In this document: positions 1 through 64,000 of the stretch, piece by piece
How the letters are laid out: each line of letters opens with the position of its first letter
How positions within the stretch are numbered: the stretch's first letter is position 1
The notes under the pieces: generated by a model
What the model was told of the DNA's origin: nothing
The model's database searches: none
The model's input: only the letters and a program-made list of their open reading frames with translations
Made by a program: the position numbers and the translations under genes
Origin: an uncultured SAR86 cluster bacterium
GTDB lineage: Bacteria; Pseudomonadota; Gammaproteobacteria; Magnimaribacterales; D2472
Assembly (NCBI GenBank): GCA_902560315.1
Contig: CACELG010000002.1
Location: forward strand, 64,442-128,441
Direction of reading: 5' to 3'
DNA length: 64,000 nt

Positions 1-581
1 TACCCATATAAACATCCTATTACCTTTGTTCCTGCTGCTATACCAGCTCTTAAATCATTTAGATGATCTCCTAAATATATAGTGTCGTTTGGAGAAATAT
101 TAAGTTTTTTGCAGGCAAGCAATATTCCTTCAGGATCTGGTTTTGAGACTTTTACATGATCAGGGCAAATGATAACTTTAATGTTATTTAATTCTTTAAA
201 TGAATTTATTATAGGCTCAGCGTATTGAAAATATTTATTGGTAACAACCCCATACATAATTGAATTATTATCTAAGTATTTGATTAATGATTTCATACCA
301 TCAAAGAGTTTTGAGCCTTTTGTTAGATTTAATTTGTATTCTGACAAAAATTCATCTTTATATTTTTTAAAATTAATATCATCACTTTCAATCTTAAAAA
401 AGGTTTTTATTAGCTTGGCTGTGCCTTCTGATATGTGAAATTTTATCTCATCTTTTGTGATGACTTCCTTTCCATTATTAGAAAGTATTTTATTTAATGT
501 GAAAAGAAAATCAGGAGCTGTATCAATTAGAGTTCCATCAAGATCAAATAATACTAATTTTGTCTTATGATTTTTTACCAT
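1..581 (-). CDS. HAD-superfamily phosphatase (Gph/MupP-like), 3' end outside window
   Basis: Reading the minus strand from an ATG at 581 gives an open frame of 193 residues that runs off the left edge, so the C-terminus is missing. The four HAD motifs are visible: the nucleophile motif DLDGT near residue 13, VTNK near 113, the conserved lysine in SKPDP near 150, and the metal-binding GDHLND near 174. This fits a phosphoglycolate phosphatase-type hydrolase. The start codon overlaps the end of ubiG by 17 bp, so the two are translationally linked. In Pseudomonas the HAD gene next to ubiG, upstream of gyrA, is mupP (N-acetylmuramic acid 6-phosphate phosphatase), so MupP is a synteny-based alternative to Gph. 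The substrate cannot be told from sequence alone. Confidence 0.85.
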   Translation of the reverse strand, partial: MVKNHKTKLVLFDLDGTLIDTAPDFLFTLNKILSNNGKEVITKDEIKFHISEGTAKLIKTFFKIESDDINFKKYKDEFLSEYKLNLTKGSKLFDGMKSLIKYLDNNSIMYGVVTNKYFQYAEPIINSFKELNNIKVIICPDHVKVSKPDPEGILLACKKLNISPNDTIYLGDHLNDLRAGIAAGTKVIGCLYG

Positions 582-1260
582 ACATTAAGTAATTAACACC
601 CAAATCATTGTTTAGATTTGCTTTATGAGTAATTGGGTTATAAAACATTCCTTTAGTTTCAATTAATTCTCCTCCAGCATCTCTCAAATATTTTGCTAGA
701 AGAGATGGCTTTATAAATTTATCAAACTCATGTGTTCCCTTAGGCAAAAGATTAAAGATATATTCAGCTCCAACAATTGCAGTAATCCAAGATCTGGGAT
801 TTTTATTAATTGTTGATAGAAATATTAATCCTCCAGGCCTCAAAAGATCCACACATGTTGCAACTAATGATTTAGGATCAGGCACATGCTCTAAAACTTC
901 AAGGCAGGTTACAACATCATAGGCGCTTTTATTTTCTATGATTATTTCTTCAGCAGTTTTTTCAAAATATTGAATATTTTTTTTATTTTTTTCTGCATGT
1001 ATTTTTGCAACTTTAATTCCAGGACCGGCAGCATCAATACCAGTCACGTTAGCTCCAAAATCATGCAATGCTTCTGTAAGAAGGCCTCCACCACAACCCA
1101 CATCTAAAATTTTTTTTCTATTTAGATCTACTTTATCTTTAATATAATTTGCTCTAAGAGGATTTATAACATGAAGAGGCTTAAAGTCTCCATCCTTATT
1201 CCACCATTCATCAGCTATGTCTGAAAATTTTTTTATTTCTTGTTTATCGATATTTGACAT
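565..1260 (-). CDS. ubiG: UbiG, ubiquinone biosynthesis O-methyltransferase
   Basis: A 231-residue class I SAM-dependent methyltransferase. UbiG performs both O-methylations in ubiquinone biosynthesis (2-polyprenyl-6-hydroxyphenol and 3-demethylubiquinol). Motif I ILDVGCGGGLL lies at residues 51-61, the acidic SAM-ribose binding residue is in GIDAA near 74-78, and CLEVLEHVPDP lies near 119-129. The N-terminal FSDIADEWW and the later NKNPRSW and GTHEFDKFIKP stretches are typical of UbiG. Length is close to the E. coli protein (240). It is the first gene of a minus-strand pair with the HAD phosphatase and lies near gyrA, as in many gammaproteobacteria. Confidence 0.95.
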   Translation of the reverse strand: MSNIDKQEIKKFSDIADEWWNKDGDFKPLHVINPLRANYIKDKVDLNRKKILDVGCGGGLLTEALHDFGANVTGIDAAGPGIKVAKIHAEKNKKNIQYFEKTAEEIIIENKSAYDVVTCLEVLEHVPDPKSLVATCVDLLRPGGLIFLSTINKNPRSWITAIVGAEYIFNLLPKGTHEFDKFIKPSLLAKYLRDAGGELIETKGMFYNPITHKANLNNDLGVNYLMYGKKS

Positions 1261-1375
1261 TCAAGCATTTTAACTCTTATAAATTTAATATAGAACATAT
1301 TAAAAATATTAATATATAGCATAACTTCATTAACAAGCTTTTTAAGGAGGCATTATTTTATAACTTATATTTTAA

Positions 1376-1405
1376 TTGACTTATTAGAGCTGTTAAGATT
1401 AACTT
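1376..1405 (+). promoter_or_regulatory. Candidate sigma70 promoter for pnt operon
   Basis: TTGACT at 1376-1381 is followed after 18 bases by TAACTT at 1400-1405, about 28 bp before the pntAA GTG. The -35 box is strong and the -10 box is weak. The 172-bp gap between divergent ubiG and pntAA must hold promoters for both; this is the best plus-strand candidate I see. It is a visual call only. Confidence 0.35.
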
Positions 1406-1432
1406 TACTACATTATTTAAAATACACATATT

Positions 1433-2554
1433 GTGATTATTTCAGCCTTAAAATCTTCCATTCCTTCAGATACTAGATCTCCTATACACGAAGATACTAT
1501 TAAAAATTTACTAAATCTAGAGACAGAAATTTGGTTTGAAGAAGATGTAGGATTGGGTATTAATTCAAGTAATAAAGTTTTTGAAAATATAGGTTTGAAA
1601 AAGCATACAAGAGAAGACTGTTTAAAAAATGGAAATCTTATTATTACTAATCAAGCTTTAAATACCGAAGAATTAAAACTAATAAAACCAAATTCAACAA
1701 TACTTGGAATGGTTAATCCATTTAATAATCAAGAATTAATAAATCAGTGCTCAAAATTAATGATTAACCTCGTAAGTATGGAATTTATTCCTAGAATTAC
1801 AAGAGCTCAAAAAATGGATGTTCTAAGTTCTCAAGCAAATCTTGCAGGATATGTTGCTGTTATTGAATCAGCCAAAAATCTTTCAACAGCACTGCCAATG
1901 ATGATGACTGCTGCCGGAACATTAAAACCAGCTAAGGTTTTTGTTATTGGTGTTGGGGTTGCAGGCCTTCAAGCAATTGCAACTGCAAAGAGATTAGGCG
2001 CTAGGGTTGAGGCATTTGATACTCGTGATGTTGTTGAAGAACAAGTAAATTCACTCGGAGCAAAATTTGTAAAAATAGATTTAGGTGAAACAGGGGAAAC
2101 TGATCAAGGTTATGCTAAGGAGTTAACAAATGAGCAAATAAATAAACAAAAAGAACTCCAATCTAAGGTTTGTGAAAGATCAGATATTGTTATTACAACA
2201 GCTCAACTTTTTGGCAGACCAGCACCATTACTTATAGATAATAATACAATTGATAAAATGATGCCTGGAAGTGTAATTTTTGATATGGCAGTTGAATCAG
2301 GCGGTAACGTTGAGGGTTCAGAAGTTGATAATATTGTTGTAAGAAACGGAGTCAAAATTATCGGCATATCAAATTTAGCTGCAAAAGTTTCTAGTCATGC
2401 TTCATTAGCGTTATCAAATAATTATAATAATTGGATTACAGATTTTTTTGATAGAGACAATTCAAATATTAATTTTGATTTTGATGATGAAATTATTCAA
2501 AGCAGTGTATTGGTATTTAATGGTGAAATAAAAAATCAGAGGTTTAAGGAATAA
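1433..2554 (+). CDS. pntAA: NAD(P) transhydrogenase subunit alpha part 1 (NAD-binding domain I)
   Basis: A 373-residue soluble domain I of proton-translocating NAD(P)+ transhydrogenase, which binds NAD(H) and passes hydride to NADP+. The signature KMDVLSSQANLAGY is at about 127-140 and the Rossmann motif VIGVGVAGLQAIATAKRLGA at 171-190, followed by the acidic residue in EAFDTRD. The gene starts with GTG; no in-frame ATG occurs before residue 92, and the N-terminal sequence fits the family from this codon. The transmembrane part is a separate gene, so the complex is split into three polypeptides (as in Rhodospirillum) rather than two as in E. coli. Its stop overlaps the next start (TAATG). Confidence 0.93.
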   Translation: MIISALKSSIPSDTRSPIHEDTIKNLLNLETEIWFEEDVGLGINSSNKVFENIGLKKHTREDCLKNGNLIITNQALNTEELKLIKPNSTILGMVNPFNNQELINQCSKLMINLVSMEFIPRITRAQKMDVLSSQANLAGYVAVIESAKNLSTALPMMMTAAGTLKPAKVFVIGVGVAGLQAIATAKRLGARVEAFDTRDVVEEQVNSLGAKFVKIDLGETGETDQGYAKELTNEQINKQKELQSKVCERSDIVITTAQLFGRPAPLLIDNNTIDKMMPGSVIFDMAVESGGNVEGSEVDNIVVRNGVKIIGISNLAAKVSSHASLALSNNYNNWITDFFDRDNSNINFDFDDEIIQSSVLVFNGEIKNQRFKE

Positions 2555-2826
2555 TGGAAGAATATGTTCTCTTAGGTTTTGTACTAATACTCTCAATTTA
2601 TCTTGGTTTAGAGTTAATTTCTAAAGTACCTAGTACCTTACATACTCCTTTGATGTCAGGTGCAAATGCAATTTCAGGAATTGCACTTGTTGGTGCATTA
2701 ATGCTTGGTTCAGATAGTCAATTACAGGAAATATTGGCTTTTCTTGCAGTTACATTTGCTTCAATTAATGTTTTTGGTGGTTATTTAGTTACAAATAGAA
2801 TGTTAAAAATGTTTAAGAAAAAATAA
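2554..2826 (+). CDS. pntAB: NAD(P) transhydrogenase subunit alpha part 2 (membrane)
   Basis: A 90-residue hydrophobic protein with about three membrane segments (around residues 3-20, 36-54 and 58-80). It matches the membrane portion of PntA that is a separate subunit in three-gene transhydrogenases. The segment SKVPSTLHTPLMSGANAISG is characteristic and lines the proton channel side. It overlaps pntAA by 1 bp and is 2 bp from pntB, so stoichiometric co-translation is likely. Confidence 0.92.
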   Translation: MEEYVLLGFVLILSIYLGLELISKVPSTLHTPLMSGANAISGIALVGALMLGSDSQLQEILAFLAVTFASINVFGGYLVTNRMLKMFKKK

Positions 2827-2828
2827 TC

Positions 2829-4208
2829 ATGAATTTTATTGAAAATATATCGTCATTTCAAAATATCATTTATATAGCTTCTTCTATATTGTTTATAACT
2901 GGTATAAAAATGTTAGGCAAAGAGGATACCGCAGTAAAAGGTAATTTTCTTTCAGCTTTTGCAATGTTTATTGCGGTTTCAATTACATTAATAAATGTTA
3001 TTAATCCATTGTTAATTCTGATTGGTATTGGTATTGGAGCAATAATTGGATCTTTAATAGCTTTAAAAGTAAAAATGACTTCAATTCCTGAAATGGTCGC
3101 TTTGTTTAATGGCTTTGGGGGGTTAGCAACTTTTTTTATTGCATGGTCAGAGTTTAACTCTCTCCCAGCAAATACTTTTCAGTATGTATTAATAATGATT
3201 ACAACCTTCATCGGTGGAGTTACATTTTCAGGGAGCGTAGTTGCATATGGAAAATTATCAGAACGATTAAAGGTAGACAAATCATCAATCATAACTAAGA
3301 TCTTTACGACTATATTTTATATATCATTAATATATCTAATCTACTCTATTGTAATAGCTAAAATATTTACTCCCAGTTTTGACTTTTATTCAATTTTATT
3401 AATCTTGACATTATTAGGTGGAATTGGATTTGTAATTCCTATTGGAGGTGGTGATATGCCTGTTGTTATATCATTGCTAAATTCTTTTTCAGGAATCGCA
3501 GCAGCTTTTGCTGGATTACTTCTTCTAAATAATGTTCTTATTGTTGCTGGTTCATTAGTAGGGGCCAGTGGGTTAATACTAACAATAATAATGGCTAAGG
3601 CAATGAACAGATCAATTGGAAACATTTTATTTGTTGGCTATGCATCTTCATCCTCTGGACCAAAGTCTGAAGAAACGGGCGAAGTAAAACCAATAAATGT
3701 TTCAGATGCTTATTTAATTCTTGAGAATGCGAGCTCTGTTCTGGTAATTCCAGGTTATGGCATGGCAGTAGCACAAGCACAGCACGTTGTTCGTGAACTT
3801 GGAGAGCTCCTTGAAACAAATGGTACAGAGGTAAAATATGGTATTCATCCTGTTGCTGGAAGAATGCCAGGTCATATGAACGTATTATTAGCTGAAGCTA
3901 ATGTTCCATATGATGTTTTGGTTGAACCTGATGATGTAAATCCATCAATGGATAGTGTTGATGTTGCAGTTGTAATAGGGGCAAATGACGTCGTTAATCC
4001 ATCAGCAACAGAAGAACCAGGTAGTCCAATTTATGGAATGCCTATAATAGAAGCTCATAATGCAAGGACTGTTTTTGTTCTTAAAAGATCAATGTCTTCT
4101 GGTTTTGCAGGTGTTCAAAATCCACTTTTCTTTAAAGAAAATACTAGAATGCTTTTTGGTGATGCAAAAGAGTCAATAGGCGGTTTGGTAGCTGAATTTA
4201 AAGAGTAA
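2829..4208 (+). CDS. pntB: NAD(P) transhydrogenase subunit beta
   Basis: A 459-residue protein close to E. coli PntB (462). The first ~270 residues carry multiple membrane helices of domain II. The C-terminal domain III binds NADP(H), with GYGMAVAQAQHVVRELGELL near 312-331, HPVAGRMPGHMNVLLAEA near 344-361, and VVIGANDVVNPSA near 377-389. With the two preceding genes it makes the inner-membrane transhydrogenase that uses proton-motive force to reduce NADP+ with NADH. It ends 82 bp before gyrA. Confidence 0.96.
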   Translation: MNFIENISSFQNIIYIASSILFITGIKMLGKEDTAVKGNFLSAFAMFIAVSITLINVINPLLILIGIGIGAIIGSLIALKVKMTSIPEMVALFNGFGGLATFFIAWSEFNSLPANTFQYVLIMITTFIGGVTFSGSVVAYGKLSERLKVDKSSIITKIFTTIFYISLIYLIYSIVIAKIFTPSFDFYSILLILTLLGGIGFVIPIGGGDMPVVISLLNSFSGIAAAFAGLLLLNNVLIVAGSLVGASGLILTIIMAKAMNRSIGNILFVGYASSSSGPKSEETGEVKPINVSDAYLILENASSVLVIPGYGMAVAQAQHVVRELGELLETNGTEVKYGIHPVAGRMPGHMNVLLAEANVPYDVLVEPDDVNPSMDSVDVAVVIGANDVVNPSATEEPGSPIYGMPIIEAHNARTVFVLKRSMSSGFAGVQNPLFFKENTRMLFGDAKESIGGLVAEFKE

Positions 4209-4233
4209 TTTTTGCTGTAAATATGTTAAAATA

Positions 4234-4252
4234 TTGCCTAATTTAGGTAATA
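4234..4252. promoter_or_regulatory. Imperfect dyad in gyrA upstream region
   Basis: The core CCTAA-T-TTAGG (4238-4248) is a perfect inverted repeat, extended by ATT/AAT arms with one mismatched pair. It sits 39-57 bp before the gyrA ATG. It could be an operator or a small 5' UTR hairpin. No T-run follows it, so it is not a clear terminator for pntB. Confidence 0.3.
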
Positions 4253-4290
4253 AAATCCGTGTATAAATTTAAGGTTCAATAAGCAGAAAA

Positions 4291-6831
4291 ATGAGTGATT
4301 TTGCCAAAGAAATTATATCTGTAAACATTGAAGATGAGCTAAAACAATCTTATCTAAGCTATGCACTTAGCGTTATTCATGGCAGAGCACTACCAGATAT
4401 AAGAGATGGTTTAAAGCCGGTACATAGAAGAATCTTATATGCAATGTACGATCTAAAAAATTTCTACAATAGGCCATATAAGAAATCTGCAAGAGTTGTT
4501 GGTGATGTTATTGGTAAATATCATCCTCATGGTGATTCTGCTGTCTATGATGCCATGGTTAGAATGGCTCAAGATTTTTCTATGAGATATCCAATCGTTG
4601 AAGGCCAAGGAAACTTTGGTTCAATTGATGGCGATCCACCTGCGGCAATGAGATATACAGAAGTAAGGATGTCAAAAATTACTGATCAAATGCTTGGAGA
4701 TATAGAAAAAGAAACTGTATCTTTTTCTCCAAATTATGATGGTAGTGAATATATACCTGATGTGCTTCCAACAAAAATCCCAAATCTTTTAGTCAATGGT
4801 TCATCTGGAATTGCTGTAGGCATGGCTACAAATATCCCACCCCACAACCTAAATGAAGTTTTAAACGGGTGTATCAATCTAATTAATAATCCTAAAATAT
4901 CTATTGATGAATTAATTAAGGATATCTCTGGACCTGATTTCCCCACTGGAGGAACAATTGATGGTAAAGCGGGTATTTATGAAGCTTATAAAACTGGTAG
5001 GGGGATAATTCATGTTCGATCTAATACTTCTATAGAAGAAGATAAATCAGGAAAACAATCATTAATCATTAACGAAATCCCATTTATGGTTAATAAAGCT
5101 AGAATGCTTGAAAAGATTGCAGAGCTAGTAAAGGAAAAGAAGATAGAGGGCATAACTGAAATTCGAGATGAATCAGATAAAGATGGATTGAGAGTGGTGA
5201 TTGAAGTCAGAAAAGGCGACTCTGTAGAAGTTCTTGAAAATAATTTATTTGCACAAACTCAACTTGAACAGTCTTTTGGAATAAATTTCACAGTACTTTC
5301 AGACGGTCAACCAAAAGAAGTTAATCTCAAAGAAATGCTTCAGGCATTTATTAAGCATAGAAAAGAAATTATTACTAAAAGAACTAAATTTGATCTTAAA
5401 AAAGCAAAAGATAGAGGACATGTAGTTGAAGGTTTGATGGTTGCTATTGCAAATATCGATCAGATTATAGCGATAATTAAAAAATCAAAGGATCCAAAAA
5501 TAGCTGCTAGTGAATTATGTAAGAAAGTTTGGAAATCTGGACCAGTGGAAGCAATTCTTAAAAAAGTTGGCAGTGATGCATGTAAGCCAAAAGGTCTTAG
5601 TAAAGATCTTGGCTTGAAAGGGAAAAAATATAAATTATCTCAAGATCAAGCTAAAGCAATTCTTGAATTAAGACTGGGAAGACTTACCGGTTTAGAACAA
5701 GATAATTTAAGTAAAGAATTTTCAGAAATTGTAGAAAAAATACTTAGCCTTCAGAAAATTTTGGATGAAAAGCAAACTCTTACAGATCTAATGATAGGGG
5801 AGTTAGAGGAGATTAAAAATAGTTTTGGAGATGACAGAAGAACCCTAATAAATGATACAAGAAGAGGAATCACAAACGAAGATCTTATTCCTGAAGAGAC
5901 AAGAGTATTAACAGTATCGAGAAGTGGCTATGCTAAAACTCAACCTCTAGATGAATATCGTGAGCAAAGAAGAGGTGGTCAAGGTAAGGCAGCTGCTGCA
6001 GTAAAAGAAGAAGATTTAATTCAAAATTTATATGTTCTAAGTAGCCATGTTCAAATTCTTTGTTTTACAACAAAAGGTAAGGTATTTTGGTTAAAGGTAT
6101 ATGAAATACCAGTTGCTTCAAGGACATCAAAAGGTAGGCCATTGGTTAACATGCTTAATTTGGACGACGATGAAAGAGTAAGCGATATTTTACCAGTTGA
6201 AGAATTCTCAGATGATAAGTTTATCTTTATGGCTACAAGAAAAGGAATAACTAAGAAAACTAAGTTGAGCCTCTTCGCTAGAAAATGGAAGTCAGGTATT
6301 AAGGCAATTAATTTAGATGATGATGATCGATTAGTTGGAACAGCAATAACTGATGGTAATAAAGAAATTTTATTGGCATCTTCAGCTGGAAAATTAATTA
6401 GGTTTAATGAATCTAAAGTAAGAGCTATGGGAAGAACAGCAAGAGGAGTCAAAGGAATGAAATTAAAAAAAGATCATAAATTAATTTCACTTAATGTTGC
6501 AGATTCATCAAAAACAGTTCTATGTGTTTCAGAAAATGGCTATGGCAAAAAAACAGAATTAGATGATTTCCCAACTCATAATAGAGGTGGTCAAGGAGTA
6601 ATATCTATAAAAACAAGCGAGAGGAATGGGTTAATGGTTGCTGCAGCATTAGTCAAAGAAGAAGATGGAATAATGTTAATTAGTGATAAGGGAACTATGA
6701 TTCGAACTAATGTTTCACAAGTGCCAACATTAAGCAGAAATACCCAAGGAGTTAAAATCATTACTCCAAAAGAAGAAGAAAAACTTATTGAGTGTGTCAC
6801 GATCCCTGAAGAAGAAAATCAAGAAGATTAA
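4291..6831 (+). CDS. gyrA: DNA gyrase subunit A
   Basis: An 846-residue type IIA topoisomerase subunit that cleaves and religates DNA during negative supercoiling. Numbering matches E. coli closely at the N-terminus: catalytic Tyr is residue 122 (in AMRYTE), and the quinolone-determining region [10 protein letters not shown] has Ser83 and Asp87, the susceptible-type residues. The C-terminal domain carries the GyrA box QRRGGQGK near 558-565 and the repeated blades with RGVKGM and RGGQG motifs needed for DNA wrapping. The end is an acidic tail. It is followed 3 bp later by serC, as in other gammaproteobacteria. Confidence 0.98.
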
Positions 6832-6834
6832 ATA

Positions 6835-7911
6835 ATGAGAAAGTGGAATTTTTGTGCAGGACCAGCAGTTCTCCCTGAAGATGTCCTTAAAGAAGTAAAG
6901 TCAGAATTTTTAGAATTTAATAATTCTGGTACATCTATTATGGAGATGAGTCATAGATCTGAAATCTACACCTCAGTCGCAATAGAAGCAAAAAAAGATC
7001 TCATAGAGATATTAAATATTCCTAAAAATTACGATGTTTTATTTCTGCAAGGTGGAGCAACTCATCAATTTTCAATGGTTCCTTATAATTTTGGACATAA
7101 TACCAAAGAGGCAGACTATGTTTTATCAGGTTCTTGGTCTAAAAAAGCAATCTCAGAAGCTTCAAAAATAATTAAAGTTAATACTATTGCATCATCTGAG
7201 GGCAAGAACTTTACATATGCCCCAGACCCAAACGATTGGAAAGTTTCAGAAAAATCTGCGTATTTACATTTTTGTCCAAATGAAACTATTCAAGGAGTAG
7301 CAATTCATGAACCACCAATTATTGATAAACCTCTCATATCAGACGCATCTTCTGTAATTTTAAGTGAGCCTTTAGATGTTTCAAAGTTTTCATTAATTTA
7401 TGCTGGAGCTCAAAAAAATATTGGACCATCAGGTTTAACAATTGTAATTATAGATCGCGAATTCATGGAATATGGAGATCAAAATATACCCAACATTCTT
7501 AAATATTCTGAACACTCTAATTCTGATTCAATGCTTAATACACCTCCTACATTTGCCTGGTATATGGCAGGAAAAGTATTTAAATGGATAAAAGATTCTG
7601 GTGGCTTAGATTATTTTAGTATTCAAAATAATAAAAAAGCTAATGAGTTGTATAAATTTATTGATGAATCTTCATTTTATTCCAACAATATAGATATAAA
7701 AAATAGATCGATTATGAATGTTACTTTTTTTCTTGCAAATGATGATCTTGATAAGACATTCTTGTCAAATGCAGAAGAAAACGGTTTATTAAACTTAAAA
7801 GGCCATAGATCAGTTGGAGGAATGAGAGCAAGCATATATAATGCAATGCCCTTTGAGGGGGTTGAGGAATTGATTAAATTTATGGAATATTTTGAATCAA
7901 AATATGGATAG
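6835..7911 (+). CDS. serC: Phosphoserine aminotransferase
   Basis: A 358-residue class V PLP-dependent aminotransferase that converts 3-phosphohydroxypyruvate to phosphoserine with glutamate; the family also acts in vitamin B6 synthesis. The N-terminus NFCAGPAVLPEDVL, the segment ISEASK and the PLP lysine in YAGAQKNIGPSG (Lys194) are diagnostic. C-terminal GGMRASIYNAMP is the usual phosphate-binding end region. Length matches E. coli (362). It lies 3 bp after gyrA and 5 bp before pheA, in the conserved gyrA-serC-pheA-tyrA-aroA order. Confidence 0.97.
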   Translation: MRKWNFCAGPAVLPEDVLKEVKSEFLEFNNSGTSIMEMSHRSEIYTSVAIEAKKDLIEILNIPKNYDVLFLQGGATHQFSMVPYNFGHNTKEADYVLSGSWSKKAISEASKIIKVNTIASSEGKNFTYAPDPNDWKVSEKSAYLHFCPNETIQGVAIHEPPIIDKPLISDASSVILSEPLDVSKFSLIYAGAQKNIGPSGLTIVIIDREFMEYGDQNIPNILKYSEHSNSDSMLNTPPTFAWYMAGKVFKWIKDSGGLDYFSIQNNKKANELYKFIDESSFYSNNIDIKNRSIMNVTFFLANDDLDKTFLSNAEENGLLNLKGHRSVGGMRASIYNAMPFEGVEELIKFMEYFESKYG

Positions 7912-7916
7912 TCAAG

Positions 7917-9005
7917 ATGACAAAAAAAAACCTTAAAAGCTATAGAGATAAAATTGATAACATTGATCAAGAAATACTTGCGCTTATCCAAAAAAGAGCA
8001 TCTCATGCAGTAGCGATAGGTAAAATAAAATCTAAAACTAATCCAAAAGAGTCTTTTTATAAACCTGGCAGAGAAACCAAAATTTTAAGAAACATTATTA
8101 AATCAAATAAAAAGGGATTACTTCCAGACTCTAAAATAAGGGCTATATACAAAGAGCTTATTTCAGGATGTTTATCTTTAGAAGAAACTCTAAAAGTTGC
8201 ATATCTAGGTCCAGAAGGAACTCATTCTGAAGCAGCTGTTCACAATCAATTTGGATCACAGGCTATAAGGATTCCAACAAACACTATTGATGATGTTTTT
8301 TATCAAGTAATAAATGATGAAGTAAATATTGGAGTTGTACCCGTTGAAAATTCATCAGAAGGAGTGATTAATACAACACTAAATTGTTTGGCAGATAGTG
8401 AAGATATAAAAATTATCGGCGAAATATATTTAGATATTGACCATCAGTTGGCTTCTGGTAATAAATTTGATTTAAATCAAGCTTTTGCAATTGCTTCACA
8501 TCCACAAGCACTAGGACAATGCTCGAAGTGGATAGAAAGGAATATAGGAAGTATTAAAAGACTTGAAATGCCAAGTTCAGCAGCAGCAGCTCAATATGCT
8601 AAAGAAAATAAAAATATATTATGTATTGTAAATTCATTAGCTGTTGAAAATTATAAACTTCGTCTTGTAAAAAAGAATATCCAAGATTATTCTGAAAATA
8701 GGACAAGATTCCTTGTAATAGGTAAAACTCAAGTTGAAAAAACTGGCAAAGATAAAAGCTCTTTTTTAATTCAGACCCCTAATAAACCTGGTTCTCTTAT
8801 GTCTGTCTTAAAACCTTTTGATGAAAAGAAAATTAATTTAAGTAAGATTGAAACACGACCTTCAAGAGGAAATATTAGTTCACATGATTTCTTTGTTGAT
8901 TGTGAAGGGCATATTAAAGATCAGAAACTTCGATTAGCTATAAAAGAAGTTATAGATAACGGAGCTATTGTAAGAAATTTTGGCTCGTATCCTGAATATA
9001 TATGA
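7917..9005 (+). CDS. pheA: Bifunctional chorismate mutase / prephenate dehydratase (P-protein)
   Basis: A 362-residue fusion for phenylalanine synthesis. An AroQ-type chorismate mutase domain covers about residues 1-90 (IDNIDQEILALIQKRASHA). The prephenate dehydratase domain starts at VAYLGPEGTHSEAA (about 94) and contains the catalytic TRF motif in ENRTRFLVIG near 262-268. A regulatory ACT domain (TPNKPGSLMSVLKPF) fills the C-terminus and normally binds phenylalanine for feedback inhibition. The stop overlaps the tyrA start by 4 bp (ATGA). Confidence 0.97.
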   Translation: MTKKNLKSYRDKIDNIDQEILALIQKRASHAVAIGKIKSKTNPKESFYKPGRETKILRNIIKSNKKGLLPDSKIRAIYKELISGCLSLEETLKVAYLGPEGTHSEAAVHNQFGSQAIRIPTNTIDDVFYQVINDEVNIGVVPVENSSEGVINTTLNCLADSEDIKIIGEIYLDIDHQLASGNKFDLNQAFAIASHPQALGQCSKWIERNIGSIKRLEMPSSAAAAQYAKENKNILCIVNSLAVENYKLRLVKKNIQDYSENRTRFLVIGKTQVEKTGKDKSSFLIQTPNKPGSLMSVLKPFDEKKINLSKIETRPSRGNISSHDFFVDCEGHIKDQKLRLAIKEVIDNGAIVRNFGSYPEYI

Positions 9006-9874
9006 ACTTGAACGTTGAAAAAATTCTAATTATTGGAGTGGGCATGATTGGAGCATCGATTGCGTTAGCTTCTAAATCAAAAGGAATCAAAGTTGCTGGA
9101 TTTGATATTAATCCTGAGTTTTTGAACAATGCTATCGAAAAGAAGATTATTGACGAAAGCATTGATTCATTGGTTGAGTTAAATTCAAAAAATCATTTTA
9201 AAGGCGTCGATTTAATTATTATTGCAGTTCCACCAAAGCAAACATTAGAGGTATTAAATAGCTTAAAAGAATTATGGAATTCAGATATAACTATTACAGA
9301 TACTTCTAGTGTAAAAAATCATATTCAATTAAAAGATGTTTCTAATATAATTCTTTCTCATCCAATTGCCGGCTCTGATCAATCTGGCTTATCAGCAGCA
9401 GACGCAAACCTTTTTCAGGGTAAAAAAAATGTTTTATGCAATCCTTTTAATAGCTCCAAAGAACATTTCGATAAGGTGGATAATTTTTGGAAAAATGCTC
9501 TTCAAATGAGAACTTCTTTAATGACAGTTAGAGAGCATGACTTAGTTTTTGCAATGACAAGTCATCTGCCGCATCTGATATCTTATGCTTTAATAGATTC
9601 AATTCGCTTATCAAATACTGATGTCGGTGATAATGCAGGCGGAGGCTTAAAAGAATTTTTAAGATTAAGTGGGTCAAATCCAGAAATGTGGAGCGATATT
9701 TTTACTCTTAATAGAGTAGATTTAATAAAAGCACTTGCCGGTATGCAAGTGTCACTTAATAATTTATTAGAGCTTATTTCTGAAACAAAGCAAATCCCTG
9801 ATATTTTCTCTCATCTTGAATTTCTCAAAAATGAACTTGATGAGATTAAATCTTTTAAAGAAGATAAATTTTGA
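9002..9874 (+). CDS. tyrA: Prephenate dehydrogenase
   Basis: A 290-residue monofunctional prephenate dehydrogenase for tyrosine synthesis. The NAD-binding motif IIGVGMIGASIALA is at 9-22, followed by Asp in AGFDIN. LSHPIAGSDQSG near 118-129 carries a conserved catalytic His, and TSHLPHLISYAL near 184-195 a second conserved His region. There is no chorismate mutase domain, which is supplied by PheA. Start overlaps pheA by 4 bp and the stop overlaps the aroA TTG by 4 bp, consistent with translational coupling. Confidence 0.95.
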   Translation: MNLNVEKILIIGVGMIGASIALASKSKGIKVAGFDINPEFLNNAIEKKIIDESIDSLVELNSKNHFKGVDLIIIAVPPKQTLEVLNSLKELWNSDITITDTSSVKNHIQLKDVSNIILSHPIAGSDQSGLSAADANLFQGKKNVLCNPFNSSKEHFDKVDNFWKNALQMRTSLMTVREHDLVFAMTSHLPHLISYALIDSIRLSNTDVGDNAGGGLKEFLRLSGSNPEMWSDIFTLNRVDLIKALAGMQVSLNNLLELISETKQIPDIFSHLEFLKNELDEIKSFKEDKF

Positions 9875-11184
9875 ATTTAGTATCCCATCAAATTAATACA
9901 ATGTCTGGTGAAATTGTTTGTCCTGGTGACAAGTCTATTTCCCAAAGAATACTACTTATTGGTTCGATATTAAATTGTGATATGGAGATAGATGGGTTTT
10001 TAGATTCAGCTGATCCTAATTCAACTCTTAATGCTTTAAATGAAATTGGAGCATCAATTAAAAAAGAACAAGAAAAGGTATTTTTAAATAAAAGAAATAT
10101 CCCTTTTCACGAACCTATCAATGATTTAGATCTTGGTAATTCAGGGACTGGTGCCAGGCTTATCTTGGGATTGATTTCAGGCTTAGGCTTAAGATCTAAG
10201 TTGGTTGGGGATTCTTCTTTATCTAAAAGGCCAATGCTTAGAGTTATTAAGCCCCTTATTCAAATGGGAGCAAAAATAGATTCTTCTAAAGGCACATTAC
10301 CAATTTTTACTATTGATTCAGAAATTACTAATAATTTTAAATATGAAATGCCTATTGCTAGTGCTCAAGTAAAGTCATGCCTTTTATTAGCAGCTATAGC
10401 TGCAGAAAAAAATATAAAAATTATTGAACCTAAAACAACACGAGATCATACAGAGAGAATGATTGATTATTTTGGAGGAGATATTAATTTTGGAAAAAAA
10501 GAAAATATAGGAGAAATAGATTATAAATTTAATAACTTAATTCCAAAAGATTCCTACAAAGTTCCTGGTGATTTTTCTTCAGCAACATTTATCATTGTGG
10601 CTACTTTGATATCCTCTCATTCAGAAGTTTTAATTAGAAATGTAGGGCTAAATAAAACAAGAATTGGTTTGCTAAAAGTGCTTAAATTAATGGGCGCAAA
10701 TATTCAGATCACAAATCAAAAATTAGAGTCAAATGAAGAAGTTGGTGACATAATAGTTAAATCCTCAAAACTTTCTGGTATTGATGTGCCTGAGCATATA
10801 ATCCCAAATATAATAGATGAAATACCCATATTAAGTATCGCCGCAGCTTTTGCTAATGGGGTAACTAAGATCAGTAATGCATCTGAATTAAGGGTTAAGG
10901 AATCAGATAGACTAAATGCAATATCAAGTGGATTTAGTAAATTAAATATAAATCATGAGATATTTCAGGATGGCATAAACATAACTGGAACTATAGAAAA
11001 GATAGAACCAAAAGAAATAATTGACTCTTTTGATGATCATAGAATTGCTATGAGTTTTTTAGTAGCAGGGATTAAATCAAAAAAAGGGATATCTGTAAAA
11101 AATTGCAAAAATATTGAAACGTCATTTCCAAATTTTAGAAATATAATGAATTCTTTAGGTATGAAAATTGATGAAAAAAATTAA
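9871..11184 (+). CDS. aroA: 3-phosphoshikimate 1-carboxyvinyltransferase (EPSP synthase)
   Basis: A 437-residue EPSP synthase joining PEP and shikimate 3-phosphate. PGDKSISQR near 18-26 contains the PEP-binding lysine, LGNSGTGARL near 90-99 is the first family signature, and RVKESDRL near 344-351 is the second. The C-terminal FDDHRIAMSF is also typical. The predicted start is TTG overlapping tyrA by 4 bp. The internal ATG at 9901 would remove the residues before GEIVCPGDKS that form the first strand, so TTG is preferred. The next gene overlaps by 14 bp. Confidence 0.96.
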   Translation: MNLVSHQINTMSGEIVCPGDKSISQRILLIGSILNCDMEIDGFLDSADPNSTLNALNEIGASIKKEQEKVFLNKRNIPFHEPINDLDLGNSGTGARLILGLISGLGLRSKLVGDSSLSKRPMLRVIKPLIQMGAKIDSSKGTLPIFTIDSEITNNFKYEMPIASAQVKSCLLLAAIAAEKNIKIIEPKTTRDHTERMIDYFGGDINFGKKENIGEIDYKFNNLIPKDSYKVPGDFSSATFIIVATLISSHSEVLIRNVGLNKTRIGLLKVLKLMGANIQITNQKLESNEEVGDIIVKSSKLSGIDVPEHIIPNIIDEIPILSIAAAFANGVTKISNASELRVKESDRLNAISSGFSKLNINHEIFQDGINITGTIEKIEPKEIIDSFDDHRIAMSFLVAGIKSKKGISVKNCKNIETSFPNFRNIMNSLGMKIDEKN

Positions 11185-11830
11185 TGTGGTGACCATTGAT
11201 GGTCCTTCAGCATCTGGAAAGGGCGCATTATCAAGAAGTATAGCTTATAGATTTGGATTTGATATTCTTGATAGTGGACTCTTATATAGACTCTACGCTT
11301 TCCTATCTCACTTAAAGATTGATTCAGACAATATTAGCGAAGTAATTAGCAAAGATATATCTTTTGTTGCAGAAGATGATAGCGTGCATGTTATTTATGA
11401 AGAAAACGAAATAACGAATCAATTAAGATCAGAGGATATTGCAAAAATCGCATCTGAATATAGTGCTAAAAAAGAAGTAAGAGAATTATTATTTGATATT
11501 CAAAGGAGTTTTTATAATGAAAAAGGTCTAGTAGCGGATGGAAGAGACATGGGCACTGTGGTCTTTAAAGATGCAAAAATAAAAATATTTCTTACTGCAT
11601 CAACTGAAATCAGAGCAAAAAGACGTTATTTAGAGTTGCAGAATCGTGGTCAAGAAGTTAATATGCCCGCTCTAATAGCTGATATTGAGAAAAGAGATTT
11701 GAAAGATAGCTCAAGAGAATTATCACCTCTTTCCCCAGCTGAAGATGCTCATATTATTGACTCTTCAGAAATGTCACTAGAAGAAGTATTCAGTGTTACT
11801 GAAAATTTAATTAATGAGGAATTTATATAA
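11171..11830 (+). CDS. cmk: Cytidylate kinase
   Basis: About 219 residues from the ATG at 11171 (a TTG directly before it would add one residue). CMP/dCMP kinase with P-loop IDGPSASGKGALS at the N-terminus, VADGRDMGTVVF near 118-130 (the conserved D-G-R-D motif for CMP binding), and the lid RDLKDSSRELSPLSPA near 175-190. Length agrees with E. coli Cmk (227). The gene overlaps aroA and its stop abuts the rpsA ATG, as in the aroA-cmk-rpsA-ihfB arrangement. Confidence 0.95.
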   Translation: MKKINVVTIDGPSASGKGALSRSIAYRFGFDILDSGLLYRLYAFLSHLKIDSDNISEVISKDISFVAEDDSVHVIYEENEITNQLRSEDIAKIASEYSAKKEVRELLFDIQRSFYNEKGLVADGRDMGTVVFKDAKIKIFLTASTEIRAKRRYLELQNRGQEVNMPALIADIEKRDLKDSSRELSPLSPAEDAHIIDSSEMSLEEVFSVTENLINEEFI

Positions 11831-13138
11831 ATGTCGGAATCTTTTTCAGCCCTCCTAGACGAAAGCTTAAGATCGCTTGATATGCAACCTGGTTCTATAG
11901 TACCTGGAGTAGTTCTTGATGTCGATAAAGACTGGGTGACTGTACATGTTGGCCTTAAATCAGAAGGCATGATATCTATAAATGAGTTCAGAGATAATAA
12001 TGGTGAGGCTATTATTGAAGTTGGTGATGAAGTCGAAGTAGCGCTAGAGGCAGTCGAAGACGGATATGGCGAAACTAGGATATCTAGAGAAAAGGCAAGA
12101 AAGTTATCAACATGGAAAATGCTAGAGGAAGCTTTAGAAACTGGTGAATTTGTTACTGGAAAAATACAAAATAGAGTTAAGGGTGGATTTGCTGTTGAAG
12201 TTGATGTTGTGAAAGCTTTTTTACCTGGTTCGTTAGTAGATGTTAGACCTGTTAAAGAGGCACCTGATATTGAAAATACTGTTCAAGATTTTAAAGTTAT
12301 TAAACTTGACTATAAAAGAAATAATGTAGTCCTTTCTAGGAAAGCTGTGCTGGAAAAAAATAATTCTGAGGTTAAGGTTGAACTTCTTAAAAATCTAGAA
12401 GAAGGCCAAATTGTTAAAGGAGTTGTAAAAAACATTACTGATTATGGTGCTTTCGTAGATCTTGGTGGCTTGGATGGCCTTCTTCACATTACAGATATTT
12501 CGTGGTCAAGAGTCACAAACCCTTCTGAGCATTTAAATCTTGGTGAAGAGATAGATGTAAAAGTTTTAAGCTTTGATAAGGATAAATTAAGAGTTTCATT
12601 GGGACTAAAACAAATTCATAACGATCCCTGGGAAAACGTTGAGTCCAACTATTCAGTTGGAGGAGTCTACGAAGCAGAAGTTTCTAACTTAACAGATTAT
12701 GGCTGCTTTGCTCAACTTGAAGAAGGTATCGAAGGTCTTATTCATTTATCCGAATTAGATTGGACTAGTAAAAACATTCATCCCTCAAAAGTTGTTGAAC
12801 TTGAAGAAAAGATTAAAGTTATGATCCTAGAAATTGATAATGATAAAAGGAGGATTTCTCTGGGTTTAAAGCAAACCAAATCAAATCCTTGGACGGAATT
12901 TGCTAATAAATATAGTATCGGTGATAAAGTCGAAGGCAAAATTAAATCTATAACTGATTTCGGTATATTTGTAGGGCTTGAAGGAGAAATAGATGGATTA
13001 ATTCATTTATCTGATATATCTGACGAAGTTGAATCAAAGGAAGCATTAGAAGAATACAAGAAGGATCAAATTCTCCAATGTATTGTTTTTGCAGTAGATG
13101 CAGAAAGAGAAAGAATATCATTGAAATTGAGTGAATAA
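11831..13138 (+). CDS. rpsA: 30S ribosomal protein S1, five-domain form
   Basis: A 435-residue S1 protein; the E. coli protein is 557 residues with six S1 domains. Five repeats can be seen, starting near residues 20, 107, 192, 278 and 365, each with the OB-fold pattern such as VVKNITDYGAFVDLGGLDGLLHITDISW. Domains 1-2 (ribosome binding) and 3-5 (mRNA binding) are present; the sixth is absent. There is no sign of a frameshift because ihfB begins 8 bp before the stop. S1 recruits mRNA to the 30S subunit, important for leaders with weak Shine-Dalgarno sequences, which are common here. Confidence 0.95.
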   Translation: MSESFSALLDESLRSLDMQPGSIVPGVVLDVDKDWVTVHVGLKSEGMISINEFRDNNGEAIIEVGDEVEVALEAVEDGYGETRISREKARKLSTWKMLEEALETGEFVTGKIQNRVKGGFAVEVDVVKAFLPGSLVDVRPVKEAPDIENTVQDFKVIKLDYKRNNVVLSRKAVLEKNNSEVKVELLKNLEEGQIVKGVVKNITDYGAFVDLGGLDGLLHITDISWSRVTNPSEHLNLGEEIDVKVLSFDKDKLRVSLGLKQIHNDPWENVESNYSVGGVYEAEVSNLTDYGCFAQLEEGIEGLIHLSELDWTSKNIHPSKVVELEEKIKVMILEIDNDKRRISLGLKQTKSNPWTEFANKYSIGDKVEGKIKSITDFGIFVGLEGEIDGLIHLSDISDEVESKEALEEYKKDQILQCIVFAVDAERERISLKLSE

Positions 13139-13424
13139 GACGAAACAAGAAACTTTTAAACGATCTGATATAGAAACATCTCTTAAGAAGCAATTTCCAA
13201 ATTTAAGTAAACTAGAAATCTGCAAAGCCATTGATGCTATCTTAGATTCAATCATAGAAGCAGTTGCTTTAGATGAGAAGGTAGAAATTCGAGGTTTTGG
13301 TACTTTTTCAAAAAAATATATAAGACCAAGGAAATTTATTAATCCAAAAACTAAAAAAATTTCTTATCTGGGTGAAACAGCAACGTTACACTTTAAGCCA
13401 TCAAAATCATTAATGAAACTATGA
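13131..13424 (+). CDS. ihfB: Integration host factor subunit beta
   Basis: A 97-residue HU/IHF-family DNA-bending protein. The helical N-terminal half is followed by VEIRGFGTFSKKYIRPRKFINPKTKKI, which holds the family signature and the conserved Pro of the DNA-intercalating arm (NPKT). It ends FKPSKSL as in IHF-beta. It begins with GTG overlapping rpsA by 8 bp; rpsA-ihfB is the standard order. The partner alpha subunit is probably the HU-family gene at 53916. Its stop overlaps the pyrF start by 4 bp. Confidence 0.9.
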   Translation: MNKTKQETFKRSDIETSLKKQFPNLSKLEICKAIDAILDSIIEAVALDEKVEIRGFGTFSKKYIRPRKFINPKTKKISYLGETATLHFKPSKSLMKL

Positions 13425-14089
13425 TCATAGTAGCAATAGATGAAATTAGCCTTAATAAGGCTTCAAGTATTATTGATAATCTTGATTCAACAAAATGCAT
13501 GGTGAAAATTGGAAGTGTTGCCTTTAATTCTATCGGCCATAAAGTTATCGATTATGCTGCTGAAAAAGGCTTTGATATTTTTCTTGATTTAAAACTTCAT
13601 GACATACCAAATACTGTTAAAAAATCTATAAAAGGATTAACCAATCTCCCAATAAAAATGATAACAATCCATACATCTGGTGGAAAAGATATGATGGTGG
13701 CTGCAATGGAAGCAGTCTCAGGTACTGATATAAAAGTTTTTGGAGTGACTGCATTAACTAGTCTCAACGATGATGATACAAATAAAATATATCAAAGGAA
13801 TGCCTCAGACCATGTAAATGCAATGTTAGATCTTGCTGAATCAGCTGCAATAGACGGTGTTGTATGTTCTCCACACGAGTTAGATCTTGTAAGTAAAAGA
13901 GAATCATTATTATCGATAACACCTGGTATAAGATTGCAGGACTTAAATGATGACCAAAGCAGAGTTATGTCACCAGAAGAAGCAATTAACTTAGGCGCAA
14001 ATTATCTGGTTATTGGAAGACCAATAACTCAATCAGATAACATATTAGGAACCTTAGAAGATATTTTTAATAAAATAAATAACTCTTAG
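13421..14089 (+). CDS. pyrF: Orotidine 5'-phosphate decarboxylase
   Basis: A 222-residue OMP decarboxylase of UMP synthesis. The catalytic signature DLKLHDIPNTV near 56-66 holds the Asp-Lys-Asp charge network; VIGRPITQSDN near 199-209 is the phosphate-binding end. Length fits the bacterial family (230-245). The start ATG overlaps the ihfB stop (ATGA), so it is the last clear member of the gyrA-to-pyrF run. Confidence 0.95.
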   Translation: MIIVAIDEISLNKASSIIDNLDSTKCMVKIGSVAFNSIGHKVIDYAAEKGFDIFLDLKLHDIPNTVKKSIKGLTNLPIKMITIHTSGGKDMMVAAMEAVSGTDIKVFGVTALTSLNDDDTNKIYQRNASDHVNAMLDLAESAAIDGVVCSPHELDLVSKRESLLSITPGIRLQDLNDDQSRVMSPEEAINLGANYLVIGRPITQSDNILGTLEDIFNKINNS

Positions 14090-14113
14090 TATTTTTATGA
14101 GTTAAAATAAAGA

Positions 14114-14491
14114 ATGCTCAAATCAAATATTAAAGTAAATATCAATGATATAGGTGGAAAAGTTGCTAAAGAAGATGAAAGATATGTAGTAAAGGATAAT
14201 TCCTTTGGCAACAAGCTTATATTGAGTAGTACTTTATTAGAACCAAATAAAAGCACTAGCGGACATTTTCATAATGGTCAGGAAGAGGTGTATCTATTTG
14301 TCAGAGGAAATGGTGAAATGGAACTAGATTCAGAAAGATTTGAAGTAAAAGCTGGAGATATTATTAATATTGAAGATGGCGTATTTCACAGGGTTTACAA
14401 TACTAATGAAAATGACCAGCTTTATTTTGTTTGTGTTTTTGATGGTGGAAGTACTGCAAGAGAAAATCATAATAAAATAAAAGACCAGTAA
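14114..14491 (+). CDS. Small cupin-domain protein
   Basis: A 125-residue single-domain cupin. The first metal-binding motif is GHFHNGQEEVYLFVRGNG near 49-66, giving His, His and Glu ligands, and the second motif contributes GVFHRVYN near 92-99. The body resembles sugar-phosphate isomerase-type cupins (glucose-6-phosphate isomerase or mannose-6-phosphate isomerase-like), but the substrate is not identifiable. It is 24 bp after pyrF and 106 bp before another gene that also ends in a cupin, hinting at a shared sugar pathway. Confidence 0.8.
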   Translation: MLKSNIKVNINDIGGKVAKEDERYVVKDNSFGNKLILSSTLLEPNKSTSGHFHNGQEEVYLFVRGNGEMELDSERFEVKAGDIINIEDGVFHRVYNTNENDQLYFVCVFDGGSTARENHNKIKDQ

Positions 14492-14597
14492 GCCTGGATT
14501 AAAACTAAGTTAAATTGAAGCTCGTTTAGATTCCATACACTTAGCAAAAAACAATAGAAAATTTCTTAAAGACAATTGATAGATTATAATTAAAAAT

Positions 14598-15371
14598 ATG
14601 AAAGTAATAGTGGTAAGTGGTGGGTTTGATCCATTGCATTCAGGCCATATTTCTTATTTTAAAGATGCAAGAAGTCATGGAGATAAGCTAATCGTTGCTT
14701 TAAACAGTGATGACTGGCTCGAAAAGAAGAAAGGCAAATTCTTTATGCCTTTTTCAGAAAGAAAGCTAATCATTGAAAATTTAAAGTTTATAGACGAAGT
14801 GATTGATTTTGAAGATGATGAAATTGGTAGTTGCATTAATGCTCTTGAAAAAGTTAAAGATTTACATGTAAATGATGAGATATATTTTGCAAATGGTGGT
14901 GATAGGGATAAAGAAAATATTCCTGAAATGTCAGTTGATGGCATTAATTTTTTATTCAAGATAGGAGGCGATGAGAAAAAAAACTCCTCCTCATCCATTT
15001 TAAAAAAATGGCAAAATTATCATGAAGAAAGAATTTGGGGTGCTTTTTACAACTTATTTGAATCTGATGATGTAAAAGTAAAAGAGTTGATTGTTGATCC
15101 AGGCAAAGGCATGAGTTTTCAAAAACATTTTAAAAGGTCAGAAATATCAATAGTAAGCAAAGGATCATGCATTATAAATTACAGCAAAGATAATCCAGAC
15201 GATAGAAAAGATATACAATTAAACAAATTTGATTATTATTTCGTTCCTGTTGGTGAGTGGCATCAAATCACAAATCCATTTGATAAACCATGCCATCTTA
15301 TTGAAATTCAATATGGTGAGTCTTGTGTTGAAGAAGATATTGAAAGAATAGATTATTACGATCCAAAATAA
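14598..15371 (+). CDS. Nucleotidyltransferase fused to mannose-6-phosphate isomerase-type cupin
   Basis: A 257-residue two-domain protein. Residues 1-~140 form a cytidylyltransferase-like fold: VVSGGFDPLHSGHISYF has the HxGH nucleotide-binding motif, followed by ALNSDDWL and later SSSSILKKW, as in HldE/RfaE C-terminal and glycerol-3-phosphate cytidylyltransferases. From about 142, EERIWGAFYNLFE through GEWHQITNPFDKPCHLIEIQYG matches the cupin end of ManC/mannose-6-phosphate isomerases. The fusion suggests activation of a sugar or polyol phosphate linked to isomerisation, but the substrate is unknown. A TATAAT hexamer at 14585-14590 could be its -10 box. Confidence 0.75.
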   Translation: MKVIVVSGGFDPLHSGHISYFKDARSHGDKLIVALNSDDWLEKKKGKFFMPFSERKLIIENLKFIDEVIDFEDDEIGSCINALEKVKDLHVNDEIYFANGGDRDKENIPEMSVDGINFLFKIGGDEKKNSSSSILKKWQNYHEERIWGAFYNLFESDDVKVKELIVDPGKGMSFQKHFKRSEISIVSKGSCIINYSKDNPDDRKDIQLNKFDYYFVPVGEWHQITNPFDKPCHLIEIQYGESCVEEDIERIDYYDPK

Positions 15372-15385
15372 TTTAATAAAGTCAA

Positions 15386-17167
15386 TTGAAGATAGATATA
15401 AAAAAAGTTCCAAATACTCCAGGAGTATATAAATTCTTAAATAATCAAGAAATTATTTATATTGGTAAAGCAAAAGATCTAAAAAAAAGAGTTTCTTCTT
15501 ATTTTGGAAACTCCTATAAAGACAGAAAAACATCTCAAATAAAGTTTCTTACTGATAAAGTTGAGACCTTCACGACAAAAAATGAAGTTGAGGCTTTATT
15601 GTTGGAACAATCTCTGATAAAGGAGAACAAACCAAAATTTAATATTCTTTTAAGAGATGATAAAACATACCCCTACATATATTTTTCACTAGATCACGAA
15701 TATCCTGGAGTTTATTTGAAAAGAACAAAAAAAAGTGTTGATAAAAAATACTTTGGACCGTTCGTAAGCTCTGAGGCTGTTAAAAAATCAATAAAAGAAA
15801 TTCAAAAAATTTTTAAAGTTAGAAATTGTACTGATAATACTTTTGCAAATAGAACAAGACCATGTATTGAGTTTCAGATGAAAAGGTGCTCCGCTCCATG
15901 TGTTCAAAAAATAAACAAATTAGATTACTTTGAAGATATTACAAGTTCAAAATCGTTTTTAACATCTTCAGATACCAAAACTATAGAACGACTAACCAGA
16001 GAAATTGATGAAGCTGTATCAAAACTTGATTTTGAGAAGGCTGCTGATATCAGAGATCGTCTTAATAGATTGAATCTTTTGAAAGAGGAACAATCAGTAG
16101 TGACGTTAGCAAATGATATTGATATTTTCTCAGTTAGCTCAGAAATGAGTTATTTAGGAGTATCAATTATTGTTGTAAGAAATGGAAAAATTAGAGGAAC
16201 TAAAACACATTTAATTAAACAAGCCTTTTACAGTTCATTTGATGAAGTCTATCGAAGTGCAATATTTAATTTTTATGAACATCAATTGGATATTCCCAAC
16301 AAAATTTTATGCGCTTATCAATTGAAAGATAAAAAAATTCTTGAGGATATGTTTAAAAGTAAGCACCAAAAGAAATTAAGGATTATACATTCACCAAACA
16401 AGTCTATTAGACCAATATTTAATTTATGCAAGCTTAATGCACAACAAGTAATAAAAAATCATATTAGTAAAGAGGACAAATATACCTTTGCTTTAAATGA
16501 GCTTTGTGGGTATGTAGGAAGAGAAGAAATTAATAAAATTGAAGCATATGATGTAAGTCATATCTCCGGGGAAAGTGGAGTTGCATCTTCTGTAGTATTT
16601 TCAAAGACAGGACCAGAAAAAAAAAGTTACAGGCTTTTTAATATACCAAATCATTTATCTGGTAATGATGTTGGTTCTTTAGAGCATGTTTTAGAAAGAA
16701 GAATCAAATATTTTGATGATCCAAAAGTAAAACCGGATTTGCTGTTGATTGATGGTGGCAAAACACAATTAGAATTTGTAAATTCAGTTTTAGATAAATC
16801 AGAGCATAAAGATCTAAAAGCAATATCTATAGTAAAAGGATCAAATAGAATTAGAGCAACTGAGACAATAATTAGTAGAGATGGAATTTTAGAGCTTGAT
16901 AAAAATTCTAAAGCTTTTCTAATTTTACAAGAAATGCGAGATGAGTCTCATAGGTTTGCAATTCAAGCTCAGAGAAAGAAAAAAAGAAAGACAATATCTA
17001 AATCAGAATTGGATTCAATAAAAGGTATTGGAACGATCTTAAAAAGAAGATTACTTAAAAAATTTAAAAGTATAAAAAACATAAAAACTGCAAATTTATC
17101 TGATTTAATGACTGTTGAAGGTATAAATGAGAAAATAGCAGTACTTATAATAAAGAAATTTAAATGA
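15386..17167 (+). CDS. uvrC: Excinuclease ABC subunit C
   Basis: A 593-residue nucleotide excision repair nuclease. The GIY-YIG domain (about 8-85; GVYKFLNNQEIIYIGKAKDL) makes the 3' incision. A UVR motif near 200-235 (DEAVSKLDFEKAADIRDRL) contacts UvrB. The RNase H-like domain for the 5' incision has YDVSHISG near 390, LLIDGGKTQLEF near 453 and RDESHRFA near 513. Two helix-hairpin-helix motifs close the protein. The start is TTG; no ATG lies before the GIY-YIG domain. It overlaps pgsA by 4 bp. Confidence 0.96.
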   Translation: MKIDIKKVPNTPGVYKFLNNQEIIYIGKAKDLKKRVSSYFGNSYKDRKTSQIKFLTDKVETFTTKNEVEALLLEQSLIKENKPKFNILLRDDKTYPYIYFSLDHEYPGVYLKRTKKSVDKKYFGPFVSSEAVKKSIKEIQKIFKVRNCTDNTFANRTRPCIEFQMKRCSAPCVQKINKLDYFEDITSSKSFLTSSDTKTIERLTREIDEAVSKLDFEKAADIRDRLNRLNLLKEEQSVVTLANDIDIFSVSSEMSYLGVSIIVVRNGKIRGTKTHLIKQAFYSSFDEVYRSAIFNFYEHQLDIPNKILCAYQLKDKKILEDMFKSKHQKKLRIIHSPNKSIRPIFNLCKLNAQQVIKNHISKEDKYTFALNELCGYVGREEINKIEAYDVSHISGESGVASSVVFSKTGPEKKSYRLFNIPNHLSGNDVGSLEHVLERRIKYFDDPKVKPDLLLIDGGKTQLEFVNSVLDKSEHKDLKAISIVKGSNRIRATETIISRDGILELDKNSKAFLILQEMRDESHRFAIQAQRKKKRKTISKSELDSIKGIGTILKRRLLKKFKSIKNIKTANLSDLMTVEGINEKIAVLIIKKFK

Positions 17168-17703
17168 TGATTAAGCTAATTAACATTCTTACATTAATAA
17201 GAATTTTTATTGCGGTGGTAATTTTTACTTTTTTAGCAATTAAGAACTATTACTTGCTTGCATTATTTCTATTTTTTATCGCTGGTTTAACTGATTATTT
17301 TGATGGTTTTTTAGCAAGAAAATTCAACGCAACATCTCAACTTGGGGAGATTTTAGACCCCTTGGCAGATAAAATTTTAATTATTTTTTTATTTTTTGGC
17401 CTAGCAGTAAATTTGTCTAGTTTTCTAATAGGATTCGCAGGATCTTTAATTCTCTCGAGAGAAATTTGGATAAGCGCATTAAGAGATTACAATTCAAGAA
17501 ATAATAATGTTAATGCTACTAAGGTTATTTATATTGCTAAGATTAAAACAAGCGTTCAATTACTAACAATTTTTATTTATCTTACAGGCCTAGCATTTAA
17601 TAAAATGCTATTAATTGTATTTGGGGATATATTTTTGATAATTTCTGTCTTGGTGACAATATACACCGGCTATCTCTACACCATTAATAGTTTTAAGAAT
17701 TAA
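17164..17703 (+). CDS. pgsA: CDP-diacylglycerol-glycerol-3-phosphate 3-phosphatidyltransferase
   Basis: A 179-residue inner-membrane CDP-alcohol phosphatidyltransferase committing CDP-diacylglycerol to phosphatidylglycerol. The catalytic motif D-x2-D-G-x2-A-R-x8-G-x3-D-x3-D is complete in DYFDGFLARKFNATSQLGEI continuing to LDPLADK (about 44-69). Several membrane helices are evident. Length matches E. coli PgsA (182). It is coupled to uvrC and followed by tRNA genes, the same uvrC-pgsA-tRNA order seen in E. coli. Confidence 0.95.
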   Translation: MMIKLINILTLIRIFIAVVIFTFLAIKNYYLLALFLFFIAGLTDYFDGFLARKFNATSQLGEILDPLADKILIIFLFFGLAVNLSSFLIGFAGSLILSREIWISALRDYNSRNNNVNATKVIYIAKIKTSVQLLTIFIYLTGLAFNKMLLIVFGDIFLIISVLVTIYTGYLYTINSFKN

Positions 17704-17734
17704 TTGCCACATTTTATCAATACACATATACAAT
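17704..17734 (+). promoter_or_regulatory. Candidate promoter for tRNA-Cys
   Basis: TTGCCA at 17704-17709 is followed after 17 bases by TATACA (17727-17732), overlapping TACAAT (17729-17734). Transcription would begin around 17740, just before the tRNA at 17749. It may also read through the short ugd gene, tRNA-Leu and rfaH, since no terminator is seen between them. Confidence 0.5.
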
Positions 17735-17748
17735 ACTATAAAAATTTA

Positions 17749-17822
17749 GGCTGGATGGCAGAGTGGTTATGCAGCGGCCTGCAAAGCCGTTTACGCCGGT
17801 TCGATTCCGGCTTCAGCCTCCA
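17749..17822 (+). tRNA. tRNA-Cys (GCA)
   Basis: A 74-nt cloverleaf with acceptor stem GGCTGGA pairing with TTCAGCC, T arm GCCGG-TTCGATT-CCGGC, and anticodon loop CTGCAAA giving anticodon GCA. The discriminator is T73 as expected for cysteine, and CCA is encoded. In E. coli the order is pgsA-glyW-cysT-leuZ; here no tRNA-Gly fits in the 45 bp after pgsA. Confidence 0.95.
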
Positions 17823-17828
17823 TATATT

Positions 17829-18680
17829 ATGAAAATAGGAATTATTGGTTTGGGTTTTGTTGGTAAGGCTTTAAGAAATGGTCTTAAGGAAAATGTTGAG
17901 AGCATAGAGATAGACCCAAAACTAAATACAAACATTGAAGACTTAAAAAATCATAAACCTGAACTTGTTTTTATATGCGTTCCGACTCCTATGAACGATG
18001 ATGGAAGCCAAAATATAGATATAGTCAACGATGTCATTAATGAAATTAATCAATTTGATACAAATCTATTAATTGTTCTTAAAAGCACTGTATTACCAAA
18101 ATATGTAAAAGAAATTTCTAAAAAAAGCAAAAACTTAGTTATAAATCCAGAATTCTTAAGAGAGAAATCAGCTAATGAAGACTTTATTAATTCTGAAATA
18201 ATTATATTTGGAGGCCTAGATGATAATTGCAAAAAATTATCATACTTTTATAAAAATCATACTAATTGTAAATGCAAAGAACATACTATTACTGATCGTG
18301 AATCCGCCTCGCTTATTAAATATACAATTAATTCATTTCTTGCTTTAAAAGTTACCTTTTTTAACGAGATAAAACTTATTTTTGATAATTTAAATTCAAA
18401 AGATGATTGGCTAAATTTTATAAACGCATTATCCAAAGATAAAAGAATAGGTGACTCACACATGAATGTACCGGGGCCAGATGGAAGATATGGATTCGGT
18501 GGGCCTTGCTTGCCCAAAGATGTTAACGCACTTATCGAATACTCAAAAGAAATTGGAAAGGAATTAAGCTTATTAAATAAAGCCAATAGTATTAATAATA
18601 ATATTAGAGCAGAGTATAATGAATTATCTGCTCGAGAAATAGAGCAAAACATTAAATATAAGATTGATAAAGAGGAGTAA
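17829..18680 (+). CDS. Short UDP-glucose 6-dehydrogenase family protein
   Basis: About 283 residues from the ATG at 17829; upstream in-frame codons run into the tRNA and are not coding. The N-terminal Rossmann motif IGIIGLGFVGKAL, VPTPMNDDG, NPEFLREKSA and the catalytic cysteine in GFGGPCLPKDVNALI identify a UDP-glucose/UDP-sugar dehydrogenase. Classical members have about 390-430 residues with a third, UDP-binding domain, which is missing here. Either the protein is a natural short form or it has lost function. It is wedged between tRNA-Cys and tRNA-Leu, which normally sit side by side. Confidence 0.8.
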   Translation: MKIGIIGLGFVGKALRNGLKENVESIEIDPKLNTNIEDLKNHKPELVFICVPTPMNDDGSQNIDIVNDVINEINQFDTNLLIVLKSTVLPKYVKEISKKSKNLVINPEFLREKSANEDFINSEIIIFGGLDDNCKKLSYFYKNHTNCKCKEHTITDRESASLIKYTINSFLALKVTFFNEIKLIFDNLNSKDDWLNFINALSKDKRIGDSHMNVPGPDGRYGFGGPCLPKDVNALIEYSKEIGKELSLLNKANSINNNIRAEYNELSAREIEQNIKYKIDKEE

Positions 18681-18693
18681 TTTAAAAAAATAT

Positions 18694-18780
18694 GCCCGAG
18701 TGGTGGAATTGGTAGACACAAGGGACTTAAAATCCCTCGATAGAAATATCGTGCCGGTTCAAGTCCGGCCTCGGGTACCA
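18694..18780 (+). tRNA. tRNA-Leu (TAA)
   Basis: An 87-nt class II tRNA with acceptor GCCCGAG/CTCGGGT, a long variable arm (CTCGATAGAAATATCGTG region) and anticodon loop CTTAAAA, anticodon TAA. The T arm is GCCGG-TTCAAGT-CCGGC, the discriminator is A and CCA is encoded. It is similar to E. coli leuZ, which also follows pgsA and tRNA-Cys. It marks the left edge of the polysaccharide locus. Confidence 0.95.
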
Positions 18781-18801
18781 AATTTAAGCTAGATTAATAT
18801 C

Positions 18802-19278
18802 ATGAAAGTTTGGATGATTGCCACCTATAAAAATAATGAGTTAAAAAGACTTAAAGACAATCTTCAAAATCAAAATCTTGAATATTACCATCCTAAAATA
18901 AACACCAAAAAATACAATTCAACTCCAAAAGAAGAGCCCTTATTTCCTGGCTATATTTTTATTTATTCCTGCATTAAAAATTATTCAAAAATTAAATACA
19001 CAAGAGGAATTTCTAAAGTTATACGATTCAATAATAATATTGCAACACTTGAAGATGATGAGATTTTTGAATTAAAAAAAATAGAATCTGAGTCTTTTTT
19101 AAAACCCATAATTCAAAAAATATTTGTTGGACAAGAGGCTACAATTTCTGAAGGGCCCTTGAAGGGCTCATTTATTTCAATCGCCTCATTGCCAAATAAA
19201 GATAGGGTAAATATTTTCATTCATATTTTGGGAAAAAAAAGAAAGGTGACAGCATCTTTAAATGAAATAAAGCTCTAA
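18802..19278 (+). CDS. rfaH: RfaH/NusG-family transcription antitermination protein
   Basis: A 158-residue NusG paralogue; E. coli RfaH has 162. An NGN domain covers about 1-100 (KVWMIATYKNNELKRLKDNL, then PLFPGYIFIY), and the C-terminal KOW-type domain about 105-158 (VGQEATISEGPLKGSFISIA). RfaH loads on RNA polymerase paused at ops sites and allows transcription of long envelope polysaccharide operons. It lies just ahead of such an operon, and an ops-like motif is present at 19403, which supports the specialised RfaH role rather than general NusG. Confidence 0.85.
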   Translation: MKVWMIATYKNNELKRLKDNLQNQNLEYYHPKINTKKYNSTPKEEPLFPGYIFIYSCIKNYSKIKYTRGISKVIRFNNNIATLEDDEIFELKKIESESFLKPIIQKIFVGQEATISEGPLKGSFISIASLPNKDRVNIFIHILGKKRKVTASLNEIKL

Positions 19279-19322
19279 AAAAAGTTAATACTTTAAGCGC
19301 CAAAATTTTTAACTTTTTATAA
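19279..19322 (+). terminator. Weak A+T-rich hairpin after rfaH
   Basis: AAAAAGTTAA (19279-19288) pairs with TTAACTTTTT (19309-19318) across a 20-nt loop. The stem has few G-C pairs, so termination would be inefficient; it may let some transcripts continue into the polysaccharide operon. Confidence 0.35.
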
Positions 19323-19337
19323 GGATTTCATATTTAG

Positions 19338-19366
19338 TTGTTTTTTTTGTACATAAGTTATATAGT
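19338..19366 (+). promoter_or_regulatory. Candidate promoter of polysaccharide operon
   Basis: TTGTTT (19338-19343), a 17-base spacer, then TATAGT (19361-19366). The predicted start at about 19373 places the ops-like motif roughly 30 nt into the transcript, the arrangement known for RfaH-controlled operons. Called by eye. Confidence 0.4.
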
Positions 19367-19379
19367 TCAACCGTTGAAC
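19365..19379. promoter_or_regulatory. Perfect 15-bp palindrome, candidate operator
   Basis: GTTCAAC-C-GTTGAAC is a perfect 7-bp inverted repeat with one central base. It overlaps the candidate -10 box and transcription start of the polysaccharide operon and lies 67 bp before the EPS-type regulator gene, so it is a plausible operator for that regulator or another repressor. Confidence 0.4.
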
Positions 19380-19402
19380 GGTATAAATGATCATTTTTCC
19401 GT

Positions 19403-19415
19403 GCGGTAGCTATAG
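19403..19415 (+). promoter_or_regulatory. ops-like element (RfaH recruitment site)
   Basis: GCGGTAGCTATAG shares GCGGTAGC with the E. coli ops/JUMPstart core (GGCGGTAGCGTGC). It sits in the 5' leader of the polysaccharide operon, 125 bp downstream of a gene for an RfaH-like protein. The match, position and adjacent regulator together make an ops role likely. Confidence 0.6.
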
Positions 19416-19445
19416 TGTATTCCAAAACTATTCATAACTTTACTT

Positions 19446-19760
19446 ATGTCAAATAATAAAAAAATCAATGAGGACGATTTAAAAGTACTTCACTTGGTTC
19501 ATAACAATCCTGAAATTTCTCAAAGGGGTATCTCTGAACAAATGGGATTCAGCTTAGGCAAAGTTAATTATTGCATCAAAGCTTTAACTGAAGTTGGCTT
19601 CATAAAATGCAAAAGCTTTTTAAATCACAAGAACAAATTGGGTTATTTATATATATTAACTCCAAAGGGACTAAATGAAAAAACTGCTTTAACAAAAAGA
19701 TTCTTACAAAAAAAACAACTTGAATACGAAAAACTATATAATTACTTCCATGAACAATAA
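19446..19760 (+). CDS. MarR-type EPS-associated transcriptional regulator
   Basis: A 104-residue winged-helix protein. The helix-turn-helix region is SQRGISEQMGFSLGKVNYCIKALTEVGFIK (in two parts, about 25-54), followed by the wing KNKLGYLYILTPKGL and a basic helical C-terminus LTKRFLQKKQLEYEKL. This pattern matches the small MarR-family EPS-associated regulators found at the start of exopolysaccharide loci. It is the first gene after the leader. It overlaps wzz by 11 bp. Confidence 0.75.
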   Translation: MSNNKKINEDDLKVLHLVHNNPEISQRGISEQMGFSLGKVNYCIKALTEVGFIKCKSFLNHKNKLGYLYILTPKGLNEKTALTKRFLQKKQLEYEKLYNYFHEQ

Positions 19761-20655
19761 CTCTAATTTAAATAATAATGACGAACTTGGTGATGAAATA
19801 GATATAAAAGCATTATTTAAGAGTCTTCTTATTAATAAGCATTTAATTGCTGCTTCCACCGCATTTTTTGCAATAATCGCACTAATTTACAGCCTTACTC
19901 TTTCTAATATTTATCAATCAACTGCACTTTTGAGTCCAGTTGACGAACAAAGTAGCTCAAGTCAATCTTTGAATAATATTGGAGGGTTGGCTAGTCTTGC
20001 TGGTATAAGCATACCATCAACGTCTGGTGGTAATTCAACTAAAGCAATAACAAAAATAACTACTCTAAGTTTTTTTGAAGAAAATATTTTGCCTAACATT
20101 TTTCTTCCTGATCTTATGGCTGTGAGAGCTTGGGATGAGGAGAGCAACTCTGTTATATATGATTCTTCATATAGTGTGCAAGATGGAAAATGGAACGAAA
20201 TCCCTCATCCTCAAACAAGTTACAAAGCTTTTATAAGTAAGTTACAAGTTTCTCAAGATTATGAAACGAAATTTTTAACCATTTCTATTAAGCATGAGTC
20301 ACCTTATATTGCTAAAGAATGGGCAGAGCTAGTGGTAAATGAGATTAATGATTCTTTTAGAGCTAAGGATAAGCGTGAAGCCGAGTCAGCTATGAAATTT
20401 TTGAATTCTCAGATGGCTTTAACTAACTATACCGAAATAAAGCAAGTCGTAGCTCAGATTCTTAAACAAAAAATGCAACAACTTACATTAATAGAAGCAA
20501 ATGAGTTTTATGTTTTTTCATATTTAGACCAACCTGCGGTTGCAAGAAAAAAAATAGAGCCTTCTAGGGCTTCTATTTGCATACTTGGTACATTATTAGG
20601 ATTTATGCTTGGAGTTCTATTTGTCCTTGTTCGTGGCTATTTCAAAGAAGATTAA
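19750..20655 (+). CDS. wzz: Wzz-type chain length determinant (polysaccharide co-polymerase)
   Basis: About 301 residues from the ATG at 19750, preferred over an upstream TTG. Membrane segments at about 33-52 and 273-297 bracket a large periplasmic domain, the Wzz layout. The start of the periplasmic part, IYQSTALLSPVDEQ, is typical. There is no C-terminal kinase domain, so this is the O-antigen type rather than the Wzc type. It would control length of the polymer made by the Wzy-like protein at 36119. Confidence 0.82.
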   Translation: MNNNSNLNNNDELGDEIDIKALFKSLLINKHLIAASTAFFAIIALIYSLTLSNIYQSTALLSPVDEQSSSSQSLNNIGGLASLAGISIPSTSGGNSTKAITKITTLSFFEENILPNIFLPDLMAVRAWDEESNSVIYDSSYSVQDGKWNEIPHPQTSYKAFISKLQVSQDYETKFLTISIKHESPYIAKEWAELVVNEINDSFRAKDKREAESAMKFLNSQMALTNYTEIKQVVAQILKQKMQQLTLIEANEFYVFSYLDQPAVARKKIEPSRASICILGTLLGFMLGVLFVLVRGYFKED

Positions 20656-20670
20656 AGCAACTAACATTTT

Positions 20671-20754
20671 ATGAATCCTAAAGTTACAGCATTAGTTCCT
20701 GTTTATTGTCGAACTACAAAGTATCTTAAAAGAGCTATTTTGATTGTCTTGTAA
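20671..20754 (+). pseudogene. Remnant of a family 2 glycosyltransferase N-terminus
   Basis: A 27-codon frame beginning ATG reads MNPKVTALVPVYCRTTKYL then KRAILIVL and stop. It matches the first strand and loop of GT2 glycosyltransferases (VPVYNR..YL..AI..VL), normally followed by NQT and the DDGS motif, which are absent. The next ~45 bp before the ABC transporter gene do not continue it in any frame. It looks like a deletion scar of a lost glycosyltransferase. Confidence 0.6.
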
Positions 20755-20801
20755 TGCATCGGGAGAAAATACTAAATTTAATTAAGTGACGAATCTAGCT
20801 A

Positions 20802-22613
20802 ATGTTTAAAATTGTAAAAGATCTTTTTAGTATACTGACAACAAGTCAAAGAAGGCATTTTTATCTTCTTCAAGTTTTGGTTATAGTGATGTCACTAACC
20901 CAGATATTAGGCATTGCGTCAATAATACCTTTTATGGCCTTGGTTGGTGATTTAAGTCAGCTTCAACAAGATACTATTATTGCAGAAGTTTATAAGTTGA
21001 GCGGCTTGAGCTCAGAATCACAATTCGTATTTTGGTTGGGATTAAGTGTTTTAATAATGTTATTTTTTGGATCAATTATTTCTATGTATACAACATGGAG
21101 AACTACATTATTTGCAAATAAAATTAGTGTTGAAATTGCTGATAGACTATTTACACATTATCTAAAACAGGATTGGTTGTTTCATGCATCAGGCAGTAGC
21201 GCTCAATTGACAAAACATATAGCGACTGAAACCCTAAGGATAAACATCGGCATTTTGATGCCTTTAATGAATTTGAATGCATATGTTGTATTAGTGATAT
21301 CTATGAGCATAAGTATTTTTATTTTTGATCCAACTGTTGCGACTGTTGGTTTTATAGTATTTGCATTATCTTATTATTTCATTTTTAAACTAGTTAACCT
21401 TACATTGTTAAAAAATGGTAGGTCAATATCGGAAATGAATGAAAAACGTTATCGCCTAATGAATGAAGGATTTGGTGGCATAAAAGATGTTTTGTTATTA
21501 GGAAGACATAGTGACTTTATAAATCGTTTCTATAAAACTGGAGTAGTGTTTGCATATAGCCAAGGCGTTAATAACGCATTAGGATATGCGCCACGTTATT
21601 TTATGGAACTAATTGCTTTTGGCTCGATGATAGCACTCATACTTTATTTATTTACAAGTTACGAGGCAAACTTAAGCTCAATTCTTCCAATACTTTCTGT
21701 ATATGCTATTGCCGGTGTAAAACTGTTGCCAGCATTCCAAGGAATATATAGTGCCTTGGCGTCGATTAGAGCAAATACAGGAGCCTATGAAGCAATTCAG
21801 CAAGATTTAATTGATTCATCAGAAATAAAACCTGCGACAAATAAATCTAAGACAGTTAAAAAAGAAAAAAGCTATCTAAATCCTAAAAAACAAATTTCGC
21901 TAGAAAATATTTCATTTAGATATCCTGGTAAAAAAGAATCAGTTTTAAATCAAATGAATATATCAATACCAGTTAAAAAAGTAATTGGAATAGTTGGACC
22001 GTCTGGATCTGGAAAATCAACTCTAGTTGATATTTTACTTGGTTTGATAGAACCCCAAAAAGGATTCTTAAAGATAGACGGTAAAATTATAAATAATCAA
22101 AATCGTAGATCTTGGCAAAATACTATTGGTTTCGTAGCACAAGCAATATTTTTATCAGAGGGCACCATTGCAGAAAATGTAGCTTTTGGTCTTTCAAAGA
22201 ATCAAATTAACTTTAAGCAAGTAGAAAATGCATTAAAGTTAGCTAATCTTGAAGAATTTGTAAAAGACCTAAAAAATGGAATTCATACTAAAGTTGGAGA
22301 GAGAGGAGTTCAGCTTTCCGGTGGACAGCGTCAACGAATTGGAATTGCTAGAGCTTTATATCATCAAGCAGAGGTACTAGTATTTGACGAGGCAACTAGT
22401 TCTCTTGATGGAATAACTGAAAAAATGATTATGCAAGCTGTGCACAAATTTAGTGATCAAAAAACCATTATAATGATTGCTCATCGCCTGAAAACAGTAG
22501 AAAAATGTGATCAGATATTTTTTATTGACGAAGGAATAGTTGCTGATCAAGGCACTTTTCAAGAATTAATAGAAAAAAATGAAAAGTTTAAAAATATGGC
22601 AATTCATGCATGA
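20802..22613 (+). CDS. ABC transporter ATPase-permease, PglK/MsbA-like flippase
   Basis: A 603-residue half-transporter. Six membrane helices fill about 1-320; the nucleotide-binding domain follows with Walker A GPSGSGKST near 399-407, signature LSGGQRQRIGIARAL near 505-519, Walker B VLVFDEATSSLD and the switch His in IAHRL. Within a glycan locus that has no Wzx-like protein, the best guess is export of an undecaprenyl-linked oligosaccharide, as PglK does in Campylobacter. A lipid or peptide exporter cannot be ruled out. Confidence 0.8.
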   Translation: MFKIVKDLFSILTTSQRRHFYLLQVLVIVMSLTQILGIASIIPFMALVGDLSQLQQDTIIAEVYKLSGLSSESQFVFWLGLSVLIMLFFGSIISMYTTWRTTLFANKISVEIADRLFTHYLKQDWLFHASGSSAQLTKHIATETLRINIGILMPLMNLNAYVVLVISMSISIFIFDPTVATVGFIVFALSYYFIFKLVNLTLLKNGRSISEMNEKRYRLMNEGFGGIKDVLLLGRHSDFINRFYKTGVVFAYSQGVNNALGYAPRYFMELIAFGSMIALILYLFTSYEANLSSILPILSVYAIAGVKLLPAFQGIYSALASIRANTGAYEAIQQDLIDSSEIKPATNKSKTVKKEKSYLNPKKQISLENISFRYPGKKESVLNQMNISIPVKKVIGIVGPSGSGKSTLVDILLGLIEPQKGFLKIDGKIINNQNRRSWQNTIGFVAQAIFLSEGTIAENVAFGLSKNQINFKQVENALKLANLEEFVKDLKNGIHTKVGERGVQLSGGQRQRIGIARALYHQAEVLVFDEATSSLDGITEKMIMQAVHKFSDQKTIIMIAHRLKTVEKCDQIFFIDEGIVADQGTFQELIEKNEKFKNMAIHA

Positions 22614-22628
22614 GGATATTGAAGAAGT

Positions 22629-23825
22629 ATGAATGAAAAAGAAGTATTAAATTTAATTGGGCGAACAAATGAACTTTTTGAGGCAGATATAAATATGCAT
22701 GATAAAGAGCTTAAAAAAATAGTTTCTTTATCTTCTTTTCTTGTTATCGGTGGAGCTGGATCAATCGGACAAGCAGTAGTTAAAGAAATTTTTAAGCGCA
22801 ACCCAAAAAAAATTCACGTTGTCGATATTAATGAAAATAATTTAACTGAACTTGTTAGAGATATCAGAAGTTCACTTGGTTACATTGATGGTGACTTTAA
22901 TACTTTTGCACTAGATATTGGCTCAATTGAATATGACGCATTTATTAAATCAGATGGTCACTATGATTATGTATTAAATTTATCTGCATTAAAACATGTT
23001 AGAAGTGAAGAGGATCCCTATACTTTAATGAGAATGATAGACATCAATATTTTTAATACAGATAAAACAATTAAACAATCTATTGAAAATTCTACAAAAA
23101 AATACTTTTGTGTGAGTACTGACAAGGCTGCTAATCCAGTTAACATGATGGGAGCTAGCAAAAGAATAATGGAGATGTTTTTGATGCAAAGATCAAAAGA
23201 AATCAATATATCTACTGCAAGATTTGCGAATGTAGCTTTTAGTGATGGATCATTGCTTCATAGCTTTAATCAAAGACTAAGTAAGATGCAACCAATTGCT
23301 GCACCTAGCGATATAAAACGTTACTTTGTAACACCAAAAGAAAGTGGGGAATTATGTTTAATGAGTTGCATTTTTGGTAATAACAGAGACATATTCTTTC
23401 CAAAATTAAGCGAATCTCTTCATTTAACAACTTTTTCTGAAATAGCTGTTAAATATTTAAAAATGAAAGGATTTGAGGCCCATATATGCTCTTCAGAAGA
23501 AGAAGCAAGAGATTTAGTGAAAACTCTTCCGGATCAGGGTATGTGGCCCTGTCTATTCACTGAAAGTGACACAACTGGAGAAAAAGATTTTGAAGAGTTT
23601 TTTACCAAGAACGAAAAACTTGATACGAGTAAGTTTAGTAGCTTAGGCATAATAAAAAATGAAGTAAGCTATAATGATGATCAATTAAATAGCTTTGAGG
23701 ACTCCATCAATAGATTAAAATACTGCGGAGTTTGGAATAAAGAAGATATTGTTGGTGAGTTTTTTAAGATAATTCCTAATTTTAATTATTGTGATAAAGG
23801 AAAGTATCTTGGTGAGAAAATGTGA
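22629..23825 (+). CDS. legB: NDP-GlcNAc 4,6-dehydratase (LegB-like)
   Basis: A 398-residue short-chain dehydrogenase-type enzyme of the CapD/PglF/LegB group. The NAD motif VIGGAGSIGQAV is at 39-50, and STDKAANPVNMMGASKRIME near 158-177 shows the active site with Met in place of the usual Tyr, as in CapD-type dehydratases. It is longer than PseB (about 330) because of an extra C-terminal region from about 285. Directly followed by a LegC-type aminotransferase, it should make the 4-keto-6-deoxy intermediate for legionaminic acid. The nucleotide (GDP or UDP) is inferred only from the cluster. Confidence 0.75.
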   Translation: MNEKEVLNLIGRTNELFEADINMHDKELKKIVSLSSFLVIGGAGSIGQAVVKEIFKRNPKKIHVVDINENNLTELVRDIRSSLGYIDGDFNTFALDIGSIEYDAFIKSDGHYDYVLNLSALKHVRSEEDPYTLMRMIDINIFNTDKTIKQSIENSTKKYFCVSTDKAANPVNMMGASKRIMEMFLMQRSKEINISTARFANVAFSDGSLLHSFNQRLSKMQPIAAPSDIKRYFVTPKESGELCLMSCIFGNNRDIFFPKLSESLHLTTFSEIAVKYLKMKGFEAHICSSEEEARDLVKTLPDQGMWPCLFTESDTTGEKDFEEFFTKNEKLDTSKFSSLGIIKNEVSYNDDQLNSFEDSINRLKYCGVWNKEDIVGEFFKIIPNFNYCDKGKYLGEKM

Positions 23826-24964
23826 TGTTTGAAGATATTATTGATTTTATTCAGAAAACATACAAAACAAAAAATCTTATACCTCTTCACGAACCAAAAT
23901 TTTTTGGTAATGAAAAAAAATACCTAAACGAATGTATTGATTCAACTTTTGTTTCATCGGTTGGAAAATATGTAGACATATTTGAAAAAAAAATAGCAGA
24001 ATATACGGGTGCAAAATATGCAGTTGCAACAAGTAATGGTACATCTGCTCTACATATAGCACTTTTATTAGCTAACGTAGAAGACGGTGATGAGGTTATT
24101 ACTCAACCATTAACCTTTGTAGCAACTTGCAATGCGATTAGGTATTGTGGCGGCCGGCCCATTTTTATTGATGTTGATAAGGACACCATGGGTCTCTCAC
24201 CGACTGCACTAAGATCTTTTTTAGCAAATAATACAACAATAAAAAATAAGAGATGCATAAATAATTCAACAGGCAAAGTAATAAAAGCCTGCATGCCTAT
24301 GCATACTTATGGACATCCTTGCAAAATAGATGAAATAAAAGAAATTTGCATTCAATACTCCTTAATTTTAATTGAAGATGCTGCTGAGAGTATTGGCAGT
24401 AAGTTTAAACAAAAGCACACTGGAACTTTTGGGCAAATAGGTATTATGAGTTTCAATGGAAATAAGATTATTACAGCAGGTGGTGGAGGATGTATTATTA
24501 CTGATAATCATACCTTAGCAAAAAAAGCTAAACATCTCACCACAACTGCTAAAGTTCCACATAAGTGGAACTTTAATCATGATATGGTGGGATATAATTA
24601 TCGTATGCCAAACCTTAATGCTGCTTTGGTTGTAGCTCAGCTTGAGAATATAGATAAATTTATTTCCAGCAAACGGCAGTTAAGCGAGGATTATAAAGCT
24701 TTCTTTAGCAATATAGATTGTACTTTTTTTGAAGAACCAATTAATAGTAAATCAAATTACTGGTTAAACACTATTGTTTTTAAAAATAAAAAACAAAGAG
24801 ATTTATTTTTAAAGATAACTAATGATAATGGCATAATGACAAGGCCTATTTGGCAATTAATGAATGAGCTTGAGATGTTTAAGTCTTATGAATGCACAAG
24901 TATAGATAATGCTAAATATCTAGAAGAAAGATCCGTAAATATTCCAAGTAGCCCAACATTTTAG
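23822..24964 (+). CDS. legC: LegC-family PLP aminotransferase
   Basis: A 380-residue DegT/DnrJ/EryC1-type sugar aminotransferase. It shows ATSNGTSALHIALLLANV near 63-80, the Asp of IEDAAESIGS near 182-191, and the PLP lysine in SFNGNKIITAGGGG near 211-224. It transfers an amino group to C4 of the 4-keto sugar made by the preceding enzyme. The start overlaps legB by 4 bp. The C-terminus ends abruptly after NIPSSPTF, slightly short; a gap with junk-like sequence follows, so a small 3' rearrangement is possible. Confidence 0.82.
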   Translation: MMFEDIIDFIQKTYKTKNLIPLHEPKFFGNEKKYLNECIDSTFVSSVGKYVDIFEKKIAEYTGAKYAVATSNGTSALHIALLLANVEDGDEVITQPLTFVATCNAIRYCGGRPIFIDVDKDTMGLSPTALRSFLANNTTIKNKRCINNSTGKVIKACMPMHTYGHPCKIDEIKEICIQYSLILIEDAAESIGSKFKQKHTGTFGQIGIMSFNGNKIITAGGGGCIITDNHTLAKKAKHLTTTAKVPHKWNFNHDMVGYNYRMPNLNAALVVAQLENIDKFISSKRQLSEDYKAFFSNIDCTFFEEPINSKSNYWLNTIVFKNKKQRDLFLKITNDNGIMTRPIWQLMNELEMFKSYECTSIDNAKYLEERSVNIPSSPTF

Positions 24965-25078
24965 GAGATACAAAAATTATGAAAAATGTTTCATTGCAAG
25001 TGATCAATTATTGATTTTGATATAAATGAGCAAAGAATTGTAAATGTTCCTTGCAGGGTAAGATTTTTTGGCAAAAAA

Positions 25079-26026
25079 ATGAATATACTTTTAACAAACT
25101 CTGGAAGACGGACATACATGGTCAAATATTTATTTGAACTAAAAGATTCTTATAATAATTCAATAGAAATATTTTTGTCTGATACATCTGAAGATGTTCC
25201 AAGTTTTTGGGTTGATCAAAGATCTAATAATATCCTTACACCAAGGGTTGATAGAGATGAAAACCAATATATAAAAATTTTATTAGAAAAGTGTAAGAAA
25301 AATAAGATCGATATATTGATACCATTAATGGATTACGAGCTTCACCTACTTGCTAAAAATGTAAATAAGTTTATTGATATTGGTACTTTTGTTGTTGTAT
25401 CAGATTTTAATACAGTCTCAAATTGTTTAAATAAAGATAAATGCTATATTTTTTGTAATGAGCACAATATAGCAGTTCCAAAAACATGGAATTCAAAGAA
25501 TCAAATCGAATCAAGTAAAAGCATAGTTGTAAAAAAAATTAATGGAAGTGGAAGTCTAGATATGCACCTATTTAACTCAAAAGAAGAAATACCATCATAT
25601 TTTGATAATACTTTTTTATATCAAGAATATATTAGTGGCCAAGAATATGGGATGGATGTTCTTAATGATTTTGATGGTAATTTCATTCACTGCTGTGTTA
25701 AAAAAAAGATATCTATGAGATCAGGAGAAACTGATAAGGCTGAAGTGGTTTATGATCTTAGGTTTAACCAATTAGCTCAAAAGATAAGTGCTGTATTTAA
25801 ACATGTTGGAAATCTTGATATTGATTTTATAATTGATAATTCTGACGATATTTATTTTATTGACTTCAATCCAAGATTTGGAGGGGGGTACCCATATACT
25901 CATTTGGCTGGATTTGATTATCTAAAAGCACTCCATAAACTCAGTATTGGAGAAAAGGTTTCGATGGACTTTAAAGGAAAAGAAATTATTGGAATGAAGG
26001 GTATAGAAGTATATACATTAGGATAG
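25079..26026 (+). CDS. ATP-grasp ligase of unknown substrate
   Basis: A 315-residue carboxylate-amine/thiol ligase-type ATP-grasp protein. N-terminal pre-ATP-grasp fold (NILLTNSGRRTYMVKYL), then the ATP-binding lysines and GSGS loop near 157-163, LYQEYISGQEYGMDVL near 181-196, and metal-binding residues in YFIDFNPRFGGGYPYTH near 260-276. Proteins of this kind activate a carboxylate as acyl phosphate and join it to an amine. Its location inside a legionaminic acid cluster suggests attaching an acid to an amino sugar, but that is inference. Confidence 0.75.
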   Translation: MNILLTNSGRRTYMVKYLFELKDSYNNSIEIFLSDTSEDVPSFWVDQRSNNILTPRVDRDENQYIKILLEKCKKNKIDILIPLMDYELHLLAKNVNKFIDIGTFVVVSDFNTVSNCLNKDKCYIFCNEHNIAVPKTWNSKNQIESSKSIVVKKINGSGSLDMHLFNSKEEIPSYFDNTFLYQEYISGQEYGMDVLNDFDGNFIHCCVKKKISMRSGETDKAEVVYDLRFNQLAQKISAVFKHVGNLDIDFIIDNSDDIYFIDFNPRFGGGYPYTHLAGFDYLKALHKLSIGEKVSMDFKGKEIIGMKGIEVYTLG

Positions 26027-26047
26027 TCAAATTAGTTTATATAAAAA

Positions 26048-26989
26048 ATGAATAAGTTATTAATAACAGTTCCGATGAAGACTAATGATATAGATAGGAT
26101 TATTAATCTTGGTTATGAAGTGAGCGTATGCTTAGAAAATGATTTATCTTTTGAAAAATCTATTCATAATTTTAAAGACATAGATTGTATGATATGCCAC
26201 AACCCGTTTAAAAAAGTACTTTTTGATGATTTTGAAAATTTAAAATGGATTCAGCTTACAAGTTCTGGTTTTGAACATTTACCTTTAAATAATATTGTGA
26301 ATAGAGATATTTTAATAACTAATAATAGTGGTGCTTTTAGCGTTGCAGTTGCTGAATGGATTGTTATGAGAATTCTTGAATCTTTCAAGAATAGCTTCAA
26401 AATTTTTGAAAATCAGAAAAAAAAATTATGGAAAACTGATTACTCTGTAAGAGAATTATATGGGAGTTCAATTGGATTTATTGGCACAGGTAATGTTGCA
26501 AAAGAGACAGCAAAAAAACTAAGCACTTTTGGAGTTAAGATAATTGGCTTGAATAGATCTGGTCGCTCTGTTGACTATTTTGATAATACATATTCATTAT
26601 CAAATATTACTGATTTTATTAAATTATGTGATGTAGTTGTATTAGCTGCGCCACTGAATGATGATACTTTTCATATTATCAATGATGAATTTCTAAATAC
26701 TGCAAAAAAGGGGATAACATTAATTAACATTGCTCGTGGTAACTTGATAGATGAAATGGCACTTATAAAAGCTATCCATGAAAAGAAAATTATTTTTGCT
26801 GCTCTTGATGTTTTTGAAAATGAACCACTATCATCGGATAGTGAAATGTGGGATACAGATCAAATTATTATATCGCCTCATAATGCATGGATTTCAGAAG
26901 AGTCTAAGGATAGAAAATTTAGTATCGTATTTAGGAATTTGAAAAATTTTATCGAAAACAAACCTTTGGAAAATATTATTTTAAAGTAA
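26048..26989 (+). CDS. D-isomer-specific 2-hydroxyacid dehydrogenase
   Basis: A 313-residue NAD-dependent dehydrogenase. NAD motif IGFIGTGNVAKETAKKL near 138-154; catalytic Arg in NIARGNLIDEMAL near 226-238, Glu in DVFENEPL near 255-262, and His in SPHNAWISEE near 278-287. This is a complete active site. The family reduces 2-ketoacids to D-2-hydroxyacids or the reverse. With the flanking aminotransferase and ATP-grasp genes it could prepare a hydroxy acid or keto acid for decoration of the glycan. The substrate is not predictable. Confidence 0.8.
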   Translation: MNKLLITVPMKTNDIDRIINLGYEVSVCLENDLSFEKSIHNFKDIDCMICHNPFKKVLFDDFENLKWIQLTSSGFEHLPLNNIVNRDILITNNSGAFSVAVAEWIVMRILESFKNSFKIFENQKKKLWKTDYSVRELYGSSIGFIGTGNVAKETAKKLSTFGVKIIGLNRSGRSVDYFDNTYSLSNITDFIKLCDVVVLAAPLNDDTFHIINDEFLNTAKKGITLINIARGNLIDEMALIKAIHEKKIIFAALDVFENEPLSSDSEMWDTDQIIISPHNAWISEESKDRKFSIVFRNLKNFIENKPLENIILK

Positions 26990-27082
26990 TAGTTTAAATT
27001 TAAAAAAATACTTTATAAATTGTTCATTTTAAAGAGTTTTAGTAAAGGATTATAATTATTAAAAGCTATAAGGAGATAAAGA

Positions 27083-28258
27083 GTGATTATCAGACCTGAA
27101 ATTGGAGAGGATGTAACAATGGAGTTTGCTTCTGTTGCCAGGGAAATGAACAAAAAAAATATTGATATAATTTCATTTGGCTTAGGGGAGCCAGATTTCT
27201 CTACTCCTAAACATATAATAGACGCTTCAAAAAAAGCGCTCGATAAAGACCCCTATAGAAGATATTCAAATCCATTAGGACTATATGAGTTAAGAAAAGA
27301 AATATCTATAAGAGAAAAGAGAGTCAATAAAAATGAAATTAATCCTGAAAATATTATTGTAACACCAGGAGTAAAGCAGGCATTATTTCTAAGTTTGTTA
27401 AGCACCTTAGAACCCGAAGATGAAATAATTAATTTTTCACCATCATATGTTTGTTATATTCCAGATATTTATCTTGCTGAACCAAATGCTGTTATTAAAA
27501 ACATCAAACTAAAAAATGACTTCACCATAGACATAGATGAATTGAAAAATAATATTACAGATAAAACTAAGGTTATTTTAATTAATTCTCCTCACAATCC
27601 AACAGGTAAGATGATTAGTAAGATAGAAAGAGATGAGATAGCTAAAATAGCAATTGAAAAAAATATCTATATCATTTCAGATGAAATTTATGACTTGATG
27701 TGCTTTTCAGGTAAAGAACATTTTGGTTTTGGTTCAATAAATGAACTTAAGGATCTAATAATCACTGTTAATGGATTTAGTAAAGCTTATTCTATGACTG
27801 GATGGAGAATTGGTTATGCTATTGCACCAGCACATTTAATAAATACAATGCGAAAAATACAACTTCATACAAATACCAATACATGTGGTTTTATCCAAAT
27901 GGGTGCCATTGAAGCCTTAAGAGGAAACCATTCGCATTTAACTAAGTTTAATTCAGAACTTATTGAGAAAGTTAAAATTATGACTAAATACCTCAGTAAA
28001 GATGTTATGACATCACCAACAGAAGGAGGCTTTTTTTCTTTTTTGAATATCTCAAAGACTGGTTTAAGTTCAAATGCTTTCTCCGCTCAATTTATCAAGG
28101 AATGCAGAGTTGCCACCTCTCCTGGAATAGCTTTTGGCAAAGAATGGGATACTCATATTAGGGTTTCGTTAATTGAGAATGTAGAGCGTTTTCGTAAAGG
28201 CATAGTAAAATTAGCAAGTTTCATATCAAAGTATGAAAAAATTAACAAAAGGATATAA
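27083..28258 (+). CDS. Class I/II PLP aminotransferase
   Basis: A 391-residue fold type I aminotransferase (aspartate aminotransferase group). FGLGEPDFSTPKHI near 32-45 is the substrate region; NSPHNPTGK near 168-176 and SDEIYD near 199-204 bind PLP; the Schiff-base lysine lies in NGFSKAYSMTGWRIGYA near 229-245; the substrate carboxylate Arg is in HIRVSLIEN near 354-362. The GTG start is preceded by a clear AAGGAG at 27070-27075, and 93 bp of noncoding sequence with TATAAT at 27051-27056 may hold an internal promoter. Confidence 0.82.
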   Translation: MIIRPEIGEDVTMEFASVAREMNKKNIDIISFGLGEPDFSTPKHIIDASKKALDKDPYRRYSNPLGLYELRKEISIREKRVNKNEINPENIIVTPGVKQALFLSLLSTLEPEDEIINFSPSYVCYIPDIYLAEPNAVIKNIKLKNDFTIDIDELKNNITDKTKVILINSPHNPTGKMISKIERDEIAKIAIEKNIYIISDEIYDLMCFSGKEHFGFGSINELKDLIITVNGFSKAYSMTGWRIGYAIAPAHLINTMRKIQLHTNTNTCGFIQMGAIEALRGNHSHLTKFNSELIEKVKIMTKYLSKDVMTSPTEGGFFSFLNISKTGLSSNAFSAQFIKECRVATSPGIAFGKEWDTHIRVSLIENVERFRKGIVKLASFISKYEKINKRI

Positions 28259-28260
28259 AA

Positions 28261-28785
28261 ATGTTTGATGGAAATAGTATTTATTTAAGATTAATAGAAA
28301 AAGAAGATTGCGTTTATAGAACTAATTGGGTAAATGATGAAGAAATTCGAAAAACACTTATGTTTGATTGGCCTTTATCATTATCAGGAACAGAAAAATG
28401 GTTTGATATGCAAGATCTTGATCCAAAAAAAAGAAATTTTATGATTATATCTAAGGATTCAAATCTGCCAATTGGAATAACAGGGCTAATCGACATTGAT
28501 TTTAGACATTTAAGAGGGCAGTTTTATATGACAATTGGTGAAAAAGATTATTGGGGTAAACGTATTCCTGATGAATCTATACCTTTAATTTTAAATTATG
28601 GCTTTAATGAGCTTGGCTTAAATAGAATCTATCTATACACCTTAAATAATAATGAAAGAGCAAGAAAGGTTTATGAAAGAAATGGATTTACTAATGAAGG
28701 AACACTTAGAAAACATTATTTTTGTGTTGGGGAATATCAAGACTTAATGGTTATGAGTGTTTTAAAAGATGATTTTAAGATTTAA
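28261..28785 (+). CDS. GNAT acetyltransferase (PseH/LegH-like)
   Basis: A 174-residue GCN5-type N-acetyltransferase of the RimJ/PseH group. It opens IYLRLIEKEDC, and YMTIGEKDYWGKRIPDESIP near 90-109 leads into NELGLNRIYLYTLNNNERARKVYERNGF near 117-144, the acetyl-CoA-binding core. In a legionaminic pathway this step acetylates the C4 amino group of the dideoxy sugar. It lies 2 bp after the aminotransferase and 14 bp before the synthase gene. Confidence 0.75.
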   Translation: MFDGNSIYLRLIEKEDCVYRTNWVNDEEIRKTLMFDWPLSLSGTEKWFDMQDLDPKKRNFMIISKDSNLPIGITGLIDIDFRHLRGQFYMTIGEKDYWGKRIPDESIPLILNYGFNELGLNRIYLYTLNNNERARKVYERNGFTNEGTLRKHYFCVGEYQDLMVMSVLKDDFKI

Positions 28786-28799
28786 CAAAAAAAACTGTA

Positions 28800-29813
28800 A
28801 TGCCAAAAACATATATTATTGCTGAAATTGGGCCGAATCATAACGGAAGTTATGATATGGCCCTAGAATTAATTGAAAAATTAGCTGGCATTGGTGTTGA
28901 TGCGGTTAAATTTCAATTGGGTGATGCAAGAAATTCTTTATCGCTAGATTCTTTTAAAGCTGATTATCAAAAAAAAAATGATAATGCAGAAGATATATTT
29001 GAAGCAACAAAAAAAAGACAGTTATCTCACGAATCCCATAAGAAGCTTGCAATTAAGTGCAAAGAGTTGAATGTTGATTATCTTTGTACAGCATTTGATA
29101 TAGATAGTTTGATATTTTTAGATCAAGAGATAGATGTTCCTAAATTTAAAATTGCTTCTGGAGAGATTTTCTCAATTGACTTGCTTGAATACATGGTTAT
29201 GAAGAATAAGCCTTTGATATTATCAACTGGAATGGCTTCATTTGAAGAAATAGAGAGGGTGTATGAAATACTTTCTTCAAAATCAAAAAATAAAGATATA
29301 ACGATTCTTCATTGTGTAACAAGCTATCCTGCATCATTGGAATCGATCAATCTAAATGTGATGCTCGAACTTAAAGAAAAATTTAAAACAAAAATAGGGT
29401 ATTCAGATCATACTTTAGGAAATATTGCATCTCTTTCTGCCGTTGCTATGGGAGCCTCCATAATTGAAAAGCATGTGACACTTGATAAATCATTACCAGG
29501 ACCTGATCACAAAGCTTCTGCAACTATTAGTGAATTCAAGAATTTAGTGAAAAATATCCGTGAAATTGAAATCATTAAAGGCAGTTATGAAAAAATTTTC
29601 TCAAAAACTGAAGTAGATATATCAAAGGTTGCCAGAAAAAGCATTGTTGCTAAGCACTTAATAAAAAAAGGCACAATTATAAAAATAGAGGATATATGCT
29701 TCAAACGTCCTGGAATTGGATTTTTACCAATAGACAAGCATATGGTTTTAGGTAAAACAGCCATTACAGATATTGAGGAAAATAGGGTTATAAGAGAAGA
29801 GCAAATTTCATGA
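28800..29813 (+). CDS. legI: NeuB-family nonulosonate synthase (LegI-like)
   Basis: A 337-residue synthase that condenses PEP with a 6-carbon amino sugar to give a 9-carbon nonulosonic acid. The NeuB barrel opens with IIAEIGPNHNGSYDMALELI, and includes KIASGEIFSIDLL, LSTGMASFEEIE, IGYSDHTLGN near 200-209 and EKHVTLDK near 223-230. A C-terminal SAF/antifreeze-like domain (about 275-337) completes it. Neighbouring LegB/LegC-type genes favour legionaminic acid over sialic acid as product. Confidence 0.85.
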   Translation: MPKTYIIAEIGPNHNGSYDMALELIEKLAGIGVDAVKFQLGDARNSLSLDSFKADYQKKNDNAEDIFEATKKRQLSHESHKKLAIKCKELNVDYLCTAFDIDSLIFLDQEIDVPKFKIASGEIFSIDLLEYMVMKNKPLILSTGMASFEEIERVYEILSSKSKNKDITILHCVTSYPASLESINLNVMLELKEKFKTKIGYSDHTLGNIASLSAVAMGASIIEKHVTLDKSLPGPDHKASATISEFKNLVKNIREIEIIKGSYEKIFSKTEVDISKVARKSIVAKHLIKKGTIIKIEDICFKRPGIGFLPIDKHMVLGKTAITDIEENRVIREEQIS

Positions 29814-30925
29814 AAATTGCCTTCATTACTGGAGCCAGATCTGATTATGGACCATTTAGAAGCACATTAAAGGCTATTTCCCTAGATCAAAATTTTAATT
29901 TAGATATTTTAGTTCATGGAATTCATTTCTTAGATTCCTTTGGAAATTCTATTAATGAAATAAAAAGAGATAGCTTTGGGAAGATTGTAAAATTAGAAAC
30001 CATCACTTCACAGGAGGAAAAATCAATTGAAATGATAGACACTTTTAAGGTGTTGAATAATTTTTTAAATAGTAGTTCATATAATTTAGTAGTAATTGTA
30101 GGTGATAGGCTTGAAGCATATGCAGCAGCACTTGCAGCCCATTTTGCAAAGATACCAATATTGCACTCGGGAGGAGGCCATATTACAAATGGCGCTATTG
30201 ATAATATTTACAGATATAATATTACTAATCTATCTAAATATCATCTGACTACTTCAAGAAAAGCCTTCGATACGCTGAGAAATTTACCAAGCATAAATTT
30301 TAATAATGTCCACTTTACTGGCTCACCCACAGTAGATGCAATCAAAAGCTATCTCATTTCTCCAATACATATTGAAAAATATGTTCCAAATCTCTCTAAA
30401 AAAAAATATATTCTTATTACTTTTCATCCTGTAACTTTAATTAATGAGCCTGTTGTAGAAATTATGAAAGCAGTAGTGGAGTATTTAAGCTCGAAAAACA
30501 TTCATATGTTGATCACATATCCAAATAATGATGAAAAAAGTAATGAAATTACGGCATACATAGATAGTATTAAAAAATACAAAAATATTCATGTAATTCC
30601 TCATCTTGGTTCTAATGCATATTTTAGTGCAATTTATTGCTCTGAATTTGTTATTGGTAATTCTAGCAGTGGTTCTATGGAAGTACCTTATTTTAAAAAA
30701 CATGTATTAAATATAGGGACTCGTCAAGAGGGAAGAGCTTTAGATAAATCTGTTACAAATGTTGATGCAGATAGTGCTGAAGTGATAAAAGTTTTAAGTT
30801 CAATATTAAATAAAGATGTTTCATTGTTAAATAATGAAGAGCTATATGGAGATGGGTCAGCAATAGAAAAAACTTTAAAAATTTTAAAAAAAATTTCTGC
30901 TGAGGGGTTAAAGAATCATGATTGA
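29810..30925 (+). CDS. legG: Hydrolysing NDP-GlcNAc 2-epimerase (NeuC/LegG-like)
   Basis: A 371-residue GT-B-fold hydrolysing 2-epimerase. It starts IAFITGARSDYGPF, and shows VVIVGDRLEAYAAALAAHFAK near 96-116, HSGGGHITNGAIDN near 121-134, HFTGSPTVDAIK near 169-180 and VIGNSSSGSMEVPYF near 282-296. These are hallmarks of NeuC/LegG rather than the unrelated PseG, which argues for legionaminic or sialic acid and against pseudaminic acid. It overlaps legI by 4 bp. Confidence 0.85.
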   Translation: MKIAFITGARSDYGPFRSTLKAISLDQNFNLDILVHGIHFLDSFGNSINEIKRDSFGKIVKLETITSQEEKSIEMIDTFKVLNNFLNSSSYNLVVIVGDRLEAYAAALAAHFAKIPILHSGGGHITNGAIDNIYRYNITNLSKYHLTTSRKAFDTLRNLPSINFNNVHFTGSPTVDAIKSYLISPIHIEKYVPNLSKKKYILITFHPVTLINEPVVEIMKAVVEYLSSKNIHMLITYPNNDEKSNEITAYIDSIKKYKNIHVIPHLGSNAYFSAIYCSEFVIGNSSSGSMEVPYFKKHVLNIGTRQEGRALDKSVTNVDADSAEVIKVLSSILNKDVSLLNNEELYGDGSAIEKTLKILKKISAEGLKNHD

Positions 30926-31964
30926 TTTAAAAAAATTGGAAATATTTGAAGATACAACAATTAGAGAAGCTATAAAGGCTATTGATAGAGGCAATTTGCA
31001 GTTGGCCATAGTTGTTGACAAAAAGAGAAGATTATTAGGTACTCTAACTGATGGTGATATTAGAAGAGGTATTTTAAGTGGCCTTGATACTGAAAGTAAT
31101 ATTAAAGGTATATACTTTAGATCCCCATTGGTGGCTACATTAGCAGAATCAAAAAAAGATATTTTACAAAAGGCACTTGATAGAAAAATACATCAAGTTC
31201 CTATAATTGATGAGAATCAACATGTAATTGATATCAGACAAATAGAAGAGCTTATTAAACCAAGGGAAAAAAGCAATAAGGTAGTATTGATGGTAGGAGG
31301 ATTGGGAACTAGGTTAAAACCTTTAACAGAAAAGATACCCAAACCATTACTTAAAGTTGGTAGCAAAACAATACTAGAGACTATCCTATCAAGGTTCCTC
31401 GAGTATGGGTATAAAAATATTTTAATGTGTGTTAATTATAAATCAGATATGATTCAGGAATTTTTTGGTGACGGCAGTAAATTTGGTGTAAGCATAGAGT
31501 ATATCTTAGAGGATAAGAGGATGGGAACTGCAGGAGCACTTAGTTTGCTAAAAGATAAAATATCTGAACCATTTTTTGTTATGAATGGAGATTTGCTAAC
31601 CGATATTAATTTTGAAAATATGCATAATTTTTTTGTTTCCGATGAAGCTGATGCTCTTATGTGCGTTAGAGAGTATGAATTCCAAATTCCTTATGGAGTT
31701 GTTAATACTGATAATATTCGAATTAAATCAATTCAAGAAAAGCCTTCTCATAAATTTTTTGTAAACGCAGGTATCTATATGCTCAGTCCTAAGGTATTAA
31801 AATACGTCCCAAAAAATGAGTTTTATAATATGACCACCCTTTTTGAAACGCTAATAGAAAAAAATAGAAAAGTAATTTCATTTCCTCATGAGGGTTATTG
31901 GATGGATATTGGTAGGTTTGAAGAATATGAGAAAGCCAATACCGAATTTAATAATATATTTTAA
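30918..31964 (+). CDS. CBS-domain sugar-1-phosphate nucleotidyltransferase (PtmE-like)
   Basis: A 348-residue protein. A tandem CBS pair (about 1-115; GTLTDGDIRRGIL and QVPIIDENQHVID) precedes a nucleotidyltransferase domain starting VVLMVGGLGTRLKPLTEKIPK near 120-140 with the metal-binding Asp in VMNGDLLTDI. In Campylobacter the PtmE protein of this architecture makes GDP-glucosamine for the legionaminic pathway; that is the likely role here. It overlaps the previous gene by 8 bp and the next by 1 bp. Confidence 0.78.
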   Translation: MIDLKKLEIFEDTTIREAIKAIDRGNLQLAIVVDKKRRLLGTLTDGDIRRGILSGLDTESNIKGIYFRSPLVATLAESKKDILQKALDRKIHQVPIIDENQHVIDIRQIEELIKPREKSNKVVLMVGGLGTRLKPLTEKIPKPLLKVGSKTILETILSRFLEYGYKNILMCVNYKSDMIQEFFGDGSKFGVSIEYILEDKRMGTAGALSLLKDKISEPFFVMNGDLLTDINFENMHNFFVSDEADALMCVREYEFQIPYGVVNTDNIRIKSIQEKPSHKFFVNAGIYMLSPKVLKYVPKNEFYNMTTLFETLIEKNRKVISFPHEGYWMDIGRFEEYEKANTEFNNIF

Positions 31965-32662
31965 TGCCTCTTAATAAAAAAATTTTAGCTGTTATTTTGG
32001 CAAGAGGTGGAAGTAAAAGGCTTCCAAGAAAGAATGTAATACCTTTATGCAAAAAACCGCTTATTTCATGGACTATTGAAGCGGCATTAAAATCAAAATA
32101 CATTGATAAACTTGTTGTCTCAAGTGATGATGATGAGATTCTAAACATTTCAAATAACTTAAAAGTAACCAGCATTAAAAGGCCTAGTGAACTAGCTACT
32201 GATCAGTCTACTTCTTATGATGCACTATTACATGTACTAAAAAATTTTACAGGTTATGAATATATAGTTCTGCTTCAGCCCACAAGCCCGTTAAGAGATG
32301 AAAGTCATATTAATCAAGCAATAGAGCTTGTAAATAAAAAAAATGCAGAAGCAGTCGTAAGTGTTTGCCAGGAAAGACATAATCTAACAAAGTCATTTTC
32401 ATTAGACAAAAGTTTGCTAATACATAATTTAAATAAGAAAGATGATGAATTAAATAAAAATTCTAACATGAAAAATTTTTATAAGTTAAATGGCGCAATA
32501 TATATATGCAAAGTTGAACAATTTTTGAAAGAAAAAAGCTTCCTAATAAAAAATAAAACTTTCGCATATATTATGAGCGAAGAATGCTCGATAGATATTG
32601 ATGAGCAAACAGATTTTGAACTTGCTAGTTTATATATGTCAAAAAAACTTTGCGTTAATTAA
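31964..32662 (+). CDS. legF: CMP-legionaminate/sialate cytidylyltransferase
   Basis: A 232-residue CMP-nonulosonate synthetase. LAVILARGGSKRLPRKN near 5-21 is the CTP-binding signature; SSDDDEIL, RPSELATDQSTS and LLQPTSPLRDESHI near 99-112 are also typical of NeuA/LegF/PseF. It activates the nonulosonic acid as CMP-sugar, the last cytosolic step. It starts on the stop of the preceding gene (TAATG). Confidence 0.87.
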   Translation: MPLNKKILAVILARGGSKRLPRKNVIPLCKKPLISWTIEAALKSKYIDKLVVSSDDDEILNISNNLKVTSIKRPSELATDQSTSYDALLHVLKNFTGYEYIVLLQPTSPLRDESHINQAIELVNKKNAEAVVSVCQERHNLTKSFSLDKSLLIHNLNKKDDELNKNSNMKNFYKLNGAIYICKVEQFLKEKSFLIKNKTFAYIMSEECSIDIDEQTDFELASLYMSKKLCVN

Positions 32663-32704
32663 GCTGGACCTTGAGAGATATTAATTAATAATAAAAATTA
32701 GACA

Positions 32705-33964
32705 ATGATTATAAGCAATTGGAAAAGATTATTTGCATCTATGAATTATTTCTTGAAGCTCATTTTCTTTAAAAAAGAATACGATGTAGTTTTTGTAAGT
32801 TCAGTTTATTTCAATAGAGGCCATAATGGTGAAAACGCATTATTAAAACCAATGATTGAATCTTGCAAAAAAAATAATCTTAACTTTGTGATTTTTGAGG
32901 ATGCTGATCTGAAAGGTGAATACAAAAACTTTCGTAGATCCAATAATTCAATACCTTTTGATTTTATATCATTAGTCCAGGTTATTTTAAGAAAATTTTT
33001 TAATCTCATTTATAAAAATTCATTATCAGAAAATAAAAAATATATAGGAGATCCCAAAACTTCTAATGTGCTAAAAAATTTTTTTTTTAGAAAGTTTAAT
33101 TCAAAAGTTTATATAACTCTTTTATGGAACAATATTACTTTATGGAGAAGTATTGACCCTGATTCGTGCGTTGTTGACTACCAGCATGGTGTAATATATG
33201 ACGGCCATCTTGGATATATTAAAGATGGTCGGCCACCGAAAATAAAATCAGCTAATGACATAGTTACATTAGTTTATGGACAAAGTTTTAAGGATATACT
33301 GATAGATGGTGATAAATCTAATTTTTATGGCGAGAACAATGTCGTAAAGGTTGGTATAAAAAAAGAATCTAAATTTAAAAATTTGCCTCAACGTAATACT
33401 AGGAAAATACTTTTTTCTTTACAAATTGTTCCTGGGCTTGATGTTAAATTAGTTAATAATTATATTGATGACATTAATAAACTCATTACATTTAACAAAG
33501 ACTTTTTAACTAAAAATAATTATAAAATAATCTTCAAACATCATCCTAGATACACCACATATAATTGCCCAAAAATTAATTTTGAAGAAGACTTTATTGA
33601 TTTTGATAATCAAACACCGATTTTAGATTTATTAAATACTGCTTCCATCCATATGACATTCCATTCTACTTCAGCCTTTGATGCCGCAATGATAGGAATT
33701 CCTACAATATTCATAGATATGTTAGGAGAAATGTCGCCTGAGGAGATATTTTTAAATCAGTATAAATATCCATGCAAAGATATGGTAATAAAAGATTGTA
33801 AAGATTTAGAAAAAATACTAGTAGACATTGATAATAAAGAAATCTTTATTAATAAATGCGATGATGTATATCAATGGTCACAGGCCTTTTACAATGATTT
33901 TGATGAAAAAATATTTGAAGATTTTTTATCAAAGAAAGTAAATAAACATATTCTTAATAATTGA
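32705..33964 (+). CDS. Putative glycosyltransferase, GT-B-like, unrecognised family
   Basis: A 419-residue protein I do not recognise confidently. The C-terminal half has IIFKHHPRYTTYNC near 276-289 (an HP motif) and HMTFHSTSAFDAAMIGIPTI near 317-336 (a conserved His-Ser-Thr pattern before a small-residue helix). These resemble the HP and S/T motifs of sialyltransferases/polysialyltransferases and CDP-glycerol-type transferases that use CMP- or CDP-donors. Its position right after the CMP-sugar synthetase makes it the best candidate for the legionaminic acid transferase. Very A+T-rich. Confidence 0.5.
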   Translation: MIISNWKRLFASMNYFLKLIFFKKEYDVVFVSSVYFNRGHNGENALLKPMIESCKKNNLNFVIFEDADLKGEYKNFRRSNNSIPFDFISLVQVILRKFFNLIYKNSLSENKKYIGDPKTSNVLKNFFFRKFNSKVYITLLWNNITLWRSIDPDSCVVDYQHGVIYDGHLGYIKDGRPPKIKSANDIVTLVYGQSFKDILIDGDKSNFYGENNVVKVGIKKESKFKNLPQRNTRKILFSLQIVPGLDVKLVNNYIDDINKLITFNKDFLTKNNYKIIFKHHPRYTTYNCPKINFEEDFIDFDNQTPILDLLNTASIHMTFHSTSAFDAAMIGIPTIFIDMLGEMSPEEIFLNQYKYPCKDMVIKDCKDLEKILVDIDNKEIFINKCDDVYQWSQAFYNDFDEKIFEDFLSKKVNKHILNN

Positions 33965-33965
33965 T

Positions 33966-34883
33966 ATGAGTTTTATCAAAACGGGTAAAACAAGCGTAAT
34001 TATTACAACATATAATGATGCAAAATTCTTAGAGAGATCTATTCCATCAGTTCTCAATCAAACTCTTATGCCTCTAGAAATAATCATCATTGATGACGGT
34101 TCACACAACAATGATGCAGAAAAAATTTTTAAGACATTTTCATTACATTCAGATATCTCTATGCTATACGAGAAGAAAAAAAATGGAGGTCCATCAAGCG
34201 CAAGAAATGTTGGAATTAAATTAGCAAAGGGAGAGTTTATTCTTTTTCTTGATGCTGATGATGAGCTATTAAAAAACTCCTTAGAGTGGCGCGAAGAAAT
34301 ATTGGAATCATTGGATCAAAATTATGCGTCTGTTTATTGCAGTAAAATAAAGCTCATAGATAATAAAAGGAAAATTAAGGAAAAAATCTTTGAAACTGAT
34401 GGTAAGTTAAATGTTAGTTTGGTTGGGCGCAATAATGGTATTCCTGGACAAATAACACATCATTTATTTCGAAGAGATATTATTAATGAAGTTAATGGAT
34501 ATAATGAATCTCTTAAATTTAATGAAGATTTCGAATTCCTTCTAAGAATTGCAAAGAAGGGGCTATTTTTTGGAGTTAGTAGGGCTGGTTTTATTCAACA
34601 TATGCGAGAAGATTCATGGAGTAAGTCAGATCCATATTATGCTTATAATGGAGTAGAAGACTTTTTAAACTTAGCTTCAAATAAAAAATTATTACCTCAA
34701 ATTGAAATCAAGCTTAGAAGAAAAGAAAATAGGCTTTCTTTGGCTAAGAAGATAATTTTATTTCAAAGAACTAAATCGAAAGAAGCGATCCCATACATAG
34801 ATGAAGCATTTGATATAATTAAACCCCAAAATATAAAAGAGCATGCATTATTTTATTTGAATAAAATTTTAAAAAAACTTTGA
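33966..34883 (+). CDS. Family 2 glycosyltransferase
   Basis: A 305-residue GT-A enzyme. SVIITTYNDAKFLERSIPSVLNQT near 9-32 (as two adjoining stretches) and IIIDDGSHN near 39-47 form the nucleotide-sugar site; ILFLDADDELL near 91-101 contains the DxD metal motif; FNEDFEFLLRIAKKG near 184-198 contains the catalytic acidic pair. No membrane helices are evident. It starts one base after the preceding stop codon region. Donor and acceptor sugars are unknown. Confidence 0.85.
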   Translation: MSFIKTGKTSVIITTYNDAKFLERSIPSVLNQTLMPLEIIIIDDGSHNNDAEKIFKTFSLHSDISMLYEKKKNGGPSSARNVGIKLAKGEFILFLDADDELLKNSLEWREEILESLDQNYASVYCSKIKLIDNKRKIKEKIFETDGKLNVSLVGRNNGIPGQITHHLFRRDIINEVNGYNESLKFNEDFEFLLRIAKKGLFFGVSRAGFIQHMREDSWSKSDPYYAYNGVEDFLNLASNKKLLPQIEIKLRRKENRLSLAKKIILFQRTKSKEAIPYIDEAFDIIKPQNIKEHALFYLNKILKKL

Positions 34884-34959
34884 TTAGACAAATAGTCTTA
34901 AAGTAATTGACTGATAATTTTCATTAAAGTTTTTTAAATTTCTAAATGCAGGAATAAAA

Positions 34960-36087
34960 ATGAAAATTTTACATATAATCACAGGCTTAAATAAGGGAGG
35001 CGCTGAGACACTTTTATGTAATTTATGTCAATTCGATAAAGAGCATGAACATACAATTATCTCTTTATCTAATGTTAAAGATTCACAATCTCTTTCAAGC
35101 ATGCATAATTTTTCTTTATACTCACTAGATTTCCCCATAGGAAAGGTAAGGGTATTAGGTTTATTTAAACTTTATAAACTTATTAAAAAAATTAACCCAG
35201 ATGCTATTCAAACCTGGTTGATACATGCTGATCTAATTGGTGGTTTAGCAGCTAGATTTGCAGGAGTCAAAAATATTTTTTGGGGTGTCCACCATACCAT
35301 TTTGTTTCAAGGCAAAGTTAAATTTTCAACAATTTTTATTTTAAAATGCAATGCTTTTTTATCAAACTTTGTACCTAAAAAGATAATTTATTGCGCTGAA
35401 AAGTCTAGGCTAATTCAAGAATCAATTGGTTTTAATAAGTCAAAGGGATTAGTTATACAAAATGGCTATGACATAAAAAACTTCTCTCAAAATAATATTT
35501 TGCGTAAAGATTTTAGAAATGAGCTAGGCTGTTCTGATAATACCTTTCTTATTGGTCACGTAGGCAGTTATCATCCTCTAAAGGATCAGAGCAATTTAAT
35601 CGATGCTCTTGCTTTTTTAAATAAAAAAGGTTTCGACTATTCGGCTGTACTTGTTGGAAAGAATCTTGATAATAATAATCATGATTTGGTGTCTAAGATA
35701 AGGGAGAATGGATTGACAGATCATATTATTTTGCTTGGAGAAAGGAATGATATTCCTGCAGTGATGAATGGTATTGATTTATTTATACTTTCATCTTTAT
35801 CAGAAGCTTTCCCAAATGTTCTTAACGAAGCAATGGCGTGCGGTACTCCTTGTGTTTCAACCAACGTCGGTGATGCTTCATTAATTGTCGATAATACAGG
35901 ATGGGTTGTATCTCCTAAAGATCCAAAAGCTATAGCTAATGCTGTTCTCGAAGCTGCAAATGAAAAACAATCAGATAATTCTACTTGGATTAAAAGAAAA
36001 AATGAATGTCATCAAAGAATTGCCCATCATTTTACGCTTGAAAAAATGTTAAAAAAGTATAAAGAGGCATGGGCAGGCAATGATTAA
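34960..36087 (+). CDS. Family 4 glycosyltransferase
   Basis: A 375-residue GT-B glycosyltransferase. The N-terminal glycine-rich loop is ITGLNKGGAETLLCNL near 7-22; the C-terminal nucleotide-binding half has GHVGSYHPLKDQ near 203-214 and the E-x7-E region SSLSEAFPNVLNEAMACGTP near 285-304. It adds a sugar to the lipid-linked repeat unit at the cytoplasmic face. It is 76 bp after the previous gene. Confidence 0.87.
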   Translation: MKILHIITGLNKGGAETLLCNLCQFDKEHEHTIISLSNVKDSQSLSSMHNFSLYSLDFPIGKVRVLGLFKLYKLIKKINPDAIQTWLIHADLIGGLAARFAGVKNIFWGVHHTILFQGKVKFSTIFILKCNAFLSNFVPKKIIYCAEKSRLIQESIGFNKSKGLVIQNGYDIKNFSQNNILRKDFRNELGCSDNTFLIGHVGSYHPLKDQSNLIDALAFLNKKGFDYSAVLVGKNLDNNNHDLVSKIRENGLTDHIILLGERNDIPAVMNGIDLFILSSLSEAFPNVLNEAMACGTPCVSTNVGDASLIVDNTGWVVSPKDPKAIANAVLEAANEKQSDNSTWIKRKNECHQRIAHHFTLEKMLKKYKEAWAGND

Positions 36088-36118
36088 ATTTCCAAAGTCA
36101 ATTTCAAGAGCTCTATAA

Positions 36119-37222
36119 ATGTTTATTTATGATATACCAAACATACTCGCAATATTAATTGTGATATTCGTTTCATTTAGAGTTGGTTTAATTCCATTGT
36201 GGTTATCTTTTTTTCTGTGTTTGCTTGCCTTCACCCCCTTTTTGCTTAATGACGTTCTTTTCCCAGCAAAATATATGCCTGATCAATTTCAGTACTATAA
36301 TGTCTCTAAGGGAATTCGATCTTTTGCCTTAGATAGCTTTTCTGAATCTACAACAGTTGAGAACGCCGGTTGGATGTTAGCTTTGATTCCTTTACCTTAT
36401 ATAGAAACAATTCAAAGTTTAGGTTTTTTTAATAGATTTATGGTTACTGTTCTTATTATTTGGCTCTATTCGTCTAAAAATATACGTGGCTGGCCTCTTT
36501 TGTTTATGCTTTTCTATCCAAGCTTGCTTCTTTACAGTTCATTAACTCTCAGAGACACATTGGTATTAATATTTATGATTTTACCTATAATCTTTTTTAT
36601 AGAAAATCGAAGATTGCTGGCATTAATAACCGCTTTTCCATTATTGTTGTTTAAATTTCAAAACTTTTTATTAATAATCGTTTTTTTTGCAGCCCACCTT
36701 TATTTTTCCCGTGATTCGTTTGTCTATAGATATAGATATATGTTCCTAATTATCGTAATAGCTTCACTTGCTCCTTTCTTAATGACAATAATCGAGATAC
36801 TCGATTTTAGTAGGCTAAATATGTTCATCGATGATGGAGGAAGACCCAATGCATATGTGCATATGAGAACCATAGAAGATTTTATAATCATAGCTATGCA
36901 ATCTGCACCTTACTTTTTAATGAAGCCATTGCCATGGGAAGCTAATAGTTTTTTAACATTTCTACAAAGCTTTGAAAACATACTAATATTAATTTTCCTG
37001 AGTTTTATGTTTATAAGAACATCTAAAGTGGATAAACAAATTGCTTTTAAATGGCTGGTATATTTATTTGCTGCATTGGGTATTTATGGATTGGTTGTCT
37101 ATAATTTTGGAACAGCTGTTCGATATAAATTCCCTTTTATTGTAATTGTGATCGTTGGCATGGCTTATGAATTATACTTAAAACATGGCAAATTGATTTT
37201 AAATAAGGATTTTAAACTTTGA
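36119..37222 (+). CDS. wzy: Wzy-like polysaccharide polymerase (membrane protein)
   Basis: A 367-residue, highly hydrophobic protein with about ten membrane helices and a modest extracytoplasmic loop near 225-275. Sequence identity to known polymerases is not recognisable by eye, as usual for Wzy. YMPDQFQYY near 52-60 and LTLRDTLVL near 140-148 recall EpsG/Wzy-type polymerases, where charged residues follow membrane segments. The assignment rests on topology, Wzz in the same locus and the lack of another candidate. Confidence 0.6.
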   Translation: MFIYDIPNILAILIVIFVSFRVGLIPLWLSFFLCLLAFTPFLLNDVLFPAKYMPDQFQYYNVSKGIRSFALDSFSESTTVENAGWMLALIPLPYIETIQSLGFFNRFMVTVLIIWLYSSKNIRGWPLLFMLFYPSLLLYSSLTLRDTLVLIFMILPIIFFIENRRLLALITAFPLLLFKFQNFLLIIVFFAAHLYFSRDSFVYRYRYMFLIIVIASLAPFLMTIIEILDFSRLNMFIDDGGRPNAYVHMRTIEDFIIIAMQSAPYFLMKPLPWEANSFLTFLQSFENILILIFLSFMFIRTSKVDKQIAFKWLVYLFAALGIYGLVVYNFGTAVRYKFPFIVIVIVGMAYELYLKHGKLILNKDFKL

Positions 37223-37323
37223 TATTTGATGAATTTTTACAATATTTTAAAGCACAGTTCTCAATATATAATAATAATCATTACGCTATTCATTTATTAG
37301 GATTTGATAGGGGAATTTAATAA

Positions 37324-39243
37324 ATGTGTGGAATAGCAGGATATGTTGGTGAAACACCAAATCCCTCAGAATGTCTAGCCAATATGGCACAGGCGATTAA
37401 TCATCGTGGGCCTGATAATAAGGGTATATGGTCAGATGAAAAAGCAGATATCGGTCTTGCGCATGCCAGGTTGTCAATACTCGACTTAAGCTCAGCTGGC
37501 AATCAACCTATGCATTCAACATCAAAAAACTATGTAATAGTATTTAATGGAGAGATTTATAATCATAATGAGCTTAGATCGGAGTTGGAGTTAATTGATA
37601 GTAGAAACTGGTTGGGCCATTCTGATACAGAAACTCTTTTGGCTGCTATTGAAGAATGGGGATTAGAAAAAACACTCATTAAATCAAAGGGAATGTTTGC
37701 TATAGCTTTGTGGGATAAAAATTCTAAAAATTTGTCTATAGCATGCGACAGAATTGGAGAGAAACCACTTTACTATGGATGGGTAAAAGAACAGTTTGTT
37801 TTTGCTTCTGAATTAAAATCAATTAAAAAGTTTCCAGAATTTAATAATCCAATAGATAGAGATTCATTGGCATTATTTTTAAGATTTAATTCAATACCGG
37901 CACCGCATTCAATATATAAAGATATTTTTAAATTAGAACCGGGTCAAATAATACAAATTCATGCGGATTCAAAAAAAATTAAAAAGTATAACTATTGGTC
38001 AACAGAGCATGTATACAAAAAGGGTCATATGGCTCAATATTCTTTCACTCCATCTGAAGCAGTCAATCAGCTTGAGACTACTTTATCGAATGCTGTATTT
38101 GCTCAAATGCAATCTGATGTCCCATTGGGTGCTTTTTTATCTGGAGGCATAGACTCAAGTACAATTGTTGCTTTAATGCAGTCAAGATCTAGCCAAAATG
38201 TAAATACATTTACTATTGGTTTTAATGCTAAAGAGTTTGATGAAGCCAAGCATGCTGGAGAGGTTGCCAGGCATCTTGGGACCAATCATTTTGAAAAGTA
38301 TGTTACTGATCATGATGCATTAGATGTTATTCCTCATATACCAGATATTTATGATGAGCCTTTCGCTGACTCTTCACAGATACCAACTTATTTGGTTTCA
38401 AAGTTTGCTAAGCAAGAAGTTACTGTTGCGCTATCTGGAGATGCAGGTGATGAGCTCTTTGGTGGATATAATCGTTATGTATTTAGTGAAAAAATATTCA
38501 GTAAAATTTTAAAAAGCCCAATTTTTTTAAGGAAATTAATGTCTAAAACTATTTTTAGCATGACAGAGGAAAAGTGGGATAGCTTGTTGGGTGGTTTAAT
38601 GAGTAAACGTTTTGCAAACTTTGGTCACAAACTGCATAAAGCTGCTAATATTCTTTCATCTAAATCAATTCGCGATTTACACTTCAAGTTAATATCACAA
38701 ATTCACAACCCATCAGATTGGCTCATAAATGTGAACGAACATAAAACAATATTAAATGATGATATTGAGCACTTTGAAGGATTAAATTCTATTGAGAAGA
38801 TGATGGCTTATGATTTAATAACCTATTTGCCAACTGATATATTAACCAAGGTTGATAGAGCGGCTATGTCAGTTTCCCTGGAAACCAGAGTCCCATTTCT
38901 AGATCCTGAAGTTATTGAATTTTCAGCTTCTTTGCCTGTGGAATTCAAAATTCGTAATGGTATAACTAAATGGGCACTTAGAGAGGTTCTTTATAAATAT
39001 GTACCTAAAGATCTAATTGAGCGACCAAAGATGGGTTTTGCAGTTCCTTTAGCTGAATGGTTGCGAGGACCATTAAAGGACTGGGCTGAAGCTCTGTTGG
39101 ATGAAAAACGTTTACATCAAGAAGGTTTTTTTAATGTAGAATTTGTTCGGAGTAAATGGTTGGAGCATTTAAGTGGTAAACGAAACTGGCATCATCAGTT
39201 ATGGAATGTTTTAATGTTCCAAGCTTGGCTTGAAAATAATTAA
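37324..39243 (+). CDS. asnB: Asparagine synthase (glutamine-hydrolysing) in polysaccharide locus
   Basis: A 639-residue AsnB/WbpS-type amidotransferase. Cys2 of MCGIAGYVG is the glutaminase nucleophile; NHRGPDNKG near 26-34 and NGEIYNH near 76-82 belong to the same domain. The synthetase domain has the PP-loop FLSGGIDSSTIVAL near 270-283 and LSGDAGDELFGGYNRY near 371-386. In O-antigen loci such enzymes amidate hexuronic acids. Here the next two genes make a HexNAc-uronic acid precursor, so that role is likely. Confidence 0.85.
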   Translation: MCGIAGYVGETPNPSECLANMAQAINHRGPDNKGIWSDEKADIGLAHARLSILDLSSAGNQPMHSTSKNYVIVFNGEIYNHNELRSELELIDSRNWLGHSDTETLLAAIEEWGLEKTLIKSKGMFAIALWDKNSKNLSIACDRIGEKPLYYGWVKEQFVFASELKSIKKFPEFNNPIDRDSLALFLRFNSIPAPHSIYKDIFKLEPGQIIQIHADSKKIKKYNYWSTEHVYKKGHMAQYSFTPSEAVNQLETTLSNAVFAQMQSDVPLGAFLSGGIDSSTIVALMQSRSSQNVNTFTIGFNAKEFDEAKHAGEVARHLGTNHFEKYVTDHDALDVIPHIPDIYDEPFADSSQIPTYLVSKFAKQEVTVALSGDAGDELFGGYNRYVFSEKIFSKILKSPIFLRKLMSKTIFSMTEEKWDSLLGGLMSKRFANFGHKLHKAANILSSKSIRDLHFKLISQIHNPSDWLINVNEHKTILNDDIEHFEGLNSIEKMMAYDLITYLPTDILTKVDRAAMSVSLETRVPFLDPEVIEFSASLPVEFKIRNGITKWALREVLYKYVPKDLIERPKMGFAVPLAEWLRGPLKDWAEALLDEKRLHQEGFFNVEFVRSKWLEHLSGKRNWHHQLWNVLMFQAWLENN

Positions 39244-39263
39244 TCAATTTATGAGGAAAGCTT

Positions 39264-40538
39264 ATGCAATACACTGATTCGTCAATAGCAATAGTTGGAC
39301 TGGGATATGTTGGGTTACCACTGGCAGTTGAATTTGGTAGCAAGCGAAAAGTTATCGGTTTTGATATAAATGAAGATAGGATTAAAGATTTAAAGAAAGG
39401 TATAGACAATACTCTTGAAACCACCAATGAAGAATTAAAAGATGCGACTCATTTAAGCTTCACAAACTATCTTGAGGATTTAAAAGACTGTAAGATTTTT
39501 ATAATAACTGTCCCAACCCCAATCGATGAAGATAAAAAACCTGATTTATCTCCATTAGAAAATGCTAGCAAAGCAATTGGCTCTATTCTAAAAAAAGAAG
39601 ATATAGTTATTTATGAATCAACTGTTTTTCCTGGAGCAACCGAGGAGATATGTGTTCCTATTCTTGAAGCCAAATCTGGTTTATCCTTCAATGAAGAATT
39701 CTTCTGCGGATATTCTCCAGAACGCATTAATCCTGGAGATAAAGAGCATCGTATTTCAACGGTTAAAAAAGTTACCTCAGGATCAAATCCTGAGATTGCA
39801 ACAAAAGTTGATGAGTTATATCAAGAGATCATTACTGAGGGTACTCATAAGGCAAGTAGTATAAAAGTTGCTGAGGCTGCTAAGGTAATTGAGAATACTC
39901 AAAGAGATGTAAACATAGCTCTAATAAATGAACTTTCACTTATTTTTAATAAATTAAATATTGATACTGAATCAGTTCTAGAAGCAGCCGGTACGAAATG
40001 GAACTTTCTTCCATTTAGGCCTGGTTTGGTGGGTGGACATTGTATTGGTGTCGATCCTTATTACCTTACCCATAAAGCACTAGAAGTTGGTTATAACCCT
40101 GAGATGATTCTTGCAGGTCGAAGGATAAACGATAATATGGGGTTTTTTGTTGCAGATCAAATATTAAAGCTGATGAATGAAAAAGGCATCGATGTAGAAG
40201 GCGCAAATATATTGATAATGGGCTTAGCTTTTAAAGAAAATTGTCCTGATATTAGAAATACAAGAGTAGTTGATCTTATAGAGCAGTTCGATGGTTTTAA
40301 TTGTTCAACAGAGGTATATGATCCTTGGGTTGATAAAGATGCTGCTATGGATGAATATAAGATCAAGTTGATTGAAGAACCTATGGAAGGTAAATATGAA
40401 GCAATAATTTTAGCAGTTGCACATGATGTTTTTAAAAATTTATCATTAGAACAAATAAAGACTTTTGGAAAAGAAAATCATGTAATTTATGATATTAAAT
40501 ATTTATTAGATAATGAAGAGGTTGACGGCAGACTATAA
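39264..40538 (+). CDS. tviB: UDP-N-acetylhexosamine 6-dehydrogenase (TviB/WbpO-like)
   Basis: A 424-residue nucleotide sugar dehydrogenase with all three domains. The NAD motif is [15 protein letters not shown] near 10-24; [13 protein letters not shown] near 82-94; the catalytic cysteine is in [18 protein letters not shown] near 253-270; the C-terminal UDP-binding domain has [17 protein letters not shown] near 320-336. The VDPYYL form is typical of TviB/WbpO/WbpA enzymes oxidising UDP-GlcNAc or UDP-GalNAc, distinct from the short UDP-glucose dehydrogenase at 17829. Confidence 0.87.
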
Positions 40539-40543
40539 TATAA

Positions 40544-41584
40544 ATGATTAAATTTGAACACTTACAAGAATATTTAAAAAATAATCAAAAGACTTGGTTG
40601 GTGACTGGAGTAGCTGGATTTATTGGATCTAACTTACTTGAAAAATTATTAATATTAAATCAAAAAGTGGTGGGGCTAGACAGTTTTGATACTGGTTATC
40701 AACATAATATTGATCAAGCACTCCAAGATGTTCAAAATACTACCGGCAAAGACTTAAGTAATAACTTTAATTTTATTAATGGTGATATAAGAAATTCAAG
40801 TGATTGCAATCAAGCATGTGATGGTGTTGATTATGTTTTGCATCAAGCCGCACTTGGCTCGGTTCCAAGATCAATCGAAGACCCCATTGGCACTAATGAA
40901 GCAAATATTAATGGCTTCATAAATATGTTAGTGGCAAGTAAAGATGCAAAAGTTAAAAGATTTGTCTACGCTGCATCAAGTTCATCATATGGTGATAATA
41001 CTGATCTTCCAAAAATAGAGCATATGATTGGCAATCCTTTAAGCCCTTATGCTGTAACAAAGCTTGTAAATGAGCTCTATGCAAGTGTTTTTGCAAAAAA
41101 TTATGATTTCAAAACTATTGGACTAAGATACTTTAATATATTTGGTAAAAGACAAGATCCAAACGGCGCCTATGCTGCAGTGATCCCAAAGTGGGTAGCC
41201 TCAGTTTTAAGTAATGAAGATGTTTATATAAATGGCGATGGAGAAACTAGTAGAGATTTTTGTTACATTGATAATGCAGTACAGTGTAATATTTTAGCTG
41301 CAATGACTGAAAATAATGAAGCTATTGATCAAGTTTATAATGTTGCTCTAAATGACAGGACAAGTCTTAATGAGCTCCACAGAATGATTGAAGATAAAAT
41401 AATACAAAGAGTTCAGGGTATAGAGAAGAAAGAACCAATTTATAGAGAATTTAGACCTGGAGATGTCAGACATTCACAAGCAAGTGTGGATAAGGCTTAT
41501 AAACTTTTAGAGTATCGACCTAAATACAAAATATCTGAAGGTTTAGATGAGGCAATAGACTGGTATATTAATTCTGTCAAATAG
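40544..41584 (+). CDS. tviC: UDP-GlcNAc(A) 4-epimerase (TviC/WbpP-like)
   Basis: A 346-residue extended SDR epimerase. The NAD motif [16 protein letters not shown] is near 20-35 and the catalytic YxxxK in [14 protein letters not shown] near 167-180, with SSSSYGDN upstream. The N-terminal extension before the Rossmann fold (about 18 residues) and the [20 protein letters not shown] segment are typical of WbpP/TviC/GNE epimerases that act on N-acetylated or uronic substrates. It sits 5 bp after tviB, giving UDP-GalNAcA in combination. Confidence 0.87.
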
Positions 41585-41606
41585 ATAAGTTGTTATTTAG
41601 TAAAAG

Positions 41607-42710
41607 ATGAAAATATTAATTCTTGGAACTGTGCCAAATGACTTATTAAATTTTAGAGCTGATTTAATTAAAGATTTTATAAAAAAAAATCATGATGTAA
41701 TAACTGCGTCATCGTCACTTGACCCTAATTCAATTATTCATATGAATAATTTGGGTGTTACATATGAACCAATTTTTTTAAACAGACATAGTTTAAATGC
41801 AGCTGGAGATTTAAGAACACTCATCAATTTATTAAATTTAATTAAAAAACAAAAGCCACATTTAGTTCTAGCACATGGCATTAAATTAGTTATATGGGGC
41901 GGCATTTCTGCAAGTATTAGAAATGTACCATTTTTTGCTTTAATTACAGGGCTTGGTTTTGCTTTTCAAGGCAAGACACTCAAAAGAAGAATATTAACTA
42001 AGTTAGTTTCTTTTCTATATAGAATTGCACTAAGTAAATCAAAAGCTGTTATTTTTCAAAATAAAGACAATAGAGATCTTTTTATTAATAATGGTATTGT
42101 ACCTCGATCTAAAACTTATATTGTTAATGGATCGGGTGTGGATATAAAAAAATATAGTTATTCAAAACAACCTGATGCTGATGTAAGTTTTTTGTTAGTT
42201 TCTCGCTTGCTTGGTGAAAAGGGTTTGCGAGAATATGCCGCAGCTGCAAAAATTGTAAAGGATCAATTTCCTCAAATTAAATTTGACTTAGTAGGAGCAG
42301 AGGATGAATCGCTTGATGCAATTTCACTAGAAGAAGTTCACAGCTGGAAAAATTATGTAAATTATAATGGTTCGACTGATGATGTGAGGCCTTTTATTGA
42401 AAAATGTCACGTTTATGTATTACCTTCATATCATGAAGGATTGCCAAGAAGTACTTTAGAAGCAATGTCTATGGGTCGTCCAATACTTACAACAGATGCA
42501 GTAGGGTGCAAAGAAACAGTTGATGAGGGTATAAATGGCTTTATGGTTCCAGTAGGATCTTCAAAAAAATTAGCAGAGAAAATGATTTGGTTTATCGAGA
42601 ATAGAGAAAAAATAAAAATTATGGGTGAACAAAGCAGAATTATTGTTGAAAAAAAATTTGACGTGCGAATAATAAATCAAGAAATGCTTAAAATTATGGG
42701 AATTCAGTAA
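41607..42710 (+). CDS. Family 4 glycosyltransferase (PglA/WbpH-like)
   Basis: A 367-residue GT-B enzyme. The N-terminal half (KILILGTVPNDLLNFRADLI; ALITGLGFAFQG) resembles PglA-like HexNAc transferases; the C-terminal half has LLVSRLLGEKGLREYAAAA near 194-212 and SYHEGLPRSTLEAMSMGRPI near 272-291 with the E-x7-E motif. It is the last gene of the polysaccharide locus on this side, 22 bp after tviC, so UDP-GalNAcA or GalNAc is a reasonable donor guess. Confidence 0.85.
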   Translation: MKILILGTVPNDLLNFRADLIKDFIKKNHDVITASSSLDPNSIIHMNNLGVTYEPIFLNRHSLNAAGDLRTLINLLNLIKKQKPHLVLAHGIKLVIWGGISASIRNVPFFALITGLGFAFQGKTLKRRILTKLVSFLYRIALSKSKAVIFQNKDNRDLFINNGIVPRSKTYIVNGSGVDIKKYSYSKQPDADVSFLLVSRLLGEKGLREYAAAAKIVKDQFPQIKFDLVGAEDESLDAISLEEVHSWKNYVNYNGSTDDVRPFIEKCHVYVLPSYHEGLPRSTLEAMSMGRPILTTDAVGCKETVDEGINGFMVPVGSSKKLAEKMIWFIENREKIKIMGEQSRIIVEKKFDVRIINQEMLKIMGIQ

Positions 42711-42785
42711 GTTTTTCTTATATGTTGATGAGTTTTTCTCTGCAGTTTATCATATAGGCCATTAATTACTAAAAACATACACAAA

Positions 42786-43493
42786 ATGAATATTGAAGAA
42801 TATTGGAGTGATATAGATTCCAGACTTGAAAATCTTCTCAATGACGGATATGTTAAATTACCATCACTGAGAATGCTTAATCTGGAACATATAGCTTCAA
42901 ATATTTCAGATGAAATGGGTTCATTAACATTTAAAGAACTTGGATTATGTCATAAAAATTTTTTAGATGAGCTTGCGATTGAAAAATATTTGACTCCAAA
43001 GTTACACAAAATTGCTTCAGAAGTTTTCAGTTATAAAGGTGATGACTCAAATCAATACCATGTTGCTAGGAAAGTAGAACCTGGAAACGCTACAGAGATG
43101 TTTAGAGCTCATTTTGATTCACATCTTTTTACAATGGTGCTACCAATAAAAATTCCTGAAACTAGCAATAATGGCACTGCAGGAGATCTAATATATTTTC
43201 CATATGCTAGAAAAGTTCCAGGAAACGAAATTACTAACTTTGTTGGAAAAGCTTACTATAAAAGGTACGCATCAAAAGAAGGTATGGAAAAATTCTCTTC
43301 AAATTCTTCAAAAAAAGTTGATGACTTCAGAGATTATCAACCTTTACTTTTTGTCGGAAATACAACTTTACATACTAATTATCCGGTGTCACCTGATTGT
43401 TCCAGTTATAGATTAACTTTGTTAGCTCATTTTTTTGATCCATCTCCAAAATATGGTGTTGGAGGATTGTTGAGACTAATAAGAAATAGATAG
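42786..43493 (+). CDS. Putative Fe(II)/2-oxoglutarate-type oxygenase
   Basis: A 235-residue protein with a double-stranded beta-helix pattern. EMFRAHFDSHLFTMVLPIKI near 103-122 offers an HxD pair, and TLHTNYPVSPDCSSYRLTLLAHFF near 198-221 gives the distal His followed by an Arg, the order of Fe(II)/2OG dioxygenase ligands. GDLIYFPYAR lies between. The family is not certain and the substrate unknown. It is 76 bp after the polysaccharide locus and 4 bp before the PdxH-like gene, so it is more likely tied to that gene. Confidence 0.5.
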   Translation: MNIEEYWSDIDSRLENLLNDGYVKLPSLRMLNLEHIASNISDEMGSLTFKELGLCHKNFLDELAIEKYLTPKLHKIASEVFSYKGDDSNQYHVARKVEPGNATEMFRAHFDSHLFTMVLPIKIPETSNNGTAGDLIYFPYARKVPGNEITNFVGKAYYKRYASKEGMEKFSSNSSKKVDDFRDYQPLLFVGNTTLHTNYPVSPDCSSYRLTLLAHFFDPSPKYGVGGLLRLIRNR

Positions 43494-43497
43494 CTAA

Positions 43498-44094
43498 ATG
43501 ATTAAATTTGAAGATCTTATCCAAGAAACTCCGTATTTAATTTTTAAAGAAAATTATGAAAAAGCATTAAAAGCTAATCAAAAAAATATTGAAGCCATAA
43601 GCATTTCTTCATATTCAAATGAAAAAAAAGAAGTAAACTCAAGATATGTAAATCTCAAATTAGTAAATGAGAGAAAATTTATATTTTTTTCAAATTACAA
43701 TTCTCCAAAATCGAAAGAATTCGAAAATCACAATCAAATCACCGCCCTAATATATTGGAACAATACTAACACTCAAATCAGAATGAAGGCCTTTATTAAA
43801 AAAACAAGCAAAGAATTTAATCAGGATTATTTTGCTAAAAGAGATGAGAAAAAAAATGCCTTAGCAATTTCCTCATATCAATCTAGCCCAATTGATTCTT
43901 ATGAAACGCTTCAAAAGAATTATGAAATTTGTCTTAAAGAAAGCAACTTAAATGAATGCCCTGATTATTGGGGCGGCTATTCATTTATCCCATATTATTT
44001 TGAATTTTGGGAAGGCCATAAGTCAAGACTTAATAAAAGAGAGGTATACAAATTTCAAAATGATGAGTGGATTCATGGTTTTTTGCAGGCATAA
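43498..44094 (+). CDS. pdxH: Pyridoxamine 5'-phosphate oxidase
   Basis: A 198-residue FMN-dependent oxidase family protein. It shows NSRYVNLKLV (equivalent to R-x-V-L-L-K), FFSNYNSPKSKEFENHNQITALIYW, and the C-terminal CPDYWGGYSFIPYYFEFWEG and SRLNKREVYKF that correspond to the RPxxWGGY...P...EFWxG...R(L)HDR(x)xF signature. PdxH makes pyridoxal phosphate, the cofactor of several aminotransferases in this window. It is more divergent than most housekeeping genes here. Confidence 0.82.
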   Translation: MIKFEDLIQETPYLIFKENYEKALKANQKNIEAISISSYSNEKKEVNSRYVNLKLVNERKFIFFSNYNSPKSKEFENHNQITALIYWNNTNTQIRMKAFIKKTSKEFNQDYFAKRDEKKNALAISSYQSSPIDSYETLQKNYEICLKESNLNECPDYWGGYSFIPYYFEFWEGHKSRLNKREVYKFQNDEWIHGFLQA

Positions 44095-44099
44095 AATAT

Positions 44100-44127
44100 T
44101 TGCGAAATTCATTAATTAGTATAAAAT
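44100..44127 (+). promoter_or_regulatory. Candidate promoter of infC operon
   Basis: TTGCGA (44100-44105), 16-base spacer, TAAAAT (44122-44127; overlapping TATAAA). Transcription would begin near 44134, giving a ~100-nt leader before infC. It is the best match in the 139-bp gap after pdxH. Confidence 0.4.
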
Positions 44128-44233
44128 CCTTTTTGAATTATGAATTATTTAATTTCTTCTCTTTAATATCATCTTGATTTTAAGCAATTACTAAATGTTT
44201 TTTCATACAACTTACTTCTAAAAGGTATTTCTC

Positions 44234-44767
44234 ATAGCTATAACAAGAAAACAATTAACTCCAATTAATCAGAAAATCAAGGCTAGCGAGGTTATGCTTA
44301 TTGATGATCAAGGAGAAAAAAAAGGCGTTGTTTCAATAGCCGATGCTTTGGAAGCTGCAAATAATGCGTCCTTAGACTTAGTCCAAGTATCTCCATCAGA
44401 TTCAAATCCTGTTGTATGTAAACTTTTAGATTATGGCAAGCACCTGTTTGATAAGAAAAAAAGTTCTTCATCTTCAAAAGTAAAAAGTAAAAGAAATACA
44501 ACAAAAGAAATTAAATTTAGACCTTCAACAGACGTAGGCGACTATAATATTAAATTAAAAAAGATTAAAAGCTTTATTCTTGACGGAGATAAGACTAAAA
44601 TAAGCGTCCGATTTAGGGGAAGAGAAATACTTAATAGTGATATGGGCCTTGCTCTTTTAAATAAATTAAGAGATGAGCTTGAGGAAATATCCCAGGTAGA
44701 TCAAGAGCCTTCATTAGAAGGAAGGCAATTATTGATGGTTTTATCTCCTTTAAAAAAGAACAAATAA
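44234..44767 (+). CDS. infC: Translation initiation factor IF-3, probable AUA start
   Basis: IF-3 with its C-terminal KEIKFRPSTDVGDYNIKLKK and RFRGREIL motifs. The first ATG (44294) would delete conserved N-terminal residues, but the frame is open upstream and encodes TPINQKIKASEV, which aligns with the IF-3 N-domain start (INGEIRAQEV in E. coli). No ATG, GTG or TTG exists between the stop at 44219 and 44294. The best initiator is ATA at 44234, 7 nt after AAAGGT (44221-44226), giving 177 residues versus 180 in E. coli. E. coli infC starts with the rare AUU, by which IF-3 represses its own translation. ATA at 44240 is an alternative. Confidence 0.85.
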   Translation: MAITRKQLTPINQKIKASEVMLIDDQGEKKGVVSIADALEAANNASLDLVQVSPSDSNPVVCKLLDYGKHLFDKKKSSSSSKVKSKRNTTKEIKFRPSTDVGDYNIKLKKIKSFILDGDKTKISVRFRGREILNSDMGLALLNKLRDELEEISQVDQEPSLEGRQLLMVLSPLKKNK

Positions 44768-44779
44768 TATAATAAAGAT

Positions 44780-44974
44780 ATGGGTTATAAATTAAAAACA
44801 CATTCTGGAGCCGCCAAGCGTTTCAAGAAAACAGGCTCATCCGTAAAAAGTAAAAGTGCTAATAGAAATCATATCCTTACTAAGCAGTCTACAAAAAGAA
44901 AAAGACACAATAGAGGCCTTAATAAACTTACAGGAACTGTACTTAAAATGGCTTCAAAATTAATAAGAAGTTAA
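44780..44974 (+). CDS. rpmI: 50S ribosomal protein L35
   Basis: A 64-residue very basic protein. It shows the L35 pattern [18 protein letters not shown]-like (here [16 protein letters not shown]) followed by [18 protein letters not shown]. Length equals E. coli L35 (65). It lies 12 bp after infC and 3 bp before rplT in the conserved infC-rpmI-rplT operon. Confidence 0.96.
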
Positions 44975-44977
44975 ATC

Positions 44978-45325
44978 ATGCCAAGAACCACAAAATCAGT
45001 AACAGCCAAAGCGAAACATAAAAAAGTCCTTAGTTCTACTAAAGGACATTATGGCGCTAGAAGTAGATTATATAAAACCGCAAAGCAATCAAACATCAAA
45101 TCTTTACAATATGCTTTTAGAGATAGAAAAAATAAAAAAAGATCTTTTAGGGCTCTTTGGATAGCAAGAATAAATGCTGGAGCAAGAGATTTAGGTGTTT
45201 CGTATTCAGTTCTTATAAACTCAATGTCTAAAAAAGATATAGCATTAGATAGGAAAATATTATCTGATATCGCTATTTCAGATAACACAACATTTAAAAA
45301 AATTGTAAAAATAGCTATAAGCTAG
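44978..45325 (+). CDS. rplT: 50S ribosomal protein L20
   Basis: A 115-residue basic protein with the L20 layout: a long N-terminal basic helix (KHKKVLSSTKGHYGARSRLYKTAKQ) and the core YAFRDRKNKKRSFRALWIARINAGARDLG. L20 is an early assembly protein on 23S rRNA and in E. coli also represses this operon by binding its leader. Length matches E. coli (118). Confidence 0.96.
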   Translation: MPRTTKSVTAKAKHKKVLSSTKGHYGARSRLYKTAKQSNIKSLQYAFRDRKNKKRSFRALWIARINAGARDLGVSYSVLINSMSKKDIALDRKILSDIAISDNTTFKKIVKIAIS

Positions 45326-45340
45326 ATATGCGTCCTATAG

Positions 45341-46066
45341 ATGTCATCTAATAAAGACATTTTCTCTCCAGAACTTATAAAGGATAAAGGCTCTATTCAT
45401 CCAATAAATCATATGAAAGACACAATCATGGGTCTGCTAGTTTCATTTGGGTTTGAAATTATTGATGGTCCAGAGATTGAAACAGAAGAGTTCAATTTTG
45501 ATATGCTTAATATAAAAAAAACGCATCCTGCTAGACAGATGCATGACACCTTTTATGTTGAAGGCAAATCAAATTTGTTAAGGACTCACACCTCACCAGT
45601 TCAAATAAGAGGAATGCTTGAGAAAAGACCTCCACTGGCTTTCATTTCTGGTGGTAAAGTTTATAGAAAAGATGATGATGCAACTCATTTGCCTATGTTT
45701 CATCAAATTGAGGGAATTTTAGTTGATAAAAACATAAGCTTTGCACATTTGAAAGATTTGATTTATAAAATTGTTCATTCATTGTTTGGTAAAGACATTG
45801 AATTAAGATTTAGGCCTTCATATTTTCCATTCACAGAACCATCAGCTGAAGTTGATATATTATCAAGTGAAGGAAAGTGGCTAGAAATTCTTGGATGTGG
45901 ATTAGTAAATCCTAAAGTACTTGAGAATTGTAATATTGATTCGAATTCCTACTCTGGGTTAGCATTTGGCTTGGGTATAGAAAGGATAGCTATGCTGAAA
46001 CATGGAGTGAAAGATATAAGAGAGTTTTATAAATCTAATTTAGATTTTTTATGTCAATTTAAATGA
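45341..46066 (+). CDS. pheS: Phenylalanyl-tRNA synthetase alpha subunit, lacking N-terminal coiled coil
   Basis: A 241-residue catalytic subunit; E. coli PheS has 327. The class II core is complete: HPARQMHDTFYV near 64-75, motif 2 region VYRKDDDATHLPMFHQIEG near 107-125, the SYFPFTEPSAEVDI strand near 160-173, and motif 3 GLAFGLGIERIAML near 208-221. The ~85-residue N-terminal coiled-coil arm that contacts tRNA(Phe) is absent: the protein starts almost at HPINHMKDTIM. Only 15 bp separate it from rplT, so no longer N-terminus is possible. Confidence 0.93.
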   Translation: MSSNKDIFSPELIKDKGSIHPINHMKDTIMGLLVSFGFEIIDGPEIETEEFNFDMLNIKKTHPARQMHDTFYVEGKSNLLRTHTSPVQIRGMLEKRPPLAFISGGKVYRKDDDATHLPMFHQIEGILVDKNISFAHLKDLIYKIVHSLFGKDIELRFRPSYFPFTEPSAEVDILSSEGKWLEILGCGLVNPKVLENCNIDSNSYSGLAFGLGIERIAMLKHGVKDIREFYKSNLDFLCQFK

Positions 46067-47973
46067 AAATAGCATACAAGCACTTAGTAAAAAACATTAT
46101 TGCAAATCCTTCAATAGACGAGATTTCTGATCGCTTGTTTCAACTTGGGCATGAGCATGAGATTGAAAATGATATCTTTAATATGGAATTTACTCCAAAT
46201 AGAGGTGACTGCCTATCATTAAATGGACTTTTAAGAGATTTATCAGTTTTTTATGACGTTGACGCAAACCAAGAAATTTATAATGAAAAATTAAATATTT
46301 TAGATATCGATTTTGAAAATTTTTCACATGATATTTGTCCTCAAATTTCATTTCTTAAAATAGAAATAGAGGACATTCCTGATAAATATAAAGACTATTT
46401 AAATGATTATTTTATTGATCTAAATCTGAATAAAAATAATTTTTTTACTGATATTTCTAATTATATTTCTTACGAAAATGGACAACCAACTCATTGTTAC
46501 GATGCTGATAAGATCAATGGTAAATTAGTATTCCAAGAATTAGATACTGATCAAGAATTTGAAACATTACTTGGAAAAAAAATTAATCTAAAAAACAAAA
46601 ATCCAGTCTTCCTTTTAAACGATAAGGTAATAAATCTAGCAGGAGTTATTGGAGGAATTGAAACATCATGTTCTTCAAATACAAAGACAGCTCTTGTTGA
46701 ATGTGCTTTTTTCAAACCAGAAGCAATAATTGGTAAATCTGTTAAATATGATATTCAATCTGAGGCATCATATAAGTTTGAGAGATTTGTTGACCCAGAA
46801 TGTCAAGATAGAACAATTAGAAGATTTATTAAAATAGTTGATGAACATGCAAACATAAAAGACGTGTCTGTTATTTCATATAATTTTAAACAAAATAAAG
46901 TTACAAAAATTCCTATTAAGACCAATGAAATTAATCAAATTATTGGTACTAATATAAGCCAAGAATTATATTTAAATTATTTATCTAAATTAGGCTTTAT
47001 TATAAATGATGAGCATATAGAAGCTCCTTCATATAGAAGTGATATCGAAACCCAAAATGACTTAGCTGAGGAAATTGCAAGAGTCATTGGCTATGACAAT
47101 ATCACAAGAAATGAAATAACTATTCCCAAAGGAAAAAAATCCAATATCTATGATTTAGAAAATAATCTAAGGTTTTTTTTATTAGATGAAGGTTTTTATG
47201 AGATTATTAATTCTCCTTTTGTTGGAAGTGATTCAAGTAATTCTATTTCGGTAGATAACCCACTAGATTCTAATAAAAAATATCTTAGATCTAATTTAAT
47301 TGAATCCTTATTAGAAAATCTTTTGTATAACGAAAGAAGACAGAAAGATTCAATTAAATTATTTGAAATATCAGATATTTACACTGTCAAAAACAAAAAA
47401 ATAAATGTAACAAGAAAGCTTGGAATTATTGCAAGTGGAAGGGCAGGACATAACTATAAAGATTTTTCAAAAAAAATTAGTAAGAAGTATCTCACCTCAG
47501 TTTTTAAAGAGACCCTTCCTAATGAAAATTTTGAATTTAAGGCATTAAATAGAGAGTTATTAAATACAAAAGTGAAGAATGAGATTATTTGTTGTGAAGT
47601 TGATATAGCGAATTTTTCATCTGATGTTTTATCTTATAAAAAGATATCTAAACCCCCTGAAAATTTTATAGAATATTCTCCCATATCTGACTTACCTTAC
47701 TCTATTAGAGATTTATCCTTTTCAATAAAAGATTTCACAGAACTAGATAAATTTATAGAGTACATTTTAGGATTCAAACATGACTTTTTAAAAGAAGTAT
47801 ATATATTTGATTATTTTAATAATGAAAAAAATGCCGAAATTAAAATTGGCTTTAGATTTGTTTTCCAATCATCAGATTCAACAATAACAGAAGCGCAGGT
47901 AAACGATATAATAAGTGTTATAATAGATCATACTGAGGAGATAAATGGTATAACTATACCTGGTTTAAATTAG
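46063..47973 (+). CDS. pheT: Phenylalanyl-tRNA synthetase beta subunit, lacking EMAP/OB domain
   Basis: A 636-residue subunit; E. coli PheT has 795. The N-terminal B1 strand (MKIAYKHLVKNIIANP) jumps from FQLGHEHEIEND directly to MEFTPNRGDCLSLNGLLRDL, so the ~110-residue tRNA-binding EMAP-like B2 domain is missing. The B3/B4 editing module is present (TDISNYISYENGQPTHCYDADKI; ECAFFKPEAI; ASYKFERFVDPE), as are the B5 and catalytic-like domains and the C-terminal anticodon-binding FDX-ACB domain (DLPYSIRDLSFSI). Overlaps pheS by 4 bp. Confidence 0.93.
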   Translation: MKIAYKHLVKNIIANPSIDEISDRLFQLGHEHEIENDIFNMEFTPNRGDCLSLNGLLRDLSVFYDVDANQEIYNEKLNILDIDFENFSHDICPQISFLKIEIEDIPDKYKDYLNDYFIDLNLNKNNFFTDISNYISYENGQPTHCYDADKINGKLVFQELDTDQEFETLLGKKINLKNKNPVFLLNDKVINLAGVIGGIETSCSSNTKTALVECAFFKPEAIIGKSVKYDIQSEASYKFERFVDPECQDRTIRRFIKIVDEHANIKDVSVISYNFKQNKVTKIPIKTNEINQIIGTNISQELYLNYLSKLGFIINDEHIEAPSYRSDIETQNDLAEEIARVIGYDNITRNEITIPKGKKSNIYDLENNLRFFLLDEGFYEIINSPFVGSDSSNSISVDNPLDSNKKYLRSNLIESLLENLLYNERRQKDSIKLFEISDIYTVKNKKINVTRKLGIIASGRAGHNYKDFSKKISKKYLTSVFKETLPNENFEFKALNRELLNTKVKNEIICCEVDIANFSSDVLSYKKISKPPENFIEYSPISDLPYSIRDLSFSIKDFTELDKFIEYILGFKHDFLKEVYIFDYFNNEKNAEIKIGFRFVFQSSDSTITEAQVNDIISVIIDHTEEINGITIPGLN

Positions 47974-48019
47974 ATCTTGCATGCATGCAGGTCAAACATT
48001 TGGATAAACAAAAAAGATT

Positions 48020-49837
48020 ATGAAAAATATTAAGTTAGTATTATTAATGTTAGTCACAGTATTTATCACTGCACAAGAATTAGATAACGAGTTTCTAGAG
48101 AGTCTACCAGATGATGTAAGGGAGGACATTGAAAAAAGGAAACAGCAAAAAGTTGATGGCACCGCTGAACAATATAGACCTTATATCTATTCTTCAAAAC
48201 TGTCTCAAGTTGAAACTTTTCTGAAGTTAAAAGATAGGCTGGAAGCAGACCTATTAGAGCTTGAGAGAAGAATATCTAATGAAGAAATTGATATTAGTAG
48301 TGATTTAGAAGTTTATGGCTTAGATTTTTTTAATACCTTTCAAACATCATTTATGCCAATCAATGAACCTAACCCTGATTCTGGGTATATGCTAGATGTT
48401 GGAGATGTTCTAGAAATTCAATTAGTTGGCCCAAACGAATATATAGAAGAGCTTCTAATAAACTCTGATGGATCATTAAGTATGCCAGACATAGGAGAGG
48501 TGGTTGTTGCCGGACTATCATTAAATGATGCCTCACTTCTAATAAAATCTAAGGTTAATTCGGCACTTATAGGAAATGAAGCATTCATCAGTCTTTCCGA
48601 AATAAGAGATGTAAATATTTTAGTTACTGGAAACGCAGAAAATCCTGGTATTTATACCTTAACTGGTAATTCAAATATATTACAGGCATTGTCAGCCGCA
48701 GGAGGCATAAGTGAGTTTGGGTCTTTAAGGGAAATAAATCTTATTAGAGACAATATTATTATTGAAACACTAGATGTTTATGATTTGCTAATTGAAGGAA
48801 AATATAATCTCAAAAAACGACTTAGATCTGGAGATGTTGTTTTTGTCGAGGCAAGAAAAAACATTATCACAATTGATGGAGCAGTAAACAGACCTGCCAT
48901 GTATGAAGCTTCAGATGATCAAAAACTTATAAGTATCATAAACTATGCTAATGGCATTACTCGAAATGCTGACCGAGAAAATATTTCTCTTGAAAGGCTT
49001 GTCGATGGGTCATTGAACACTATACCAGTTCCAAATGATAGTTATTTTGAAGCGATTAATGTTCAAGATGGCGATTCAATATACGTTAGAGAATATCCAT
49101 ATAGACAAGCTAAAATTTCTGGTGCTGTTCTCAAACCAGGATCATATACAATGTCTGCAGGTGAAACAATTAAAGATTTAATTAATAGAGCCGGTGGTTA
49201 TACAGAGAATGCTTATCAGTTTGGTGCAATTTATTTAAATGAGGATGCAAAAAAAGTAAATGAGTTGTCAAAAGAAATTCTATATCGAGACTTTCTAGAT
49301 AATATTATTGCCGCAAGCCAACAAAATATAGGTGGAAATTTTGATTTGACTCCCATAGTAAAATTGACCGAAGAACTAAAAGATACTGATCCAAATGGAA
49401 GAGTTGTTATAGATTTGCTTAATGAATCAAACATTGATCTTTATAGCGTCAAAGAGGGCGATGAGTTATTTGTTCCAGAAAGAAATAATGTTGTTTATGT
49501 ATACGGAGAAACCTCTTCTGAGGGTGCGGTTATGTTCTCTGATAATAAGAGCGTAGAGTATTTTGTTGATAAATCTGGAGGCTTTAAAAAATTTGCTGAC
49601 AACGAATCAATATATATTCTTCATCCAAATGGAGAGTCACAACTATATAGATCAAAAAGAAATATTTTTGAGACTCGTCCTAAGAGTGAAATAAAAATTT
49701 ATCCTGGTTCAATAATTTTTGTTCCAAGGGAGCTAGATGAATCAGCTCCAAGAAGATTAGCAACTCAGGCTTATGTCTCAATCCTAGGTAATCTAGGAAT
49801 AGCTTTGGCATCTTTATCAGCCATAAATGATGACTAG
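48020..49837 (+). CDS. SLBB-domain polysaccharide export protein (Wza-like)
   Basis: A 605-residue secreted protein. A signal peptide covers about 1-18 (LVLLMLVTVFITAQE) but there is no lipobox cysteine, unlike lipoprotein Wza. After a helical segment (58-95) comes the Poly_export domain (YMLDVGDVLEIQLVGPNEY near 125-143; GSLSMPDIGEVVVAGLSL), followed by repeated SLBB domains (GNAENPGIYTL near 207; ISGAVLKPGSYTMSAGETI near 370; VYGETSSEGAV near 494). A hydrophobic C-terminus ends it. It should form or gate an outer-membrane polysaccharide channel, paired with the YjbH-like gene 10 bp downstream. Confidence 0.82.
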   Translation: MKNIKLVLLMLVTVFITAQELDNEFLESLPDDVREDIEKRKQQKVDGTAEQYRPYIYSSKLSQVETFLKLKDRLEADLLELERRISNEEIDISSDLEVYGLDFFNTFQTSFMPINEPNPDSGYMLDVGDVLEIQLVGPNEYIEELLINSDGSLSMPDIGEVVVAGLSLNDASLLIKSKVNSALIGNEAFISLSEIRDVNILVTGNAENPGIYTLTGNSNILQALSAAGGISEFGSLREINLIRDNIIIETLDVYDLLIEGKYNLKKRLRSGDVVFVEARKNIITIDGAVNRPAMYEASDDQKLISIINYANGITRNADRENISLERLVDGSLNTIPVPNDSYFEAINVQDGDSIYVREYPYRQAKISGAVLKPGSYTMSAGETIKDLINRAGGYTENAYQFGAIYLNEDAKKVNELSKEILYRDFLDNIIAASQQNIGGNFDLTPIVKLTEELKDTDPNGRVVIDLLNESNIDLYSVKEGDELFVPERNNVVYVYGETSSEGAVMFSDNKSVEYFVDKSGGFKKFADNESIYILHPNGESQLYRSKRNIFETRPKSEIKIYPGSIIFVPRELDESAPRRLATQAYVSILGNLGIALASLSAINDD

Positions 49838-49847
49838 ATAAAGATGA

Positions 49848-51821
49848 ATGAAAAAAAGCGTTAAAAGTTACATACATAATTTTCTAGTATTAGCCACATT
49901 ACTTTTTACAGATCAAGTTTATGGCGACAGTTTCGAATATAACCTGTATAACAATTATGGAATCGTTGGATTAATACATACTCCAACTGCCAGATCCTAT
50001 GATGAAGGTGTGCATGGGATCACAGTATATAAAGGAACTCCTAATCAGACAGTTACATTATCTGCAAATCCCTTTGACTGGTTTGAAGCATCTTTCTTTT
50101 ATACAAATGTTCAAGATAGACCTTACTGTTATGATTTTACTAGTGAAACCTGCCTTCAAGATTTTAAAGATAAAGGCTTTAATGTAAAAATAAGGCTGAA
50201 AGAACAGGGCAAATTACCCGCTATTGCTATTGGATTACAAGACTTTGCAGGAACTGGTATCTATAGTTCAGAATATATAGTTGGTAGTTACGGAATAAAT
50301 AGAACTGATTTTCATTTTGGATTAGGTTTTGGTCTATTAGATGGCTCTGATCTAAACTTCAAAAATCCGCTAACTTTTGTTTCTGACAAATTTAATGATA
50401 GACCAACCGAAACTGCAGGCATAGGTGGTAGTTTTCAGCCGTCAAGATATTATTCTGGAGAGACAACTTCACCTTTTTTTGGTGTATCCCATGCTTTAAA
50501 CAATAAGCTACTTCTAAAGGCAGAGTATGATTCCTCGGTTAGGCCAGGCTTACTTCCTTTTAGAATTCCTGAGAGTGATTTTTCGTTTGGAATAGATTAT
50601 TTAATTACTGATAACTTTAGTATTGGGGTCTCTTATGAGAGGGGAGATTATGCTTCTTTTAAATTTGTTTATAAAAATAATCCCGTTCAGACATTTCAGC
50701 AAAATCAATATGCAAGAGGAGATCGTCGAAGAGGAGATAATAAATATACCCAGTTAATAAACAATCTTGAAGAAAATGGTATTGGAGTAAAAAAACTTAC
50801 TAGGAATGCAAATTCAATAGGCCTTCAACTTACTCAAGTTATAAACCCTAATTTACAAGTTGTAGAAGATATTATTGCTCAGTCAGCAAGAGATGCTGGA
50901 ATAACTGAAGATATTGTAAAAGACATTGAAATTGCAAATTTAATAGCTGTTCAAGAGATTGACGATGCTTATAGAGCAACTTCTCAAACAATATATGAAA
51001 GAAGTACTACAAAAAGATATAGCACAAATACTCGAGCAAACTTTAGACCATTCCTAGCATCGAGGGAAGAATTTTTTAAAGGTGCTTTTTTGCTTGAGAA
51101 TGATACTGAATTCATAATCAGAAAAGATCTGTTTTTTAACATCAACTTAAAATATAGCCTTGCTGACAATTTAGATGATTTATATATACCACCAGTAGAT
51201 GTTTTCCCTGCTCAAGTAAGATCGGATGTTAAACAGTATTTAAAAAATGTGAAAGATGGAGGTCTTTTGATAGGAAGGGCCCAACTAGATTATCATTTAA
51301 CCCCTGCAAAAAATCATCATATTATGATGTCTGCTGGAATCTTCGAAGATATGTTTTCTGGATATGGAGGAGAATATTTATATTTCACACCAAATACCAA
51401 TTATTCATTTGGAGTAGATGTTTTTAAAGTTTTTAAAAGAGATTATGATTGGAGATTTGGTCTCTTAGATTATGAAAATACAATGGCAACATTAAATTTT
51501 AATTATAGAAATTATGGAACTATACCCTTTGATATGAAAGTTTCTGCAGGAGAATATCTTGCTGGTGATGTTGGATACACTATAGAATTTTCTAGAACTT
51601 TTTATAATGGCGTATATTTTGGAGTTTTTGCTACTTTCACTGATGTTACTACAAAGCAATTTGGTGAAGGAAGTTTTGATAAGGGCATCTTTTTTAATAT
51701 ACCTATAGTTGGTAACTTAGTAAATTATACGTGGAGACCTTTAACAAAAGATCCAGGTGCAAAGCTAAATAGAAGACATACCTTACATGGTCTATTGGTC
51801 AAGCTTCAGCCAATCAATTAA
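49848..51821 (+). CDS. YjbH-family outer membrane exopolysaccharide protein
   Basis: A 657-residue protein with a signal peptide (about 1-25, ending VYGDS). The mature N-terminus NNYGIVGLIHTPTARSYDEG matches the YjbH family start (GL.. TPTAR). Alternating hydrophobic strands throughout suggest an outer-membrane barrel. YjbH/GfcD proteins assist exopolysaccharide secretion together with Wza-like partners. The gene is 10 bp after the SLBB protein, so they probably form a two-gene export unit. Confidence 0.8.
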   Translation: MKKSVKSYIHNFLVLATLLFTDQVYGDSFEYNLYNNYGIVGLIHTPTARSYDEGVHGITVYKGTPNQTVTLSANPFDWFEASFFYTNVQDRPYCYDFTSETCLQDFKDKGFNVKIRLKEQGKLPAIAIGLQDFAGTGIYSSEYIVGSYGINRTDFHFGLGFGLLDGSDLNFKNPLTFVSDKFNDRPTETAGIGGSFQPSRYYSGETTSPFFGVSHALNNKLLLKAEYDSSVRPGLLPFRIPESDFSFGIDYLITDNFSIGVSYERGDYASFKFVYKNNPVQTFQQNQYARGDRRRGDNKYTQLINNLEENGIGVKKLTRNANSIGLQLTQVINPNLQVVEDIIAQSARDAGITEDIVKDIEIANLIAVQEIDDAYRATSQTIYERSTTKRYSTNTRANFRPFLASREEFFKGAFLLENDTEFIIRKDLFFNINLKYSLADNLDDLYIPPVDVFPAQVRSDVKQYLKNVKDGGLLIGRAQLDYHLTPAKNHHIMMSAGIFEDMFSGYGGEYLYFTPNTNYSFGVDVFKVFKRDYDWRFGLLDYENTMATLNFNYRNYGTIPFDMKVSAGEYLAGDVGYTIEFSRTFYNGVYFGVFATFTDVTTKQFGEGSFDKGIFFNIPIVGNLVNYTWRPLTKDPGAKLNRRHTLHGLLVKLQPIN

Positions 51822-51999
51822 ATTATTTAATTAAAATTTCATACATAGAATAAATGAATATATATTTAATGTTCATATTTAGGACATATTTTTGTGTATT
51901 TTTTTTAAAATGTGGGTTAATATACTCCTCCGGAGTTGTATATGCACTAAATTTATGTGAATATAGCTTTTATAAATAGCGTAAATAGAGGAAATTGCT

Positions 52000-53895
52000 A
52001 TGAAAAAATTTTATTTAGTTTGTTTAACCGTTTTATCTTTTGGTCTTACAGCAGAAGTAAGCCCTGAGAGACTGTCTCAAATAGATTCGAATGTTGGATC
52101 TATGAGTATGTATGAGCTTAGAGATAGAAGAGCTTATCTCATGAGTGAGCAATCTCAGTTGTTAGAAACTCAATCAAGTACTCAAAATCCATCAACTGTT
52201 AAAAGTACATCTAGTAGACTTGCAGAAATTCGTGCTGAGCTGAGCGCAATTCAAAAAGCGCTAATTGCAATAGTTGGTGTAGGTGCAATAAATTCTTTAA
52301 CTGCTGATAGTTATGACGATAACGTACCACCAGTAATTACTATAAATGGTGCTAATCCTGCAACAGTAGAGCTAGGAGCCACATATTCTGATGCTGGAGC
52401 ATCAGCTATGGACGCTTTTCATGGATCTACTTCGGTAACATCTTCAAGTAACGTTGATACATCAACCGTTGGATCATATACAGTTACATATTCGGCAACA
52501 GACTTAGACGGTAATACTGCTACAGCTTCAAGAACTGTTAATGTTGTTGATACAACAGCACCGGTTGTGACTGTAACAGGTGACAATCCTGTGACAACAG
52601 AATTAGGTGCTACTTATGATGATGCTGGCGCAACGGCAACCGATGCATCTGGAACAGTTGAAGTAGTTACTACTGGAACTGTTGATGCAGATACAGTTGG
52701 CGAATATACATTAACATACACAGCAACAGATGCTTCAGGAAATGCTGGAACAGCTACGAGAACTGTTAACGTTACTGATACGACAGATCCTGTATTTACA
52801 TCTTCATCTACATTTACAGTTGATGAGAATGTAACAGCAATTGGATATGTTACTGCAGACGATGCTGATACTGTCACCTTTACTATTGGTGCTACAACTA
52901 GTCCTGCAATTGTAGGTAATGGAGTTAAATCAAATCTTCAAATAAGAGAAGATGGGCATTTAACATTTGATAATGCTCCTGATTATGACGTACAAGAAAC
53001 TGATGTTCAGTTGTTTACAGATGCTACAGCAAATGAGGCATCAGGCATTGGAGCTGATATGTTCGGTACTGTTACTAAACGAGGAAGAACATTATCAGGC
53101 TATACAACTGGAGCAACTATGGATTTCACTGCAACAGTTACAGCTACTGATGCTTCTGGTAACACTTCAACACAAGACATTACTGTTCAGGTAAGAGATG
53201 TTGGTGGTGTTGATGACGATGCTTCCACAGGAACAGGAACAGGTACAGGAACAGGAACAGGAACAGGAACTGGAACAAGTACACTTAAAGACGGTGAAAA
53301 TCCTGATCTAGGTACTCCGCAATTTACTTCTTCAGACACATTTGTAGTTGACGAAGGTGTAACAGCAATTGGATATGTTGTTGCAACTGTTGATGCTGCT
53401 CCTAATACTGTAGAAATTACTTATACTATTGGAGAGACAACCGCTCCTGCAATACAAGGTAACGGTGAGCAATCAACTCTTGAAATAAGAGATGATGGGC
53501 ACTTAACATTTGATTTTGCTCCTGATTATGATACACAAGTACCTGACGTTACGTTGTGGGACACTACAAGGGAATACGCTGATTGTCCTCAACTTAATGG
53601 TAATCAGACTTGTTATGAAACTGAAAGAACAGATTCATTATCAGGCTATACATCTGGTGCAACGATGGACTTCACTGCAGTAGTTACAGCTTCCGCACTT
53701 ATACCAGGTACAGGCATTGTAAAAACTAACGAACAAACTATTACTGTTCAGGTAAGAGATGTTGGTGGTGTTGATGACGATGCAGGTACAGGTACAGGCA
53801 CAGGTACAGGTACAGGTACTGGAACTGGTACTGCTACTAATACAGCAGGTGGTGATACAGGACCAGTAGCTGCAGGAGTAGTTTCAGGCGGTTAA
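52000..53895 (+). CDS. Secreted repeat protein with Ig-like/cadherin-like domains and Thr-Gly linkers
   Basis: A 631-residue protein with a signal peptide (FYLVCLTVLSFGLTAE). Residues ~27-90 are helical; then two Cry22/HYR-like Ig domains (about 108-187 and 188-262; ATYSDAGASAMDA, ATYDDAGATATDA, SYTVTYSATDLDGN). Two longer cadherin-like repeats follow (about 265-410 and 440-595), each ending in the same VQVRDVGGVDDDA sequence and a Thr-Gly repeat. The tail is AAGVVSGG. Two Cys occur in the second long repeat. It is likely a surface or extracellular matrix component acting with the export genes just upstream, but this is inference. Confidence 0.75.
   Translation: MKKFYLVCLTVLSFGLTAEVSPERLSQIDSNVGSMSMYELRDRRAYLMSEQSQLLETQSSTQNPSTVKSTSSRLAEIRAELSAIQKALIAIVGVGAINSLTADSYDDNVPPVITINGANPATVELGATYSDAGASAMDAFHGSTSVTSSSNVDTSTVGSYTVTYSATDLDGNTATASRTVNVVDTTAPVVTVTGDNPVTTELGATYDDAGATATDASGTVEVVTTGTVDADTVGEYTLTYTATDASGNAGTATRTVNVTDTTDPVFTSSSTFTVDENVTAIGYVTADDADTVTFTIGATTSPAIVGNGVKSNLQIREDGHLTFDNAPDYDVQETDVQLFTDATANEASGIGADMFGTVTKRGRTLSGYTTGATMDFTATVTATDASGNTSTQDITVQVRDVGGVDDDASTGTGTGTGTGTGTGTGTSTLKDGENPDLGTPQFTSSDTFVVDEGVTAIGYVVATVDAAPNTVEITYTIGETTAPAIQGNGEQSTLEIRDDGHLTFDFAPDYDTQVPDVTLWDTTREYADCPQLNGNQTCYETERTDSLSGYTSGATMDFTAVVTASALIPGTGIVKTNEQTITVQVRDVGGVDDDAGTGTGTGTGTGTGTGTATNTAGGDTGPVAAGVVSGG
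53179..53222 (+). repeat. 44-bp exact direct repeat, copy 1
   Basis: Identical to 53740-53783. It encodes the end of each cadherin-like repeat (ITVQVRDVGGVDDDA) and shows a recent internal duplication or gene conversion within the gene. Confidence 0.9.
53227..53276 (+). repeat. Hexanucleotide (GGNACA) tandem repeat, copy 1
   Basis: About eight units of GGAACA/GGTACA encoding (Thr-Gly)n. Six-base units keep the frame when units are gained or lost, so the linker length can vary. Confidence 0.85.
53740..53783 (+). repeat. 44-bp exact direct repeat, copy 2
   Basis: Second copy of the 53179-53222 sequence, likewise placed at the end of a long repeat domain just before a Thr-Gly tract. Confidence 0.9.
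53784..53832 (+). repeat. Hexanucleotide (GGTACA) tandem repeat, copy 2
   Basis: About eight units, mostly GGTACA with GGCACA and GGTACT variants, encoding (Gly-Thr)n. Unit composition differs from copy 1, so the two tracts have evolved separately. Confidence 0.85.
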
Positions 53896-53915
53896 ACCAT
53901 ACTGATCTCATTCAA

Positions 53916-54188
53916 ATGGGCTTTGGAAAAAAAGATATTGTAAAAAATATCTCTTCCAAAGCCCTTTTTTCATCTAAGACAAGTTCGTTAGTTCTAGAAG
54001 CTTTTCTTGGTTTTATCAAACAAAATAAAAGCCACAAGATAAAGATATCTAAATTCGGAACTTATTATTTGCATAAAAGCCCAGCCAGAATAGGCAGAAA
54101 TCCAAAAACAAAAGAAGAATATAAAATTCCAGCTTCAGAGAAGCTTGCATTTAAAGCCTCAAACAAGGCTAAATCTATTTTAAATTAA
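53916..54188 (+). CDS. ihfA: HU/IHF-family DNA-binding protein, probable IHF alpha
   Basis: A 90-residue HU-fold protein: KKDIVKNISSKALFSSKTSSLVL resembles the N-terminal helices, KISKFGTYYLHKSPARIGRNPKTKEE holds the beta-arm with the intercalating Pro (NPKT), and FKASNKAKSIL the C-terminal helix. IHF alpha is favoured by position: pheST-ihfA followed by tRNA-Pro is the usual gammaproteobacterial order, interrupted here by three surface genes. It is more divergent than ihfB. Its first 17 codons overlap a strong terminator-like hairpin. Confidence 0.75.
   Translation: MGFGKKDIVKNISSKALFSSKTSSLVLEAFLGFIKQNKSHKIKISKFGTYYLHKSPARIGRNPKTKEEYKIPASEKLAFKASNKAKSILN
53918..53970 (+). terminator. Strong intrinsic terminator overlapping the start of ihfA
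   Basis: GGGCTTTGGAA (53918-53928) pairs perfectly with TTCCAAAGCCC (53954-53964), with an inner stem GATATT/AATATC (53934-53939 with 53946-53951), followed by six T (53965-53970). It would end transcription of the Ig-like gene, but it lies within the ihfA-like reading frame. Confidence 0.8.
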
Positions 54189-54192
54189 TAAA

Positions 54193-54269
54193 TGGTCGGG
54201 ATGGCCGGATTTGAACCGACGACCACTACACCCCCAGTGTAGTGCGCTACCAGACTGCGCTACATCCCG
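54193..54269 (-). tRNA. tRNA-Pro (GGG)
   Basis: A 77-nt cloverleaf on the minus strand: acceptor CGGGATG/CATCCCG, T arm GTCGG-TTCAAAT-CCGGC, anticodon stem CTACA/TGTAG with loop CTGGGGG giving anticodon GGG, A73 and encoded CCA. C1-G72 is typical for bacterial tRNA-Pro. It follows ihfA as in Pseudomonas, though no MerR gene lies between. Confidence 0.95.
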
Positions 54270-54319
54270 ATTAATTAATATATAATGTTAACCTGCATTT
54301 ACATTTTAGAGAAAAAGCT

Positions 54320-56107
54320 TTGAACATATCAAGATCACTTAAATTTTCATTCTTTTTAATGATATCTTTAATTGCTCATGCAGAAATTAAGGTAGAGACT
54401 TCATCCGGCATTGTTGATGGTTATAAGAAAGGTAGAGTTATTTATTGGGATGATATTCCTTATGCAAAACCACCTATTGATCAATTAAGGTGGAAAGCTC
54501 CAAGAACTATTAATAATTCAAAAAATATAATTTCATCTAAAGAAAATAATTATTGCGTTCAGAGACCATCATCCCTTGGTGGACCTGGAGGAGAGGGCTT
54601 GTATGTTGGCACTGAAGATTGTTTATATTTAGATATCTCGGCTCCAGCAAGAAAAAAATCTGAACTTCTTCCAGTAATGTTTTGGATTCATGGTGGTGGA
54701 AATACATCTGGATTAAAAGATCTTTATGATTTTAATAAAATGGTAAAACGTCATAATGTTATTGTTGTAAGAATAAATTATAGATTAGGCCCGTTTGGAT
54801 GGTTTACACATCCTTCAATTCAAGATTTTCAGACCGATTTAGATAAGACTTCAAATTTTGGAACATTGGACATCATAGCTGCGCTTCATTGGGTAAAAGA
54901 AAATATTACCCTTTTTGGTGGGGACCCAGACAATGTAACAATCTTTGGAGAGTCTGCCGGAGGACACAATGTTTTTTCTTTGCTTGTATCAGACAAATCC
55001 AAGGGACTTTTTCACAAAGCAATTTCAATGTCAGGCTATACAACATCAATTAGTCCCAAAGATGCATATGTCCAGAATGATAAGTCATCAACCTCATCAT
55101 ATACGAGTTCTGAAATTGTAAAAAAAATTATTAAAGAGCTATCTAATGAAAAAGAAACATATTCCAATGAAGAAATTAGAGATATTTTATTGAACTTATC
55201 AACACAAGAGTTTTTTGAACATTATGCTAACAGAGAGACTTATGAAGAAATCCCATTACTTACATCTGATAATATTGTTATTCCTGAAGCTGGTCTAAGA
55301 GACTCTCTTTTCAACAAAGATATTGTAAATAAAGTTCCAACTATCGCTGGTTCAAATAGAGATGAAGTTAAATTATGGTTAGCTACTGCAGAGTATTTTG
55401 TAGAATTAGATTTCTCAGCAGTTGGATCTTTACTTAATATCCCAAATGTTAAGCTCAAAGATGAAGATGCCTTTGAAGCTTTTAACTATTACAGGAGTTC
55501 GGCATGGAAGATAAGAGGTGTTAATATCCCGCTTAAGGGATTGTATGAATCCGGCAATTCTAATCTTTATGCATATCAATACGATTGGGATGATCATAGA
55601 AGATATGTTGTAGCCGACTTCAAGAAACTTATTGGAGCTGCTCATGCTACAGAAATACCTCTTCTAGCAGGAAATGCAAAGCTTGTGGGTGGCTATCCTC
55701 TATCTGATTTGATATATCCTGCTGGCAGATCAAGATTATTTACATCAAGAAATATGATGAGATTCTGGACAAATTTTGCTAAGTCTGGAGAGCCTGGTAT
55801 GTCTACTAATTCTATTCGTTGGAGTTCCATTGTCGAAAATAATGAATTTGGCTCGTCTTATATTGTTATAGATAATAAAAATAACTTAAAAGTTAAAGAA
55901 GATAAAAAAACTTTTAAATCATTAGCAAAAGAGTTATTTGAAGATTCAAGAGTAAATGAATTAGAAAAATGTGTGATCTTATTACAAATGTTTACATTCG
56001 TGGGAAATGATTTATACGATGAAAATATCAAACATTATCCTGGTAATTGCGAACGATCTAAATCAGAAAATTTTTTAATCGAGAATGCAAGTTTTATAGA
56101 GTATTAG
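54320..56107 (+). CDS. Secreted type B carboxylesterase
   Basis: A 595-residue alpha/beta hydrolase of the carboxylesterase/cholinesterase group. It starts with TTG; the first ~22 residues form a signal peptide ending AHAE. The family signatures EDCLYLDISAP near 100-110 and the nucleophile elbow VTIFGESAGGHNVFSLL near 209-225 are clear; GSNRDEVKLW near 343-352 supplies the acid region and AAHATEIPLL near 441-450 the catalytic His. It probably hydrolyses esters in the periplasm or outside. Its 3' end overlaps the convergent TerB-like gene by 14 bp. Confidence 0.87.
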   Translation: MNISRSLKFSFFLMISLIAHAEIKVETSSGIVDGYKKGRVIYWDDIPYAKPPIDQLRWKAPRTINNSKNIISSKENNYCVQRPSSLGGPGGEGLYVGTEDCLYLDISAPARKKSELLPVMFWIHGGGNTSGLKDLYDFNKMVKRHNVIVVRINYRLGPFGWFTHPSIQDFQTDLDKTSNFGTLDIIAALHWVKENITLFGGDPDNVTIFGESAGGHNVFSLLVSDKSKGLFHKAISMSGYTTSISPKDAYVQNDKSSTSSYTSSEIVKKIIKELSNEKETYSNEEIRDILLNLSTQEFFEHYANRETYEEIPLLTSDNIVIPEAGLRDSLFNKDIVNKVPTIAGSNRDEVKLWLATAEYFVELDFSAVGSLLNIPNVKLKDEDAFEAFNYYRSSAWKIRGVNIPLKGLYESGNSNLYAYQYDWDDHRRYVVADFKKLIGAAHATEIPLLAGNAKLVGGYPLSDLIYPAGRSRLFTSRNMMRFWTNFAKSGEPGMSTNSIRWSSIVENNEFGSSYIVIDNKNNLKVKEDKKTFKSLAKELFEDSRVNELEKCVILLQMFTFVGNDLYDENIKHYPGNCERSKSENFLIENASFIEY

Positions 56108-56534
56108 TTTTAGTAGAATCTTTTAATTTTAATACTTCAATATCTTTAATATTAATTAGATCTGCAACCCTTCTCACTAATCGCTCCTCATCAACATCTA
56201 ATCTTCCATCAGCATATGCTGTTTTCCACATAAACTTTAAAAGTGATAGTTTTTGATCTTTAGAAAAATTGTCATTAATATCTTCAATAAACTCATGAAA
56301 TGAAACGCTGTCCTTGCTATAGATCTCTACTATTTCTAGTATCTCAGACTTTTCTTTACCTACTTTCATAGAAATTTTTCCAATTTCTTCCATCAATACA
56401 GATAATTCATCTTCACTTATTTCACCATCAGATCTAGCTATTTCATATGCTAAAACTGCTGCTGTTAACTCTATTTCAAAATTTGGTTGATTTACTTCAA
56501 CATCTTCCTTTTTCTTTTTAAAAAATTTAAACAT
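56094..56534 (-). CDS. TerB-like domain protein
   Basis: A 146-residue mostly helical protein. After a lysine-rich N-terminus (FKFFKKKKED) comes a TerB/DjlA-N-like domain with paired acidic motifs: AYEIARSDGEISEDELSVL near 29-47 and KTAYADGRLDVDEERLVRRV near 104-123, the usual metal-binding-type repeats. Function of such small TerB proteins is unclear. It overlaps the wecA end by 8 bp on the same strand and so is co-transcribed with it. Confidence 0.75.
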   Translation of the reverse strand: MFKFFKKKKEDVEVNQPNFEIELTAAVLAYEIARSDGEISEDELSVLMEEIGKISMKVGKEKSEILEIVEIYSKDSVSFHEFIEDINDNFSKDQKLSLLKFMWKTAYADGRLDVDEERLVRRVADLINIKDIEVLKLKDSTKTNTL

Positions 56535-57594
56535 TTTTATTTATATCACTATTTTTATAATCTTCATCATAACCTGCAAAGACATAATATATAAATGCAT
56601 ATGTTATAAACATCAGCAAAGAGATTCCTGGAGAAGAATTATTTTCTATATATATTCCAATTAAGCCTGTAACTAAAGTAATTACAAGAATAAGAAAGAG
56701 AGTACCTTCGGGAGAAAAATGTCTCAATAGTTTATGATGAATATGATCTCTTCCTGGAGACATCCAACTAATACCTTTTTTAATTCTAGAAAAAATTAAA
56801 CCAATACAATCAAGGAAAGGAATTGCAACAAACCAAAGCATGGTTATTGGTTGAACATTATAAAAACTATTTTGTGAAGCATATATAGCACACCATGCAA
56901 CCCAAAAACCTATTAAATTTGAACCACTATCACCCAAAAAAACACCTCGTTTTTTGCCAAAAATTCTTAAATTAAATAATATGAATCCTATCATCGAGCC
57001 AATAACTAGGACCAACATAGAATCGTAAATCAATCCAGAATAAAATCCTATTAAAAGTAATGCTAACATTGCACAACCTGAGCAAAGTCCATTTATTCCA
57101 TCAATCATATTGAATGCATTCATAATACCTACCACACAAAAAATAGTAAAAGGTATACTAAAAACTCCAAGTTTGATTTCACCAAAACCAAATAAATTAC
57201 CCAAAGATTCTATATAAATGTTTGTAGTAAAAATCATATAAATTGTTAATAAACACTGAATTGAAATCCTAAAAATTGGTTTCAAACCTTTTAAATCATC
57301 AATTAAAAACAATCCAAGTAGAGGGATTGAAATAAGCATTAGCTGAAAAGTAAATTCAGGAACATAGCCTGTTAAATTATTTAGATCTATATATAATTTT
57401 CCTGATATTAAAAGAGCAATTAAAATTCCTATACCTCCTGTAAGCGGAGTAGGCCTTTTGTGAAATTTTCTACTTCTATCAGGCAAATCAACAAGAAAAT
57501 TATTTGTTTTAGCAAAATTACGCAAAATAGAATTTATAGTCATGGATGCAATTATGCTTATAATTATGTAATCTAATATTATTGTTAATTCCAT
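56527..57594 (-). CDS. wecA: Undecaprenyl-phosphate sugar-1-phosphate transferase (WecA-like)
   Basis: A 355-residue polyprenyl-phosphate phosphotransferase with about 10-11 membrane helices. Family motifs: RKFHKRPTPLTGGIGIL near 42-58, the acidic IDDLKGLKPIFR near 96-107, NAFNMIDGINGLCSG near 158-172 (catalytic Asp), GDSGSNLIGF near 219-228 and GRDHIHHKLL near 280-289. It transfers HexNAc-1-phosphate (or QuiNAc/FucNAc-1-phosphate, as in WbpL) to undecaprenyl phosphate and so could start the repeat unit made by the 19-43 kb locus, which has no initiating enzyme of its own. Confidence 0.9.
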   Translation of the reverse strand: MELTIILDYIIISIIASMTINSILRNFAKTNNFLVDLPDRSRKFHKRPTPLTGGIGILIALLISGKLYIDLNNLTGYVPEFTFQLMLISIPLLGLFLIDDLKGLKPIFRISIQCLLTIYMIFTTNIYIESLGNLFGFGEIKLGVFSIPFTIFCVVGIMNAFNMIDGINGLCSGCAMLALLLIGFYSGLIYDSMLVLVIGSMIGFILFNLRIFGKKRGVFLGDSGSNLIGFWVAWCAIYASQNSFYNVQPITMLWFVAIPFLDCIGLIFSRIKKGISWMSPGRDHIHHKLLRHFSPEGTLFLILVITLVTGLIGIYIENNSSPGISLLMFITYAFIYYVFAGYDEDYKNSDINKNV

Positions 57595-57708
57595 TTTATT
57601 TTTTATAAACTAATAACTATGCAAAAATTATTTATAACCTCAACGAAAGTTAGCTATTTCCTAATTATATATTTAATATTTTGTTTTGCATTCACTTACT
57701 TTTACTAA

Positions 57709-58458
57709 ATGGACATTATAAACTTTGATACCCATATAGACTTAGCTAAGAAAGCTGCTAAAGAGGCTGGAAAATTATTACGAGAAAACAGGAATCAATT
57801 AAATAAGTCTTTAGCATCTTCAAAAAAAGATACAAAGCTTTTAGCGGATTTAAAAGCTGAAGATTTGATAAAAGACATTTTAGATAAAGGGTCCAAATAT
57901 CCTATTTTAGCCGAAGAGAGTGGTAAGTCTGCAAAAGACTTAGGTGATGTATTTTGGGTAATCGATCCTCTCGACGGGACAGCAAATTATAATAGAGAGA
58001 TACCAATGTGTTGCGTTTCAATTGCTTTGGTAAAAAATATGAAACCAATGCTGGGTGTAATATATGATTTTAACAATGATCATATGTATGCTGGTGACAA
58101 GTTTTCAAATACTTCGACAAATAACAACGAACCTATAAATGTCTCAGATGTAGAGAATAAAGAACATGGAATTTTGATAACTGGATTGCCGCATAACACA
58201 GATTATTCTGATGAATCTTTGACCAAAATGATTAAAGATATGCAAACTTGGAAAAAAGTTAGAATGATTGGATCTGCAGCAATTGCGGCATGTTACATAG
58301 CTTCTGGAAAAGGAGACAGATATGAAGAAAAGGGGGTTTATCTTTGGGATATTATTGCTGGAGCAGCCATAGTAGAATCAGCTGGTGGTACTGCAGAAAT
58401 TTTAAATCTTAGAGAGAATTTTCAAGTTGATGTAGTTTTTTCAAACTCAAAAATTTAA
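57709..58458 (+). CDS. Inositol monophosphatase / CysQ-family phosphatase
   Basis: A 249-residue Mg-dependent phosphatase. Metal-site motifs: AEESGKS near 66-72, VIDPLDGTANYNREIP near 84-99, and the C-terminal WDIIAGAAIVESAGG near 211-225. Spacing fits both inositol monophosphatase and 3'(2'),5'-bisphosphate nucleotidase (CysQ); the exact substrate is not clear. It is divergent from wecA and lies 8 bp before the photolyase gene. Confidence 0.85.
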   Translation: MDIINFDTHIDLAKKAAKEAGKLLRENRNQLNKSLASSKKDTKLLADLKAEDLIKDILDKGSKYPILAEESGKSAKDLGDVFWVIDPLDGTANYNREIPMCCVSIALVKNMKPMLGVIYDFNNDHMYAGDKFSNTSTNNNEPINVSDVENKEHGILITGLPHNTDYSDESLTKMIKDMQTWKKVRMIGSAAIAACYIASGKGDRYEEKGVYLWDIIAGAAIVESAGGTAEILNLRENFQVDVVFSNSKI

Positions 58459-58466
58459 TTAAAATT

Positions 58467-59882
58467 ATGAAAAGTTTAGTTTGGTTAAGAAATGACCTTC
58501 GCATGGATGATAATCCTTCCTTAAAACAAGCCTGTATTGAAAGTGAAGAAGTGCATTGCATTTATATATATTCACCTGAACAAATTGAACTTCATAATGA
58601 GGCAAACTCTAAAGTAGAATTTATTATTAATAATCTCAAGGACTTAAATAAATCTTTAAAAGAATTTAATATTCCACTCACAATAATTAGCTCAAAAGGT
58701 TTCAACGATAATGCAGAAAAAATAATTGAAACCATAAAAAAGAGATCAATCACAAAAATATTTTGGAACAATGTTTTTGGAGCAGATGAGCAAAAAAGGG
58801 ACTCAGATGTCAAGCAAGTACTTCAAACAAACAATATAAACTATGAAACTTTTGATGATCAGGTTGTATTTGCTCCAGGAACAATAAAAACAGGAGAAAA
58901 TAAACCATATTCTGTATTTACTCCATTTAAAAGAAGATGGATAGAAAATTTCAATATAGATTTATTAGATGTTGAGTTTGAGTATTCAATTAAAAATAAC
59001 ACAGAAGTTATCTCCAACGTTGAAGATTTTGATTTTGAATATAAAAAATCTCACTCAGTGGATATGTCTTTATGGAAAATTGGAGAGGCAAATGCTTTGT
59101 CAATATTAATGAATTACATGGATGAAAAGATCTATAACTATTCTACTGATAGAAATGATCCAATTATTGATGGAACAAGTAGATTATCTCCATATCTTTC
59201 TATGGGAATAATTTCTTCTAAAAGATGCATTTTAGAAGCCTTAAAAAAGAATAATTTTGAATTAGATTCAGGAGAAAAAGGAATTATAAAATGGATTGAT
59301 GAAATTGTATGGAGAGAATTTTATAGGAATATTATGTTTTCCTTCCCTAAAGTTAGCAAAGGAATGCCTTTTCAAGACTATACTAAAAATATCAAATGGC
59401 GTTTTAATGAAGAAGAATTTAATGCATGGAAAAATGGAAAGACTGGATTTCCTATTATTGATTCTGCGATGAGACAACTTATAACAGAAGGATGGATGCA
59501 TAATAGGTTGAGAATGGTTGTAGCAATGTTTTTTACAAAAAATATGCTTCATGATTGGCGATTAGGAGAAGCATATTTCATGCAAAACTTGTTAGATGGT
59601 GATTTTTCATCAAATAATGGAGGGTGGCAATGGAGTAGCTCAACTGGGACTGATGCGGCTCCCTACTTCAGGATTTTTAATCCTATAACTCAATCAAAGA
59701 ATTTTGATTCTGATGGACTATTTATAAAAAAACATGTGTCTGAATTAAAAGAATTAGATAAAAAAGAGATTCATGATCCACCGGAAAAAATTAGAAATCA
59801 CTTAAATTATCCTTCACAAATTTTAGATTTAAAACAATCAAGATTAAGAGCAATTGAAGCATTCAATTCCGCTAAAAATTAA
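58467..59882 (+). CDS. phrB: Deoxyribodipyrimidine photolyase (class I CPD type)
   Basis: A 471-residue FAD-dependent light-driven DNA repair enzyme, same length as E. coli PhrB (472). The N-terminal antenna domain starts SLVWLRNDLRMDDNPSL. The FAD domain includes TSRLSPYLSMGIIS near 234-247, WIDEIVWREFYRNIMF near 275-290 and the signature region WMHNRLRMVVAMFFTKN near 342-358, then DGDFSSNNGGWQWSSSTGTD near 379-398 (with Trp electron-transfer residues) and PYFRIFNP. It suggests life in sunlit water. It may be co-transcribed with the phosphatase upstream. Confidence 0.93.
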   Translation: MKSLVWLRNDLRMDDNPSLKQACIESEEVHCIYIYSPEQIELHNEANSKVEFIINNLKDLNKSLKEFNIPLTIISSKGFNDNAEKIIETIKKRSITKIFWNNVFGADEQKRDSDVKQVLQTNNINYETFDDQVVFAPGTIKTGENKPYSVFTPFKRRWIENFNIDLLDVEFEYSIKNNTEVISNVEDFDFEYKKSHSVDMSLWKIGEANALSILMNYMDEKIYNYSTDRNDPIIDGTSRLSPYLSMGIISSKRCILEALKKNNFELDSGEKGIIKWIDEIVWREFYRNIMFSFPKVSKGMPFQDYTKNIKWRFNEEEFNAWKNGKTGFPIIDSAMRQLITEGWMHNRLRMVVAMFFTKNMLHDWRLGEAYFMQNLLDGDFSSNNGGWQWSSSTGTDAAPYFRIFNPITQSKNFDSDGLFIKKHVSELKELDKKEIHDPPEKIRNHLNYPSQILDLKQSRLRAIEAFNSAKN

Positions 59883-59954
59883 AAGTTTTTTTTGTAGTTA
59901 AGAATATTTGTCTTATGTATACTGAACATTGCTTTAAGGGGATACGGAGGAGTT

Positions 59955-61634
59955 ATGGCAAATTACCCAAGTGATTTAGAAATAGCAAATGCTGCTAATA
60001 AAAAACCAATTATTGAAATTGCAAAGACATTAGATATTGATGAGAAACACTTAGTAAGATTTGGTGATGATAAAGCAAAACTTAATACTGATTTTACTAA
60101 CTCTTTATCTAAAAATAATGATGGGAAACTTATTTTAGTTACTGCAATATCACCAACTCCTGCAGGAGAGGGTAAAACAACTACAAGCGTTGGTTTGGTT
60201 GATGGACTTTGCCATATTGGTAAAAAGGCAATGATTTGTTTAAGAGAACCAAGCTTAGGACCATGTTTTGGTATGAAAGGTGGTGCAGCAGGTGGTGGAT
60301 ATGCTCAAGTGATACCTATGACTGATATTAATTTACACTTCACAGGAGATTTTCACGCAATTGGAGCTGCGCATAATCTTCTTTCAGCATTAATTGATAA
60401 TCATATTCATTGGAGTAATGAACTAAATATTGATCCTAGAAGAATTACATGGAAGAGAGTTGTTGACATGAATGACAGATCCCTTAGAGACATAACTTGT
60501 GGGCTGGGAGGAACAGGTAATGGAATTCCAAGACAAAGTGGTTTTGATATAACAGTTGCATCTGAAATTATGGCTGTATTTTGTTTGGCGTCTGACATTG
60601 ATGATCTTCAAAAAAGAATAGGAAATATTGTTATTGGCTATACAAGATCCAATGAACCTGTAAGAGCAAAAGAATTAAATGCAGACGGAGCAATAACTGC
60701 ATTATTGAAAGATGCATTTCAACCAAATTTAGTTCAAACCCTTGAGAACAATCCTGCATTTATGCATGGAGGACCTTTTGCGAATATTGCACATGGTTGC
60801 AATTCTGTTGTTTCAACTAAAACAGCATTAAAACTTGCAGATTATGTTGTAACAGAAGCTGGATTTGGTGCTGATTTAGGCGCTGAGAAATTTTTTGACA
60901 TTAAATGCAGGAAATCAGGTTTAAAACCTGATGCAGTTGTTTTAGTGGCTACAACCAAAGCACTAAAAATGCATGGCGGCATAAAAAAAGAAGATTTAGG
61001 TTCAGAAAATGTTGATGCTGTTTCAATGGGATGTAAAAATCTTGAAAAACATATTGAAAATATAGGCAAATTTGGAGTCCCAGTTGTTGTAGCTATTAAT
61101 GATTACGTTACTGATACAGAAAAAGAACATACTGCTATCATTAATTATTGCAAAAACCTTGGAGTTCAATGCAAAATTTCTTCACATTGGGAAAAAGGAG
61201 GAGAAGGAGCAGCTGATCTTGCACAAGAAGTTGCAAAAATTGCAGATTCTAATTCTGCTGAATTTAAAACTTTATATGATAATAAAATGTCTTTATGGGA
61301 TAAGACTCAATACATTGCGCAAAATATTTATGGAGCTGCAGACATCATTGCTGACAAGAAAGTAAGAAATCAATTTAAGAAATTAGAGGATGACGGCTTC
61401 GGAGAATACCCAATTTGTATGGCAAAGACTCAATACAGTTTTTCAACAGACCCCCTTCTTATGGGCGCACCTTCAGGACATGATGTACCTGTTAGGGAAG
61501 TTCGATTATCAGCAGGCGCCGAATTTATTGTTGTGGTTTGTGGTGAAATCATGACTATGCCTGGATTACCAAGAATACCTGCAGCAGAGGCAATAGGCCT
61601 AGATGAAAATAATGAAATAAAAGGATTGTTTTAA
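59955..61634 (+). CDS. fhs: Formate-tetrahydrofolate ligase
   Basis: A 559-residue ATP-dependent ligase making 10-formyl-THF from formate. The P-loop-like [14 protein letters not shown] near 68-81, [20 protein letters not shown] near 92-111 and the C-terminal [18 protein letters not shown] near 533-550 are family hallmarks. Length equals the usual 555-560. A GGAGG sequence 5 nt before the ATG is a clear ribosome binding site, stronger than most in this window. It feeds one-carbon units for purine and methionine synthesis or supports formate oxidation. Confidence 0.95.
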
Positions 61635-61702
61635 CACTACATCCTAGTTGATTTATATGTATTTAGTTATAATTTCAAAATAAAATATTTCGGAGACTTT
61701 AT

Positions 61703-63127
61703 ATGAGTAATGATTTAAATTTTTATATTAATGGTGAATGGGTCAAATCAGATTCTAATGAGTTAATTGATGTTATAAATCCAGCAAATGAAGAAGTAAT
61801 TGGTCAGATAACGGCAGGAACTAAGGAAGACATTGATTCTGCAGTAAAAGCTGCAAGTGAAGCATTTATTTCGTTCTCTAAATCAACACAACAAGAAAGA
61901 GTTGAACTTTTGCAGAACATTATCAAAGAGTATGAAAATAGATATAAAGATTTTGCCGAGGTTATAACTAAAGAAATGGGTGCCCCAAATTGGTTATCTG
62001 AAAGAGCACAAGCAAATACTGGCCTTGTAAATTTCAAGGAAACCTTAGAAGCGCTTGAAAAATATGAATTTGAAAAGGAAGATGAGGGTTATACTATAAG
62101 AAAAGAGCCAATTGGTGTAATAGGTATGATTACTCCTTGGAATTGGCCAATGAATCAGATTACTACCAAGGTATCAGCAGCAATAGCCTCTGGCTGCACA
62201 ATGGTTCTTAAACCAAGTGAAATATCTCCTTATTGTTCTATGCTTCTTGCAGAAGTCATGCATGACGCAGGAGTACCTAAAGGAGTTTTTAATTTGGTTA
62301 ATGGTTATGGCCCAATTGTTGGAGCTGCATTATCTGAACATGAAAAGGTTGATATGATGTCATTTACTGGATCAACAAGGGCTGGGATTGCTGTGGCGCA
62401 AGCATCAGCATCAACTGTGAAGAGAGTTCAACAAGAATTAGGAGGAAAATCAGCAAATATTATCTTAGATGATGTTGCAGATTTAGAAAAATCAGTTAAA
62501 GGTGGAGCTGGCCATTGTTTCCTAAACTCAGGTCAATCATGTAATGCTCCAACAAGGATGTTAGTTTCATCAAATAATTATGATAAAGCTGTTGAGGTTG
62601 CAATAGCTACTGCAAATAGCACTACTGTTGGTGATCCTAATGGTGAGTTTAGAATGGGACCGATTTCAAATAAAGCTCAATATGAAAAAGTTATTAAAAT
62701 GATTGAAATAGGTATTGGGGAAGGCGCAAGATTGGTTGCGGGTGGTGTAGAAAAACCCGAAGGTTATGAGAAGGGTTATTATGTTAAACCAACAGTTTTT
62801 GCCGATGTAACTAATGACATGACAATAGCAAAAGAAGAAATTTTTGGTCCTGTATTATGCCTTATTAAATATGAGACTGAGGATGAGGCAATTGAAATTG
62901 CAAATGACACAGAATTTGGTCTTGCAGGATATGTTCAAGGTGAACTCTCTCATGCTATTGAGGTTGGAAATCAAATAAGAGCAGGTCAGATTACTATTAA
63001 CGGAGGTGCCAGAGGTAATGCAGCACCATTTGGAGGATATAAAGCTTCAGGAAATGGAAGAGAGCATGGTAAACATGGTATTGAAGAGTGTCTAGAAACT
63101 AAAGCAATAATTGCTCCGGCGAGCTAA
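61703..63127 (+). CDS. Aldehyde dehydrogenase family protein
   Basis: A 474-residue NAD(P)-dependent aldehyde dehydrogenase. Key residues: MITPWNWPMNQITTKVSAA near 139-157, the NAD site SFTGSTRAGIAVA near 221-233, catalytic Glu in QELGGKSANII near 243-253, and catalytic Cys in LNSGQSCNAPTRML near 275-288. KEEIFGPVLCL near 378-388 is also typical. A TATAAT hexamer lies at 61668-61673 before an SD-like CGGAG. Substrate cannot be assigned. The 3' end overlaps the convergent aldolase gene by 4 bp. Confidence 0.92.
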   Translation: MSNDLNFYINGEWVKSDSNELIDVINPANEEVIGQITAGTKEDIDSAVKAASEAFISFSKSTQQERVELLQNIIKEYENRYKDFAEVITKEMGAPNWLSERAQANTGLVNFKETLEALEKYEFEKEDEGYTIRKEPIGVIGMITPWNWPMNQITTKVSAAIASGCTMVLKPSEISPYCSMLLAEVMHDAGVPKGVFNLVNGYGPIVGAALSEHEKVDMMSFTGSTRAGIAVAQASASTVKRVQQELGGKSANIILDDVADLEKSVKGGAGHCFLNSGQSCNAPTRMLVSSNNYDKAVEVAIATANSTTVGDPNGEFRMGPISNKAQYEKVIKMIEIGIGEGARLVAGGVEKPEGYEKGYYVKPTVFADVTNDMTIAKEEIFGPVLCLIKYETEDEAIEIANDTEFGLAGYVQGELSHAIEVGNQIRAGQITINGGARGNAAPFGGYKASGNGREHGKHGIEECLETKAIIAPAS

Positions 63128-63933
63128 TCTAATAAATCAGGCTGCATTTTAATAATCTTATCAAACGCAGGTTGATAGCTAGCCCATGCCGCTATATCAT
63201 TTGCTATAAATTCTCTTGTTTTTATAGCAGTATCATGTGGAATAATTTTAGGCTTTCCAGCTGCTTCTGCCATTAGTTGAGCCTGACAACATCTTTCCAT
63301 AGACATATAAAACCACAAAGCTATATCAACAGATGGACCTGTTGTTAAAATTCCATGATTTTGAAGTATTGCAACTTTTTTATCTCCTAAAGCTTTTGCA
63401 ATTTCATCGCCTTCATCGATCTCCTCAACAACTCCAGAAAAATCTTCATAAAGACCCTGATTTTCATAAAAAGCACATGCATCCTGAGAAATTGGATCTA
63501 AAATTTTGCCAAGTGTAGAAAAGGTTCTTCCATAAATAGAGTGTGAATGTGCAGCTGCATTCACATCAGGTCTTGCTTTATGTAGCCTTGAATGGATCGC
63601 AAATGCTGCAACATTAACATCTTTATCGCCTTGAACAACTTTACCATCATGGTTGACCAGTAGTAAATCTGAAACAGATATTTGTGAGAAGTGAACGCCT
63701 AGGGGATTTACCCAAAAATGATCATTAAATTCAGGATCCCTGTAAGTTATGTGGCCAGCAACTCCTTCATTAAAACCAAAATAATCAAACAGCCTGAATC
63801 CAGCTGCTAGTTTCTCTAATTGATTTCTTCTTTCCTCAGCTGGGTTTGCAAATTCCTGAAATACCAAACCTTTATCTTTAACAGGCAATCTTCCATCAGT
63901 TATATCAATCTTTATGGGTGCAACATTTGACAT
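63124..63933 (-). CDS. Class II aldolase/adducin family protein
   Basis: About 269 residues from the ATG at 63933, which is preceded by AGGAGA; an upstream ATG at 63978 has no such site. The family's metal-binding pattern is present: HITYRDPE near 61-68, AHSHSIYGRTFS near 124-135 (zinc His pair) and LQNHGILTTG near 183-192 (third His). Members include fuculose-phosphate aldolase and many uncharacterised enzymes; this longer type is common in marine bacteria and its substrate is unknown. It converges on the aldehyde dehydrogenase gene. Confidence 0.88.
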   Translation of the reverse strand: MSNVAPIKIDITDGRLPVKDKGLVFQEFANPAEERRNQLEKLAAGFRLFDYFGFNEGVAGHITYRDPEFNDHFWVNPLGVHFSQISVSDLLLVNHDGKVVQGDKDVNVAAFAIHSRLHKARPDVNAAAHSHSIYGRTFSTLGKILDPISQDACAFYENQGLYEDFSGVVEEIDEGDEIAKALGDKKVAILQNHGILTTGPSVDIALWFYMSMERCCQAQLMAEAAGKPKIIPHDTAIKTREFIANDIAAWASYQPAFDKIIKMQPDLLD

Positions 63934-64000
63934 AGTTTTTCTTCTCCTAAGCTCTATAATGTTAAAATAGCTTATCAAATAAACATTAAAATATGAAATT

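Follow-up and report, generated by a model that had tools for sequence, protein, structure and literature searches.

A legionaminic acid-type locus of an uncultured SAR86 bacterium with an ATP-grasp block, a candidate for N-7 acylation

Legionaminic acid (Leg) pathways have been described in several bacteria. In Campylobacter jejuni, the GDP-linked pathway consists of LegB, LegC, LegH, LegG, LegI, LegF, and PtmE (PMC13317340). The lgaABCDEFG genes of Acinetobacter baumannii and the elg genes of Escherichia coli encode the same dehydratase family as the locus described here, together with LegC, NeuC, NeuB, a CBS nucleotidyltransferase, and a CMP-synthetase (PMC3628348, PMC9676051), the A. baumannii set being compared by description and not by alignment. 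According to a review table, the O-antigen of E. coli O161 contains Leg5NAc7N-(D-alanyl) (PMC10609480). ATP-grasp enzymes are known from another glycan, as mutants of Clostridioides difficile in such a gene lose a peptidylamido-sugar (PMC5207246). Literature searches combining legionaminic acid with ATP-grasp returned only the work on Shewanella and on C. difficile flagellin, and the sole match for SAR86 with legionaminic acid concerned Leptospira.

The window, a stretch of 64,000 nucleotides, was previously annotated in an earlier note as carrying seven enzyme types of this pathway on consecutive genes. All seven are indeed encoded on the plus strand within 22629–32662, but they are not consecutive: three genes at 25079–28258 (ATP-grasp, 2-hydroxyacid dehydrogenase, and class-I aminotransferase), omitted there, separate LegC from the GNAT acetyltransferase and look like members of the Leg system. 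Chance is excluded by ten collinear genes of one pathway. The genes and their flanks are as follows.

20802..22613, plus strand: ABC transporter (PglK/MsbA-like flippase; PF00005/PF00664), left cassette boundary
22629..23825, plus strand: LgaA/Elg-type nucleotide-sugar 4,6-dehydratase (PF02719; active-site signature SxDK...MGxSK)
23822..24964, plus strand: LegC family 4-aminotransferase (TIGR04181)
25079..26026, plus strand: ATP-grasp carboxylate-amine ligase, putative N-acyl ligase (PylC-like N domain and ATP-grasp_3)
26048..26989, plus strand: D-2-hydroxyacid dehydrogenase (2-HADH; PF02826/PF00389)
27083..28258, plus strand: class-I PLP aminotransferase, aspartate/aromatic type (PF00155, PDB relatives)
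28261..28785, plus strand: GNAT N-acetyltransferase, proposed cap or 4-N-acetyltransferase (PF13302)
28800..29813, plus strand: NeuB-family nonulosonate synthase, ATP-grasp-linked clade (TIGR03569, trees)
29810..30925, plus strand: NeuC-type hydrolysing 2-epimerase, ATP-grasp-linked clade (TIGR03568, tree)
30918..31964, plus strand: CBS-domain sugar-1-phosphate nucleotidyltransferase, PtmE/LgaF-like (PF00571 and PF00483)
31964..32662, plus strand: CMP-nonulosonate cytidylyltransferase, LegF/LgaG-like, non-8-epi clade (PF02348, trees, PDB CMP-NeuAc synthetases)
32705..33964, plus strand: conserved protein adjoining the CMP-synthetase gene, candidate Leg transferase

A congener, G020, has a cassette of the acetamidino type at the same chromosomal site. 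Its genes at the equivalent positions are 70% identical to the ABC transporter and 53% identical to the conserved protein at the right end, for which neither a Pfam match nor a PDB relative was found.

Several assignments of the earlier note held when profile models were applied. LegC reached 556 bits with the equivalog model TIGR04181 (cut-off 420), the hydrolysing epimerase matched NeuC_NnaA (301 bits, cut-off 236) and is not of the PseG type, and the domains of the PtmE-like and LegF-like enzymes were found. The synthase is NeuB-family as claimed, scoring below the cut-off of NeuB_NnaB (368 bits versus 400) but far short of that of PseI (258 versus 340); PseB (74 versus 408) and PseC (237 versus 424) also stayed below, so that none of these pseudaminic acid models was reached. 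The first gene is not LegB-like: the LegB model TIGR04180 gave no match at E 1e-3, while it works elsewhere, matching dehydratases of the LegC loci L085 and L097 above cut-off, and a LegB identity was thus ruled out in favour of the LgaA/Elg type found in the pathways of A. baumannii and E. coli. This dehydratase is 71–74% identical to those of the Leg clusters of E. coli O61, O161, and NT1F31 and 79% identical to that of the congener. None of the acetamidino-Leg genes HisF, HisH, and WbuX, which the congener has, is among the cassette ORFs. As the LegC, NeuC-type, PtmE-like, and CMP-synthetase calls hold and neither acetamidino nor 8-epimerisation genes are present, a predicted CMP-sugar of the Leg type is well supported, and not one of the Pse or Neu type; the LegC, dehydratase, and hydrolase assignments argue for it, as do the orthologous genes in E. 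coli O61/O161 and the lga set in A. baumannii.

The gene at 25079..26026 encodes a proposed ligase acting on an amino sugar. Its fold is that of ATP-grasp enzymes, the nucleotide and metal residues are conserved (as are K152, N264, and R266), and in structure it resembles PylC, GAR synthetase, and L-amino-acid ligases (VIA-align Z about 22–23, rmsd 3.0–3.2 over 276–294 residues) at a sequence identity of about 15%. The close subfamily (39–48% identity) is known from seven loci only, the other six being those of another gammaproteobacterium, four Bacteroidota, and a spirochaete with LegC only (L029, L034–L037, and L039). All six lie beside LegC and/or NeuB: LegC adjoins in every locus whose contig extends far enough, and NeuB/NeuC adjoin in five of the six, L034 having ATP-grasp and LegC with no NeuB nearby. 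Locus L037, whose cluster has this ATP-grasp with NeuB and NeuC, is from Roseivirga seohaensis SW-152. Wherever the context suffices, a PLP amino-acid enzyme (aminotransferase or PALP) adjoins the ATP-grasp gene, and most such loci also have an N-capping enzyme (GNAT or formyltransferase). The full block of GNAT, aminotransferase, dehydrogenase, ATP-grasp, NeuB, and NeuC is common to the gammaproteobacterium L029 and the Bacteroidetes locus L039, with identities to the window of 43–46% for the aminotransferase and 41–45% for GNAT. The 2-HADH of the window retains the catalytic R/E/H in the alignment, and its PDB relatives are glyoxylate, glycerate, and phosphoglycerate dehydrogenases. Its orthology from locus to locus is not clear, as the catalytic Glu and His are missing in L029 and L039, and its role may therefore differ. 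A surface sugar of this kind had been called notable for such a lineage; however, LegC loci are not exceptional in the order (a close LegC in 6 of 60 relatives), and the rare thing is the ATP-grasp variant (1 of 199). Among viral sequences, one distant ATP-grasp (25%) and no NeuB relative were found.

Phylogenetic trees, suggested by the earlier note, were divided. LegC (72% identity), CBS nucleotidyltransferase (branch support 100), and CMP-synthetase of the window pair with the congener, whereas NeuB and NeuC of the six ATP-grasp-linked loci each form a single clade (100/100 in both trees). A phylum effect as source of the NeuB clade was ruled out, since the clade persists at 100/99 with 34 Bacteroidota control NeuBs added. 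Residues fixed within the group are P12, L28, Y94, C96, D127, V226, and I243 in NeuB and L41, P160, N240, and D312 in NeuC. The middle of the cassette was thus swapped as a block between conserved ends. Many relatives carry a hexapeptide acetyltransferase in the slot between LegC and NeuB, where E. coli O161 has a FemAB protein; the hexapeptide (PglD-type) acetyltransferase is absent from the window locus and occurs in 17 of the 38 loci compared, not all of which are complete. The near-complete Leg pathway of the earlier note is thus correct as to type, but its distinctive part was missed, namely the block of ATP-grasp, dehydrogenase, aminotransferase, and GNAT with its own NeuB and NeuC. As this block replaces the hexapeptide acetyltransferase and the canonical NeuB/NeuC that most relatives have, the product is probably an N-acyl variant and not Leg5,7Ac2. 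As an internal control, the NeuB/NeuC trees do not track acetamidino or 8-epi genes, which are expected to act later, whereas that of the CMP-synthetase does follow the 8-epi genes. The co-inheritance of NeuB, NeuC, and ATP-grasp as neighbours could reflect linkage instead of a common substrate.

It is probable, judging from the genes, that the locus makes CMP-legionaminic acid with an unusual N-7 acyl group for a surface polysaccharide. The best reading of the product would be CMP-5-N-acetyl-7-N-acyl-legionaminic acid, the acyl group being an amino acid (probably N-acetylated) or a 2-hydroxy acid that is ligated before NeuC acts. Nucleotide-linked GlcNAc (UDP or GDP) would come from the PtmE-like enzyme together with general hexosamine metabolism, and the dehydratase and LegC would convert it to a 4-amino-4,6-dideoxy sugar. 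The ATP-grasp enzyme would use ATP to activate a carboxylic acid and couple it through an amide bond to the newly formed 4-amine, which later becomes N-7, a type of reaction known from PylC, L-amino-acid ligases, and GAR synthetase. The class-I aminotransferase and the 2-hydroxyacid dehydrogenase may provide this acid, either as an amino acid or as the corresponding D-2-hydroxy acid, and GNAT may cap the amino group of the attached amino acid or work on another amine. The matched NeuC would then hydrolyse and epimerise, the matched NeuB condense with PEP, and the CMP-synthetase activate the final nonulosonate. We infer the substrate, attachment position, step order, and acyl identity of this acylation. 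The kind of sugar is already known, and the acylation variant is apparently undescribed.

A rather unlikely alternative is plain CMP-Leg5,7Ac2, with GNAT as the 4-N-acetyltransferase in the role of LegH and the ATP-grasp, dehydrogenase, and aminotransferase genes unrelated in the same operon. Every core Leg step would then be covered, and GNAT adjoins NeuB and has weak similarity to the PseH model (62 bits, below the cut-off of 93). However, these genes accompany LegC/NeuB/NeuC in more than one phylum and in a different order, NeuB and NeuC track ATP-grasp in the trees, and a Roseivirga locus with a formyltransferase in place of GNAT still keeps ATP-grasp. That the block acts late on free or CMP-linked Leg, the mode proposed for the acetamidino genes, or on a different sugar of this polysaccharide, is distinctly unlikely, as it occupies the slot between LegC and NeuB and tracks NeuB/NeuC, which late-acting modification genes do not. 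A distant ATP-grasp copy (34%) does, however, serve a plasmid-borne dTDP-sugar cluster of E. coli, alongside PALP, GNAT, and a sugar aminotransferase, and other NeuBs that have distant ATP-grasps nearby fall in the canonical clade.

Very improbable is 8-epi-legionaminic acid as the product, as in E. coli O61 and A. baumannii K49. It was first suspected because the solved structure closest to the dehydratase is 3pvz (E 6.6e-197), presumably a Vibrio fischeri protein, and the O-antigen of V. fischeri reportedly contains 8-epi-Leg. The dehydratase is also 71% identical to that of E. coli O61, which makes 8eLeg5Ac7Ac (PMC3628348). This candidate was disfavoured once the O61 cluster revealed extra genes accompanying the 8-epimer: the O61 pair of Gfo/Idh and oxidoreductase is absent from the window locus, and the CMP-synthetase does not belong to the 8-epi clade (98, one change, 0 of 500 shuffles).

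Returning to N-7 acylation by the ATP-grasp block, a wider proposal, to which we give somewhat less than an even chance, is a previously undescribed portable module with a dedicated NeuB and NeuC. In Gammaproteobacteria, Bacteroidota, and perhaps also Spirochaetota, it would vary the N-7 group of Leg by adding amino or hydroxy acids, and its exchange as one unit between the conserved ends of the cassette would leave close relatives displaying differently decorated Leg from the same chromosomal site. If true, it would be a third enzymatic means of setting the N-7 group on sialic acid-like sugars, besides acetyltransferases and FemAB-type proteins, and a gene signature that predicts Leg decorated with amino or hydroxy acids from sequence. 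A streamlined marine lineage would then change its surface-sugar acyl chemistry by replacement of one block, and phage and grazer recognition might be expected to alter with the remaining polysaccharide unchanged.

Among the known systems, E. coli O161 has the gene order LgaA-LegC-[FemAB protein]-NeuB-NeuC-CBS nucleotidyltransferase-CMP-synthetase, which matches the window, and an amino acid on N-7, but differs by the FemAB-family protein in the slot, a canonical-clade NeuB, and the lack of ATP-grasp. As its 7-N-D-alanyl sugar is made with a canonical-clade NeuB, an aminoacyl substrate alone need not require a divergent one. Compared with lga and elg, NeuB and NeuC of the window fall in a separate clade, and in contrast to O61-type clusters the window has ATP-grasp, 2-HADH, class-I aminotransferase, and GNAT instead of a hexapeptide acetyltransferase. 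The C. jejuni pathway shares LegC, hydrolysing epimerase, synthase, CMP-synthetase, and a PtmE-like enzyme, whereas the window lacks a LegB (TIGR04180) homologue and the acetamidino genes PtmG/HisF/HisH and has the extra acylation block. By description only, the window can be likened to the C. difficile type B flagellin cluster, which has an ATP-grasp gene but a sugar that is not a nonulosonate, and to Shewanella oneidensis sfm, with an ATP-grasp gene and an enlarged nonulosonate glycan thought to be of the Pse type. PylC, GAR synthetase, and L-amino-acid ligases share the fold and form an amide from a carboxylate and an amine, with a different substrate.

All seven genes that the earlier note had assigned to a near-complete CMP-legionaminic acid (Leg) pathway were present on the + strand at 22629-32662, but they are not consecutive, as three further genes, left out of its list, are interspersed among them:

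25079-26026, + strand, ATP-grasp enzyme
26048-26989, + strand, D-2-hydroxyacid dehydrogenase
27083-28258, + strand, class-I aminotransferase

The window LegC and the NeuC-type hydrolase both passed their curated cut-offs as proposed. The name LegB for the dehydratase at 22629 had to be dropped, since TIGR04180, which does find LegB in other LegC loci, gave no match; this enzyme groups with its counterparts from the E. coli O61/O161 clusters (71-72% identity) and has a very close relative of solved structure (3pvz). The synthase, the only NeuB copy in the genome, reached 368 bits with NeuB_NnaB against a cut-off of 400, which is passed by the synthases of O161 (487) and of G020 (512), a congener with an acetamidino-type Leg cassette.

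The LegC equivalog, the LgaA-type dehydratase, the NeuC-type hydrolase, and orthology to the gene sets of E. coli O61/O161 indicate a Leg-type acid; at this level the earlier interpretation was right, but with three genes overlooked it was incomplete. Leg5Ac7Ac is the product of lgaA-G of A. baumannii (PMC9676051). Scores with the pseudaminic acid pathway models were far under the respective cut-offs. The window cassette lacks the Gfo/Idh and oxidoreductase pair found in O61, an 8-epi-Leg serotype, and loci with this pair formed one clade in the CMP-synthetase tree (98*, one change, 0/500 shuffles) with the window outside, which favours Leg rather than its 8-epimer. The carrier nucleotide might be UDP or GDP, with the PtmE-like enzyme hinting at GDP.

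The cassette likely makes a 7-N-acyl-legionaminic acid via an ATP-grasp variant of the pathway. The AlphaFold model of the ATP-grasp enzyme (pLDDT 84) matches PylC, GAR synthetase, and L-amino-acid ligases, and GAR synthetase links an amino acid to an amino sugar by an amide bond. Amino sugars of bacterial glycans commonly bear N-acetylated amino acids, and a C. difficile ATP-grasp mutant lost its peptidylamido-sugar (PMC5207246). A distant ATP-grasp copy (34%) occurs on E. coli plasmids in a dTDP-sugar cluster that also encodes PALP (a PLP fold-II enzyme), GNAT, and a sugar aminotransferase, which suggests a portable acylation kit. This cluster was seen on IncR-type and similar plasmids in 4/5426 E. 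coli genomes (L046/L047; NZ_LR890610.1, 23-33 kb). The acyl donor would be an amino acid, in which case the GNAT would probably be its cap, or a D-2-hydroxy acid, which the dehydrogenase would supply. Catalytic Arg, Glu, and His are all retained in the window dehydrogenase, whereas the homologues of L029 (7483-8463) and L039 (4969-5967) have lost Glu and carry Tyr for His (SPYRAG), yet are kept beside ATP-grasp; thus, the three dehydrogenases need not share one job.

Scanning about 85,000 species genomes with the ATP-grasp alignment yielded six loci:

L034, Spirochaetales
L035, Flavobacteriaceae
L036 and L037, two Roseivirga
L038, a gammaproteobacterium (contig identical to L029)
L039, a Bacteroidetes MAG

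Five of these loci have the gene next to NeuB and NeuC, and LegC was found wherever the contig reaches. GNAT, aminotransferase, 2-hydroxyacid dehydrogenase, and ATP-grasp occur all together in L029 and L039; the others have PALP in place of aminotransferase and dehydrogenase, and the cap enzyme is another GNAT in L035 and a formyltransferase plus methyltransferase in L037. No other carrier was found among 199 genomes of the window's order, and 369 class genomes gave one besides the window above E 1e-40. Distant ATP-grasp genes (23-25%) lie near canonical-clade NeuB in L122, L135, L136, L144, and L031, from other Bacteroidota and an order-mate; nonulosonate loci may thus employ ATP-grasp enzymes more widely.

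When trees were built with 23 further proteins from LegC loci, the NeuBs of the six ATP-grasp loci formed a single group, and so did their NeuCs (100/100), each with its own fixed residues, and the NeuB clade stayed intact (100/99) with 34 added Bacteroidota NeuBs lacking the ATP-grasp gene. Identity to Roseivirga NeuB was 57% for the window and at most 46% for the next best among 295 Bacteroidota genomes. LegC, CBS-domain nucleotidyltransferase, and CMP-synthetase of the window pair instead with G020 (97*, 100*, and 88). At the same site this congener has a cassette that combines acetamidino genes with a PglD acetyltransferase and canonical NeuB/NeuC; on these groupings, the cassette middle has been replaced between conserved ends. 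The G020 cluster (L030, G020:C1:15000-34500, 8048-17465) also includes HisF, HisH, and WbuX amidotransferase. Acetamidino and 8-epi genes, whose steps should follow that of NeuB, served as a control and did not track NeuB/NeuC (6 changes against 7.4 shuffled and 5 against 5.5, respectively). The co-inheritance fits an ATP-grasp step before NeuC, but linkage could yield the identical pattern.

The cassette is part of a polysaccharide locus that also encodes glycosyltransferases and UDP-sugar enzymes, within a 1.08-Mb genome of 19 contigs and G+C near 30%. One flank is an ABC flippase gene (70% to G020), the other a protein of no assigned family adjoining the CMP-synthetase (53% to G020). This product of 32705-33964, a candidate nonulosonate transferase, keeps its place in two congeners, and Pfam and PDB searches found no relatives. 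Elsewhere, 14598-15371, as read from sequence only, looks like a fusion of a cytidylyltransferase-like N-terminus (SGGFDPLHSGH) and a cupin-like C-terminus, and 52000-53895, where the GC content of the window is highest, encodes a Thr/Gly-repeat surface-like protein with TGTGTG tracts.

The ATP-grasp variant is apparently undescribed so far, as no paper on such a Leg module was found in the open-access literature, a scope outside which most subscription journals fall. In E. coli O161, a FemA/FemB-family protein occupies the LegC-NeuB slot that holds the ATP-grasp block in the window, and the O161 antigen is listed in a review table with Leg5NAc7N-(D-alanyl) (PMC10609480). Despite this D-alanylated product, O161 has a canonical-clade NeuB, whereas that of the window belongs to the special clade, which may thus stem from a bulkier group or from linkage alone.

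Follow-up and report, generated by a model that had tools for sequence, protein, structure and literature searches.

The legionaminic acid cluster in the window, by which we mean the whole 64,000-nucleotide stretch of SAR86 cluster DNA analyzed here, contains three intact genes, encoding an ATP-grasp ligase, a D-2-hydroxyacid dehydrogenase and a class I aminotransferase, which lie in series on the same strand between legC and the GNAT/NeuB/NeuC block. On balance, we favor the interpretation that this trio is a module dedicated to making an N-acyl group and attaching it to a variant form of legionaminic acid, with the adjoining GNAT gene probably forming a fourth member. A more specific version, in which the three enzymes would make a D-2-hydroxy acid and install it on N7 of legionaminic acid, is put forward as a tentative proposal; both the resulting nonulosonate variant and the route supplying its acid would then be previously undescribed. 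Legionaminic acid is a bacterial sugar related to sialic acid. The cassette provides a testable starting point, at the sequence level, for asking how the N-acyl groups of nonulosonic acids are altered in bacteria; these acids are surface sugars that are seen by phages and immune lectins.

Gene content of the locus

The genome that holds the window measures 1.08 Mb at 90% completeness, and the window forms part of its contig 2. A run of genes on one strand encodes Wzz, an ABC transporter, LegB, LegC, the ATP-grasp ligase, the dehydrogenase, the aminotransferase, GNAT, NeuB, NeuC, PtmE, a CMP-transferase and glycosyltransferases (Table 1). The joint presence of LegC, NeuB, NeuC, PtmE and the CMP-transferase, in the order found in a sister locus apart from one swapped block, places the run among legionaminic acid clusters; the models TIGR04181 and TIGR03568 score over their cut-offs, while NeuB (368 vs. 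a cut-off of 400, which marks it as a divergent member) and the CMP-transferase fall under theirs. Our analysis confirmed the coordinates, reading frames and families that the first-pass annotation had given for the three genes, with the flanking legC and NeuC genes identified by the same two models, as well as its statement that the catalytic residues are kept, since the expected motifs are present in all three proteins.

Table 1. Features of the legionaminic acid cluster surrounding the ATP-grasp, dehydrogenase and aminotransferase genes (positions in the window).
Feature	Coordinates	Strand	Evidence or remarks
legB-type 4,6-dehydratase	22629..23825	+	PF02719; 79% vs. sister locus L034 (tblastn)
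legC, DegT aminotransferase, yielding a 4-amino sugar	23822..24964	+	TIGR04181 556 bits (cut-off 420); 72% vs. L034
Gap of 114 bp	24965..25078	+	ATP-grasp reading frame already open over 25 codons; weak indication of a recombination scar with a decayed legC 3' end
ATP-grasp ligase, proposed N-acyl ligase acting on an amino sugar	25079..26026	+	PF21360 (PylC-like N domain) and PF02655 (ATP-grasp_3); tree; model; fold
D-2-hydroxyacid dehydrogenase (2-oxo acid reductase type)	26048..26989	+	PF00389 (2-Hacid_dh), PF02826 (2-Hacid_dh_C)
Gap of 93 bp with AAGGAG ribosome binding site	26990..27082	+	Promoter-like match at chance level
Class I/II aminotransferase (aspartate/aromatic type)	27083..28258	+	PF00155 (Aminotran_1_2); NF041091 318 bits, below cut-off; 1dju/1gd9
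GNAT acetyltransferase, SpeG/PseH-like	28261..28785	+	PF13302
NeuB/LegI-type synthase, divergent	28800..29813	+	PF03102 and SAF; 43% vs. sister locus
NeuC/LegG-type hydrolyzing 2-epimerase, divergent	29810..30925	+	TIGR03568 301 bits, over cut-off; 31% vs. sister locus
PtmE-type CBS and nucleotidyltransferase	30918..31964	+	Family match; sister-locus comparison
CMP-nonulosonate cytidylyltransferase (PseF/LegF-like)	31964..32662	+	PF02348; TIGR03584 below cut-off

The two gaps have the lengths reported earlier, but the first is not plainly noncoding, because the ATP-grasp frame (open frame 340) is already open 25 codons before its ATG. These codons resemble the LegC C-terminus: in a fair test, a score as good was reached by 14 of 1000 shuffles when the comparison was with the final 60 LegC residues and by 54 of 1000 when it was with the complete protein, compared to 0 of 500 when the frame and stop were picked by hand. 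The resemblance is only suggestive of a decayed legC 3' end, or recombination scar, that the gap may hold. The aminotransferase gene does have its own ribosome binding site, AAGGAG, immediately upstream of a GTG start at 27083. The promoter suggested for this gene (27028-27056) does not count as evidence, since sigma-70-like sites occur at chance level (36 found vs. 40 +/- 6 in shuffles) and show no enrichment.

Elsewhere in the window, genes for tRNA-Cys, tRNA-Leu and a NusG/RfaH-like protein (17749-19278) precede the Wzz/surface-glycan cluster, forming a tRNA-flanked start of the variable locus, and a cytidylyltransferase-like domain is fused to a mannose-6-phosphate isomerase-type cupin at 14598-15371.

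Block exchange relative to a sister locus

The nearest sister locus, found in a genome of the same genus (L034 in G122), shares the ABC transporter (70% identity), legB and legC with the window. After legC, it continues with neuD, NeuB, NeuC, hisF-like, hisH-like and PtmG-like genes, followed by PtmE (55%) and the CMP-transferase (49%); neuD was named by TIGR03570, and the hisF, hisH and PtmG names were read from translations. In the same slot, the window has ATP-grasp-dehydrogenase-aminotransferase-GNAT-NeuB-NeuC in place of neuD-NeuB-NeuC-hisF-hisH-PtmG-like. NeuB and NeuC have to work on a substrate that bears the N4-acyl group, and their replacement along with the cassette would therefore fit a change of acyl group at a step before NeuC.

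The ATP-grasp protein and its relatives

The ATP-grasp protein carries the motifs of its family, and residues including K119, K152, E189, G216, N264 and R266 are invariant across 23 homologues. Structural modeling, proposed in the first-pass annotation as a check, yielded an AlphaFold2 model (pLDDT 89.8, pTM 0.88) with a carboxylate-amine ligase/carboxylase fold, matching 2pn1 (TM 0.82) and then biotin carboxylases, the L-amino acid ligase RizA and PylC; a profile search returned CPS, L-amino acid ligase, VanA and PylC. The modeled fold fits a carboxylate-amine ligase without naming its substrate. By its domains (PF21360 and PF02655 over cut-off, full fold), the protein is of the PRK12767 (carbamoyl phosphate synthase-like) type, and with a best score of 220 bits vs. 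the NCBIfam equivalog cut-off of 316, sequence comparison makes it a distant PRK12767 relative and not one of the named equivalogs.

Relatives of the protein come from Bacteroidota, plasmids and a few Pseudomonadota, and fall into two groups in trees, whose labels were set from gene neighborhoods and not from the tree itself. The window protein, on a long branch with 32-36% identity to the other members, forms one clade with nine sampled relatives (support 100/97, and 100/99 in a second tree), apart from a second clade that adjoins HAD phosphatase genes. In the window clade, a DegT aminotransferase lies near seven of the nine members and most members are near a GNAT, formyltransferase or PLP enzyme, with NeuD also among the neighbors. 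The gene orders are DegT-GNAT-PLP-ATP-grasp on E. coli plasmids, PLP-GNAT-ATP-grasp-DegT in Sphingobium, DegT-formyltransferase-PLP-ATP-grasp in L084, and DegT-GNAT-ATP-grasp in L091 and L092. The HAD-linked clade, which is possibly PglB2-like, usually lies near PglC-type sugar transferases and once in a pseudaminic-type flagellar cluster; the window protein falls outside it, and no HAD gene is among the annotated genes around it. The window protein belongs to a subfamily that occurs in surface-sugar loci, mostly with DegT aminotransferases. The split of the two clades by partner genes (HAD phosphatase vs. PLP enzyme plus acyl cap) may be of use in predicting which acid is attached at many polysaccharide loci.

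Several of the sampled loci merit separate mention. A Capnocytophaga locus (L002:6319-11032) holds two ATP-grasp paralogues, one per clade. An Acetoanaerobium cluster of the flagellin/Maf/PseB/PseI type (L032:4299-16602) combines an ATP-grasp and HAD pair with methyltransferase-like ORFs, suggesting N-acylated pseudaminic-type sugars. At L090:8239-12649, a PglC-type transferase, a fold-III PLP decarboxylase-like protein, an NAD-dependent epimerase-like protein, an ATP-grasp and a DegT protein occur together; this ATP-grasp, with its fold-III PLP neighbor, lies outside both core clades and is present in one of 93 genomes of its genus.

The putative supply enzymes and the GNAT

The dehydrogenase shows the motifs GTGNVA and, after the NAD-binding fold, NRSGR, as well as the R (IARGN), E (FENEP) and H (SPHNAW) motifs, and the aminotransferase has the Schiff-base lysine (FSKAY) and the carboxylate arginine (HIRVS). 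By structure and sequence, the nearest enzymes to the dehydrogenase are of the phenylpyruvate, glyoxylate and phosphoglycerate types, and this nearness to reductase-type enzymes, together with NRSGR, would favor NADPH and reduction. A lone gene in Acetoanaerobium (L031) is 42% identical. Two further frames in the genome, of 549 and 394 aa, match the 2-hydroxyacid dehydrogenase family strongly, and given such SerA-type enzymes elsewhere, the window dehydrogenase is additional; no second match to the aminotransferase was found in the genome.

The two enzymes have a 2-oxo acid in common and can operate from amino acid to D-hydroxy acid or in reverse. By a small margin, we prefer the former direction, because common amino acids should be available as standing cell pools and D-hydroxy acids should not. 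With regard to a known complete pathway formed by the three genes, the phosphoserine pathway (SerA plus SerC) was considered and rejected: the PGDH model scores 154 bits vs. 454, the aminotransferase is of class I/II and not a class V SerC, and the 549-aa frame with its 2-hydroxyacid dehydrogenase domain is separate.

Among 72,556 plasmid records, the best match to the window GNAT is the GNAT of the Sphingobium ATP-grasp locus (37% over 172 aa, 119 bits), closely followed by other SpeG-like GNATs, of which the next (103 bits) has no sugar genes around it; the GNAT of the E. coli ATP-grasp locus could not be aligned with the window protein. Since the best plasmid match lies in an ATP-grasp locus, we prefer to view the module as a four-gene unit to which the GNAT probably belongs. 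The GNAT may either cap an amino acid once this is attached or act as an ordinary N4-acetyltransferase.

Searches for the trio in other genomes

The expectation that the trio would recur beside leg genes was not borne out: it was absent from 35 other LegC loci (15 from the order and 20 from the phylum; NeuB was matched in 27 of these) searched by tblastn, which could miss distant ATP-grasp proteins. Nor did the three genes occur together in any other sampled locus, leg-linked or otherwise. This counts against a make-and-attach module to the extent that there is no comparative proof of joint action. At E <= 1e-30, 203 genomes from the order and 399 from the phylum gave no match to the ATP-grasp protein outside its own genome. 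With a profile at 1e-45, three more were obtained, and an ATP-grasp scan of genome contigs gave four loci, of which two were similar enough for use. In the genus to which G384 belongs, only one genome out of 93 sampled matched the profile of the window clade, and viral contigs searched with all three proteins contained no relative. One GC-rich LegC locus (L054:5860-9666) has, judging from translations, LmbE-type deacetylase-like and formyltransferase-like ORFs between NeuC and NeuB, a candidate route to N-formyl legionaminic acid.

Proposed pathway and alternatives

In the pathway that we propose, LegC would make a nucleotide-activated 4-amino-4,6-dideoxy sugar, and the aminotransferase and dehydrogenase would convert an amino acid via its 2-oxo acid to a D-2-hydroxy acid, for example serine via hydroxypyruvate to D-glycerate. 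The ATP-grasp enzyme would activate such a small carboxylic acid with ATP and form an amide with the LegC-made 4-amine, corresponding to N7 of the nonulosonate. Ligation would take place before NeuC and NeuB, which would turn the N-acylated sugar into a nonulosonic acid, followed by activation by the cytidylyltransferase. The earlier suggestion that an acid is made and attached to a sugar amino group gains from the ligase-type fold, the sugar-locus subfamily and the extra dehydrogenase, whereas its three-gene unit gives way to one of probably four. Weighing against the proposal, the ATP-grasp protein has a long branch and an identity of only 32-36% to its clade, the GNAT could acetylate N4 as LegH/PseH does, leaving the ligase no free amine, and the clade partners (PLP enzyme, GNAT and formyltransferase) are more in keeping with an acid that carries an amine than with a hydroxy acid.

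The latter point leads to an alternative that has its core in common with our preferred explanation and differs in the acid. Here, the same ligase would receive an L-amino acid, supplied from a D-hydroxy acid via the 2-oxo acid or by the aminotransferase alone, and join it to the 4-amine; the GNAT would then N-acetylate the amino acid, giving a Leg5Ac7(N-acetyl-aminoacyl) sugar like the Leg5Ac7AcAla of Vibrio vulnificus, a reported nonulosonate (PMC7371886). The placement of the ligase in a PLP/GNAT/formyltransferase-linked clade and the homology of the window GNAT to its Sphingobium counterpart speak for an amino acid rather than a hydroxy acid. Common L-amino acids, however, need no dedicated supply genes, so that the dehydrogenase would be idle or reversed, and we hold this route to be possible rather than probable.

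We consider it unlikely that the GNAT is an ordinary N4-acetyltransferase and that the ATP-grasp enzyme decorates another position or polymer, such as a uronic acid carboxylate amidated with an amine made by the aminotransferase. A UDP-sugar dehydrogenase is encoded at 39264-40538, and amidated glucuronic acid is mentioned for the Campylobacter jejuni HS:2 capsule in PMC11800379, but the DegT amino-sugar genes near seven of nine clade members and the position of the trio directly after legC, inside the leg gene run, argue otherwise. Very improbable, finally, is a stray amino-acid or hydroxy-acid metabolic cassette carried into a recombining surface-glycan locus: the best relatives of the dehydrogenase and aminotransferase do lie outside sugar loci (the lone L031 gene and plasmid matches) and there is the possible scar before the ATP-grasp gene, but relatives of both the ATP-grasp and the GNAT occur in sugar loci, the genes have all stayed intact within a genome of 1.1 Mb, and further dehydrogenases of the same family are found elsewhere in it.

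Comparison with known systems

The first-pass annotation had seen here a candidate for an undescribed sugar modification route, a view that does not hold for the general idea, which has precedents in PglB2 (PMC11130364) and Leg5Ac7AcAla (PMC7371886). ATP-grasp enzymes are already known to N-acylate amino sugars; it is the supply pair inside a Leg cluster that was found in no other searched locus. Neisseria PglB2 is an ATP grasp/phosphoglycosyltransferase making GATDH (PMC11130364), with the role of its ATP-grasp domain called proposed (PMC6959607). It puts a glyceroyl group on the 4-amine of UDP-2-acetamido-4-amino-2,4,6-trideoxyglucose (PMC11130364, PMC6959607). LegC is expected to make this same 4-amino sugar. 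In this comparison, drawn from the literature, both systems have an ATP-grasp where an acetyltransferase would otherwise follow the 4,6-dehydratase and aminotransferase; unlike the window protein, PglB2 is part of a fusion with a phosphoglycosyltransferase and serves the synthesis of pilin glycans. We know of no aminotransferase or dehydrogenase supply genes for PglB2. A dehydrogenase that supplies the acid for an ATP-grasp ligase is seen in VanH-VanA, a D-lactate dehydrogenase and a D-Ala-D-Lac ligase that provide a depsipeptide for peptidoglycan; this is an analogy only, and VanH models match far below their cut-offs.

Shewanella oneidensis SfmE is an ATP-grasp protein from a flagellin-glycan operon with a NeuB-like gene, and its deletion changes flagellin mass (PMC3765264). 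It differs from the window protein as a 412-aa ATP-grasp_4 domain protein with other partner enzymes (PMC3765264). Vibrio vulnificus makes Leg5Ac7AcAla, and the nab clusters of V. vulnificus CMCP6 and Aliivibrio wodanis are associated with legionaminic acid bearing N-acetyl-alanyl at N7 (PMC7371886). Related Aliivibrio clusters are stated to include a further aminotransferase, and the text makes no mention of an ATP-grasp (PMC7371886).

The E. coli plasmid and Sphingobium loci (L033 and L070) share with the window an ATP-grasp of the same clade and DegT and GNAT neighbors. They differ in being other polysaccharide loci without NeuB/NeuC, and have a fold-II PLP enzyme (TIGR01275-like) where the window has the dehydrogenase and class I aminotransferase. 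For E. coli-type loci, the N-acetylseryl-Qui3N of E. coli O114 may serve as a precedent.
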